Part shown: piece after piece, positions 1 through 41,755 of the stretch
How positions within the stretch are numbered: the stretch's first letter is position 1
Layout: each line of letters starts with the position of its first letter
NCBI RefSeq assembly: GCF_011058165.1
Contig: NZ_JAALEG010000057.1
Location: forward strand, 1 to 41,755
DNA: 41,755 bases
Source of the DNA: Rhodococcus aetherivorans
GTDB lineage: Bacteria; Actinomycetota; Actinomycetes; Mycobacteriales; Mycobacteriaceae
Direction of reading: 5' to 3'
Position numbers and translations under genes: made by a program
The notes under the pieces: generated by a model
What the model was told of the DNA's origin: nothing
The model's database searches: none
Seen by the model: the letters and a program-made list of their open reading frames with translations, nothing else

Positions 1-21
1 CGCCGCCCGGGAGGGGCGGCG
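1..21 (-). terminator. GC-rich hairpin after the MFS gene
   Basis: Eight-base perfect arms CGCCGCCC (1-8) and GGGCGGCG (14-21) enclose a 5-base loop. They lie 12 bases beyond the stop codon of the leftward MFS gene. Whether a T-tract follows lies outside the window, so terminator function is inferred from position and stem strength only. Confidence 0.5.
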
Positions 22-33
22 GGCCGGCGTGCG

Positions 34-1530
34 TCACCCGGCGGGCACCTCGGCGACGTGCTCGGCGGGACGCCGGTTCGCCGCCGGCAGGGCGAGCGCG
101 GCGACGAACACCACCACCGCGCACGTCGCGCACACCAGGTAGGCGATCGAGAAGCCCGCCGTGGTGATGCCCCCGTTCGACAGATGCGCCGCGAGAACGG
201 TCGCGACCACCGCGCTGCACACGGTGCTGCCCGTGGTGCGCAGCAGCACGTTGACACCGTTCGCCGCGGCGGTCTGCTCCAGCGGGACCGCGCCCATGAT
301 CAGCACCGGCAGCGTGCAGTACACGAGGGTGGTGCCGATGGCGGCGACGCCGAGCGCCACCACCACCGACCACAGCGGCTTGTCCGGCACCGCATGCAGC
401 GAGTATCCGCACAGCAGGAACAGTGCGCCGGCCAGCATGGGGACCTTCGTTCCCCACCGGTCGGACAACCGCGCCGCGACGAGGGAGAACGACATCATCG
501 CGAAGCTCGCCGGCAGCTGGCACAGGGCCGCGAGCAGGATCGGCAGCCCGTAACCGGCGCCGCGGTCCGGGTCGGCCTGCAGCAGCTGCGTGGTGATGAG
601 GGTGTTGCCGTAGAACGCGAACCCGACCAGCAGGGCGGCCAGGTGCGGCATCAGGACGGTGCGTCGCGCCGAGACCCGCAGATCCACGAGGGGGTTGCGG
701 TTGCGCAACTGCTGGAAGCCCCACAGTCCGAACAGGACCACGGCGGCGGCGAACATCGACAGCACGGCCGGGCTGGTCCAGCCCCAGGTGCTGCCCTGGG
801 TGATCGGGACGAGCAGGCTCACCAGCGCGGCGGTCAGGCCGACCGCGCCGACGCCGTCGAACCGGCCGCCGGTGCGGGTGCGGGACTCCCGGATGAACAC
901 CGCGGCCGCGGTCATCACCGCCGCGCCGATCGCGGTGGTGACCCAGAACAGCACGTGCCAGTTCGCGAACTGGACGATGGCCGCGGCGAACGGGATGCCC
1001 AGGGCGGTGCCCAGTCCGAGCGTGGAGCTGAGCAGGGCGATCGCCCGTCCGATCCGTTCCCTGGGCAGTTCCTCGCGCAGGATCGACATGCCGATCGGGA
1101 TGATCGCGGCGCCCGCGCCCTGCAGGCCGCGGGCGGTGATGAGCACCGCGATGTTCGAACTGATCGCGCAGAGCAGCGACCCGACGGTCATCAGGACCAG
1201 GGCGACGAGCAGCATGCGCTTCTTGCCGATCATGTCGGCGAGCCGCCCGAAGATCGGGGTCATCACGGCCCCGACGAGCAGCGTGGTCGTCACCAGCCAC
1301 GACACGGCCGTGGTGTCGGCGCCCGTCAGGGTCGGCATGCTCGGCAGCAGCGGCACCATGACCGTCTGCATGATCGCCTGGAAGATCGCCCCGACCGCGA
1401 GGATAGGGAAGACGAAACGCGACGGCCGGGGCGCGACGGCCGTTCCCGACCCACCGGCGGACGCCGCGGCGAGGGGCCGGTCCGGCCGGGACCCGCGCAG
1501 CCGGAGGGGGTGGGTGGACACGTACGCCAT
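34..1530 (-). CDS. MFS drug-exporter-type transporter (DHA2-like)
   Basis: This 498-residue integral membrane protein has the length and about 14 hydrophobic segments expected of the 14-TM DHA2 branch of the major facilitator superfamily, which exports drugs or other toxic compounds by proton antiport. The N-terminal 40 residues are hydrophilic. Segments then run to the C-terminus, with the family's cytoplasmic loop signature GRLADMIGKKRM near residue 95 and a second-half counterpart ARLSDRWGTK near 352. The ATG start is preceded by a very strong ribosome binding site (complement of CCTCCTCC, 1535-1542). The gene lies downstream of a TetR gene on the same strand. Two operator-like boxes sit directly in front of its start, so repression by that TetR protein and release by an exported ligand is the obvious model. 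The substrate is unknown. Confidence 0.88.
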   Translation of the reverse strand: MAYVSTHPLRLRGSRPDRPLAAASAGGSGTAVAPRPSRFVFPILAVGAIFQAIMQTVMVPLLPSMPTLTGADTTAVSWLVTTTLLVGAVMTPIFGRLADMIGKKRMLLVALVLMTVGSLLCAISSNIAVLITARGLQGAGAAIIPIGMSILREELPRERIGRAIALLSSTLGLGTALGIPFAAAIVQFANWHVLFWVTTAIGAAVMTAAAVFIRESRTRTGGRFDGVGAVGLTAALVSLLVPITQGSTWGWTSPAVLSMFAAAVVLFGLWGFQQLRNRNPLVDLRVSARRTVLMPHLAALLVGFAFYGNTLITTQLLQADPDRGAGYGLPILLAALCQLPASFAMMSFSLVAARLSDRWGTKVPMLAGALFLLCGYSLHAVPDKPLWSVVVALGVAAIGTTLVYCTLPVLIMGAVPLEQTAAANGVNVLLRTTGSTVCSAVVATVLAAHLSNGGITTAGFSIAYLVCATCAVVVFVAALALPAANRRPAEHVAEVPAG

Positions 1531-1549
1531 CGGTCCTCCTCCGCGTGGG

Positions 1550-1589
1550 GTGAATAATTGTTTACTAGGCTAAGTGAATAGCCGTTTAC
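1550..1589. promoter_or_regulatory. Tandem TetR-type operator boxes
   Basis: Two 16-base boxes, GTGAATAATTGTTTAC (1550-1565) and GTGAATAGCCGTTTAC (1574-1589), share 13 of 16 bases. Each is an imperfect palindrome of form GTRAA-N6-TTYAC. They start 24 bases apart, in the AT-richest part of the 100-base gap between tetR and the MFS gene. The arrangement fits binding of two TetR dimers over the MFS promoter. The link to the adjacent TetR protein is inferred from position. Confidence 0.6.
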
Positions 1590-1630
1590 CCCGCAACAGA
1601 GGTGACCCGCGTCTCACCCCGGACCGTCTG

Positions 1631-2188
1631 TCACTCCGCCCCGTCGAGCAGCTCCTGCACCAGCGGCGCGTACCGCGCCACCACGTCCGGCACGGAACCG
1701 GTGGCCCGCTCCCCCAGCATCCGGCGCCGCATGATCGCCAGCCCCATCACCATCGACATCGCCAGCTCCGCGCGCAGCCGCGCGTCCGGACCGGGCAACC
1801 GCGCGGCGAGCGCGTCGATCATCTGCTTCGAGTAGTTCTCCCGGAGCGTGCGGTTGCTCTCCTCGCTCGCCCCGCTCATGAACAGGATGTTCATCGAGAG
1901 CGGCTTGTACGGCTCGAGCGGCCGGGCCAGCATCGAGACCATCCGCTCCCCCAGCTCCCCGAGCGGGCCGTCGAACAGCACCCGCGCCGCCTCCTGGAAG
2001 TCGACCAGGGCGTCGAACAGCTGCTCCTTGGAGCCGAAGTACTTGATGATCAGCGGCGCGCTGACCCCGGCGTCCTCGGCGATGTCCTTGAGGGTGATCT
2101 CGCGGTACGGGCGCGTCGCGAACGCCATGCCCGCCGCGTCGAGGATCCGGCGGCGCGTCTGCTCCCCGGTGCGCCTCGGCGCCGTCAC
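1631..2188 (-). CDS. TetR/AcrR family transcriptional regulator
   Basis: This 185-residue protein has a typical TetR N-terminal helix-turn-helix (residues about 10-55: RRRILDAAG, then [20 protein letters not shown] and [11 protein letters not shown]), followed by an all-helical ligand-binding and dimerisation domain of normal length. The GTG start at 2188 overlaps the recR stop by four bases (GTGA), so tetR is translationally coupled to recR. The downstream gene on the same strand is an MFS exporter, and paired palindromes lie between them. It therefore probably represses the exporter. A longer open frame runs upstream antisense to ybaB and the amidase gene, but the TetR homology begins right at this GTG, so the extension is not coding. 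Confidence 0.88.
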
Positions 2189-2793
2189 AGTGTGCGTCGG
2201 CCCGAGAGCGCCCGGCCGAGGGTCAGCTCGTCGGCGAACTCGAGGTCGCCCCCCATGGGCAGACCGGACGCCAGCCGCGTCACCGTCAGGCCGGGGAAGT
2301 CCCGCAGCATCCGCACGAGGTACGTCGCGGTGGCCTCGCCCTCCGTGTTGGGGTCCGTCGCGATGATCACCTCGGCGACGTCGACGCCGTCCTCCTGGTT
2401 GCCGATGCGGGTGAGCAGCTCGCGGATCCGCAGCTGGTCCGGCCCGATGCCGCTGAGCGGATCGAGCGCGCCGCCGAGCACGTGGTAGCGGCCCCGGAAC
2501 TCGCGGGTGCGCTCGATGGCCTGCACGTCCTTCGGCTCCTCGACCACACAGATCTGGGTGCGGTCCCGGCGCGGATCGGAACAGATCCGGCAACGCTCCT
2601 GATCCGACACCGTGCCGCACACCTCGCAGAACCGGACGCCGTCGCGCACCTGCTGCAGGGCCGCCTGCAGCCGGTCGATCTCCGGCGGCTCGAGCGACAA
2701 CAGGTGGAACGCGATGCGCTGGGCGCTCTTCGGACCGATGCCCGGCAGCTTGCCGAGCTCGTCGATCAGGTCCTGGACCGGTCCCTCGTACAC
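2185..2793 (-). CDS. recR: Recombination mediator protein RecR
   Basis: RecR acts with RecO (and RecF) to load RecA onto gapped single-stranded DNA. The 202-residue length is normal for the family. The N-terminal helix-hairpin-helix [20 protein letters not shown] is at about 13-32, the four-cysteine zinc finger at C56, C59, C68 and C71, and the Toprim domain follows with [12 protein letters not shown] near 83 and a [15 protein letters not shown] segment. The start is GTG at 2793, with GAGGAG a few bases upstream overlapping the end of ybaB. The ybaB-recR pairing is conserved across bacteria and matches Rv3716c-Rv3715c. The stop overlaps the tetR start. Confidence 0.97.
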
Positions 2794-2802
2794 GTGACTC
2801 CT

Positions 2803-3141
2803 CTAGAAGCCGGGCAGACCGGGGATGCCGCCGCCCAGCCCGCCGGCCAGTGGGCCGAGCTTCTCGGAGGCGATCTCCTGCGCCTTCGCCGACGCGTCGG
2901 CGATCGCGCCGATCACCAGGTCCTGCAGCGTCTCCACGTCCTCGGGGTCCACGACCTTCGGGTCGATGTGCAGGCCGACGACCTCGCCGGTCCCCTTCAC
3001 CGTCGCCGTCACCAGGCCGCCACCGGCCTGGCCGGTCACCTCCGCCTGCGCCATCTCCGCCTGGGCGGCCATCAGCTGCTGCTGCATCTGCTGCGCCTGC
3101 GCGAGGAGCTGCTGCATGTCGGGCATTCCACCGGGTTCCAA
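2803..3141 (-). CDS. ybaB: YbaB/EbfC family nucleoid-associated protein
   Basis: This small DNA-binding protein (112 residues from the chosen start) belongs to the family encoded between dnaX and recR in most bacteria. The N-terminal half is a Gln/Met-rich helix ([19 protein letters not shown]). The conserved core [20 protein letters not shown] and [17 protein letters not shown] follows, and the tail is Gly/Pro-rich. I chose the TTG at 3141, because AAAGGA lies six bases upstream and the resulting N-terminus (MEPGGM) resembles the MQPGG of the mycobacterial homologue. The ATG at 3126 would give 107 residues. The stop is 9 bases from the recR start, so the two form an operon. In this window the gene is far from dnaX. 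Confidence 0.95.
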
Positions 3142-3202
3142 GGCATGTCCTTTCCGCGGGATTTCGCAACTCAGGGTAGTCCGTCCCCGGTACCGTGACG
3201 GC

Positions 3203-3961
3203 ATGCGCGTGCGTGGACTGTCCCGCCGGATCACCGTCGCCGCCACCTGCGTGCTGGCCCTGTCCCTGCCGGGACTGCCCGCGACCGCGAACCAGGACCT
3301 GCCGCTGGCCGGTCGCACCGTCTTCCTCGATCCCGGCCACAACGGCGCCAACGACGCGAGCATCACCACCCAGGTGCCCACCGGTCGCGGCGGCACCAAG
3401 AACTGCCAGACCACCGGCACCAGCACCGACTCCGGCTACGCGGAGCACACCTTCAACTGGGACGTGGCCACGCTCGTGCGCGCCGAACTCGAGCGGCTCG
3501 GCGCGCACGTGCTGCTCAGCCGGCCCGACGACACGTCCGTCGCCGCCTGCGTGGACCGTCGCGCCGAGGAGGCCAACGCCTCCGGCGCGGACGTCGTGGT
3601 CAGCCTGCACGCCGACGGCGGGCCGGCCGACGGCCACGGCTTCCACGTCAACTACTCGGCGCCCCCGCTCAACGAGGTGCAGGCCGGCCCGTCCGTCGCC
3701 CTCGCCACCGCCGTGCGCGACGCCCTCGTCGATGCGGGCCTGTCCCCGTCCACCTACCTCGGCACCGACGGCCTGCTCGGCCGCGACGACCTGGCCGGGC
3801 TCAACCTGGCCCGACGGCCGTCCGTGCTGGTCGAGTTCGGCAACATGCGCAACGCGGCGGACGCCGCGACGATGACCGGCCCCGAAGGGCGGCAGCGCTA
3901 CGCCACCGCCGTCGTCGCCGGGATCGTCGCGTTCGCCGGCGAACCGGCCGAGGCTCTCTAG
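3203..3961 (+). CDS. ami1: Secreted N-acetylmuramoyl-L-alanine amidase (Ami1/Rv3717-like)
   Basis: This zinc hydrolase cleaves the bond between muramic acid and the peptide stem in peptidoglycan and acts outside the membrane. The 252-residue product has an N-terminal signal peptide ([17 protein letters not shown], predicted cleavage after PATA). The Amidase_3 metal ligands are visible: H46 in DPGHNG, E81 in YAEH and H136 in SLHADGG. The catalytic glutamate is E211 in [11 protein letters not shown]68 and C116 could form the disulfide described for the mycobacterial enzyme. There is no cell-wall-binding repeat, as in Rv3717. It is divergent from ybaB. Its TAG stop shares the palindrome CTAG with the stop of the converging SRPBCC gene. 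Confidence 0.93.
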
Positions 3962-4392
3962 TCCAGCTCGCGCTTCAGGTTCGCCAGCACCTGCTCCTGG
4001 ATCTTGCGCAGCCCGAGCGGGGCGAAGGTCTTCTCGAAGAAGCCGCCGATGCCACCCGCGCCCTTCCACTCAGTCAACGTCACCACGGTCGAACCGGTGC
4101 CGTTGGGCACCACGCTCCACGTGGTCACCAGGGACGAGTTCGCGTCCCGCTCGGTGATCGTGCTACCCGACACCGCCACTCGCGCCTCGACGTCGCGGGC
4201 CCGCTTCTTCGTCGCCTGCAGGATCCAGTGCACGACCGTGCCGTCGCCGCGGCCACCCGAGAGCACCCGGTAGTCGCGGTACTGCTCGGTGAGGATGCGC
4301 GGACGCACCGACTCGTAGTCCGCGAGGGCCTCGAGCACCCGCTCCGGCGCTGCGGCGAGCTGAATCGAACTGCTGGCGCTTACCTGTCCCAC
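3958..4392 (-). CDS. SRPBCC/START-like family protein (Rv3718c-like)
   Basis: This 144-residue protein of the polyketide cyclase/START-like superfamily forms a single hydrophobic ligand pocket; its ligand is unknown. The sequence shows an opening strand SIQLAAAPERVLEALADYES, a middle GDGTVVHWILQATKKRARDVEARV, and a C-terminal helix FFEKTFAPLGLRKIQEQVLANLKREL. The GTG start at 4392 is preferred over the upstream ATG at 4446 because AGGAGGAAC precedes it closely and the N-terminus GQVSA matches the mycobacterial form. It is divergent from the FAD oxidoreductase gene and is a conserved neighbour of the amidase. A lipid-handling role would fit the adjacent fatty-acid genes, but this is inference. 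Confidence 0.9.
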   Translation of the reverse strand: MGQVSASSSIQLAAAPERVLEALADYESVRPRILTEQYRDYRVLSGGRGDGTVVHWILQATKKRARDVEARVAVSGSTITERDANSSLVTTWSVVPNGTGSTVVTLTEWKGAGGIGGFFEKTFAPLGLRKIQEQVLANLKRELD

Positions 4393-4529
4393 TGTTCCTC
4401 CTGTGTCTCGTGGGCCGCTCACGTCGCGGCCGTCACCGAGTCCCATCCTGCCTGCTTCATCGTCGCGCCCGGCCGGGCCCGCGGGGCTATTGTGAAGATC
4501 GCCACCGGCGCGTCGCCCCAGGGAGTCGT

Positions 4530-5963
4530 ATGCAGAAGCCGAAGTCAGTCGTAGCCCCGAGCGGAGAATCCGCCCACCGGGCCGGTGTCGAGCGCCTGTT
4601 GCGCTCCTACCGCGCCATCCCAGCCGACGCCCCTGTGCGCCTGGCCAAGAAGACCTCCAACCTGTTCCGGGCCCGGGCCCGGGTGGACGCGCCGGGCCTC
4701 GACGTGTCCGGCCTCGGCGGGGTCGTCTCCGTCGACCCCGCCGCGCGCACCGCCGACGTCGCCGGCATGTGCACCTACGAGGATCTGGTCGACGCGACGC
4801 TCCCCCACGGCCTCGCGCCCCTCGTGGTGCCGCAGCTGAAGACGATCACCCTCGGCGGGGCGGTCACCGGACTCGGCATCGAGTCGACCTCCTTCCGCAA
4901 CGGCCTGCCGCACGAGTCGGTGCTCGAGATGGACATTCTCACCGGGGCCGGCGAGATCGTCACCGCCACTCCCGACGGCGAGCACGCGGATCTGTTCCAC
5001 GGCTTCCCCAATTCCTACGGCACCCTCGGATACGCGACGCGCCTGCGCATCGAGCTCGAGCCGGTGAAACCGTACGTGGCGCTGCGGCACCTGCGGTTCG
5101 ACTCGCTCGACGAGATGCAGTCCGCCCTCGACCGCATCGCCACCGAACGGGTGCACGCCGGGGTGCCGGTCGACTATCTCGACGGAGTGATGTTCTCCGC
5201 GACCGAGTCCTACCTGACCGTCGGCACGCAGACCGACGCACCCGGCCCGGTCAGCGACTACACCGGCGAGCACATCTACTACCGCTCCATCCAGCACGCG
5301 TCCGTCAACCATCCCAGGACCGACCGTCTCACCATCCGGGACTACCTGTGGCGGTGGGACACCGACTGGTTCTGGTGCTCGCGCGCCTTCGGCGCCCAGA
5401 ACCCCCGGATCCGGCGGCTGTGGCCGAAGCACCTGCTCCGCAGCAGCTTCTATTGGAAGCTGATCGCCCTCGACCACCGCTACGGTATCGCCGACCGCAT
5501 CGAGCGACGCAAGGGCAACCTGCCGCGCGAACGCGTCGTGCAGGACATCGAGGTGCCGATCGAGCGGACCGCGGAGTTCCTGCGCTGGTTCCTCGACGAG
5601 ATACCGATCGATCCGGTGTGGTTGTGCCCCTTGCGGTTACGCGAGAACGGACCCGCAGCGGGCGATGTCCAGCGCCCGTGGCCCCTGTACCCGCTCGAGC
5701 CGAAGCGCACCTACGTCAACATCGGCTTCTGGTCGTCGGTGCCGACCGTTCCCGGCGAGATCGAAGGCGCGGCGAACCGTCGCATCGAACACAAGGTCGC
5801 CGAGCTCGACGGGCACAAATCGCTGTACTCCGACTCGTACTATTCACGCGCGGAGTTCGAGCAGCTCTACTACGGCGGCGGGGACTATCCCGCCCTGAAG
5901 AAGCGGTACGATCCCGAATCCCGTTTGCTGGACCTCTTCTCGAAGGCGGTGCACAACAGATGA
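4530..5963 (+). CDS. FAD-binding oxidoreductase, DHCR24/BfaA-like (Rv3719-like)
   Basis: This 477-residue flavoprotein has an N-terminal PCMH-type FAD-binding domain (residues about 40-190: VVSVDPAARTADVAGMCTYE, LKTITLGGAVTGLGIEST and FHGFPNSYGTLG) and a C-terminal substrate domain similar to sterol delta-24 reductase-type enzymes. The ATG at 4530 has GGGAG upstream. The stop overlaps the next start by four bases (ATGA), so it is tightly coupled to a SAM-dependent fatty-acid methyltransferase. In actinomycetes such pairs (BfaA/BfaB, TmsA/TmsB) convert oleoyl chains to 10-methylstearoyl chains: the methyltransferase makes a 10-methylene intermediate and the flavoprotein reduces it. This pair is a candidate for that job or a paralogous one. 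Confidence 0.88.
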   Translation: MQKPKSVVAPSGESAHRAGVERLLRSYRAIPADAPVRLAKKTSNLFRARARVDAPGLDVSGLGGVVSVDPAARTADVAGMCTYEDLVDATLPHGLAPLVVPQLKTITLGGAVTGLGIESTSFRNGLPHESVLEMDILTGAGEIVTATPDGEHADLFHGFPNSYGTLGYATRLRIELEPVKPYVALRHLRFDSLDEMQSALDRIATERVHAGVPVDYLDGVMFSATESYLTVGTQTDAPGPVSDYTGEHIYYRSIQHASVNHPRTDRLTIRDYLWRWDTDWFWCSRAFGAQNPRIRRLWPKHLLRSSFYWKLIALDHRYGIADRIERRKGNLPRERVVQDIEVPIERTAEFLRWFLDEIPIDPVWLCPLRLRENGPAAGDVQRPWPLYPLEPKRTYVNIGFWSSVPTVPGEIEGAANRRIEHKVAELDGHKSLYSDSYYSRAEFEQLYYGGGDYPALKKRYDPESRLLDLFSKAVHNR

Positions 5964-7261
5964 CCACGTTGCGAGAACCACGCACGAACGACGGCCGGCT
6001 CACCCTCGCCCAGATCCTCGAGACCGTGACCGGCGGCGAGCTGCCGGTGCGGTTCACCGCGTACGACGGCTCCAGCGCCGGCCCCACGGACGCCCCGTAC
6101 GGCCTGCGGTTGACCTCGACGCGCGGCACGACCTACCTGGCGACGGCCCCCGGCGACCTCGGCATGGCACGCGCCTACGTCTCCGGTGACCTCGAGGCCG
6201 AGGGCGTCCACCCCGGCAACCCGTACGAGCTCCTGAAGGCCCTGGGCGACCTGCACTTCCAGCGCCCGCCGGCACTGACGCTCGCCCAGATCGCGCGCTC
6301 GCTGGGCTTGGAGACGCTCAAGCCCATCGCGCCGCCCCCGCAGGAGCACCTGCCGCGCTGGCGCCGGTTCGCCGAGGGCCTGCGGCACTCGCGCAGCCGC
6401 GACGCCGAGGTGATCCACCACCACTACGACGTCTCCAACGCGTTCTACGAGCGCGTCCTCGGCCCCTCCATGACGTACACGTGCGCCCTGTTCGACTCGG
6501 AGACGCAGAGCCTCGAGGACGCGCAGGAGAACAAGTACCGCCTCGTCTTCGAGAAGCTGCGGCTGCAGCCCGGGGACCGGCTTCTCGACATCGGCTGCGG
6601 CTGGGGCGGGATGGTCCGGTACGCGGCGCGGCGCGGCGTCAAGGTGCTCGGCGTCACCCTGTCGAGTGAGCAGGCCGAGTGGGCGCAGAAGGCCATCGCC
6701 GAGGAGGGGCTCACCGACCTCGCCGAGGTCCGCTTCTCCGACTACCGCGACGTGCCCGAGACCGGCTTCGACGCGATCTCGTCGATCGGGCTGACCGAGC
6801 ACATCGGCGTGCAGAACTACCCGGCGTACTTCCGGCGGCTGCACGAGAAGCTGCGCGAGGGTGGGCTGCTGCTCAACCACTGCATCACCCGCCCGGTCAA
6901 CCGCGGTCCCGTGAAGGCCGGGGGCTTCATCGACCGGTACGTCTTCCCCGACGGCGAGCTCACCGGCTCGGGCCGCATCATCACCGAGGTCCAGGACGTG
7001 GGCTTCGAGGTGCTGCACGAGGAGAATCTGCGCCAGCACTACGCGCTGACCCTGAAGGGCTGGTGCGAGAACCTCGTCGCCGACTGGGACGCCTGCGTCG
7101 CCGAGGTCGGCGAGGGCACCGCCCGCGTCTGGGGCCTGTACATGGCCGGCTCCCGCCTCGGCTTCGAACGCAACGTCGTTCAGCTGCACCACGTCCTGGC
7201 CGTCAAGCTGGGCCCGGACCAGGAGCCGAACGTCCCGCTGCGCCCTTGGTGGGTGGCCTAG
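5960..7261 (+). CDS. Cyclopropane-fatty-acyl-phospholipid synthase family methyltransferase (Rv3720/BfaB-like)
   Basis: This SAM-dependent methyltransferase acts on double bonds of membrane phospholipid acyl chains. Its 433 residues include an N-terminal domain of about 140 residues typical of bacterial CFA synthases, then the substrate region HHHYDVSNAFYERVLGPSMT (153-172), the SAM-binding motif LLDIGCGWGG (208-217), and later ISSIGLTEHIG and GGFIDRYVFPDGEL. This full-length form differs from the shorter mycolic-acid cyclopropane synthases of about 290 residues. It starts inside the stop codon of the FAD oxidoreductase, so the two are co-translated. That coupling favours a methylene-transfer-plus-reduction route to 10-methyl branched fatty acids over simple cyclopropanation, but sequence alone cannot decide the product. 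Confidence 0.92.
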   Translation: MTTLREPRTNDGRLTLAQILETVTGGELPVRFTAYDGSSAGPTDAPYGLRLTSTRGTTYLATAPGDLGMARAYVSGDLEAEGVHPGNPYELLKALGDLHFQRPPALTLAQIARSLGLETLKPIAPPPQEHLPRWRRFAEGLRHSRSRDAEVIHHHYDVSNAFYERVLGPSMTYTCALFDSETQSLEDAQENKYRLVFEKLRLQPGDRLLDIGCGWGGMVRYAARRGVKVLGVTLSSEQAEWAQKAIAEEGLTDLAEVRFSDYRDVPETGFDAISSIGLTEHIGVQNYPAYFRRLHEKLREGGLLLNHCITRPVNRGPVKAGGFIDRYVFPDGELTGSGRIITEVQDVGFEVLHEENLRQHYALTLKGWCENLVADWDACVAEVGEGTARVWGLYMAGSRLGFERNVVQLHHVLAVKLGPDQEPNVPLRPWWVA

Positions 7262-7275
7262 GCGGCTCCGCCGCC

Positions 7276-7318
7276 CGTGCGTGGTTCTGGTAGTGCCCGC
7301 TACCAGAACCGCGCACGG
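7276..7318. repeat. Hairpin repeat, copy 1 (left of AbiEi-like gene)
   Basis: Arms GTGCGTGGTTCTGGTAG (7277-7293) and CTACCAGAACCGCGCAC (7300-7316) pair at 16 of 17 positions around a 6-base loop. The element begins 15 bases after the CFA-family stop codon and contains the stop codon of the AbiEi-like gene. A 43-base relative with 35 identical positions lies at 8413-8455. It may serve as a transcription terminator for the rightward gene. No T-tract follows. Confidence 0.75.
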
Positions 7319-8337
7319 CAGCTGCAGGGGTTCGGCTCGTCCCGCACCCAGCCCAGCCGGGTCAGTACCGTCTCGACCTCCCGCGCGACGTCGCACGGCG
7401 ACGACGCCACCTCCCGATAGCCGAAAACCAGTCGCGACCGGCGGGCCAGCTCGGCGGCGTTGTCGCGGCGCCGGTCACGGAAGGCGACTTCGCGCATCGA
7501 ATGGACCCACCTGCCGTCCAACCGCACCGTGAGCGGGCATCCGGCGCCGTCGTACGTGCAGTCCTCGTACAGGGTCCTGCCGTCCACGACGACCGGACTC
7601 TGCCGGCGCGCCACGGGCAGAGCGTGTGCACGCTCGACGTCGATCGCGTAGTGGTATTCGAGCACGGACTGCACCCCGTCTGCGAGCAACGTCACCGCCT
7701 CTGCCAGCGAACTCCGATATCGATACGGCGGTCGTTCCTCGAGTCGCAGACGCACATCGGCCAGTCGGATGCCGGCGTTCGTCACGGTGGCGATCAGCGA
7801 CAGGTACGCCTCCCGCGGCGACGGTTGCGCGGTGGCCAGATCCAGTGCGGTGTCGACCTTGGTCGTGCGCGGCAAGTACCGATCGACGCCGATGTGTGCG
7901 TGTGCCCGTGACCGGTGCACGACTACCCCCGGATGGAGAACGGCAGTCGGCTTCGACACCGGCAGCTTCGCTTTCCGTCCTGGTGCCCGCACCGTGGCTC
8001 GCTGCGGCAGCGCAGACTTCCCCACGGGAACGGTGAGGTGAACCGGTGCGGTGTCGTCGACCGGAAGCATGCCCCACACCTCGGCCGCGGTCCGGTGACT
8101 GAGCATCGCCGCTCCGCCCCCATACAGCAGGGCCGCCTCGAGCACCATGGTCCGCGTCAACGGTCCGCTGCTGACGGCATACACGCCCTGCAGGACACGT
8201 TGCCACCGTCCCGTATCGAGCAGATGCCGGACCGCTCCACGGCCCACCCCCAGCGCAGTCAGCTCCGCCTGTGTGACCAGACCGGCCCGATCGTCGACCA
8301 GCTTCTGAATCTCGCTCTTCCCGAAGTCGTCCCCCAT
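7300..8337 (-). CDS. AbiEi-antitoxin-like N-terminal domain protein with DUF559/Vsr-like C-terminus
   Basis: Residues about 1-90 match the AbiEi N-terminal winged-helix region common in actinobacteria (VDDRAGLVTQAELTALGVGR, LLDTGRWQRVLQGVYAV, MLSHRTAAEVWGM). The C-terminal 100 residues (SVLEYHYAIDVE, then TLYEDCTYD and FRDRRRDNAAELA) resemble the restriction-endonuclease-like fold of DUF559/Vsr proteins. The product has 345 residues from the ATG at 8337. An in-frame TTG at 8370 would add 11 residues but sits in a strong palindrome. No AbiEii-type nucleotidyltransferase toxin is adjacent, so this is not a complete type IV toxin-antitoxin pair. The gene lies between two related hairpin repeats, and its last codons and stop are encoded in one of them. 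Function unknown. Confidence 0.8.
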   Translation of the reverse strand: MGDDFGKSEIQKLVDDRAGLVTQAELTALGVGRGAVRHLLDTGRWQRVLQGVYAVSSGPLTRTMVLEAALLYGGGAAMLSHRTAAEVWGMLPVDDTAPVHLTVPVGKSALPQRATVRAPGRKAKLPVSKPTAVLHPGVVVHRSRAHAHIGVDRYLPRTTKVDTALDLATAQPSPREAYLSLIATVTNAGIRLADVRLRLEERPPYRYRSSLAEAVTLLADGVQSVLEYHYAIDVERAHALPVARRQSPVVVDGRTLYEDCTYDGAGCPLTVRLDGRWVHSMREVAFRDRRRDNAAELARRSRLVFGYREVASSPCDVAREVETVLTRLGWVRDEPNPCSCRARFW

Positions 8338-8365
8338 GCCGTCGATGATGGCCGACCCGGCGACG

Positions 8366-8401
8366 GGCAAGGGCTCCCGACCGTGGTCGGGAGCCCTTGC
8401 C
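8366..8401 (-). terminator. Perfect 17-bp stem hairpin downstream of fadB
   Basis: Arms 8366-8382 and 8385-8401 are perfectly complementary (17 bp) around a 2-base centre; the core arm is GGGCTCCCGACC. It lies 60 bases past the fadB stop and 28 bases upstream of the AbiEi-like start on the same strand. This is the strongest palindrome in the window. It is best read as a transcription terminator separating the two genes, although there is no U-tract. Confidence 0.65.
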
Positions 8402-8412
8402 TGTGGACAACT

Positions 8413-8455
8413 CGTGTGTGGTTCTGGCAGCGATTGCTACCAAAACCACGCACGG
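8413..8455. repeat. Hairpin repeat, copy 2 (right of AbiEi-like gene)
   Basis: This relative of the 7276-7318 element has the same length and 35 of 43 identical bases. Its arms GTGTGTGGTTCTGGCAG (8414-8430) and CTACCAAAACCACGCAC (8437-8453) differ from perfect pairing at three positions, all of which are tolerated as G-U pairs in RNA. The two copies differ mainly in the loop. Stem maintenance despite sequence drift suggests the structure is selected. It ends 5 bases before the fadB stop codon. Confidence 0.75.
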
Positions 8456-8460
8456 GCGCG

Positions 8461-10611
8461 TCAGCGCAGGGACGCCGGCGGGGTGAAGCGCTCGCCGTAC
8501 TTGGCGGCGAGTTCCTCGGCGCGCTTGACGAAGCCCTCCTTACCGCCCGGGTAGCCGGCGATGTACTGCGCGACGCCACCGGTCCAGGCCGGGAAGCCGA
8601 TGCCGAGGATCGAGCCGATGTTGGCGTCGGCGGTGGTACGCAGCACGCCCTCGTCGAAGCACTTCTGGGTCTCGATGGCCTCGATGAACAGCATCCGCTC
8701 GATCAGGTCCTGGATCGGGATGTCGGTGGGCGCGCTGCTGAACTTCTCGCGCAGGCCCGGCCAGATGCGGGTGCGCTTGCCGTCGGCGTACTCGTAGAAG
8801 CCGCCGCCACCGGCGCGGCCCGGGCGGCCCTCGTCGACGAGGAAGTCGACGACGGTGGTCGAATCGTCCTGCGGCACCTTCAGACCCGACGCCTCGGCGG
8901 CAGCCTCGGTCTCCTTGCGGATCTTCTGCATCAGCGTCAGGTTCAGCTCGTCCGACAGCTGCAGCGGCGGAGCCGGGTAGCCGGCCTGCGAACCGGCCTG
9001 CTCGATCGTGGCCGGCTCGATGCCCTCGCCGACCATGCGGATCGCCTCGTTGACGAACGTGCCGATGACGCGGGAGGTGAAGAATCCCCGCGAGTCGTTG
9101 ACGACGATCGGGGTCTTGCGGATCTGCTGGGCGAGATCGAACGCCTTGGCCAGCGTCGCGTCGGAGGTCTTCTCCCCCGCGATGATCTCGAGCAGCGGCA
9201 TCTTGTCGACCGGGGAGAAGAAGTGCAGGCCGATGAAGTCCTCCTGGCGCTTCACTCCCTCGGCGAGGCCGGTGATCGGCAGGGTCGAGGTGTTCGACCC
9301 GAGCACCGCGTCCGGCGCGACGACGTCCTCGATCTCCTGGAACACCTTGTGCTTGAGGCCGGTGTTCTCGAACACGGCCTCGATGACCAGGTCCGCGCCG
9401 GCCAGGTCGGCGGCGTCGGCCGTCGGCGTGATGCGGGCGAGCAGCGCCGCGGACTTCTCCTCCGTGGTCTTGCCGCGGGCGAGCGCCTTGGCCTCGAGGC
9501 CCTCCGAGTAGGCCTTGCCCTTCTGCGCCGACTCGATCGAGACGTCCTTGAGGATCACGTCCATACCGGCCTTGGCGCACACGTAGGCGATGCCCGCGCC
9601 CATCATGCCGGCGCCGAGCACGGCGACCTTCCGGAAGGTGGTCTTCGGGAACGGCGTGCCGTCGGCCTGCTTGGGGCGCGACGCCCCGGAGTTGATGGCC
9701 TGCATGTCGAAGAAGAACGCCTGGATCATGTTCTTGGCGACCTGGCCGGTGACCAGCTCGGTGAAGTAGCGGCCCTCGATCTTCGACGCGTTGTCGAAGT
9801 CGACCTGCGAGCCCTCGACGGCGGCGGCCATGATGGCCCGCGGGGCGGGCATCGGGGCGCCCTTGAGCTGCTTGCGCAGGTTCGCGGGGAACGCCGGCAG
9901 GTTCGCCGCGAACGACGGCGACGCGGGGGTGCCGCCGGGGATCTTGAAGCCCTTCTTGTCCCAGGGCTGCACGCCGCCTTCGGGATTGGCCTTGATCCAC
10001 GCCTTCGCGGCGGGGACGAGTTCGTCGATCGAGCCGACGACCTCGTCGATCAGGCCGAGTTCCTTGGCCTTGACCGGGTTGTACTTGTTGCCCTGCAGCA
10101 GCACCTGCATCAGCGCGGTCTGGATGCCGAGCATGCGCACGGTGCGGGTGACGCCGCCGCCGCCGGGCAGCAGGCCCAGGCTGGCCTCGGGCAGGCCGAT
10201 CTGCACGCCCTTGACGTCGGCCGCGATGCGGTGGTGGGTGGCCAGGGCGATCTCGAGACCGCCGCCGAGGGCCGCGCCGTTGATCGCGGCGACGACGGGC
10301 TTGCCGAGGGTTTCGAGCCGGCGCAGGTCCGCCTTGATGCCCTCGACCTCGTCGAAGATCCGCTGCGCGTCCTCGGGGCCGACCTTGATCATGTTCTTCA
10401 GGTCGCCGCCGGCGAAGAAGGTCTTCTTCGCGGAGGTGATCACGACACCGGTGATGTCGTCCTTCTCGGCGACCAGGCGGTCGACGGTGGCCTTCATCGA
10501 CGCCTTGTAGAGCTCGTTCATGGTGTTCGCGCCCTGATTCGGGTCGTCGAGGGTCAGCACCACGATGCCGTCGGCGTCGCGCTCCCAGCCGATCATGTTG
10601 TTCTCAGTCAC
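8461..10611 (-). CDS. fadB: Fatty oxidation complex alpha subunit: enoyl-CoA hydratase / 3-hydroxyacyl-CoA dehydrogenase
   Basis: This bifunctional beta-oxidation enzyme hydrates trans-2-enoyl-CoA and then oxidises the L-3-hydroxyacyl-CoA with NAD. The 716-residue length is typical. The crotonase domain occupies about 1-260, with oxyanion-hole segments FFAGGDL and NGAALGGGLEIAL and catalytic E120 and E142. The dehydrogenase has its NAD motif VLGAGMMGAG at 331-340, the catalytic-histidine segment GLHFFSPVDKMPLLEII, and two C-terminal helical domains. The GTG start at 10611 has GGGGA upstream. The frame continues further upstream, but that part overlaps fadA. It is 28 bases downstream of fadA, as in the trifunctional-enzyme operon of mycobacteria (Rv0859-Rv0860), so the two subunits probably form one complex. 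Confidence 0.96.
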   Translation of the reverse strand: MTENNMIGWERDADGIVVLTLDDPNQGANTMNELYKASMKATVDRLVAEKDDITGVVITSAKKTFFAGGDLKNMIKVGPEDAQRIFDEVEGIKADLRRLETLGKPVVAAINGAALGGGLEIALATHHRIAADVKGVQIGLPEASLGLLPGGGGVTRTVRMLGIQTALMQVLLQGNKYNPVKAKELGLIDEVVGSIDELVPAAKAWIKANPEGGVQPWDKKGFKIPGGTPASPSFAANLPAFPANLRKQLKGAPMPAPRAIMAAAVEGSQVDFDNASKIEGRYFTELVTGQVAKNMIQAFFFDMQAINSGASRPKQADGTPFPKTTFRKVAVLGAGMMGAGIAYVCAKAGMDVILKDVSIESAQKGKAYSEGLEAKALARGKTTEEKSAALLARITPTADAADLAGADLVIEAVFENTGLKHKVFQEIEDVVAPDAVLGSNTSTLPITGLAEGVKRQEDFIGLHFFSPVDKMPLLEIIAGEKTSDATLAKAFDLAQQIRKTPIVVNDSRGFFTSRVIGTFVNEAIRMVGEGIEPATIEQAGSQAGYPAPPLQLSDELNLTLMQKIRKETEAAAEASGLKVPQDDSTTVVDFLVDEGRPGRAGGGGFYEYADGKRTRIWPGLREKFSSAPTDIPIQDLIERMLFIEAIETQKCFDEGVLRTTADANIGSILGIGFPAWTGGVAQYIAGYPGGKEGFVKRAEELAAKYGERFTPPASLR

Positions 10612-10639
10612 TGTGAATTCCCCAGTCCCTTCCGAAGTT

Positions 10640-11854
<1,215 letters not shown>

Positions 11855-11901
11855 AGTGCAGGGTTCCTTCCCGTGCTTTGCGGATGCGAGGGGCGGCGGC
11901 T

Positions 11902-11917
11902 CGTGACAGCCGTCACG
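11902..11917. promoter_or_regulatory. Palindromic operator candidate upstream of fadA
   Basis: CGTGAC-AGCC-GTCACG is a perfect 6-base inverted repeat with a 4-base centre. It lies 47 bases upstream of the fadA start, where a repressor site for a beta-oxidation operon would be expected. The binding protein is not identified. Confidence 0.4.
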
Positions 11918-11961
11918 CCCGACCTCGTTCACCCTAGGAGCCGGGGCGCCCCGGACTGAAG

Positions 11962-11999
11962 GACCGAACCGAGCGGAGTCCGTGACCGAACCGAGCGGA
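11962..11999. repeat. 16-base direct repeat between the response regulator and fadA
   Basis: GACCGAACCGAGCGGA occurs at 11962-11977 and again, identical, at 11984-11999, a period of 22 bases (about two helical turns). It lies just beyond the stop codon of the response regulator and about 110 bases upstream of fadA. The period is compatible with tandem protein binding on one DNA face, or with a simple local duplication. Confidence 0.45.
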
Positions 12000-12002
12000 C
12001 GT

Positions 12003-12653
12003 TCACGCCCCGAGACCGGCCTCGCGGGCCCGCACGATCGCGGTCGACCGGTCGGCCGCGCCGAGCTTGCCGAGCACGTTCGACACGTGGTTGCGCACCG
12101 TTTTCGGGCTCAGCACCAGCCGGCGGGCGATGGTCGCGTTGTCGTGCCCGCGCGCCATCAGGTCCAGCACCTCGCGTTCGCGATCGGTGAGTTCCGGGAA
12201 CACCGCCGGCGCCAGGGTGCGGGAGGCGGCCATCGCCCCGATGGCCTTGGCGGCGACGGCGGCACCGACGATGACCTCGCCGTCCGCGACGGCGCGGATC
12301 GCCCGCTCGACACCCGATGGGTCGGCACCCTTGACGAGGTAGCCGCGCGCCCCGGCGCGCACCGAGGCGACGAGCGACTCCTCGTCCTCGTGCATCGTCA
12401 CCACCAGCACCCGCAGCTCGGGGAACCGCCCGAGCAGCTGCCGGGTCGCCTCGATGCCCGAGCCGTCCCCGAGTTCGAGGTCCATGAGCACGACGTCGAC
12501 GTCCGCGGTGATCACCTCGAGCGCCTCGGCGACCGAACTGGCCTGGGCCACCACCTCGATGCCGTCGAGGGTGCCCAGCAGCGCGACGAGCCCGAGCCGG
12601 AACACCGGATGGTCGTCGACGACGGCGACGGCGATCGCCGCGGGGGCGTTCAC
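12003..12653 (-). CDS. NarL/FixJ family response regulator
   Basis: This 216-residue response regulator has a receiver domain with acidic pocket D13-D14, phosphoacceptor D58 in [13 protein letters not shown], and the conserved Thr and Lys of [10 protein letters not shown] and GYLVKGA. A LuxR-type HTH follows ([25 protein letters not shown], then [17 protein letters not shown]). The GTG start at 12653 overlaps the stop of the sensor kinase gene by four bases. This is therefore a cognate pair, with phosphotransfer from the kinase below. Targets are unknown. The direct repeat just downstream and the membrane gene at 14629 are candidates. Confidence 0.93.
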
Positions 12654-14584
12654 GACGGGCCCCACGGGAGGTCCGCCGTGACGACGGTGCCGTGCGGCTG
12701 CGCCGCGGCGATCTCGACGGTGCCGCCGACGTCCTCGGCGCGTTCGCGCATGCTGTGCGTCCCCACGCCCCGTCGCGCGTTCCGGTCCAGCCCGCGGCCC
12801 GCGTCGCGTACCTCGAGGGTGAGCCGGTCCGCCGCCGCCCGCACGAGCACCCGGCACCCGTCGGCACCGCTGTGCCGACGCGCGTTGGTGACCGCCTCGG
12901 CGGCGATGCCGTACGCCGCGGCGACGACCGCCCCGCCCCGGCCCGGTGGCACATCGGCGTCCACGTCGACGCGGAATCCACTGCGCGAGTGGACCGCCGA
13001 CATCTCCTCCAGCGCGGCGGCAAGACCCAGCTCGTCCAGGACGGGCGGCAGCAGCCCCCGGGAGAGCTCGCGCACGCCCTCGACCTGGTGGTCGAGTTCG
13101 CGCAGCAGCGAGTCGATCAGCGGAGCGGCGCCGGCGGAGTCGCTGTCGATGAGGTTGCGGGCGCCCTGCAGCCCGAGCCGGATACCGGCGAGGGACGGAC
13201 CGAGCCCGTCGTGCAGTTCCCGGCGGATGGTGCGGCGCTCGGCGAGCCGGGCCTCGGTGAGCCGGTCGCGCGCCGCGTCGAGCTCCTCCGAGGACCGCAG
13301 CACCACGAGCCCGGCCTCCACCACGGAGGCGAGTTCGCCGAGCGCGCGGAAGCTGCGGGGCCCCAGCGTCTCACCGGGCGGGGCGGTCACCTCGAGCCGG
13401 CCGTCGCGCAGGACGACCTGCTCGGTGGGCCCGGTGGGGGTGCCCCATCGGGCGAGCGCCTCGTCGCCGCGGCGCACCGTCACCGACTCGAGGCGCAGCG
13501 CCACACCGACTCCGGCGGCGAGGTCCTCGAGCAGCCGCCGCGGCGTCTGCGCCCCCGCGAAGTGCCGGCCGAGCCGGCGCACCGCGCTCGCCGGGTCGTC
13601 GCCCTCGCCGTAGACGAGGGTGTGCACGCGCCGGGTCAGCCAGGCCCGCACCGGTTGCACGGCCAGGGCCACCGCGACCGCGGCGATGGCCTGGGCGACG
13701 ACGGATCCGTCCGTCGGCAGGATCAGGGCGACGGTGGCGGTCACGGCGAGGTAGCCGGTGGCGAGTACCGCGACGAGGCTGCCGGCGACGGCGGCGCGGC
13801 CGACCGCGAGGTCGAGCCCCCACAGCCGTTGCCGCAGCACCACCACGAGGATCGCGACCGGGTAGAACGCCTGCGTGGCCAGGTGCAGCAGCGGCGTGAG
13901 CATCCACGGCAGGCCGGGCACCGCCAGCGGGATGTAGGACACCGCCATCAGGGCGGTGCCGAGCGCGAGCCAGCCCAGGCCGATGCGATCGGAGACCGGG
14001 CCGCACCGCCACCGGTAGGTGATGTCCGCAGCGGCGAGCAGGCCGAGCGTGACGACGGGCAGCACGAGCCAGCCGACGGCGGTGCCGGTGAAGGTACGGG
14101 CCCAGAAGAACCACGCGGTGACCACGGCACCGGCGAGCACGCCGAGGCGGGCGCGCCGGTCGAGCGGCGTGTCGCGGACCAGCCAGGGCACCACCAGGAA
14201 CAACGCCAGGGTGCCGGGGATCCACGCGGTGCTCTGCAGCGGCGCGAGGACCCCGGCGAACGGCAGCCCGGGCCGCACCTCCGCGAGCTTCGTCCAGGCG
14301 TAGCTCAGGGCCGAGAGCCCGACGCCGATCGATGCGAGCGACAGCAGGATCGGCACCGGATGCACCCGGCGCGCCAGCACCACGCCGGCGACGGTGCCGT
14401 ACACCGCGGCACCCACGGCGTCGACGAGGAAGAACAGCTGATCGGAGTCGAGGTCCGGGCGGGCGGTGGCGAAGACCACGAGGGCCGCGACGGCCAGGCC
14501 CCCCGAGAGCACGGCGACGACGGCGGCGGGCACCGGTGCGCCACCGGTGCCCGCCGCCGTCTCGGATGCGCCCGCAACAGCCAT
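12650..14584 (-). CDS. Membrane sensor histidine kinase (NarL/DesK-type, HisKA_3)
   Basis: The 644-residue protein has an N-terminal half of about ten hydrophobic segments (residues 20-310), which suggests the membrane portion itself is the sensor. A GAF-like linker (about 330-430) follows, then the HisKA_3 box RRTIRRELHDGLGPSLAGIR with phosphoacceptor H458. A HATPase_c domain ends the protein, with AAEAVTNARRHSGA (N-box), VRDAGRGLD (G1) and GVGTHSMRERAEDVGGTVEI (G2). The ATG at 14584 starts the hydrophobic region and is preferred over the much longer open frame. It sits 44 bases after the small membrane-protein gene and is coupled to the response regulator. The stimulus is unknown. Confidence 0.9.
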   Translation of the reverse strand: MAVAGASETAAGTGGAPVPAAVVAVLSGGLAVAALVVFATARPDLDSDQLFFLVDAVGAAVYGTVAGVVLARRVHPVPILLSLASIGVGLSALSYAWTKLAEVRPGLPFAGVLAPLQSTAWIPGTLALFLVVPWLVRDTPLDRRARLGVLAGAVVTAWFFWARTFTGTAVGWLVLPVVTLGLLAAADITYRWRCGPVSDRIGLGWLALGTALMAVSYIPLAVPGLPWMLTPLLHLATQAFYPVAILVVVLRQRLWGLDLAVGRAAVAGSLVAVLATGYLAVTATVALILPTDGSVVAQAIAAVAVALAVQPVRAWLTRRVHTLVYGEGDDPASAVRRLGRHFAGAQTPRRLLEDLAAGVGVALRLESVTVRRGDEALARWGTPTGPTEQVVLRDGRLEVTAPPGETLGPRSFRALGELASVVEAGLVVLRSSEELDAARDRLTEARLAERRTIRRELHDGLGPSLAGIRLGLQGARNLIDSDSAGAAPLIDSLLRELDHQVEGVRELSRGLLPPVLDELGLAAALEEMSAVHSRSGFRVDVDADVPPGRGGAVVAAAYGIAAEAVTNARRHSGADGCRVLVRAAADRLTLEVRDAGRGLDRNARRGVGTHSMRERAEDVGGTVEIAAAQPHGTVVTADLPWGPS

Positions 14585-14628
14585 GATGCGGTGAGTATGC
14601 CCCGCGGCCGGATCCGTCGCGCGGCAGC

Positions 14629-15315
14629 CTATCGGCGCGCCCTGTCGGAGACGGCGAATCCGATGCCGGCGACGAGCACCCACACGGGACCGACGAAGCC
14701 GGCCATGTATTGCAGCGGGGAGATCCCGAGCAGCGCGGTCAGGCCGCCGAGCACCACGCTCGCCCAGCCCAGCCACCGCGGCGTCGCGCCGTGGCGCAGC
14801 GACGCGGCCGCCACCGCCAGGCCGCTGACCCCCGCGCCGACCCACAGCCACGGGATCGTGCCGACCCAGTGCGCGCCGACGACGGCGAACTCGGCGACCA
14901 TCTGTCCCGGCTCGCTCAGCCCGAACAGCAGCTCGGTGTCCAGGCCGGCGCCGAGCAGTCCGGCGGTCGCCGTGAGCAGCAGACCGAACGCCGCGACCGA
15001 CGGCAGCAGGCTGTCCTCGGGCAGGGCGATCCGCAGGCGGCGCTGCAGGCCGGCGGCGAAGATCAGCAGCAGCACCGTCGACACCATGAGCGACAGGTGC
15101 ATCACCAGCAGTGGGGTTCGTTCGCCCGCGAACGCCTCGGCGATCGCGGGCGCGTTGCCGGCCGTGGATTCGTCGTAGGCGGCGCCCATACCCATGCTCG
15201 CCTGGATGGCGACGACCCCGGCGAGCCCGGCAACGGCCCCCGACCATGCCCAGGCGCTCGACGACGCGCGCCGTGCGGCCGTGCGTCCGTCCTCCGTCAC
15301 GCTCACTGTGCTCAT
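14629..15315 (-). CDS. Integral membrane protein, first gene of the two-component operon
   Basis: The 228-residue protein has about seven hydrophobic segments: AWSGAVAGLAGVVAIQAS, LLVMHLSLMVSTVLLLIFAAG, then segments to WVLVAGIGFAVSD. After the first segment comes an extracytoplasmic loop, ASMGMGAAYDESTAGNAPAI. I do not recognise the family with certainty; it looks like the DUF4386-type membrane proteins. The ATG at 15315 is chosen because the upstream frame has no hydrophobic or conserved character. It is 44 bases upstream of the sensor kinase on the same strand. It may be an accessory sensor or the regulated output of that system; both are inference. Confidence 0.75.
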   Translation of the reverse strand: MSTVSVTEDGRTAARRASSSAWAWSGAVAGLAGVVAIQASMGMGAAYDESTAGNAPAIAEAFAGERTPLLVMHLSLMVSTVLLLIFAAGLQRRLRIALPEDSLLPSVAAFGLLLTATAGLLGAGLDTELLFGLSEPGQMVAEFAVVGAHWVGTIPWLWVGAGVSGLAVAAASLRHGATPRWLGWASVVLGGLTALLGISPLQYMAGFVGPVWVLVAGIGFAVSDRARR

Positions 15316-15458
15316 CGGTTCGGTGTCCCTCCCGTCGTACCGGCGCGCTCTGCGCCTGACGGAGAGGCTGCTGCGCCCGGCGTCCCGGTCGCCAGGGACA
15401 CCCGTCCCGTCCCGGTGGGATTCCTCCGGCGGGATGCCGGACCGGTCCTCGCGCGCGT

Positions 15459-15500
15459 CGGTGCTTGCCGCGCGCGTGAGGACGCGCGCGACAAGCACCG
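15459..15500 (-). terminator. 19-bp stem hairpin downstream of the permease gene
   Basis: Arms 15459-15477 and 15482-15500 pair at 18 of 19 positions around a 4-base loop (arm core GGTGCTTG...CGCGCGCGT). The hairpin starts 33 bases past the permease stop codon on the minus strand, so it probably terminates that transcript before the membrane/kinase/regulator operon. There is no U-tract, as is common in actinobacteria. Confidence 0.65.
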
Positions 15501-15532
15501 TTCCGCGCGAGAGTGACCGCGCTGCAGGCGAA

Positions 15533-17092
15533 TCAGTAGATGAGGACGGCGAACAGCGTGCTGAGCACGAGCCCCGCCATCACCGGCAGGAAGCACTTGC
15601 GGGCCAGGTCGAGGACGGGGACGCGGGCGAATCCGGCCACGGCGACGAGCGACGACCACGCGACGATCACCCCGCCGCCGGACCAGATGTTGCCCATCTG
15701 CCCGATCGCGGCGAGGGTCGACGGATCCATGCCGACCGCCGGGCCCAGCGCGCCGGACAGCGAACCGGTCAGCGGCAGACCGCTGAAGCCGGACCCGTCC
15801 AGCCCGGCCACCACGCCGATGAGCAGGATGCCGAACGACGTGACGAACGGGTTCTGCGGCAGGTGCGACTGTGCCGCGTTGACGAGATCGAACAGGATTC
15901 CCGGACCCGTCTCGCCGTCCGCGTAGCCGAGGATGGCACCGGAGAAGTCGGGGTTGCCGATGAGGAAGAAGCCGGCGATCGGCAGCACGACGCCCATCGC
16001 CTTGAAGGCGAACACCAGACCGTCGACGAGGTGCTCGGAGGTGGTCTCGAGGAAGCCGCCCCTGTCGTTGGACGCGGCGGCCGCGAACAGGATGAGCGCC
16101 GCGATTCCACCGACGATGGCCGCGGCGTCCCCACCCTGCAGGGGCGGCACCACCTGGGTGAACTTGCCCAGCAGCAGATACACGATGAAGGCGAGGTAGG
16201 CGAGCGGAACGAGCATCGCGAACGCCTTCGCGGTGCCCCTGCTCTCGGCGAGTTCGTAGCTGCCGGGGTCGCGCTCGGCGACGATCACGGCCGTCGCCGT
16301 GCTCGCGGCACCGTCGGGGCCACCGGCGGGGCCGCCGCCCACGGGCTCGGGCTGCACCGGCTGCCGGCTCGGGGCGGATCCGCCGCCGGCCGGGCCGTCG
16401 GCGCCGCGGTCGGCCTCGGCCTCCCACTCGACGAGCAGGTCCGGCGACGGCGCCCGCCACGTCCGGCGCTGCGCGACGAACGTGATCGCCAGCGCGGTCA
16501 CGCCGACGACGAGCGACAGCACGAGCGACTTGTCCGCCACGGCGTCGACGTCGGCACCGGCCGCCGTGGCGGAGATGCCCGGTGCGACCTTGATGATGTA
16601 GTCCGACGACAGGGCCATGCCCTGGCCACAGATGGCGATGACCATGCCGACCGACAGCGGCGACAGGCCGGCCCGGATGGCGACGGGGATCAGCACGGCA
16701 CCGACGAGCGGGACGGCCGGGGTGGGCCAGAAGAACAGGGAGATCACGTACGTCACGACGGCCAGCACGACGAAGCTGCTGGTGCCGGTACGCATGACCC
16801 TGCGGAACGGCGCGACCATCAGCCGGTCGGCGCCGAGTTGCCGCAGCGCGCCGAGCATCGCGGTCACCAGCGCGATGATCAGGAAGATGTTGAACAGCTC
16901 CTTCGCGGCCACGAGGCTGGCGTTGAAGATCGAGGACAGTCCGGTGACGATGCTGCCGGAGAACACGAAGGCGGTCAGGAACGTTCCGATGACTGCGGGA
17001 ACCACGATGTTCTTCCGCAGGGCCATGGTGGCCAGGATGACGACGATGCCGGCCACGTAGACCCAGTGGGCGGCTGTGAGTTGTACGTCCAA
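15533..17092 (-). CDS. Ion-transporter-superfamily permease (GntP/dicarboxylate-carrier-like)
   Basis: The 519-residue protein has about 12 hydrophobic segments in two halves. A hydrophilic, Pro/Gly-rich linker (about residues 215-270) joins them, as in permeases that take up organic anions. The repeated signature is visible: FFWPTPAVPLVGAVLIPVAI in the first half and GQMGNIWSGGGVIVAWSSLV in the second. I assign it to the ion-transporter superfamily but cannot name the substrate. The start is the TTG at 17092, with AGGA seven bases upstream; the frame beyond it is not conserved-looking. It shares a 350-base divergent regulatory region with an MFS gene. A DNA element there also occurs beside the pucR-type gene, suggesting shared control. 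Confidence 0.7.
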   Translation of the reverse strand: MDVQLTAAHWVYVAGIVVILATMALRKNIVVPAVIGTFLTAFVFSGSIVTGLSSIFNASLVAAKELFNIFLIIALVTAMLGALRQLGADRLMVAPFRRVMRTGTSSFVVLAVVTYVISLFFWPTPAVPLVGAVLIPVAIRAGLSPLSVGMVIAICGQGMALSSDYIIKVAPGISATAAGADVDAVADKSLVLSLVVGVTALAITFVAQRRTWRAPSPDLLVEWEAEADRGADGPAGGGSAPSRQPVQPEPVGGGPAGGPDGAASTATAVIVAERDPGSYELAESRGTAKAFAMLVPLAYLAFIVYLLLGKFTQVVPPLQGGDAAAIVGGIAALILFAAAASNDRGGFLETTSEHLVDGLVFAFKAMGVVLPIAGFFLIGNPDFSGAILGYADGETGPGILFDLVNAAQSHLPQNPFVTSFGILLIGVVAGLDGSGFSGLPLTGSLSGALGPAVGMDPSTLAAIGQMGNIWSGGGVIVAWSSLVAVAGFARVPVLDLARKCFLPVMAGLVLSTLFAVLIY

Positions 17093-17444
17093 TTCGAGTC
17101 CTAAGTCAGGAGCAGAACGAGTGAGGGGCTGTGTTCGTGGAACTTTCCGCGCTCGTTCATGCCTGGTCAACGCAAACCTTGCACAGTGCCCCGAACTGTA
17201 GATGTGCAGTGTGTTCCTGTTTTGCGTTTCCGTGTCCTCCGGTAGCGCGATCGTGAACAATTGCTACGAACTTGTGTCTTCCGCCGTTTCCGCCGGGCGA
17301 ACCCCGATTCCTTGGGCAGGGTGCACACTCCGGGCGCGTCCGCCTGTGCTGTTTACGAATTCGACGCCGATGCGGCGGTACCGGGCGCGGTGAGACAGTG
17401 AGGCCACGGCCCCCGCCGTATCGCTCGCGAGCCACAGGAGACAG
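17093..17444. promoter_or_regulatory. Divergent promoter region between permease and MFS genes
   Basis: This 352-base gene-free stretch is more AT-rich around 17160-17280 than its surroundings. At 17253-17276 it holds an element of form GTG-N2-CAATTG-N-TACGAACTTGTG. The same pattern with small gaps occurs at 20593-20615 in front of the PucR and GlcG-like genes. A TGCACA...TGTGCA-like inverted pair spans about 17180-17208. The MFS ribosome binding site CAGGAG is at 17435-17440. No convincing coding capacity was seen. Confidence 0.5.
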
Positions 17445-18821
17445 ATGACCACCCGTACTGCCGCGCCGACTCCGGCCCCGGCGCACGCCGATTCCGGAAC
17501 CCCGCTCGCGCTGTCCGCCCTGCTGGCGGGAACCCTGGTCGGCACGATCAGCAACAACGTCGTGAATGTCCCGTTGGCGGAGATCCTGTCGGATTTCGGC
17601 ACCTCGCTCGAGAGCGGGGTGCTCGTCGTCGCCGGTTTCCTGTTGACGTTCGCGGCGTCGATGCCGCTGGCCGGCTGGATCGGTGATCGCTTCGGCCGCC
17701 GGCGCGTGTACTGCGGCGCGCTCCTGGCGACGGCGGTGTGCTCGGCCGGCGCCGCGACGGCCCCCAACCTGGCGGTGCTCGTCGCGTGGCGCTCGCTGGG
17801 CGGTGTCGCCGCCGCCGCGTTCGCGCCCGCCGTGATGGGCCTGATCGCGTGGTTGTTCGGGCCCGAGCGGCGGGCGCGGGCCGTCGGGGCCTGGGCGGCG
17901 GTCAACGGTGCCGGTCAGGCCCTCGGACCGTCGATGGGCGGCCTGATCGCCGACCACTGGGGGTGGCGCTGGGTGTTCGTCCCGCTCGTGCCGGTGGCGC
18001 TGATCGGCTTCGCGGGGACCCTGCGCTGGATTCCCGCGTTCGAGGGCCGGCGCATGCGCCTCGACGGCCCGGGCGCGGCCGCGTTGACGCTCGGCGCGGC
18101 GGTGCTGGTGCTCGGGCTGACGCTGGTCCCGCAGCCCGGCGTGGCGCTGCCCGCCGCCCTCGCGCTGATCGGGGGCGCGGCCGTCGTGCTCGTGTGGTTC
18201 GTGCTGCACTGCCTGCGCACGCAGGTGCCGTTCGTCGACGTCCGCCTCGTGGCCGAACCGCGGTTCGCCCGCAGCGCGATCGCGGCGTTCGGTCAGATGT
18301 TCTGCCTCGGTGCGACCCTGCTCGCGGTGCCGCTGTACCTGACCGGCGCGGGGGTGTCCACAGCCCTGGCGGGGACGATCCTGTTCGCGCTGCCCGCCGT
18401 GATGGTCGCCCTGGCCCCGATCGTGGGCCGCACGACCGACAGGCTGGGCGCCCGGAGGGTGCTGCGGGCGGGGCTGGCGGTGCTGATCGTCGCCCAGTCG
18501 GCCCTGGCCGCCGTCCTGGCGACCGCGGCGACGAACCACTGGGCGGTCGTCGCGGTGCTCGCGGTCACCGGGGTGGGCAGCGCGCTCGTACAGACCCCGG
18601 CCGCGGCCGGGTCGACGCGCTCGCCCGCCGGAGCCCAGGGCACCGGGCTGGGGTTGTTCAACCTGATCCGTTTCGGCGGATCGGCGGTCGGCGCCGCGTG
18701 GGTGGCCATCGCGGTGGACTCGTGGTCGTACCCCGTGCTGTTCGTCGTGTGCGCCGTCGTCGTCGCGGCGGGGCTGGCCGCGTCCTTCCTCGGCCGCGAC
18801 CCCGAACTGGCAGGCGTGTGA
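17445..18821 (+). CDS. MFS transporter (DHA2-like), second copy
   Basis: The 458-residue protein has about 14 hydrophobic segments, with the MFS loop signature GWIGDRFGRRRVYCG near residue 72 and a GRTTDRLGARRV counterpart near residue 325. The segment VNGAGQALGPSMGG is the motif-C region typical of exporters of this group. The ATG start has CAGGAG at good spacing. It is divergent from the ion-type permease and convergent with the PucR gene, whose stop is only 7 bases from its own. It could export an inhibitor, or take up or release an intermediate of the neighbouring catabolic block. It is not closely similar to the MFS protein at the left edge. Confidence 0.87.
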   Translation: MTTRTAAPTPAPAHADSGTPLALSALLAGTLVGTISNNVVNVPLAEILSDFGTSLESGVLVVAGFLLTFAASMPLAGWIGDRFGRRRVYCGALLATAVCSAGAATAPNLAVLVAWRSLGGVAAAAFAPAVMGLIAWLFGPERRARAVGAWAAVNGAGQALGPSMGGLIADHWGWRWVFVPLVPVALIGFAGTLRWIPAFEGRRMRLDGPGAAALTLGAAVLVLGLTLVPQPGVALPAALALIGGAAVVLVWFVLHCLRTQVPFVDVRLVAEPRFARSAIAAFGQMFCLGATLLAVPLYLTGAGVSTALAGTILFALPAVMVALAPIVGRTTDRLGARRVLRAGLAVLIVAQSALAAVLATAATNHWAVVAVLAVTGVGSALVQTPAAAGSTRSPAGAQGTGLGLFNLIRFGGSAVGAAWVAIAVDSWSYPVLFVVCAVVVAAGLAASFLGRDPELAGV

Positions 18822-18828
18822 ACGTTGT

Positions 18829-20502
18829 TCAGCGGTAGTTGATCTCGCGGTCCACGGCGGTGTGGACCTGGTCCAGCAGCTCGAGGCGGATCGCGAGCCA
18901 CGCCGTGAACTGGTTCTCCGGCAGGCGCACGTCCATCGACAGCGCACGGGAGATGCGATCGAGCTTGGACAGCATCGTGTTTCGGTGCACGTTGAGCTCC
19001 CGCGCCGCGGCGTTGACGTTGCCACCCGCGCTCAGGTACGCGACGAGCGTGTCGTGCAGGTCGGTTCCGGCGCGGATCGGGCCGAGCACGTCGCGGACCA
19101 GGCGGCGGCTGCGGTCGGTCTCGGCGACGAGTTCGAGCACGCCGTAGCCGCGCAGGTCGCGGTAGGAGACGGCGCCGGACAAGCCCAGCCGCTGCCCGAT
19201 TCCCAGGGCGACCCGGGCCTGACGGTAGCTCTCCCGGATCTCGTCCGCGCCGACGGCGGGCGCGCCGTGCGCGACCGGCACCGGCCGGCCGCGCCGGTCC
19301 TCCAGGTCCAGGGCCATGGCCTCGGCATACTTCTCGATCTCCGCCTCGACGTCGCGCCGGTCGCGCGACCGGAGCGAACGGACGACGACGAGGACGTCCC
19401 CGATCACGGTGACGTAGGACCGCACCGCCGGGTGCGGCAGCACGCTCGCCGCGTACCGCGCGAGCCGCAGCAGGCTCCCCGAGCCCTCGACGCCCGCACC
19501 CCCGGCGTCCGGGGCGTGCCCGGCCGCGACGAACACCGCGAACGTCGAGGTCAGATCGATGTCGTGATACCCGGCCCGCGCCTGCATGTCGTGCTGGCTG
19601 GTGAAGCTGCCGTGCACGAGCGCCTGCACGAAGTCCCCGCGGGCGCGTTCCTCCGCTTCGTCGACACTGCGCTGCCGCAACATCTCCGAGCCGATGATCG
19701 CCGTCGCCTGTTCGGTGACGACCGCGTGCTGAGCCAGTTCGTGCGGGCCCGGGCCGGGACCGGCGGCAAGCACCGCGACCCAGCCCTCGAACCGCTTGCC
19801 CAGGCGGATGGGGCTGGCGGTGCACGTCCAGCGTCCCGAATCGCCGGACAGCTCCACCACCCGGGTGTCGTGGCCGTGTCCGGATCCACTCGTGGTCTCC
19901 GCGCCCTGCCGTTCGGCCAGCGCCCGCGGAAGCCGGTCGGAGACGAGGTCCGTGGTCGCGGAGTCCAGGCCGTGGACCGCGACGACGTGCCCGCGCGCGT
20001 CGAGCGCGACGGCGGGATGGTGCGCGAGGGCCGAGACCTCGCGGAGGAGCAGGGTCATGCCCGCGCCCCGGTGCAGCAGCCCCGCCAGGGTGGTGTGGAC
20101 GTGCGACGAGTAGCGCATCACGTGCACCTCCTGCGTCAGGGCACGCTCGGCCAGGAGGCGGTTGAGCGCCGCGAAGCCGATCGGGAAGCTCAGCTCGAGG
20201 ACGACGAGTCCCGCAGGCAGCGGCGACTCCGCGGTCGTCGCGGGCAGCGAGCCGTCCACGACGAGGGCGGCGGCGCCGCGCGCGGCCAACGCCGCGACGG
20301 CGTGTACGTTGCCGGCGAGCGCCTCCGGACGGGCGTACACGGCGACGGCATCGAGGTCGTCGAATCGGCCCATGACCTCGCTGAACGGCAGTGCCCAGGT
20401 GAGGGCGCGGTCGAGGGCGGTGTGCCCGGACGCGATCCGCGCCCCGGTCATCAGCGACTCGTCGAGCAGACCCCGGACGGTCAGGCGCGGGCTCGGTTCC
20501 AT
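18829..20502 (-). CDS. PucR family transcriptional regulator (PucR/CdaR type)
   Basis: The 557-residue regulator has an N-terminal PucR-type sensory domain (about 8-130: LTVRGLLDESLMTGARIASG through GFAALNRLLAERALTQ), a central GAF/GGDEF-like region (about 290-420), and a C-terminal helix-turn-helix. The HTH reads LHDTLVAYLSAGGNVNAAAR then ELNVHRNTMLSKLDRI, the hallmark of this family. Such proteins usually activate uptake and catabolism of purines, amino acids, amines or sugar acids when bound to the substrate. The ATG at 20502 has AGCAGG upstream. It is divergent from the GlcG-like gene that opens the eight-gene run. It is the likely controller of that run and, through a shared element, of the permease/MFS pair. 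Confidence 0.9.
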   Translation of the reverse strand: MEPSPRLTVRGLLDESLMTGARIASGHTALDRALTWALPFSEVMGRFDDLDAVAVYARPEALAGNVHAVAALAARGAAALVVDGSLPATTAESPLPAGLVVLELSFPIGFAALNRLLAERALTQEVHVMRYSSHVHTTLAGLLHRGAGMTLLLREVSALAHHPAVALDARGHVVAVHGLDSATTDLVSDRLPRALAERQGAETTSGSGHGHDTRVVELSGDSGRWTCTASPIRLGKRFEGWVAVLAAGPGPGPHELAQHAVVTEQATAIIGSEMLRQRSVDEAEERARGDFVQALVHGSFTSQHDMQARAGYHDIDLTSTFAVFVAAGHAPDAGGAGVEGSGSLLRLARYAASVLPHPAVRSYVTVIGDVLVVVRSLRSRDRRDVEAEIEKYAEAMALDLEDRRGRPVPVAHGAPAVGADEIRESYRQARVALGIGQRLGLSGAVSYRDLRGYGVLELVAETDRSRRLVRDVLGPIRAGTDLHDTLVAYLSAGGNVNAAARELNVHRNTMLSKLDRISRALSMDVRLPENQFTAWLAIRLELLDQVHTAVDREINYR

Positions 20503-20592
20503 GTCGACCTGCTTTCTGCGAGCGGGGCGCCGGCGCGAGGGACGACGTGCACCTTTTTCATCAAGTACCAGAGTCGAAGGTCCGCAGGCGAT

Positions 20593-20615
20593 GTGCAACT
20601 TGTACACGAATTGTG
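20593..20615. promoter_or_regulatory. Candidate PucR-protein binding element
   Basis: This 23-base element of form GTG-CAACTTG-TACACGAATTGTG lies midway in the 254-base region between the divergent pucR-type and glcG-like genes. It aligns, with short gaps, to 17253-17276 in the permease/MFS promoter region: both begin GTG, contain CAA(T/C)TTG, and end CGAA(C)TTGTG. Function is inferred from recurrence and position. Confidence 0.4.
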
Positions 20616-20756
20616 TCGGGTACGGGTGATTCTGACCGTCCCTCCGTGGCCGCATCCCTGTTAGAAATAGCCCACTGGCGAAAACGCATCCACCGGCCGG
20701 ACCCTCGCTTCCCGCTCCGCCAGGCCGGTACTCCCGCAGACCGAAAGTGGAGACCC

Positions 20757-21206
20757 ATGCATCGAATTCATCGCATCACCCTCGACGACGCGCTCCCCCT
20801 CCTCGCTGCCGGCCGCGCGAAGGCGGAGGAGATCGGCGTCAAGCAGACCCTGTGCGTCTGCGACGAGAGCGCCAACGTCATCGCCCTGCACCGCCTCCCC
20901 GGTGCACGGCTGACGGGTGTCGAGATCGCGATGGCCAAGGCGTTCACCGCGGCGGGCCACGAACGCGCCACGCACCTGTTCAACGAACCGCCCAACGGGC
21001 CGGCCCTGCCCGGCAACGAGGCCTTCGGCATCAGCCACATGCTGCCGGGCAAGTTCGCGATCTTCGTCGGCGGCTTCCCGCTGGTGTTCGACGGCCAGAT
21101 CGTCGGCGCCGTCGGCATCAGCGGCGGAAACGGCGAGCAGGACAAGGCCGTCGGCGCGGCGATGCTCGCGGAGTTCGAGGCGATCACCGCGTCGGTGGCG
21201 CACTGA
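20757..21206 (+). CDS. GlcG/HbpS-like (DUF336) protein
   Basis: This 149-residue single-domain protein belongs to the GlcG/HbpS/PduO C-terminal family. Members include heme-binding HbpS and poorly understood proteins of glycolate and diol catabolism. The sequence shows AGRAKAEEIGVKQTLCVCDE, the core MAKAFTAAGHERATHLF, and the C-terminal GGFPLVFDGQIVGAVGISGG followed by EQDKAVGAAMLAEFE, all typical. The ATG at 20757 has GGAG closely upstream. It is the first gene of the rightward run and divergent from the PucR regulator. A gap of 185 bases separates it from the next gene. It could bind heme or a small ligand; its role is not established. Confidence 0.85.
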   Translation: MHRIHRITLDDALPLLAAGRAKAEEIGVKQTLCVCDESANVIALHRLPGARLTGVEIAMAKAFTAAGHERATHLFNEPPNGPALPGNEAFGISHMLPGKFAIFVGGFPLVFDGQIVGAVGISGGNGEQDKAVGAAMLAEFEAITASVAH

Positions 21207-21391
21207 CTGTGCACTTCGACCCCCGCCGGCGCCGCATTCCGGTCAGTGTGGCCGTGGCCGCACCCCGACGCCGGCACTAGTTTCGAAACCGACCGGAACA
21301 GGCTTTCACTCAGCCGATTTCGATCGTTCTCCGCAACGTCGCGGATCAACCCCAGCCCGACCGCACGACACAGCGTGAAAGGGAAACCACC

Positions 21392-22111
21392 ATGACCGAA
21401 CTGCTCGGACGCGACGAGTTCCGCGCCGCACTCGAGAACGCGATCAAGGGCCGCGAGGCCAAGGACGCCTCGTTCAGCAAGGCCTGGGCCGAGGGCAAGC
21501 TCGAGAAGCACCACTTCGCCCGGTGGGCCGAGAACCACTACCACTACGTGGGCCCGTTCGCGGACTACCTCGCGAACATCTACTCCAACACGCCCGACAC
21601 GTTCACCGACGCCAAGGACTTCACCCTGCAGAACATGTACGAGGAGGAGCTGGCCGACATCCGGCACACCGACCTGCTCATCAAGTTCGCCGAGGCGTGC
21701 GGCACCACCCGCGAGCGCGTCGAGGATCCGAACAACATGAACGCCGTCACCCGCGGCCTGCAGGCGTGGTGCTACGCGGTCTCGCAGCGCGAGCACTTCG
21801 TGGTCGCCACCGCGGCCCTGGTCGTCGGTCTCGAGTCGCAGGTGCCGAGCATCTACAAGAAGCAGATCGTGCCGCTGCGCGAGGTGTACGGGTTCACCGA
21901 GGACGAGATCGAGTTCTTCGACCTGCACATCACCTCGGATGTCGTCCACGGCGAACGCGGGTACCAGATCGTGCTGGACTGCGCCGACACCCCGCAGTTG
22001 CAGCAGCGCTGCCTGCAGCTCGTGCGCTGGGGCGCGGAGATGCGTTTCTCGTACACCAAGGGCCTGTACGACACGTACGTCGCTCCCGACCTCGAGCTGG
22101 CTCCGGCCTGA
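21392..22111 (+). CDS. Heme-oxygenase-like diiron oxidase (TenA/PqqC/CADD superfamily)
   Basis: The 239-residue all-helical protein belongs to the TenA/PqqC superfamily. The residues present fit the metal-binding branch (heme-oxygenase-like diiron oxidases) better than TenA or cofactor-less PqqC. They are E85-x6-H92 in NMYEEELADIRHTDLL, E148 in VVGLESQVPSIY, and H179-x3-D183-x2-H186 in DLHITSDVVHGERG. Both spacing patterns match the ligand set described for Chlamydia CADD. The N-terminal region has WAENHYHYVGPFADY. Such enzymes activate O2 for N-oxygenation, desaturation or C-C cleavage. The gene heads a tight cluster with a Rieske ferredoxin and its reductase, a plausible electron supply. 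The substrate and exact reaction are unknown. The 185-base upstream gap may hold a second promoter. Confidence 0.82.
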   Translation: MTELLGRDEFRAALENAIKGREAKDASFSKAWAEGKLEKHHFARWAENHYHYVGPFADYLANIYSNTPDTFTDAKDFTLQNMYEEELADIRHTDLLIKFAEACGTTRERVEDPNNMNAVTRGLQAWCYAVSQREHFVVATAALVVGLESQVPSIYKKQIVPLREVYGFTEDEIEFFDLHITSDVVHGERGYQIVLDCADTPQLQQRCLQLVRWGAEMRFSYTKGLYDTYVAPDLELAPA

Positions 22112-22194
22112 CCGACGTGACCGGACCGCGGGAGGGTCCACCGCTCGGCCCTCCCGCGCCGGTCCCGGCGGCCATCCCCGATCGAAGGAGAATC

Positions 22195-22578
22195 ATGTCC
22201 ACCGACGCCGCCTCGGCCCCGCCCGGGTCGACCCGCGACAGGGTCGCCGTCGCCACCGTCAAGGAGCTGACCCGCCGGCGCAAGCTGCGCGTCGAGGTCG
22301 ACGGCGTCGGCATCGCGTTGTTCCACGCGAACGACCGGGTGTACGCGTTCGCCGACCTGTGCATCCACCAGGACCGCTCGCTCGCCAAGGGCACCCTGTT
22401 GCACGGGCGGGTCATCTGCCCCGGCCACCAGTGGCGGTTCGACCTCGAAACCGGCTACGAGGAGGACCAGGATCTCTGCCAGCCGACCTATCCCGTGACC
22501 GTCGAGGGCGACACCGTCTATCTCGATCCGGCCCCGCGCCGAGTCGTTCCCGGCTCGCAAGAGGAGAGTTCGTCATGA
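22195..22578 (+). CDS. Rieske-type [2Fe-2S] ferredoxin, low-potential (oxygenase) type
   Basis: The 127-residue soluble protein carries one Rieske domain with C56-x-H58 (CIHQDRSLAKG) and C75-x2-H78 (VICPGHQWRFDLETG). It lacks the two extra cysteines that form a disulfide in bc1-type proteins, so it resembles the electron-donor ferredoxins of aromatic-ring dioxygenases. The N-terminal 15 residues are a short disordered-looking extension. The ATG at 22195 has AAGGAGAAT upstream. Its stop overlaps the start of the ferredoxin reductase gene (ATGA). With no ring-hydroxylating oxygenase in the block, the natural electron acceptor is the diiron oxidase encoded immediately upstream. Confidence 0.9.
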   Translation: MSTDAASAPPGSTRDRVAVATVKELTRRRKLRVEVDGVGIALFHANDRVYAFADLCIHQDRSLAKGTLLHGRVICPGHQWRFDLETGYEEDQDLCQPTYPVTVEGDTVYLDPAPRRVVPGSQEESSS

Positions 22579-23798
22579 CCGTACGCACCGTTGTCACCGT
22601 CGGCGCCGGCCAGGTCGCCGCGGTCGCCGCACGCACGTTGCGCCGCCGCGGATTCGACGGCCGCATCGTCCTGCTCGGCGACGAACCGCACGCGCCCTAC
22701 CAGCGGCCGCCACTGTCGAAGGAGTTCCTCGCCGGCCGGGAACCCGTCGCCTCCCTTTCCCTGCTCACACCGAAGTGGCTGGCCGACAACGATATCGACA
22801 TCCGGACCGGTGTCACGGTACGGCGCGTCGACACCGCTTCGCGCAGCCTGGAATTCGACGGTGGGTCCGTCGCCGCCGACGCGGTGATCCTCGCGACCGG
22901 GGGACGCCCGCGCACGATCCCCACCTCCGGGACGCGCCCCGATCTCGTGCACTACCTGCGGACGCTCGACGACGCCGTCGCCCTCGCCCCGCGGCTGACC
23001 CCCGGTGCGCGCCTGGTCGTCGTCGGCGGCGGATTCGTCGGCCTCGAGATCGCCGCAACGGCACGCGGTCTCGGTGTCGACGTGGTCGTCCTCGAATACG
23101 CCGACGCCCTGCTGGGTTCCGTCCTGGGCGCCACGGTCGGCGGGTTCTGCGCCGACCTGCACCGCCGCAACGGCGTCGATCTGCGCACCGGCGTCGGCGT
23201 GGACTCCGTCGCGACCTCCGAGGCCGGGGTGCGGGTCCGCACCACGACCGGCGACACGATCGAGGCCGACGTGGTCGTGGTCGGCATCGGCATCACGCCG
23301 AACGTCGACGTGGCCGCCGCGAGCGGACTCCACACCGACAACGGCATCGTCGTCGACGCCGTGGGCCGCACCGCCGTACCGGGAATCCACGCCGCCGGCG
23401 ACGTCGCGAACCGCTTCTCCGACCGCGCCGGCCGCCGAGTCCGGGTGGAGCACTTCGACAATGCCAACCGGCAGGCCGCGGTCGTCGCGGACACGATCGT
23501 CGGTCGCACCTCGCTCGCCGACGACGCCCACTGGTTCTGGTCGGACCAGTACGACACGAACATCCAGTTCACCGGAACATCCTCCGGGACGACGGAACTC
23601 GTCGTGCGCGGCGACGCCCGCTCGGGGGAGTTCACCGTCTTCTATCTCGCCGGCGACGTGCTCACCGCGGCGTTCGCCATGGACCGCGGCGAGGACATCA
23701 TGGCCGCCCGCGAACTCGTCGGCCGGACGGTCGGCGCGCACCAGCTCGCCGACGCGGACGTGGACCTGTGGGAACTGGGCGAACAGGTGGTGAGCTGA
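22575..23798 (+). CDS. FAD-dependent ferredoxin reductase (oxygenase-coupled)
   Basis: This 407-residue pyridine nucleotide-disulfide-type flavoprotein transfers electrons from NAD(P)H to a ferredoxin. The N-terminal FAD motif reads TVGAGQVAAVAARTLRRRG (8-26), followed by APYQRPPLSKEFL. The NAD(P)H motif VVVGGGFVGLEIAA is near 154, and the second FAD motif GIHAAGDVANRF near 274. A C-terminal reductase domain follows, with HFDNANRQAA. It is start/stop coupled to the Rieske ferredoxin gene, making a two-component electron chain. It ends one base before the aldehyde dehydrogenase start. Confidence 0.93.
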   Translation: MTVRTVVTVGAGQVAAVAARTLRRRGFDGRIVLLGDEPHAPYQRPPLSKEFLAGREPVASLSLLTPKWLADNDIDIRTGVTVRRVDTASRSLEFDGGSVAADAVILATGGRPRTIPTSGTRPDLVHYLRTLDDAVALAPRLTPGARLVVVGGGFVGLEIAATARGLGVDVVVLEYADALLGSVLGATVGGFCADLHRRNGVDLRTGVGVDSVATSEAGVRVRTTTGDTIEADVVVVGIGITPNVDVAAASGLHTDNGIVVDAVGRTAVPGIHAAGDVANRFSDRAGRRVRVEHFDNANRQAAVVADTIVGRTSLADDAHWFWSDQYDTNIQFTGTSSGTTELVVRGDARSGEFTVFYLAGDVLTAAFAMDRGEDIMAARELVGRTVGAHQLADADVDLWELGEQVVS

Positions 23799-23799
23799 G

Positions 23800-25254
23800 G
23801 TGGCCGTGACAGGACTGAACTTCATCGACGGTGCGTGGGTGCCGGCCGTCTCCGGCGCCACCTTCGAACGACGCAACCCCGCCGATTCCACCGACCTGAT
23901 CGGAACGTTCCCCGATTCCGACGCCACCGACGTGCGCATCGCCGTCGACGCACTCGACAAGGCGGCCCCCGAATGGGCCGCCACCCCACCGGAGCGCCGG
24001 GCCGCCGTCCTGGAGGCCGCCGCCCGGCACCTCGAGGAGCGACGGGAATCGCTCGTCGGGGAACTGGTCCGCGAGGAGGGCAAGACGCGCGCCGAGGCCA
24101 CCGTCGAGGTGAGCCGCACCCCCATGAACCTGCGCTTCTACGCGGGCGAGGCGCTGCGCGCGACCGGCGCGACGTACCCGGCCGCCGGCCGCACCATGAT
24201 CTACACCGTCCGCGAACCCATCGGCATCGTCGGGGCCATCACCCCCTGGAACTTTCCGCTGAACATCCCGTCCCGCAAGCTCGGGCCGGCGCTCGCCGCG
24301 GGAGATCCGGTGCTGTTCAAGCCGTCCGAGATCACCCCGCTCATGGGGCAGCGGCTGGTCGAGGCGCTGCTCGCCGGCGGACTGCCCCCGGCGGCGATCG
24401 CGCTGGTGCAGGGCGGCGGGCGGGCCGGGGCCGCGGTGGTCGCCGACGAACGCGTCGCGGCCGTCACCTTCACCGGATCGACGGAGGTGGGCCGGGCCAT
24501 CCATCGTGGCGTCGGCCCGGACCGGCGGGTACAGCTCGAGATGGGCGGCAAGAACCCCGTCGTCGTCCTCGCCGACGCCGACCTCGACGCCGCGGCCGCG
24601 TTGATCGTCAAGGGCGCTTTCGGGCTCTCCGGACAGGCCTGCACCGGCACCAGCCGGGTCGTCGCGATCGACGACATCCACGACGCCCTGCTCGAGCGGG
24701 TCGTCGCCCGCGCCGAGGCCCTCACCGTCGGACCGGGCCTGCGGGCGGGGGCGTCGATGGGTCCGCTCGCCAGCCGCGGCCAGCTGGACAAGTTCCTCGA
24801 GTACGTCGCCGTCGGGCAGGACGAAGGGGCCCGTCTGGTGTGCGGCGGAACCCGCTGCGACGACAACGGTTTCGGAGACGGGTTCTTCGTGCGCCCGACG
24901 GTGTTCGCCGACACCGCGCCGGGCATGCGCATCCTGACCGAGGAGATCTTCGGTCCGGTGCTGGCGTTCCAGCGGGCGTCGTCGTTCGACGAGGCCGTCA
25001 CGCTGGCCAACGACACGGCGTTCGGCCTGAGCGCGGCGATCGTCACGCGCGATCTCGACCGGGCCGGGCAGTTCGTCGCCCGTTCCCGCACCGGCCTGGT
25101 CAAGGTGAACCAGCCGACGAACGGCATGGCGATGAACGCTCCGTTCGGTGGGTACAAGGCGTCGAGCACCCAGACGTTCAAGGAACAGGCCGGGCCGACG
25201 CTGATGCAGTTCTACCAATCCGAGAAGACCGTCTACATCGACCCCGTCGCCTGA
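23800..25254 (+). CDS. NAD(P)-dependent aldehyde dehydrogenase
   Basis: The 484-residue aldehyde dehydrogenase oxidises an aldehyde to the acid. N151 lies in ITPWNFPLN, the general base E247 in QLEMGGKNPVVV, and the nucleophile C281 in GQACTGTSR. The active-site Cys context and overall form resemble the branch containing 2-oxoglutarate semialdehyde and succinate semialdehyde dehydrogenases, but the substrate is not fixed by this. The GTG at 23800 follows the reductase stop by one base. A GTG at 23806 is an equally possible start. It sits within the diiron oxidase run and is a natural next step after an oxidative cleavage that releases an aldehyde. It is distinct from the second aldehyde dehydrogenase in the amine block. 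Confidence 0.92.
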   Translation: MAVTGLNFIDGAWVPAVSGATFERRNPADSTDLIGTFPDSDATDVRIAVDALDKAAPEWAATPPERRAAVLEAAARHLEERRESLVGELVREEGKTRAEATVEVSRTPMNLRFYAGEALRATGATYPAAGRTMIYTVREPIGIVGAITPWNFPLNIPSRKLGPALAAGDPVLFKPSEITPLMGQRLVEALLAGGLPPAAIALVQGGGRAGAAVVADERVAAVTFTGSTEVGRAIHRGVGPDRRVQLEMGGKNPVVVLADADLDAAAALIVKGAFGLSGQACTGTSRVVAIDDIHDALLERVVARAEALTVGPGLRAGASMGPLASRGQLDKFLEYVAVGQDEGARLVCGGTRCDDNGFGDGFFVRPTVFADTAPGMRILTEEIFGPVLAFQRASSFDEAVTLANDTAFGLSAAIVTRDLDRAGQFVARSRTGLVKVNQPTNGMAMNAPFGGYKASSTQTFKEQAGPTLMQFYQSEKTVYIDPVA

Positions 25255-25296
25255 CCGCCCGCGGTCGGAGCAGATCCCAATGCCTGGAGGATGACC

Positions 25297-25653
25297 ATGG
25301 AGTTCAAGAGAGTGGCCCGTTCCGGGCAGGTGCCGGAGGGCATCGTCCGCCGCTTCTACGCCGGCGACTACGAGTTCGCGATCTCGCGGCTGGACGGGAA
25401 GGCCTACGCGACATCCAACTACTGCTCACACCTGGACTGCCTGCTCTCGTCCGGCAAGCTCGTGCAGGATGGAATCGGATGCTCTTGCCACGGAAGCGCT
25501 TTCGATCTCGCAACCGGTGAACCCATCTGCCCTCCCGCCACGGAGCCGATCAGGACCTATCCCGTCGAGGAGCGCGGCGGCGAGATCTTCGTCGGCATCG
25601 ATCCCGCCGAGCCGCCGGAGGGCCCGCGCCGGCGCCGGCTCCGGCAGGCATGA
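25297..25653 (+). CDS. Second Rieske [2Fe-2S] protein, high-potential-like with disulfide cysteines
   Basis: The 118-residue protein has one Rieske domain with ligands C43-x-H45 and C62-x2-H65. It also has C48 and C64, in the pattern CSHLDC...CSCHGSAF. That six-residue set matches the disulfide-stabilised cluster of bc1-type and other high-potential Rieske proteins, unlike the first Rieske protein of this run. There is no signal peptide or membrane anchor, so it should be cytoplasmic. The ATG at 25297 is preferred to the in-frame ATG at 25291 because TGGAGG directly precedes the latter and is correctly spaced only for the former. Its stop overlaps the next start (ATGA). Its partner is unknown. 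Confidence 0.88.
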   Translation: MEFKRVARSGQVPEGIVRRFYAGDYEFAISRLDGKAYATSNYCSHLDCLLSSGKLVQDGIGCSCHGSAFDLATGEPICPPATEPIRTYPVEERGGEIFVGIDPAEPPEGPRRRRLRQA

Positions 25654-27248
25654 CAGCGCGGCGGGTCCGTCCGGCGACATTGTCGACCGGCGGCATGGTG
25701 TCCTCGAGCCACCCGCTGGCCGGCCAGGCCGGGGCGCGGGTGCTCGCCGACGGCGGCAACGCGGTCGACGCCGCGCTGGCGATGGCCGCGACCACGTGGC
25801 TGACCCTGCCCGGCCAGTGTGGCCTCGGCGGGGACGCATTCGCCGTGGTGCGGGAACCGGACGGCACAGTCTGGACGGTCGGGGGGAGCGGTTACGGCCC
25901 CGACGGCGGCACACCGGACTTCTACCGGGACCGCGGGCTGGCCGCGATCCCGCTGGACGGCGCCCTCGCGGTGGCCGTGCCGGGCGCTCCGGCCGCGCTC
26001 GCGGCGCTGCACCGGCGCGGCGCCACCCGCAGCCTTGCCGAGCTGTGGGAACCGGCCGCGCGCCTCGCCGAGCACGGGTTGCCCTGCTCGGCCAAGACCC
26101 GCGACGACGTGCGGTCGGCGCTGGACGCCGTCCGCAGCGATCCCGGGCTGGCCTCCGTGTACGTCGACGGCGGTCTCGTACCGCTCGTCGGTGACCGGCT
26201 GCCGCAACCCGACCTGGCGCGCACCATCCGTGAACTCGCGCACGACCCGGCGTCGTTCTACACCGGGTCGCTCGCCGAGCGGTGCGTCGCCGCGCTGCGC
26301 GACGCGGGCGCCCCGTTCTCGGGAGACGAATGGGTCGCAACCGGGACGGTGACGCCGGAGCAGGCGCTGTCCGGCCGGTACGCCGGCGCGGTGATCCATC
26401 AGACCCCACTGCCGACCCCCGGGTGGATGGTGTTGCACCAGGCGGCGCTGTGCGACGGCGTCGTCGGGTCCTCCCCGCTCCTGAGCGCGGCGGCGATCGA
26501 CCGCATGGCCCGGGCCGCGCGGACGGCGTTCGAGGACCGGCTGCGCTGGTGCGGCGCCGACAACGACGGTGCCGCGCGCATCCTCGATCCCGGCCACATC
26601 CGCGCCGGCCGCGACCGGCTGTCGGCGACCGCGCCCGCCGGAGCGTTCACGGTGGCCGGCGGAGACACCACCTCGCTGGTGACGGTCGACCGGGACGGAC
26701 GCGCGGTGAGCTTCATCCATTCGCTGGCGTTCACCTTCGGGGCCAAGTTCACCGTGCCCGGCACGGGGATCGTCCTGAACAACCGGCTGGGGCGGGGCGC
26801 GTATCTGATCGACGGGCATCCGAACGAGGTGCGGCCCCGCCGCAAGCCGCTGCACACCCTCAATGCCTGGATCGTCACGGACGCGGCGGGAGCGCTGCTC
26901 CACGTCGGCAACACCCCCGGCGGGGACGGGCAGGTGCAATGGAACATGCAGCTGCTCTCGCACCTCCTCGACCACGGGCTCGATCCGCAGGAGGCGGTGT
27001 CGGCGCCCCGGTTCACGGTGTTCCCCGGCTCCGACGCGAACGTGCTCGGGAACCCCGCCGAGCTGCGCATCGAGGCCGACGTCCCGCCCGAGGTCCGCAC
27101 CGCCCTGTCCGAGATGGGGCACGACGTGCGCACCCTCGAACCGCTCGGCGCCGAGGGCAGCGCCCAGATCATCTCTCTCGATCCCCGCGGCGTGCTCAGC
27201 GGCGGCAGCGATCCCCGTCAGGAAGGAGTGGCTCTCGGTGTCGAATGA
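25650..27248 (+). CDS. Gamma-glutamyltranspeptidase-like Ntn hydrolase, cytoplasmic form
   Basis: The 532-residue protein belongs to the GGT family, proenzymes that self-cleave to expose an N-terminal threonine. The start VSSSHPLAGQAGARVLADGG and NAVDAALAMA are typical of the large subunit. The likely processing site and nucleophile is T340 in AGGDTTSLVTVD; the usual TTH has Ser in place of His. The small subunit holds LNNRLGRGAYLIDGHPNEVRP and NTPGGDGQVQWNMQLL, the place of the GSPGG oxyanion motif. There is no signal peptide, unlike periplasmic GGT, so it acts inside the cell, perhaps on a gamma-glutamyl or other amide intermediate. It overlaps both neighbours (4 and 11 bases), so it belongs to the same operon. 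Confidence 0.88.
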   Translation: MTARRVRPATLSTGGMVSSSHPLAGQAGARVLADGGNAVDAALAMAATTWLTLPGQCGLGGDAFAVVREPDGTVWTVGGSGYGPDGGTPDFYRDRGLAAIPLDGALAVAVPGAPAALAALHRRGATRSLAELWEPAARLAEHGLPCSAKTRDDVRSALDAVRSDPGLASVYVDGGLVPLVGDRLPQPDLARTIRELAHDPASFYTGSLAERCVAALRDAGAPFSGDEWVATGTVTPEQALSGRYAGAVIHQTPLPTPGWMVLHQAALCDGVVGSSPLLSAAAIDRMARAARTAFEDRLRWCGADNDGAARILDPGHIRAGRDRLSATAPAGAFTVAGGDTTSLVTVDRDGRAVSFIHSLAFTFGAKFTVPGTGIVLNNRLGRGAYLIDGHPNEVRPRRKPLHTLNAWIVTDAAGALLHVGNTPGGDGQVQWNMQLLSHLLDHGLDPQEAVSAPRFTVFPGSDANVLGNPAELRIEADVPPEVRTALSEMGHDVRTLEPLGAEGSAQIISLDPRGVLSGGSDPRQEGVALGVE

Positions 27249-27708
27249 ACAGGCGATCGGCCGGGCAGCGATCGGCGCGCAGCCGCCGCGGCCGCGCGGC
27301 CGCTACGTACCCGCGGTGCTGTCCGGCTCGACCGTCCACACGGCGGGGATGACCCCGCGCCGTGACGGCCGGCTGACCGTCACCGGCCGCGTCGGCGGCG
27401 AAGTGGACCCGGCCGTCGCCCGGGAGGCGGCGGGCCTCGCGGCCGGCAACGCCCTGGCCGCGGTCCGTTCGGTGCTGCCGCCGGGTGCGATGTTCCGGTG
27501 CGTCGAGATGGTGGTGTACATCGCGTGTGCCGACGGCTTCACCGAGCTCTCGGCGGTCGCCGACGGCGCATCGGAGGTCGTCGAACGCGCGCTGGGCCCG
27601 GCGTCACTGCCCGCCCGCAGCGCGATCGGGGTCTATCTGCTTCCCGGCAACGCGCCGGTCGAGGTGGCCGTCACCGCGCACGTCGCGGACGGACCCGGCG
27701 CGCACTGA
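27238..27708 (+). CDS. RidA/YjgF family protein (enamine/imine deaminase-like)
   Basis: The 156-residue protein of the Rid family has the family's C-terminal signature LPARSAIGVYLLPGNAPVEV. It retains the arginine (R127) that binds the carboxylate of 2-imino acids in deaminase-active members, and an acidic residue follows in VEV. The GTG start at 27238 lies 11 bases inside the GGT-like gene and has GGAAGGAG nine bases upstream. It is the last gene of the run. Rid proteins at the end of amine or amino-acid catabolic operons hydrolyse reactive enamine/imine intermediates to ketones plus ammonia, which implies a nitrogen-containing substrate for this pathway. It is longer than the 128-residue RidA form. 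Confidence 0.88.
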   Translation: MSNEQAIGRAAIGAQPPRPRGRYVPAVLSGSTVHTAGMTPRRDGRLTVTGRVGGEVDPAVAREAAGLAAGNALAAVRSVLPPGAMFRCVEMVVYIACADGFTELSAVADGASEVVERALGPASLPARSAIGVYLLPGNAPVEVAVTAHVADGPGAH

Positions 27709-27718
27709 CGACCGCGGA

Positions 27719-27856
27719 TCAGACCAGGGCCGGCCCGATCACGGCCAGCGCGACGAGCGCGATCAGCGCGGACAGGCCCGCTATGGTCGCGCCTCCGACC
27801 GGCGACTCGACGTCTCCGAACAACGGTTCGTCCTCGTCCCAACACCACCGCGGCAT
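27719..27856 (-). CDS. Small single-span membrane protein, 45 residues
   Basis: The predicted product starts MPRWCWDEDEPLFGDVESP and ends with one hydrophobic helix (about residues 22-44, rich in Ala, Leu, Ile and Val). About nine tenths of its codons end in G or C, as in neighbouring genes, which supports translation. The ATG at 27856 has only a closely spaced GGAG upstream, so initiation is uncertain. It lies downstream of the Rip1-like gene on the same strand, after about 90 bases without genes, and converges with ridA. No family is recognised. The paired tryptophans and acidic patch are reminiscent of small regulatory membrane peptides, but nothing is proven. Confidence 0.5.
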   Translation of the reverse strand: MPRWCWDEDEPLFGDVESPVGGATIAGLSALIALVALAVIGPALV

Positions 27857-27945
27857 CACTCCATGGAAGCGGTTCGCCCCCGCATGCGCAACGGGGCGAG
27901 ACCGATTCGGTCGAATTGCGGGAAGTTCCACGAAGTTTGCCGGGA

Positions 27946-29163
27946 TCAGGCCGGACGAACCGGGGCGACGATGTCCGCCGCGAGGGTGAGCAGCATGAAG
28001 GCCCCGCCGACGACGACGAACGCGTACGTCACCGGCAGCAGCTTCACGAAGTCGACCGGCGCTCCGCCGGGCCGGCCCAGCCGGGCGCGCACCCGGTTCC
28101 GCAGACCCTCGTAGATCGCCACGGTCATGTGCCCGCCGTCGAGAGGCAGCAGCGGCAGCAGATTGAACAGGCCGACGAAGAGGTTCAGGCTCACCAGCAG
28201 CAGTACGAACGACTCCCAGGCGCCCCGCTCGACGGCCCGGCCCCCGAGCGATCCGGCCCCCACCACGCTGATCGGGGTGTCCGCGTCGCGTTCGCCGCCG
28301 GTCACCGACCGCCACAGCGACGCCGCCTTCGTCGGCATGTCCACCACCGTGCGCGCCGTGAGCGCGGCGAGGTCGCCGGTGAATGCGAGGGCGGCGGGCA
28401 CCGCGGTCACCACGTCGTACCGCACGGGACCGGCGGGCGGGCGCGCGGATACTCCGATCGCACCGACGGCCGTCGAGCGCTCGTCCCCCGTCCGAGGGTC
28501 GACCACCCATCGCTGCACCTGCTCGGTCGCGACGGGCAGCACCAGCCGGCGGCCGTGCCGTTCGATCGTCAGTTCGACGACTCCTGCGCTGTCCCAGATC
28601 TTTTCGACCAGGTCGCCGAACCGGGTGACGCCCTCGCCGTCGACGGCGAGGATCGCGTCGCCGGGGAGTATCCCCGCGGCCCCGGCCGGTCCCGGGCCGT
28701 CGCACGCGGCGAGGCCGTATCCCGGGCCGGGCCGCTGCGACGACGGGACGCATCCGACGGACTCGACGACCACCTTCGGATGCAGCTCCGGCAGCCCCCA
28801 CCCGACGGCGAGCACGAAGACGAGGACCCCGGCGAGCAGGAAGTTCATGCCGATGCCGCCGGACATCACGACCAGCCGCTTCCAGGTCTTCTGCCGATAC
28901 AGGGCGCGGTCGTACTCGTCGGGGGTCAGTTCGTCGAGCGCGGTCGTGCCGGCGATCTCGCAGAACCCGCCCACCGGGATCAGTCCCAGCCCGTAGTCGG
29001 TCTCACCGCGCCGGACGGAGAAGAGCATCGGGCCACGCCCGAGGGAGAAGCGACGCACCTTCATCCCGAGACGCCGCGCCGCCCACAGGTGGCCCGCCTC
29101 GTGCAGGGCGACGGACACCGCGACCCCCAGCGCGAAGAGCACGACGCCCAGCGCGAACGTCAC
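27946..29163 (-). CDS. Site-2 intramembrane metalloprotease, Rip1/RseP family
   Basis: This 405-residue membrane zinc protease cleaves membrane-spanning substrates such as anti-sigma factors. The first helix carries the zinc motif H21-E-A-G-H25. GETDYGLGLIPVGGFCEIAG follows, as in mycobacterial Rip1, then a PDZ domain (GILPGDAILAVDGEGVTRFGDL, about 175-200). The last helices contain LFNLLPLLPLDGGH with the third zinc ligand Asp. The GTG start at 29163 overlaps the stop of the upstream secreted-hydrolase gene by four bases. Canonical rip1 lies between dxr and ispG, and neither is here. This is therefore probably a paralogue with a dedicated role, perhaps sensing an envelope state linked to that hydrolase. 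Confidence 0.92.
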   Translation of the reverse strand: MTFALGVVLFALGVAVSVALHEAGHLWAARRLGMKVRRFSLGRGPMLFSVRRGETDYGLGLIPVGGFCEIAGTTALDELTPDEYDRALYRQKTWKRLVVMSGGIGMNFLLAGVLVFVLAVGWGLPELHPKVVVESVGCVPSSQRPGPGYGLAACDGPGPAGAAGILPGDAILAVDGEGVTRFGDLVEKIWDSAGVVELTIERHGRRLVLPVATEQVQRWVVDPRTGDERSTAVGAIGVSARPPAGPVRYDVVTAVPAALAFTGDLAALTARTVVDMPTKAASLWRSVTGGERDADTPISVVGAGSLGGRAVERGAWESFVLLLVSLNLFVGLFNLLPLLPLDGGHMTVAIYEGLRNRVRARLGRPGGAPVDFVKLLPVTYAFVVVGGAFMLLTLAADIVAPVRPA

Positions 29164-29846
29164 GGGTGATACGTCGCGTGCTCGCGGATGTACCCGGTGA
29201 CGTTGCCCTCCGGGTCGCAGATCATGTCGCCCTCGAGGCACTCGGTGGTGACCGGGATGTGCCGCAACTCGCCCGCCGGCTGGGGCAGCGTGATGCCGGG
29301 GACGAGCGGGCCGGCGTACTGCGCGGGCCGGCCCTGCGCCGGGTCGGCGATCAGGTGCACCCGCACCCGGTCCTGCAGGTCGGTGCCGTCGTCGTGCACG
29401 GGCGCCGCCGCGTCGATCTCCATCGCGACCCTGCGCACGACGATCGCTCCCTGCGAGTAGCCGTACAGCTCGTAGCGCGTGCGCGGCCCGCAGGCGGCCT
29501 CGGTCCGGCCGATCTCCGCCCAGAGATTCTGCACGCCGATCTGCACCGACTGGTCCATGAACGTGTCCCAGCCGAACACCCCGGCGACCATGCCCGCCGG
29601 ATACCGCACGTGCCGCACCGCGAAGTCGGGGCTGTTGCGGTACTGATCCGTGTAGGAGTTGAGCGGGCTCTCGGGATCGATCGAATCCGGCGTTTCGGGG
29701 CCCTTCGTGCCGTCGACGGCGAGCACCACGGTCGGCGCACAGTACGAGGCCGGGGACGGGTCGGCATGGGCGATCGAGACGGCACCGAGCATCGAGCCGA
29801 TGGTCAGCGCGCCGACGATCGCGACCCGGACAGCGGAAAGGATCAT
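29160..29846 (-). CDS. Secreted cutinase/PE-PPE-type alpha/beta hydrolase
   Basis: The 228-residue protein has a Sec signal peptide (AIVGALTIGSMLGAVSIAHA, cleavage after AHA near 28) and a cutinase-like alpha/beta hydrolase domain. The nucleophile is S131 in YGYSQGAIVV, the likely acid is D211 in MICDPEG next to C210, and the catalytic histidine is H223 or H227 in REHATYHP at the very end. Such enzymes hydrolyse esters (cutin, lipids, cell-envelope acyl esters). The sequence is closer to the PE-PPE/serine esterase branch than to fungal-type cutinase. The ATG at 29846 has AAGGACGG upstream. It is translationally coupled to the downstream Rip1-like protease, an unusual pairing. Confidence 0.82.
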   Translation of the reverse strand: MILSAVRVAIVGALTIGSMLGAVSIAHADPSPASYCAPTVVLAVDGTKGPETPDSIDPESPLNSYTDQYRNSPDFAVRHVRYPAGMVAGVFGWDTFMDQSVQIGVQNLWAEIGRTEAACGPRTRYELYGYSQGAIVVRRVAMEIDAAAPVHDDGTDLQDRVRVHLIADPAQGRPAQYAGPLVPGITLPQPAGELRHIPVTTECLEGDMICDPEGNVTGYIREHATYHP

Positions 29847-29899
29847 CGAAACCGTCCTTCAGCCATGGGATCCACCCCAACGATTCCCGACCGCGTTCA

Positions 29900-29930
29900 T
29901 AAGTAAGCACAGTGATCGTGAAGTCCGCAA
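29900..29930 (-). promoter_or_regulatory. Candidate promoter of the hydrolase-Rip operon
   Basis: In the 118-base gap upstream of the secreted hydrolase an AT-rich patch reads, on the minus strand, TTGCGG (29925-29930), a 19-base spacer, then TACTTA (29900-29905), about 55 bases before the start codon. These resemble vegetative -35/-10 hexamers with a long spacer. Support is weak. Confidence 0.25.
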
Positions 29931-29964
29931 ATCGAACACGCGGATGCGGTGCAACTCGGGGGGC

Positions 29965-30837
29965 CTAGCGGACGACATCGGCCAGATCCACGAAACCGTA
30001 ACCCCGCGTCCGCAGACCGTCGATGATCGCCGGCAGCGCATCGGCGTCCAGGGTCGTGCCGTCGTCGGGGTTCGCGCCCACGTGCATCAGAACGATCTGG
30101 CCGGGCGCGGCCGCGGCGAGGACCCGCTCGGTCACCGCCGCGGCGTCGAGACCACCGCTCGTGCCTTTCCAGCCGAGCGAATCCACGGTCCAGCGCACGG
30201 GCACGTAGCCGGCACCGTTGACGACGCGGATGTCGGCGTCGGTGCGAGCACCGAAGGGAAACCGGAACAACGGCACGGCCGGGCGACCCGTCAGTGCCGT
30301 GATGGCGTTCTCGGCCGCCGCGAGGTCGGCCCTGATCTGCTCGTCGGTCAGATCCGGATAGGAGGGGTGGGTGTTGCTGTGGTTTCCCACCGCGTGCCCG
30401 GCGGCGGCGACGGCGCGGACCCGGTCCGGATACGTCCGCGCGAAATCACCGGTGACGAAGAACGTCGCCGGGACGGCGTAGCGGGCGAGCGTGGCGAGGA
30501 TGCGGGAGACCGCGGTGTCGGAGGCTCCACCGTCCAAGGTCAACGCCACCACCTTCTCCTCGGTGGGAATCCGTTCGAGGTCGATGCCGCGCAGGGCGGC
30601 AGGTACACCGGCCGGAGGCACCGGCGTCGGCTCCGGACCGGACGGCGGAACGGGGACGGTCGCGGAGGGCCCCGGCGCCGGGGACGGGGGCCCGGGCGGC
30701 GTGGTCGCCGGTTCCGACGTCGGACTGCTCGTCGCGGTGGCTTCGGGCGGCTCGTCGGGCGGGCCGGAACCACAGGCCGTCACGACCAGGATCGACGCCG
30801 CGACGACGAGCGATCCGCGCCGGAACCGGATGTTCAT
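29965..30837 (-). CDS. Polysaccharide deacetylase (NodB domain) lipoprotein
   Basis: The 290-residue exported protein has a lipoprotein signal ending in the lipobox VTAC (C22). A Pro/Ser/Thr-rich spacer (about 24-80) crosses the wall, and a NodB carbohydrate-esterase-4 domain follows (about 93-290). Visible motifs are the base D102 in ALTLDGGASD (the canonical second Asp is Gly), metal ligands H153 and H157 in HSNTHPSY, LFRFPFGAR, and the closing MHVG. It should remove N-acetyl or similar groups from peptidoglycan or another surface polysaccharide. The ATG at 30837 overlaps the stop of the preceding membrane-protein gene (ATGA), placing it at the end of the amine oxidase operon, where its role is unexplained. 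Confidence 0.87.
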   Translation of the reverse strand: MNIRFRRGSLVVAASILVVTACGSGPPDEPPEATATSSPTSEPATTPPGPPSPAPGPSATVPVPPSGPEPTPVPPAGVPAALRGIDLERIPTEEKVVALTLDGGASDTAVSRILATLARYAVPATFFVTGDFARTYPDRVRAVAAAGHAVGNHSNTHPSYPDLTDEQIRADLAAAENAITALTGRPAVPLFRFPFGARTDADIRVVNGAGYVPVRWTVDSLGWKGTSGGLDAAAVTERVLAAAAPGQIVLMHVGANPDDGTTLDADALPAIIDGLRTRGYGFVDLADVVR

Positions 30838-31325
30838 GTGGACAGTGTGCCGCTCCACCTCGGCCGCGCCGCTGCGGTCGCCGGGTCCATCCCCCGCCGG
30901 GTGCGGTGGAACACGACGCTCACGGCAAGGAGGACCTCCGCGGCCGCGACCGCCAGCGCGGCCGCCATGAGAGGGGGAATCGAGGCGCCCGCCGCTGCAC
31001 CGGCGACCGGAGGCACAGCGTGCCCGTGGTGGCCGCCCGCGGCCCGGTCCGGGCTCATGGTGGTCAGGTGCACCATGATCATCGCGACGTTCATGACGGT
31101 GACCAGGATCCAGTCCCGCTGGTCTCCGCGCATCCACAGGTGACGGGCGCAGTAGAGGCATCCGGCGACCATGACGAGGGTCAGGGCCGCCGACCCGGGC
31201 GACGGGGTGTGCTCCGCGAGCGAGCCGGCGTGCAGGACGGCCGCCGACACGGCGAGGGCGGCGGCCGCCCGGCCGCACCACGTGGTGGTGGTGCGGCGGG
31301 CGGCTTCCGGAACCGTGGTGGACAT
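30834..31325 (-). CDS. Small four-helix membrane protein downstream of the copper amine oxidase
   Basis: The 163-residue protein has four hydrophobic segments: about 20-40, 45-62, 70-92 and 112-140. A short loop with a histidine cluster (AAGGHHGHAVPP) joins helices 3 and 4, and several Met/His/Cys residues lie in the helices (GCLYCARHLWM, VAMIMVHLTTM). I do not recognise the family firmly. The ATG at 31325 is only 5 bases after the amine oxidase stop, and its own stop overlaps the deacetylase start. The four-gene run from APC permease to deacetylase thus appears to be one transcript. The His/Met content next to a copper enzyme suggests metal handling, but this is speculative. Confidence 0.72.
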   Translation of the reverse strand: MSTTVPEAARRTTTTWCGRAAAALAVSAAVLHAGSLAEHTPSPGSAALTLVMVAGCLYCARHLWMRGDQRDWILVTVMNVAMIMVHLTTMSPDRAAGGHHGHAVPPVAGAAAGASIPPLMAAALAVAAAEVLLAVSVVFHRTRRGMDPATAAARPRWSGTLST

Positions 31326-31330
31326 GCCCG

Positions 31331-33277
31331 TCAGTCCGTGCAGCAGTGCTTCGACGTGCCGGCCGGAACGTCGAGGGCCGGGTTCCGGTCGAAGAACCCG
31401 ACCGGCTTCAGCGTGAACCCGGCGTAGTCGACGGGCATCACGGGCCAGTCCTCCGGGCGCGGGAAGTGGGTGAGCCCGAAGGTGTGCCACAGCACCAGGT
31501 CCTCGCCCTCGATGTTCCGGTTGCCGGCGACGAATGTCGGCAGTCCCGCCTGTCCCGGATGCTGGTTGACGAAGTCACCGGCCGGATAACGCTGCGCCGG
31601 GTCGTACCGCGTGACCCACAGGTGCTTGGTGGCGAACGCGGCGCGGGCGGCGATGGAACTCGACGGATCCGCCAGCAGCACGGGCTGACCTTCCGGGTGC
31701 AGTGCGTATCCGACGTTCCGCCCGAGCCGGTTCTGCTTGGTCGGGTTGGTGATGTGCCAGACCCTCGCCTTGGTGTTGTCGGCCAGCCTCTGCCCGTCGG
31801 CCTCCGTGGTGAGGGTGGTCTTGCGGCAGCGGAACGCGTTACCCCACGGGTTGTCCGGTCCCATCGGTTCGGGCACGGCGTCGACCTCCTCGACCGTGTT
31901 GACGTTGCCGTCGACCGCCATGTCCAGGCGGGCGGAGAAGAGGTGCTGGTGGAACGGCGCACCGAGCCCGGGCGCCATCTCGGTGGCGAACCCGTCCTCG
32001 CCGCGGTAGGCGGAGGTGAAGACGATGCCGGTGGCCTTGGCTTCGAGTTCGATGGTGCCGTCCAGGTAGAGGTACCAGTAGAAGCCGTAGTCGTAGTTGC
32101 CGATGGTGAGGAAGAAGGAGATCACGAGCCGGCGCGACCGGCGGGTCTCGGTCATGCCGTTGAACATGTCCGTGTGCTTCCAGAGGACGCCGTAGTCCTC
32201 CTCGTGGAGGCAGATCGCGTTCTTCATCACCCGCGGGTCGCCCTTCTCGTCGGCGATGGTGACGTCGAAGTACCGGATCTCGCCGAGGCAGTCGCACCCG
32301 AGTTCCAGCGAGTTGGTGTAGCGGCCGAACAGGTATTCGCCCTGGTCGAAGTAGTTCTGCCAGTACCGCACCGGCGACGGGTCGGCGTAGGGCACGACCA
32401 TCTCGGCGATGGATGCGCGGTAGATCACCGGCCGCTGCACGCCGTCGTCGGAGAACGACAACTGGTGCAGGGTCAGGCCCTCGCGTACGTCGAACCCGAA
32501 CCGGAACGTCCAGTCCGCCCAGGTGATCCGATTGCCCTCGACCGAGAAGCTGGGCCCCTCGGGTTGGGTGATCTCGATCGGCTTGAGGTCGGTGCGGGCC
32601 GGCCTCGCATGCGGAGCGGCGTCCCATTCGCCGCGTTCGGCCGGCACGGGAAGGGTGATCTCGTCGACGACCTTCACCACGCGCTGCTCGGTGAGGTCGA
32701 CGTAGGCGACCACCCCGTCGATCGGATGTGCCCAGGGCAGGTCGGCCTCGTCCTCCTGGTGGAACGCGAGCACGCGGACGATCCGGTGCCCCACCTCGTC
32801 CTCGTGCCCGAACACACCGGCCGACAGCGGAACCGCGCGCACCTTCTCCGGATCGATGCCGCGCGCAGCCATCGCCGCAATCCAGTCGAAGCTGGACAGG
32901 AGGAACGATTCGATGTCCTCGAACTCCTCGTCGAGGATCGGGACATGCCCTTCGGTGGCGGCGTCGACGGCGACGGTGCTGAGGATACTGCGTTCGGTGA
33001 CGGACACGACGTGATCGGAGCCCGCCCCGGTCGCACGGTCGAGGAGAAGGACGCGGGCACGGCGCTCGATGTGCTCCCCCGGCCTGAACGCCAGGACCGT
33101 CGACTTGTGCGGTTCCTCGAGCCCGACGTAGACGAACCGGACGTGCTCGGTTACCAGCCCCGCCGCCGATACCGTTTCCTTGACGGCGGTGATCTCGTCG
33201 GCGGTCAGAGGGGTGAGGGGGTGGTCCGGTGCGGGCGTCGATGCCGCTTCGGTGAACTTCGTGGTGGCAGTGCTCAT
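31331..33277 (-). CDS. Copper-containing primary amine oxidase
   Basis: This quinoprotein oxidises primary amines to aldehydes, releasing ammonia and hydrogen peroxide. The 648 residues match the bacterial family (about 640). The topaquinone precursor is Y395 in TIGNYDYGFYWY and the catalytic base is D311 in NYFDQGEYLFG. Copper ligands are H443 and H445 in FHQHLFSARLDM, with the third histidine in LWHTFGLTHFPR near 598-604. There is no signal peptide, so it is cytoplasmic, as in Arthrobacter. The ATG start has AAGGAGATC upstream and overlaps the stop of the APC permease gene (ATGA). With the adjacent aldehyde dehydrogenase it forms an amine-to-acid route; tyramine, phenethylamine or histamine are typical substrates. 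Confidence 0.96.
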   Translation of the reverse strand: MSTATTKFTEAASTPAPDHPLTPLTADEITAVKETVSAAGLVTEHVRFVYVGLEEPHKSTVLAFRPGEHIERRARVLLLDRATGAGSDHVVSVTERSILSTVAVDAATEGHVPILDEEFEDIESFLLSSFDWIAAMAARGIDPEKVRAVPLSAGVFGHEDEVGHRIVRVLAFHQEDEADLPWAHPIDGVVAYVDLTEQRVVKVVDEITLPVPAERGEWDAAPHARPARTDLKPIEITQPEGPSFSVEGNRITWADWTFRFGFDVREGLTLHQLSFSDDGVQRPVIYRASIAEMVVPYADPSPVRYWQNYFDQGEYLFGRYTNSLELGCDCLGEIRYFDVTIADEKGDPRVMKNAICLHEEDYGVLWKHTDMFNGMTETRRSRRLVISFFLTIGNYDYGFYWYLYLDGTIELEAKATGIVFTSAYRGEDGFATEMAPGLGAPFHQHLFSARLDMAVDGNVNTVEEVDAVPEPMGPDNPWGNAFRCRKTTLTTEADGQRLADNTKARVWHITNPTKQNRLGRNVGYALHPEGQPVLLADPSSSIAARAAFATKHLWVTRYDPAQRYPAGDFVNQHPGQAGLPTFVAGNRNIEGEDLVLWHTFGLTHFPRPEDWPVMPVDYAGFTLKPVGFFDRNPALDVPAGTSKHCCTD

Positions 33278-34755
33278 CGGGCGATCTCCTTGTCGATCTC
33301 GGTTTCGGTCGTGGCGGCGGGCGCGACGCCGCCGGAATGGTGGTGATGTCGTGCAGCGTCGGGGCGGAGAACGGCCACGGCCGTTCCGCCCGCGAACGCC
33401 CCGGCGAGAAGCACGCCGACGACGGCGGCGAGGGTGCCGGATCCGCCCACGAGCAGCGGCAGGTTCGCGATCGTCATCGCGAGCAGAGCGCTCAGCCCCG
33501 CGAGACCCAGCACCGGTGCGATCAGCGTGGGCCACGGCCGGGTGTCGGCCCGGGATCGCCGGAAGAAGACGAGGACGGCGATCGACGTCAGCGCCATCAG
33601 GGCGAGCACGCCGACGGACGCGACACCGGCGAACCAGGCGAAGACCTCGGTGACGGGATCGAGTCCGCCGACGGCCGAGGCCACGACGAGAACCAGGGCC
33701 GAGACCGTCTGCACGACCGAGGCCACGTAGGGCGAGGCATGGCGTACGTGCGAGCGGCCGCATCGCGCCGGCAGTGCCGCGCTGTTGCCGAGCGAGAAGA
33801 TGTAGCGCGCGAGCACGTTGTGGAAGGACAGCAGTGCCGCGAAGAGACTGGTGACGAGGAGCACCTGCACGACATCCCCCGCCGCCGCTCCCACGTAGCG
33901 GGTCGCGGTCTCGATGATCATGCCCTCCGGGTTCTCGGTGGCCAGGACGACGGCGCCCTCGTCGCCCCACGCGCTGACCAGCGCCCAGCTCGACAGCGCA
34001 TAGAAGCCACCGATGACCACCAGGGCGAGATAGGTGGCCCGCGGAATGGTCCGGGCCGGATCGCGCACCTCGTCGCGGAAGACCGCGGTCGCCTCGAAGC
34101 CGATGTAGCCGGCGACAGCGAAGATCAGGGCGATTCCCGGTGCGCCCGAGAAGAACTCGGAGGGGCGTAGCGCGGCGGTGGAAAGACCCTCCGCTCCGCC
34201 GCGGGCGATCACCGCTGCATCGATCACCAGTACGATGCCGACCTCGCAGAGCAGCAGGACCCCGAGGACCTTTCCGGACAGGTCGATGTGGCGGTAGCCG
34301 AGAATCGCGACCGCCGCCAGAACGATCAGAGCCCAGAGATACCAGGGCAACTCGGGACCGCCGTGCGAGGTCACGAAGTCGCCGAGGGCCGCGCCGAGGT
34401 ATCCGTAGACGGCACCCTGCACCGCGGTGTAGGACAGCAGCGCCAGGAACGCGGAACCCAGTCCGACGTGCCGGCCGAGTCCGTGGGTGACGAAGGTGTA
34501 GAACGCCCCCGCCCCGGGCACGTGCTTCGCCATCGCGGTGAAGCCGACGGCGAAGAAGAGCAGGACCACCGTGCAGACGATGTACGAAGCGGGGTACGCG
34601 GCCCCGTTTCCGGCGGAGATACCGAGTGGGACCGTGCCGGCGATCACGGTCAGCGGGGCCGCGGCCGCGACCACCATGAAGACGACGGCGCCGGGGCCGA
34701 GGCTGCCGGACAACCGGTGGGTGGGGGGTTCGTGTGCGCGAGCGTTGAGGGTCAT
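33274..34755 (-). CDS. APC family amino acid/amine permease
   Basis: The 493-residue transporter has 12 hydrophobic segments and the APC-superfamily first-helix motif (SLGPGAVVFMVVAAAAPLTV). It also has GYIGFEATAVFRDEVRDP in the middle and a cytoplasmic SRADTRPWP loop. The C-terminus carries a short histidine run (ARHHHHSGG). The ATG at 34755 starts the conserved region (NARAHEPPTHRLSGSLG); the longer frame upstream lacks membrane segments. It is start/stop coupled to the copper amine oxidase gene, which makes it the probable uptake system for that enzyme's amine substrate. Confidence 0.9.
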   Translation of the reverse strand: MTLNARAHEPPTHRLSGSLGPGAVVFMVVAAAAPLTVIAGTVPLGISAGNGAAYPASYIVCTVVLLFFAVGFTAMAKHVPGAGAFYTFVTHGLGRHVGLGSAFLALLSYTAVQGAVYGYLGAALGDFVTSHGGPELPWYLWALIVLAAVAILGYRHIDLSGKVLGVLLLCEVGIVLVIDAAVIARGGAEGLSTAALRPSEFFSGAPGIALIFAVAGYIGFEATAVFRDEVRDPARTIPRATYLALVVIGGFYALSSWALVSAWGDEGAVVLATENPEGMIIETATRYVGAAAGDVVQVLLVTSLFAALLSFHNVLARYIFSLGNSAALPARCGRSHVRHASPYVASVVQTVSALVLVVASAVGGLDPVTEVFAWFAGVASVGVLALMALTSIAVLVFFRRSRADTRPWPTLIAPVLGLAGLSALLAMTIANLPLLVGGSGTLAAVVGVLLAGAFAGGTAVAVLRPDAARHHHHSGGVAPAATTETEIDKEIAR

Positions 34756-34874
34756 CGGTGCTTCGACTTTCGGGAGAGGGAGTGCGCCGGCGATGTCGGT
34801 GCCGACCGCCGGAAGAAGCGTGCGCCCGGACGTTGTCGGTGCGGTCACCGCGGCGTCACGGTTCGTCGACGGCA

Positions 34875-34905
34875 AACGAGAAGGGCGGGGGGCCGGGTTC
34901 TCGTT
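34875..34905. promoter_or_regulatory. Inverted TTCTCGTT repeat upstream of the APC-amine oxidase genes
   Basis: AACGAGAA (34875-34882) and TTCTCGTT (34898-34905) form a perfect inverted pair with a 15-base spacer. They lie in the 209-base gap between the aldehyde dehydrogenase stop and the permease start. The same core TTCTC(A/G)TTCG recurs three times upstream of the aldehyde dehydrogenase. It is a candidate operator or activator site for the amine block. Confidence 0.4.
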
Positions 34906-34964
34906 CGGCCCGGCAGGGGTACGGACGGCGGTGCCCACACAGTGCCGGGCACCGCCCCGACCGG

Positions 34965-36470
34965 TCACAGTGCGATGTTGACCGACTTGGTCTGGGTGTA
35001 CTCCGCCAGGGCCCCTTCACCGAGTTCCCGCCCCCAGCCCGACTGCTTGTATCCCCCGAAGGGCAGTGCGGTGTCGAACGCGTTGTGGCAGTTGATCCAG
35101 ACCGTACCCGCCTTGATCTCGGCGGCGACCTCGTGGGCCCGGGAGACGTCCCGCGTCCAGACGCTCGCCGCGAGCCCGTAGGGGGTGTCGTTGGCGGCGG
35201 CACGAACTCCCTCCTCCCGGTTGAAGGGCACCGCGACGGCGACCGGGCCGAAGATCTCCTCCCGGTACACACCGAAGTCGCTGCGCACGTCGACGAGGAG
35301 CGTCGGCTCGACGTAGAAGCCACTGTCGCCGTGGCGCTTTCCTCCGGTCAGGGCACGAGCCCCGTCCTCGAGGCCGGCGCGGAGGTAACCGGTCACCTTG
35401 CCGAGTTGCTCCTCGGAGATCAGCGGGCCGATATCGCTGGCGGGATCGAGTCCTGGACCGATCTTCTGCGACCGGGCGAATTCCGCTACGCCCTGGGTGA
35501 ATTCGTCGAAGATGCGATCCTCCACCAGCAACCGCGTCCCGGCGGTGCACGCCTGACCGTGGTTGAACAGGAATCCGCCGGCGACACCGGGGATCGCGGC
35601 CTCGAGGTCGGCGTCCGCGAAGACGACCTGGGGGCTCTTGCCGCCGAGTTCGAGCGAGACCTTCTTCAGGTTCCCGGCGGCGGCGCCCACGATCTTCTTG
35701 CCGACCTCGGTCGAGCCGGTGAAGGCGACCTTGTCGACGTCGTGATGGGCCGACAGGGCCGCACCCGCGTCCCCGAAGCCCGTGACCACGTTGACGACGC
35801 CGTCGGGCACCCCGGCCTCGGCGGCGACCTCGGCGAGCAGCAGGGCGGTGAGCGGGGTCTGCTCCGCAGGCTTGAGCACCAGCGTGTTCGCGCACGCCAG
35901 CGCAGGGGCGAGCTTGAAGGCGGCCATCACCAGCGGAAAGTTCCACGGCACGATCTGGGCGCACACCCCCACCGGCTCGCGGCTGGTGAACGCGTGGAAA
36001 CGTGCGCCCGGAGCCCACGGAACCGACACCGGGACGGTGCGGCCCTCGATCTTGGTCGCCCAACCGGCGTAGTAGAAGAAGATCTCGGCCGCCCAGGTGA
36101 CGTCGACCGCCTTCGCGACGACCACCGACTTGCCGTTGTCCAGGGACTCGAGCTGGGCGAACTGGTCCGCCCGGGCCAGGATGCCCTCGCCGATCCGCCA
36201 CAGGATGCGCTGGCGCTCGGCCGGGGTCAGGCGCCGCCACGGCCCCTCCTCGAACGCCCGGCGGGCAGCGGCGACGGCCCGGTCGACGTCCTCGGCGCCG
36301 CCGTGCGGCACCGTGGTCAGCACCTGCCCGGTGGCGGGGTCGACCGTGTCGAACCGCCGGCCCGAGGCCGACTCGACCCACCGGCCGCCGATCAGCATCT
36401 GCTTCGGCGACGAGAGGAAGTCGACCACCTCCGGAAGCAGGCCGGTGGCGGATTGCGCAACTGCAGTCAT
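34965..36470 (-). CDS. Aldehyde dehydrogenase (phenylacetaldehyde/betaine-aldehyde dehydrogenase-like)
   Basis: The 501-residue NAD(P)-dependent aldehyde dehydrogenase has N177 in IVPWNFPLVM, E274 in SLELGGKSPQVV and the nucleophile C308 in NHGQACTAGTRLL. That Cys context matches the ALDH2/FeaB/BetB branch, and the C-terminus (LPFGGYKQSGWGRELG, then AEYTQTKSVNI) is also typical. The ATG at 36470 has GGAGA a few bases upstream. It precedes the permease and copper amine oxidase on the same strand, so it most likely removes the aldehyde made by that oxidase. Three repeats of TTCTC(A/G)TTCGA lie upstream of its start, on the shared divergent region with a second APC gene. Confidence 0.94.
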   Translation of the reverse strand: MTAVAQSATGLLPEVVDFLSSPKQMLIGGRWVESASGRRFDTVDPATGQVLTTVPHGGAEDVDRAVAAARRAFEEGPWRRLTPAERQRILWRIGEGILARADQFAQLESLDNGKSVVVAKAVDVTWAAEIFFYYAGWATKIEGRTVPVSVPWAPGARFHAFTSREPVGVCAQIVPWNFPLVMAAFKLAPALACANTLVLKPAEQTPLTALLLAEVAAEAGVPDGVVNVVTGFGDAGAALSAHHDVDKVAFTGSTEVGKKIVGAAAGNLKKVSLELGGKSPQVVFADADLEAAIPGVAGGFLFNHGQACTAGTRLLVEDRIFDEFTQGVAEFARSQKIGPGLDPASDIGPLISEEQLGKVTGYLRAGLEDGARALTGGKRHGDSGFYVEPTLLVDVRSDFGVYREEIFGPVAVAVPFNREEGVRAAANDTPYGLAASVWTRDVSRAHEVAAEIKAGTVWINCHNAFDTALPFGGYKQSGWGRELGEGALAEYTQTKSVNIAL

Positions 36471-36880
36471 GATGTCTCCGACTCGTGAGAGATAGCGAAA
36501 AAGACTCGGGTACAGTCGTTTCGACGCAGAACCGCCGGTTTCCGTCGCTGTGACCCGAACCCACGATAACCACACGATGTGGCGGGAGTCACCCCCGATT
36601 CCGGATGGAAATTGCGCGGTGTCCGATTCTCATTCGACTGCGGCCCAGACCGTTTCCCGATTCTCGTTCGACTTCTCGACCGCAGCCCAGGTGACGGCCG
36701 CACGAGCACCGCCGGCCCCGCCCGATCGGGCGCCGGACGGCCCCTCGTTCTCATTCGAGTGACCGAAAATTGATGTGCGATCGGTGCAGCGCACTGCGTG
36801 CCTGCGCTACCGTGCACCCCACGGGATCGTCCGGCGGCAGACGCTCGACGTCCCCTGGCGAGTGTGGAAGCAGGTGCAAG
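36471..36880. promoter_or_regulatory. Divergent region with three TTCTC(A/G)TTCGA repeats
   Basis: This 410-base gene-free stretch lies between the leftward aldehyde dehydrogenase and the rightward APC permease. CCGATTCTC(A/G)TTCGACT occurs at 36623-36639 and 36657-36673 (34 bases apart, one mismatch), and a shorter copy CGTTCTCATTCGAGT at 36746-36760. All have the same orientation. Each larger copy is followed by a GC(G/A)GCCCAG tail, so the duplication is longer than the core. They are good candidates for regulator binding, for example by the IclR protein encoded downstream of the permease. Short open frames across this region look non-coding. Confidence 0.5.
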
Positions 36881-38338
36881 GTGTCCGGTACACCACAGAT
36901 CCGAAGTAGTTCGCCGGTGGCCGGCCTCGAGCGCGGACGCCTCACGTTCTTCGAGGTGCTCGCACAGTCCGTCTCGGCCGTCGCCCCGTCCGCGGTGATG
37001 GTCACCCTGCCGGCTCTCGTCATCCCCGAAGCCGGGCGGGCGGCGATCCCGGTGTTCGTCGCGGCGGCCGTCCTGATGGCTGCCGTCGGATACTGCATCG
37101 GGCAGTTCGCCACCCGCATGGTCGCGGTCAGCGGCTTGTACAGCTACACGGTGAAGGGTCTCGGCCCCCGCCTCGGCTTCGCCGGGGGATGGTCGCTGCT
37201 GATCGGCTACGCGGCCGCCGCCATGGCCAGCACGGTGGGGGCAGCGAGCTATCTGGCGTCGCTGCTCGAACGGATCGGGTTGCCGGCCGGAGCGGCGACG
37301 AGTGCAGTGCTCGTCGGTGTCGTCGGCGCCGTCGCGCTGCTGCTGATGGTCCGCGGCGTCCAGCTCTCCGCCCGCATCATGCTGGGCGTCGAGGCGTTCG
37401 CCATCGTCGCCGCATCGGTCGTCCTGGTGATCGCGTTCGCCGTGTCCGTCCGGGACGGCGACCCGCCCTCGGCGCCGACCGGAACCGGTTCGGAATCCGC
37501 GATCGGCTTCGCGCTCCTGCTGGCGATCACCTCGTTCGTCGGCTTCGAGAGCGCCGGAACGGTGGCACGTGAAGCCCACAGCCCGCTGATCAGCGTGCCC
37601 CGCGCGATCAGGTGGACGCCGGTCGTGCTCGCGGCGCTCTACGTGTTCGCCGCGACGATGCAGCTGCCGGAGTCCGCCAGGGAAGGAGTCGGTTCGCTCC
37701 GGATCGTGCTCACCCTCCCGGACACCGCCGGGAGCGGCTCGGCGGTGCTGTCGGTCCTGATGGAACTCGGAATCACCGCGTCGTGGTTCGCGTGCGTCAT
37801 GGGCTCCACCACCGCGCTGTCGCGCACCCTGTTCGCGATGGGCCGCGAGGGCGTCGCCCCGGCGGTCGTCGGCCGTGCCCACGCCCGGTTCCACACGCCG
37901 CACGTCGCCCTGGCCGTCGCGATGCCTGTCGTCGTTGTCGTGCCCGTCGTCTTTCTGGCGGCGACCGGCTCGAACCGCGACGTCCTGATCGGGCTGCTGG
38001 CCCTCTCGGCGCACGGGTACGTCCTCGCCTACATCCTCCTCTGCGTCGCTACGCCCGCGTTCCTGCGCCGGATCGGCGAGCTGACCCGTCTGCCGCTGGT
38101 CATCGGCGCGCTCACCGCCACGTGCCTGGTGGCGCTGATCGTGTGGGCGGCTGCGTCGGGGATCTACGTGGCGGGCGCAATGACCGCCGTGTACGCGGTC
38201 CTGATGCTCCTCGGAGGCGCGCTGCTCGCGGTCCGGGTGCGGCGCGCCCCGGACGTCGCGGACCGGATAGGCGTCTACGACGAGACCGTCGCCGCCGATC
38301 TGCTCGGCCGGCACCGCCCCTGGCAGGTGCGGCGGTGA
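36881..38338 (+). CDS. APC family permease, second copy
   Basis: The 485-residue transporter has about 12 hydrophobic segments. The APC-type opening is RGRLTFFEVLAQSVSAVAPS, the middle SFVGFESAGTVAREAHSP (the FE-x-E-like region), and then ALSRTLFAMGREGVAP. A GTG at 36881 is chosen as start because the membrane portion begins shortly after it; the 37 extra residues from the ATG at 36770 are Cys/Arg-rich and unconvincing. Its stop overlaps the start of the IclR gene (GTGA). It is divergent from the aldehyde dehydrogenase of the amine block, so it probably imports a related amine or amino acid. It differs clearly from the amine-oxidase-coupled APC protein. Confidence 0.87.
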   Translation: MSGTPQIRSSSPVAGLERGRLTFFEVLAQSVSAVAPSAVMVTLPALVIPEAGRAAIPVFVAAAVLMAAVGYCIGQFATRMVAVSGLYSYTVKGLGPRLGFAGGWSLLIGYAAAAMASTVGAASYLASLLERIGLPAGAATSAVLVGVVGAVALLLMVRGVQLSARIMLGVEAFAIVAASVVLVIAFAVSVRDGDPPSAPTGTGSESAIGFALLLAITSFVGFESAGTVAREAHSPLISVPRAIRWTPVVLAALYVFAATMQLPESAREGVGSLRIVLTLPDTAGSGSAVLSVLMELGITASWFACVMGSTTALSRTLFAMGREGVAPAVVGRAHARFHTPHVALAVAMPVVVVVPVVFLAATGSNRDVLIGLLALSAHGYVLAYILLCVATPAFLRRIGELTRLPLVIGALTATCLVALIVWAAASGIYVAGAMTAVYAVLMLLGGALLAVRVRRAPDVADRIGVYDETVAADLLGRHRPWQVRR

Positions 38339-39090
38339 GCCCCGTGGACGGAACCCTGTCGGGGCGGCAGCCGAAAGCGGTGATCAGCGCCCTGCGTGTC
38401 CTCGAGGAAGTCGCCCGGGCCGGGGCCGGGGTCACCGCCAAGGACATCGCCGCACACCTCTCCCTGCCGCCGGCGACCACCTATCGGCTCCTGAACCTGC
38501 TCGCCGGAGAAGGCTACGTCGTCCGGCTACCCGATCTGTCCGGCTTCGCACTCGGGCGCAAGATCGGCATACTGGTCGACGCGGCCGTCGTCCCCACCGT
38601 CTGCACAGCCGCACGTAACCTTCTCACCGAACTTCGGCTGACCGTCCGCTTCGGCGTCCACCTGTTCTACTACACCGACACGGCGCTCCGCCTTGCCGAC
38701 GCCGACCCCGAATATCCACCCCGCGCCGACGAGGCCCTCCTCAATCGGCACCTCCAGGCGAGCGCCGTCGGCAAGCTGCTGCTCGCCGAGAAGATCGACC
38801 TCGACACCGTCCTCCCCCGGTGGGAACCCCATGCCCTCACCGGCCGCACGATCGTCGTGCGCAGCGACCTGCTCCGTCACCTCGGGGAGATCCGCGACCG
38901 GGGCTTCGCCACCCAGCTCGGCGAACTGCGCGACGACTCCGCGTGCCTCGCCGTTCCCGTCCGCTCCGCCACCGGCACCCTCGTCGCGGGCCTGGTCCTG
39001 TCCGGCAGCATCGACCACCAGCACCTGCTGCTGCGCCACCTCGACTCACTCCGAGAGCACGCGCAGCAACTCGTGCCCCTGCTCACCTGA
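38335..39090 (+). CDS. IclR family transcriptional regulator
   Basis: The 251-residue regulator has a winged HTH at the N-terminus (about 15-65: AVISALRVLEEVARAGAGVT, AKDIAAHLSLPPATTYRLLN, LLAGEGYVVRL) and an IclR effector domain (about 75-250). The latter includes LQASAVGKLLLAEK, LGEIRDRGFATQLGELRDD, and CLAVPVRSATGTLVAGLVLSG. The GTG start at 38335 overlaps the permease stop; a GTG at 38344 is also possible. IclR proteins respond to small carboxylic acids, often intermediates of aromatic catabolism. Being co-transcribed with the APC permease and beside the amine oxidation genes, it is the natural local regulator, with the TTCTC(A/G)TTCGA repeats as candidate sites. Confidence 0.92.
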   Translation: MSPVDGTLSGRQPKAVISALRVLEEVARAGAGVTAKDIAAHLSLPPATTYRLLNLLAGEGYVVRLPDLSGFALGRKIGILVDAAVVPTVCTAARNLLTELRLTVRFGVHLFYYTDTALRLADADPEYPPRADEALLNRHLQASAVGKLLLAEKIDLDTVLPRWEPHALTGRTIVVRSDLLRHLGEIRDRGFATQLGELRDDSACLAVPVRSATGTLVAGLVLSGSIDHQHLLLRHLDSLREHAQQLVPLLT

Positions 39091-39136
39091 ACGGGACGTC
39101 CATATCGGGATCCCGCCGCCGGCCCGGAGCGGGCTG

Positions 39137-39850
39137 CTACGTGGGCTGCGCCCACGGATCCCGATTCGACACCAGACCGAGCCGGACCGCGCGCACCACC
39201 GCACCGACCCGGTTGGGGGCCTTCAATTTGCGCAGCAGATGCTCCACATGAGTGTTGACCGTGCTGCGCGACAGCTGCATTCGCTGCGCGATCTCGCGGT
39301 TGGACAGGCCGGCGATCACCAGTTCGAGAACTTCGTGTTCTCGTGGGGTGAGGGCCACCTCTTCCTGCTGCGTGAGCGTGTCCACCGACCAGGCGGCGTA
39401 CTCCCGCGCATCGCTCAGCGTCGTCTTGACCCCGTGGGGAACCGAATCGCGCGCCACACTGACGTGCAGAGCCCCCACCGCCACGCCGGTGGGGGACGTC
39501 AGAACGACGGAGGTGCCTTCGGAGAATCCGGCAGGGACGAACACTTCGCGCACCGAGTAGGTCTGACGATACGACGGGATGTCCCGCCAGGTCAGTATCG
39601 CGGAGGGCTCGGCCCGAACCGCCTGCATGCCCGGATCCTTGTCGACGAAATCGGTGACGAGGTAGTCCAGGGTCCGGTCGTCGTAGCCACGGCTGGCCAC
39701 CACCGCGTGCCGACCGCCCGCCACGCGTGTCACGGCAGCCGCCGCGCAGTCGAGCTGATCGGTCATGTGCCGGGTGAGTCCGGCCATGCGGTCGACGGCG
39801 TTCTCTCCCAGCAACACCGAGACCAGTCCACTGAACACGGGTACGACCAT
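39137..39850 (-). CDS. LuxR-type regulator with N-terminal GAF-like domain
   Basis: The 237-residue protein has an N-terminal GAF-like sensing region (about 15-155, with SVREVFVPAGFSEGTSVVLT and GVAVGALHVSVA) and a C-terminal LuxR HTH (LTPREHEVLELVIAGLSNREI, then AQRMQLSRSTVNTHVEHLLRKL). It has no receiver domain, so it should respond to a ligand rather than phosphorylation. The ATG is at 39850. It is downstream of the amidase on the same strand with a 92-base gap, and convergent with the IclR gene. Control of the amidase is plausible. A short palindrome (41430-41447) lies upstream of the amidase. Confidence 0.9.
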   Translation of the reverse strand: MVVPVFSGLVSVLLGENAVDRMAGLTRHMTDQLDCAAAAVTRVAGGRHAVVASRGYDDRTLDYLVTDFVDKDPGMQAVRAEPSAILTWRDIPSYRQTYSVREVFVPAGFSEGTSVVLTSPTGVAVGALHVSVARDSVPHGVKTTLSDAREYAAWSVDTLTQQEEVALTPREHEVLELVIAGLSNREIAQRMQLSRSTVNTHVEHLLRKLKAPNRVGAVVRAVRLGLVSNRDPWAQPT

Positions 39851-39942
39851 TGCTCGACGATAGTCGAACCCAGTGTCCAGTGGAGCCGAATCCTGTTACC
39901 GGGCAGATATTTTCCCTCTCGTGTGCCCGTTTCCCCGCCCGG

Positions 39943-41358
39943 TCACAGTTCGGGGATGCGGTCCGCCCAGGGGCGAGCGCGTTCGAAGTTCGCCGCTGCG
40001 CGCAGTACCGCAGCGTCGGCGTGGAGCCGTCCCGCGATCTGCAGTCCGACCGGACGTCCGTCCGACGTGAATCCGGCAGGGACGGTGACGGCCGGGGTCG
40101 TCAGCATGTTGTACGGATAGGTCATCAGCCAGCCGAGCAGCTGGGTGCGCAGAGACGCGCCCGCCAGCCGGCCGGGAGCGAACTGTCCCAGCGGATGGGC
40201 CGCTTCACACAGCGTGGGCGAGACCAGCAGGTCGTAGTCCTGCATGAACGACGAGAACGTATCCCACATCCGGCCACGGAACAGGTCCGCCCGCCCGACA
40301 TCGACACCTGTGAGACGCTCTCCTTCACGCATCAATTCGACGAGATTGTCGTCGACCTGGCCCTGCCACTCGTCCCAGTCGATCATGTCGTGTTCGGCCG
40401 CGAAACCGGGAACCCAGATGCCGTGCCACATCGCTTCTTCCGGGTCTCCCCAGCCGGGCGTCGCCTCCTCGACCCGGGCACCGAGGTCCTCGAACGCCCG
40501 AACGGCCTGCGCGCAGATCGCCGCCACCTCCGGATCGACCTCTGCGAAGCCGAGATCCGGTGACCACGCGATGCGCCACCCGGCGATGTCCTTCTTCGTC
40601 TCGGCGACGTAGTCGGTGTCCGAGGCCGGCAGACTGAGCGGATCGGATTCGTCGGGTCCGGCGACGACACCGAGCATGAGGGCATTGTCTTCGACCGTGC
40701 GGGTGATCGGACCGTGGTAGGCCCAATGGTAGAAGCGACCACCCAGAATGGTCTGCGGCACCCGCCCGGTCGAGGGCTTGAGCCCGACCGCGCCACAGAG
40801 CGACGCAGGAATGCGCACCGACCCCGCCCCGTCGCTGCCTTCGGCCAGCGGGCCGAGACCGGCCGCGACGGCGGCGGCGGCTCCGCCGCTGGAACCTCCC
40901 GCGCTGTATCCGCGCTTCCACGGATTGTGGGTAGGACCGAACAGGTGGTTGTCCGTGCCGCCGTAGTACCCGCTCTCCGGTGTGTTGGTCTTGCCCAGGT
41001 AGAGACCGCCTGCGGCCTTCAGCCGCCGAACGATCACCGCGTCGTGCTCGGCGATGTTGTCCTTCATCGGCACCATGCCGAACGTCAGGGGCCGGCCCGC
41101 CACGGCCGTCAGATCCTTGATCGTGAACGGCACTCCGTGCAGAGGTCCGACGGACTCGCCGCCGACCAGTTTCGCATCCAGTGCGCGCGCGTCCGCCAGG
41201 ACCTGTTCGCGATCGAAGTCGACGATCGCGTTGATCGCCGGGTTGACATTGTCCACGCGCCGCACGAAGTGCGCCGCGACTTCGCTCGCGCTGATCTGTC
41301 CTCGGCGAACGTCGGTCGCGAGTTCGGCTGCACTGAGCCAGGAAAGGGTATCGGTCAT
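39943..41358 (-). CDS. Amidase signature family hydrolase
   Basis: The 471-residue enzyme hydrolyses carboxamides. The Ser-cisSer-Lys triad is visible: K81 in PFTIKDLTA, S156 in YSAGGSSGGAAAAVA and nucleophile S180 in GSDGAGSVRIPAS (Ala replaces the usual central Gly). The amidase core follows through GLQIAGRLHADAAVLRAA. The ATG at 41358 has GGAGAC upstream. It lies between the dnaX end and a GAF-LuxR regulator, next to the amine catabolic block. It could supply an amine or an aryl acid by amide hydrolysis, but many family members have broad specificity and the substrate is not predictable. It is not a GatA: no gatB or gatC is nearby. Confidence 0.92.
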   Translation of the reverse strand: MTDTLSWLSAAELATDVRRGQISASEVAAHFVRRVDNVNPAINAIVDFDREQVLADARALDAKLVGGESVGPLHGVPFTIKDLTAVAGRPLTFGMVPMKDNIAEHDAVIVRRLKAAGGLYLGKTNTPESGYYGGTDNHLFGPTHNPWKRGYSAGGSSGGAAAAVAAGLGPLAEGSDGAGSVRIPASLCGAVGLKPSTGRVPQTILGGRFYHWAYHGPITRTVEDNALMLGVVAGPDESDPLSLPASDTDYVAETKKDIAGWRIAWSPDLGFAEVDPEVAAICAQAVRAFEDLGARVEEATPGWGDPEEAMWHGIWVPGFAAEHDMIDWDEWQGQVDDNLVELMREGERLTGVDVGRADLFRGRMWDTFSSFMQDYDLLVSPTLCEAAHPLGQFAPGRLAGASLRTQLLGWLMTYPYNMLTTPAVTVPAGFTSDGRPVGLQIAGRLHADAAVLRAAANFERARPWADRIPEL

Positions 41359-41429
41359 GGTTGTCTCCGTGAATCGCGGGGTTCCGGTTGAGGTGGCTCG
41401 ACCATAGGAACCCGGCGATCACGCCGACA

Positions 41430-41447
41430 ATCGGTCAACTTACCGAT
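41430..41447. promoter_or_regulatory. Short inverted repeat between amidase and dnaX
   Basis: ATCGGT (41430-41435) and ACCGAT (41442-41447) flank CAACTT. The gap (41359-41456) separates the dnaX stop from the amidase start, both on the minus strand. It may be a weak terminator after dnaX or an operator for the amidase. No other structure was seen in this gap. Confidence 0.35.
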
Positions 41448-41456
41448 CTTTCGTGC

Positions 41457-41755
41457 TCACTCGCTGATCTTCTTCGCGCCCAGGATGTCCTGCAGCAACT
41501 CGATCGCCACGTCCTCCGGTTCGCGCCGCGTCGACGGGTCGCCCGGGGTGGCGGCCTCGGCGAACATCTCTTCCTCGTCCTCGGGGGTGACGTCGGCGGG
41601 GCTGATCCGCGGCGGCTCGTAGTCCGGCTCGGGACCGGGGTCGTCCGGGTAGTCCGGCGCCTCGGGCGGCGGGATGTCGTCGACCTCGGGACGCGACGGA
41701 ACCGGGGGCGCGCCGGGGGACGTCACGCGCGGTTGCGGGGCGGGCTGGGCCTGCC
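41457..41755 (-). CDS. dnaX: DNA polymerase III gamma/tau subunit, C-terminal end (partial)
   Basis: Only the last about 98 residues are inside the window; the gene continues past the right edge. The visible part is a Pro/Asp/Glu-rich linker (PDYPDDPGPEPDYEPPRISP) followed by an acidic helix and the ending EDVAIELLQDILGAKKISE. That ending is the characteristic C-terminus of actinobacterial tau subunits (compare Rv3721c), which bind the polymerase alpha subunit. The identification rests on this tail plus the expected position next to the Rv3715c-Rv3720-like block. In the usual order it is followed at once by the CFA-family gene; here the amidase and about 34 kb intervene. Confidence 0.85.
   Translation of the reverse strand, partial: QAQPAPQPRVTSPGAPPVPSRPEVDDIPPPEAPDYPDDPGPEPDYEPPRISPADVTPEDEEEMFAEAATPGDPSTRREPEDVAIELLQDILGAKKISE

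Follow-up and report, generated by a model that had tools for sequence, protein, structure and literature searches.

A heme-oxygenase-like dimetal oxidase with a probable electron chain of its own in a catabolic-type actinobacterial locus

About a dozen heme-oxygenase-like dimetal oxidases (HDOs) have been validated, and the roles described for the superfamily belong for the most part to the biosynthesis of natural products and cofactors (2026 review, PMC13108848). MboA-MboB of mangotoxin biosynthesis, in which the HDO has its own redox partner, was reported in 2026 (accessible part of PMC13185094), so that the dedicated electron chain that the original prediction regarded as unusual for HDOs is no longer unprecedented. 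In a limited search of the open-licence literature, no described catabolic HDO of the present kind was found, an absence that amounts to weak evidence; the titles of 14 of the 17 HDO papers found there point to biosynthesis, mechanism or other subjects with no relation to the locus described here, no paper in that literature joins the terms Rieske ferredoxin, heme-oxygenase-like and diiron (one query was poorly posed), and none of six HDO-, Rieske- and RidA-type terms occurs in PMC9007349.

The locus lies in a window of 41,755 nucleotides from Rhodococcus aetherivorans (contig NZ_JAALEG010000057.1). It very probably combines a dedicated electron supply for an HDO with a catabolic context, and, on balance, it appears to encode a complete oxidative catabolic pathway of a nitrogen-containing acid, the first committed step of which would be catalyzed by a multicomponent HDO.

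Gene content and conservation of the locus

The genes of the locus in the window are:

About 15533..17092, minus strand: unnamed 519-aa membrane permease with an ion-transporter (IT) type fold, a conserved part of the locus
17445..18821, plus strand: DHA2-like MFS transporter (PF07690, 195 bits; TIGR00711, 168.6, below the cut-off), in 58/61 fully flanked loci
18829..20655, minus strand: PucR-type regulator (PF13556 and PF17853), in 60/61 loci; the true start is probably an internal ATG near 20502
20757..21206, plus strand: HbpS/GlcG (DUF336) protein (PF03928, 109 bits), in 59/61 loci
21392..22111, plus strand: HDO (PF14518, 123.5 bits; ligand conservation, model and fold)
22195..22578, plus strand: Rieske 1, ferredoxin-type [2Fe-2S] protein (PF00355, 50 bits)
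22575..23798, plus strand: NAD(P)H-Rieske ferredoxin reductase, FAD type (PF07992 and PF14759; NF042949, HcaD, 346.7 bits, cut-off 450)
23800..25254, plus strand: aldehyde dehydrogenase (ALDH), GTG start (NF052305, 517.8 bits, cut-off 750; NF042993, 461.3, cut-off 770)
25297..25653, plus strand: Rieske 2, four-cysteine Rieske protein (PF00355, 65 bits; motif CxHxxC...CxCH)
25650..27248, plus strand: GGT-like protein, putative N-terminal-nucleophile (Ntn) amidase (PF01019, 309.6 bits; GDTT nucleophile kept)
27238..27708, plus strand: RidA/Rid-family imine hydrolase, GTG start (PF01042, 44.9 bits)

The original prediction described a coupled run of seven genes at 21392..27708, and all seven are real, coupled and located where they had been placed, with corrections; the conserved unit is larger, comprising eleven genes with the HDO, and includes the HbpS/GlcG-like, permease and MFS genes that had not been listed. 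The intergenic gaps from HDO to RidA are, in order, 83, -4, 1, 42, -4 and -11 nt, so that 'overlaps or tiny gaps' describes four junctions and fails for two (83 and 42 nt). Upstream alignments of the HbpS-like gene and the HDO show one short conserved block and no defined operator. A copper amine oxidase cluster further downstream (from 31331 on) was a candidate for inclusion in the pathway but was set aside: in the 19-kb stretch taken from each of three relatives, RidA is present, and no match to the other eight downstream queries cleared the filter.

The locus is spread over many actinobacterial genera. In the best-scoring 80 of 503 confirmed relatives, which make up the actinobacterial sample, ten neighbors of the HDO recur (HbpS/GlcG-like, Rieske 1, reductase, ALDH, Rieske 2, GGT-like, RidA, PucR, MFS and permease genes); the full set is found in 49 of the 61 fully flanked loci, with the gene order shuffled between loci. 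HDO, Rieske 1 and the reductase follow one another directly on the same strand in 68 of the 69 loci with enough sequence, which bears out the expectation that the HDO gene is kept with the Rieske/reductase pair in other genomes and supports this pair as its dedicated chain. The reductase is followed by ALDH and then Rieske 2 in 52 of these 68 loci and by Rieske 2 directly in 16. The coupling of the three genes is far beyond chance, the co-occurrence p-values being inflated by kinship among the genomes. Among 298 genomes searched, strong permease matches occur in 8, all within the 9 HDO genomes. Rieske 2 at no less than 58% identity is found in the 9 HDO genomes and one further genome. A GGT ortholog is present in exactly 13 of 61 relatives, the same 13 that have an HDO ortholog. 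When the other ORFs around the locus are clustered, each of the 45 largest clusters reaches 18 of 83 loci at most. The majority are mycobacterial neighbors or spurious-looking frames; a few are multi-genus, such as one from 15 loci in Gordonia, Rhodococcus and Mycolicibacterium.

The oxidase and its electron supply

The full diiron ligand set claimed for the 239-residue oxidase (E85-x6-H92, E148, H179-x3-D183-x2-H186) is exact. These residues align with E81, H88, E142, H174, D178 and H181 of CADD; five of the six are invariant in all 144 aligned homologs and H179 is found in 143. The three histidines and three carboxylates, together with the core helices of the heme-oxygenase-like fold, are those of the HDO superfamily (3H/3C). 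The AlphaFold model (mean pLDDT 94.5) agrees with the predicted dimetal site in fold and ligand pattern, and superposition on CADD suggests that the six ligands converge on a single site.

At the positions of CADD Y27 and K152, the HDO has S29 (conserved in 143/144 homologs) and Q158 (144/144), and it scores 95.5 bits against the CADD model TIGR04305 (cut-off 200) and 45.6 against the PqqC model TIGR02111 (cut-off 240). A profile search of the same genome yields two pabB matches above the cut-off and no pqqE above it. TenA thiaminase II has a catalytic cysteine; the residue alignment of the HDO with TenA is poor overall, and the genome encodes a separate TenA with a stronger match (125 bits, against 37 for the HDO). 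The fold match to BesC is no better than those to CADD, PqqC or TenA. An Azospirillum PqqC that is 25.7% identical to the HDO sits within a pqq operon.

Both the Rieske ferredoxin and the second Rieske protein of the original prediction are present; they differ in type. Rieske 1, the PDB relatives of which are T4moC and the biphenyl and naphthalene dioxygenase ferredoxins, shows CxH..CxxH without additional cysteines in 76/76 filter-passing hits. Rieske proteins of the bc1, b6f and sulredoxin-like type carry two extra cysteines (CxHxxC...CxCH), and Rieske 2 has both, with the motif found in 74/74 filter-passing hits, compared with 0/76 for Rieske 1; by score, its nearest PDB chains are toluene dioxygenase ferredoxins, the b6f and bc1 Rieske proteins being weaker.

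In the plasmid loci of Cupriavidus and Caballeronia, the HDO, ALDH, HbpS-like gene and permease are retained in 5/5 cases, which represent two genera and include two Caballeronia loci with identical protein accessions. Plant-type ferredoxins and an FNR-type reductase take the place of the Rieske/reductase pair there; the constant feature is therefore the dedicated electron supply and not the Rieske protein itself. Other proteobacterial homologs include some in Achromobacter, Billgrantia and Hydrogenophaga.

Downstream enzymes, transport and candidate pathways

The predicted oxidative breakdown of a nitrogenous compound fits the catabolic-looking gene set and can be narrowed: the permease has the fold of the ion-transporter superfamily, which would favor an anion over a free amine or purine. 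Relatives with this fold presumably also carry phosphate, sulfate and arsenite and include some export-type proteins, so neither a carboxylate cargo nor import is proven.

The hydrolase described as GGT-like does match the gamma-glutamyltransferase family, sharing with it PF01019, the oxyanion PGG and the Thr nucleophile, but its residues are not those of a gamma-glutamyl enzyme. The positions of E. coli R114, D433, S462 and S463, which we take to bind the carboxylate and amine of gamma-Glu, are occupied by Ser/Gly, His, His and Thr (alignment as read), PLHTL is found in 59/68 filter-passing hits, and the nearest PDB entries are 2i3o and the cephalosporin acylase entry 2nlz. These replacements and a score of 248.6 against TIGR00066 (cut-off 357.85) rule out a canonical gamma-glutamyltransferase; the protein looks like an Ntn amidase that has lost the gamma-glutamyl pocket. 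RidA, the nearest PDB entries of which are 3d01 and PA0814 (9bk9), has the Arg and Glu that we assume to be catalytic in the Rid family (Salmonella R105 and E120) in 68/69 loci, the exception reading out of frame there. The betaproteobacterial loci lack both GGT and RidA, so neither step is universal; the two enzymes may be replaced there by an OCD-family protein, joined in Caballeronia by an alpha/beta hydrolase.

The ALDH, with the catalytic GQxCT in 69/69 filter-passing hits, is nearest to the models of 2,5-dioxovalerate and alpha-ketoglutaric semialdehyde (alpha-KGSA) dehydrogenases, as is the Caballeronia ALDH, and for the OCD-family protein of Cupriavidus the nearest model is that of pyrroline/piperideine-2-carboxylate reductase (145 bits, against a cut-off of 322). 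These matches, along with the anion-carrier type fold of the permease, would suit pyrrole-2-carboxylate or another small carboxylate with an N-heterocycle, the ring of which the HDO would hydroxylate or open to yield ammonia and a 2,5-dioxopentanoate-like semialdehyde, via lactam or imine intermediates handled by the GGT-like protein and RidA, with the ALDH producing 2-oxoglutarate. Rhodococcus has a route from pyrrole-2-carboxylate to alpha-KGSA, which speaks for such a substrate, but the oxygenase of that route is flavin-dependent, all the ALDH and OCD scores fall below curated cut-offs, and a full-text search of the open-licence literature with the terms of this route combined found no paper. 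Even with the precedent of 4-hydroxypyridine, for which oxygenolytic opening, N-acyl hydrolysis and enamine loss are proposed (accessible part of PMC7356986), this substrate class appears unlikely.

The HbpS/GlcG-like gene is the second most conserved in the locus (mean identity of 85.1% in the kept loci); the PDB relatives of its product are 2a2l, EfgA (6bws), PduO-C (5cx7) and NahX (9jth), and the EfgA pocket residues align with it. The protein could be pictured as a formaldehyde sensor or buffer, with the HDO fragmenting an amine or amino acid in the manner of BesC, or N-dealkylating it, to release formaldehyde or another small aldehyde, and with the ALDH and RidA processing the aldehyde and imine. 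In the part of PMC8153426 available, however, the pocket residues are largely conserved across DUF336 homologs and so are no specific mark of formaldehyde binding, and the gene context of efgA is not evidently conserved across methylotrophs, unlike that of the present gene, which accompanies the HDO in 59/61 loci. The ALDH models favor longer semialdehydes and, with a BesC fold match that is not superior to the others, this chemistry is rather doubtful. The same source places DUF336 proteins in gene clusters of aldehyde-producing catabolism, an association that EfgA and its DUF336 homologs, including the present protein, share and that speaks for the favored catabolic reading.

The efflux-like MFS gene could suit product export and is a point against a catabolic locus. 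Its conservation, and the fact that characterized HDOs are linked with the biosynthesis of natural products or cofactors (PMC13108848), would fit an HDO that tailors an amino-acid-derived natural product exported by the MFS pump, but no condensation, carrier or peptide-ligase type gene is found among the ten conserved neighbors, none of the 45 largest further ORF clusters rises above the level given earlier, and catabolic-type enzymes, a PucR regulator and an anion-carrier-type permease are all present, making biosynthesis improbable. Finally, a pABA synthase (CADD), PqqC or TenA lodged inside an unrelated operon is hardly credible, given the conserved S29 and Q158, the sub-cut-off CADD and PqqC scores, the two pabB matches, the lack of pqqE over the cut-off and the separate TenA.

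Under the favored oxidative catabolism of a nitrogen-containing acid, a tentative order of steps can be proposed from family chemistry. The permease, judging by its fold, would bring a nitrogen-containing organic anion into the cell, and PucR, judging by its family, would switch the locus on. Following the observed gene order, the FAD reductase would accept electrons from NAD(P)H and pass them via Rieske 1 to the putative Fe/Fe or Fe/Mn center of the HDO, where O2 would serve in the cleavage of a C-N bond or a ring C=C bond, giving an aldehyde and an amide or imine. The four-cysteine Rieske 2 is proposed to accept or adjust a second electron of higher potential. The ALDH would then oxidize the aldehyde, which its nearest models suggest to be similar to a dicarboxylate semialdehyde. 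The GGT-like enzyme would hydrolyze the amide or lactam, RidA would convert the resulting enamine or imine into an oxo-acid with release of ammonia, and the HbpS/GlcG-like protein may sense or handle the reactive aldehyde.

Significance and comparison with known systems

If this proposal holds, a widespread catabolic HDO encoded beside its own reductant genes would mean that the HDO fold serves primary catabolism; a physiological electron chain would be gained for in vitro HDO work, and a way would open to assign functions to the many orphan enzymes that at present carry the name TenA regulator or PQQ synthase. With two Rieske types side by side in one phylum and an FNR-type reductase in their stead in another, the redox-partner needs of HDOs could be tested directly. 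The arguments are evenly balanced on whether the locus is the founding catabolic multicomponent HDO system, a counterpart of the Rieske oxygenases and toluene monooxygenases in which a reductase and two Rieske redox types serve the opening or cleavage of a nitrogenous carboxylate, with its own unnamed anion-carrier family, found in many actinobacterial genera and, with a swapped chain, in Burkholderiales.

The self-sacrificing pABA synthases CADD and NE1434 belong to the same HDO superfamily, but the HDO described here lacks the sacrificial Tyr27 and Lys152, and has a dedicated electron chain and a catabolic-type locus. MboA-MboB resembles it in joining an HDO to a dedicated redox partner and, in the betaproteobacterial loci, in the broad type of reductase (flavin and 2Fe-2S); judging by the accessible part of PMC13185094, it is a biosynthetic peptide desaturase, whereas in the actinobacterial loci the redox partners are a pair of Rieske proteins and an FAD reductase encoded separately. 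The kpi pathway of 4-hydroxypyridine likewise proceeds from an oxygenase to an N-acyl hydrolase and then from an enamine to an oxo compound, but its ring opener is, in the available text of PMC7356986, a dioxygenase of the amidohydrolase family. The electron supply resembles that of the three-component Rieske oxygenases and four-component toluene monooxygenases, with an HcaD/AndAa-like reductase and a Rieske ferredoxin; as the oxygenase, an HDO stands here in place of their Rieske alpha subunit or ferritin-like diiron hydroxylase.

Gene layout and conservation of the locus in actinobacteria

The original prediction placed seven genes, from the heme-oxygenase-like dimetal oxidase (HDO) to RidA, in a coupled run with a dedicated Rieske/reductase chain. 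All seven are found in the window, with junctions, in order, of 83, -4, 1, 42, -4 and -11 nt, and are listed here with their upstream neighbors.

about 15533-17092, minus strand: large, unnamed permease, past PucR with the MFS gene
17445-18821: MFS gene, on the far side of PucR
18829-20655, divergent: PucR
20757-21206, same direction as the seven genes: HbpS/GlcG-like gene, upstream of HDO
21392-22111: HDO
22195-22578: Rieske 1
22575-23798: reductase
23800-25254: aldehyde dehydrogenase (ALDH)
25297-25653: Rieske 2
25650-27248: GGT-like amidase
27238-27708: RidA

All 6 of the Rhodococcus sequences compared share, unchanged, the block CTGTTAGAAAT (20658-20668) upstream of the HbpS-like gene, possibly a promoter element or a PucR site. 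At 31331-41358 lies a separate cluster of amine type, with genes for a copper amine oxidase, an amino acid permease, an aldehyde dehydrogenase, an amidase and regulators of the IclR and LuxR families; it was not found adjoining the HDO locus in the three relatives examined.

Scanning a single genome from each species yielded 503 confirmed relatives, of which the best 80, all actinobacterial, were retained. In tblastn searches with the window genes, the same gene set surrounds nearly all of these 80, with gene order and strand differing between genera. Genes were counted in the 61 loci that exceed 20.6 kb, leaving out 19 shorter ones: Rieske 1, reductase, Rieske 2 and RidA are each present in all 61, ALDH and PucR in 60 each, the HbpS-like and GGT-like genes in 59 each, MFS in 58 and the permease in 55. 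The linkage claimed in the prediction held up when co-occurrence was checked: the complete set of ten neighbors is found in 49 of the 61 loci, and HDO, Rieske 1 and reductase follow one another on a single strand in 68 of the 69 loci that have over 5.5 kb of downstream sequence. The sole exception, locus L031, has no Rieske 1 match at the threshold used. The reductase is followed by ALDH and then Rieske 2 in 52 of the 68 loci and directly by Rieske 2 in 16. In these loci, themselves chosen by HDO score, mean identity is highest for HDO (89.5%); the HbpS-like protein comes next at 85.1% and Rieske 2 third at 76.0%, and the most variable of the window genes are those for the reductase (56.7%) and PucR (51.7%).

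HDO homologs are named in public databases as TenA family transcriptional regulator, pyrroloquinoline-quinone synthase or even aldehyde dehydrogenase, names that look wrong. The window's own genome also encodes another Haem_oxygenas_2 protein, with a higher score of 197 bits (G000:C151:46952-47473, minus strand).

Co-occurrence across genomes

Of 298 genomes from the order, 22 have an HDO match (E cut-off 1e-3), comprising 9 orthologs (at least 83% identity) and 13 remote matches (at most 29%). Permease matches are present in 9 genomes, and all 8 strong ones lie within the 9 HDO-ortholog genomes, the ninth of which (G107) lacks the permease. Rieske domains are matched in all 298 genomes; matches of at least 58% identity are confined to 10, namely the 9 HDO genomes and genome G271. 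The latter has a 62% identical Rieske 2 (G271:C1:1440088-1440423), yet no HDO match, and may carry a decayed or alternative version of the locus. Of 101 relatives, 15 gave an HDO match, which in G079 is remote; among the 61 re-searched, 13 carry the GGT ortholog (E 1e-60), exactly those with an HDO ortholog. The Fisher p-values for co-occurrence with HDO, inflated by genome relatedness, are 6e-15 (permease), 2e-16 (Rieske 2) and 2e-13 (GGT).

Of the candidates scored, more than 3,000 are homologs of the permease, whose family has an ion-transporter fold and no Pfam or NCBIfam model. Downstream of RidA, a second copy, 44-47% identical, is present in L026, L036, L041, L046 and other loci; some of these are mycobacterial, and L026 is the one from Rhodococcus. 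A 48% identical paralog is located elsewhere in the window's own genome (G000:C166:35654-37162).

A second version on plasmids

Five plasmid loci of Cupriavidus and Caballeronia (both Caballeronia loci list the same proteins) encode an HDO of 67-70% identity alongside ALDH, an HbpS-like protein, the permease, an OCD-family protein, plant-type [2Fe-2S] ferredoxins and a reductase, which in Caballeronia is BenC-like (2Fe-2S, FAD and NAD domains). The window Rieske proteins, FAD reductase, GGT, RidA and PucR have matches in none of the five. Comparison of the gene contents of the two groups thus gives a shared core: HDO, ALDH, HbpS-like protein and permease, together with an electron chain that is dedicated in both groups and exchangeable in type. 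The two ferredoxin genes of these betaproteobacterial loci flank a gene for a small conserved protein (L019:9081-9428 and L018:6400-6720, both minus strand); no Pfam model matches the L019 copy.

Proposed pathway and known systems

For this observed and conserved gene set, the most likely overall pathway is catabolism of a nitrogenous organic anion. HDO, presumably receiving electrons from its own dedicated chain, would attack a substrate of this class to give products holding an aldehyde plus an amide or imine, which ALDH, the GGT-like Ntn amidase and RidA, perhaps in that order, would turn into an oxo-acid and ammonia.

According to a 2026 HDO review, about a dozen HDOs are validated, with mainly natural product and cofactor roles; 'catabol' appears in it once, about heme (PMC13108848). 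No paper describing an HDO locus with a catabolic role, or an HDO fed by Rieske proteins, turned up in the open-licence literature searched. The locus combines a known fold and ligand set with a new multicomponent arrangement that is probably catabolic. The proposed route parallels ring-opening pathways, for instance that of 4-hydroxypyridine, in which oxygenolytic opening is proposed to yield an N-formyl enamine, followed by deacylation and collapse to an oxo compound (PMC7356986).
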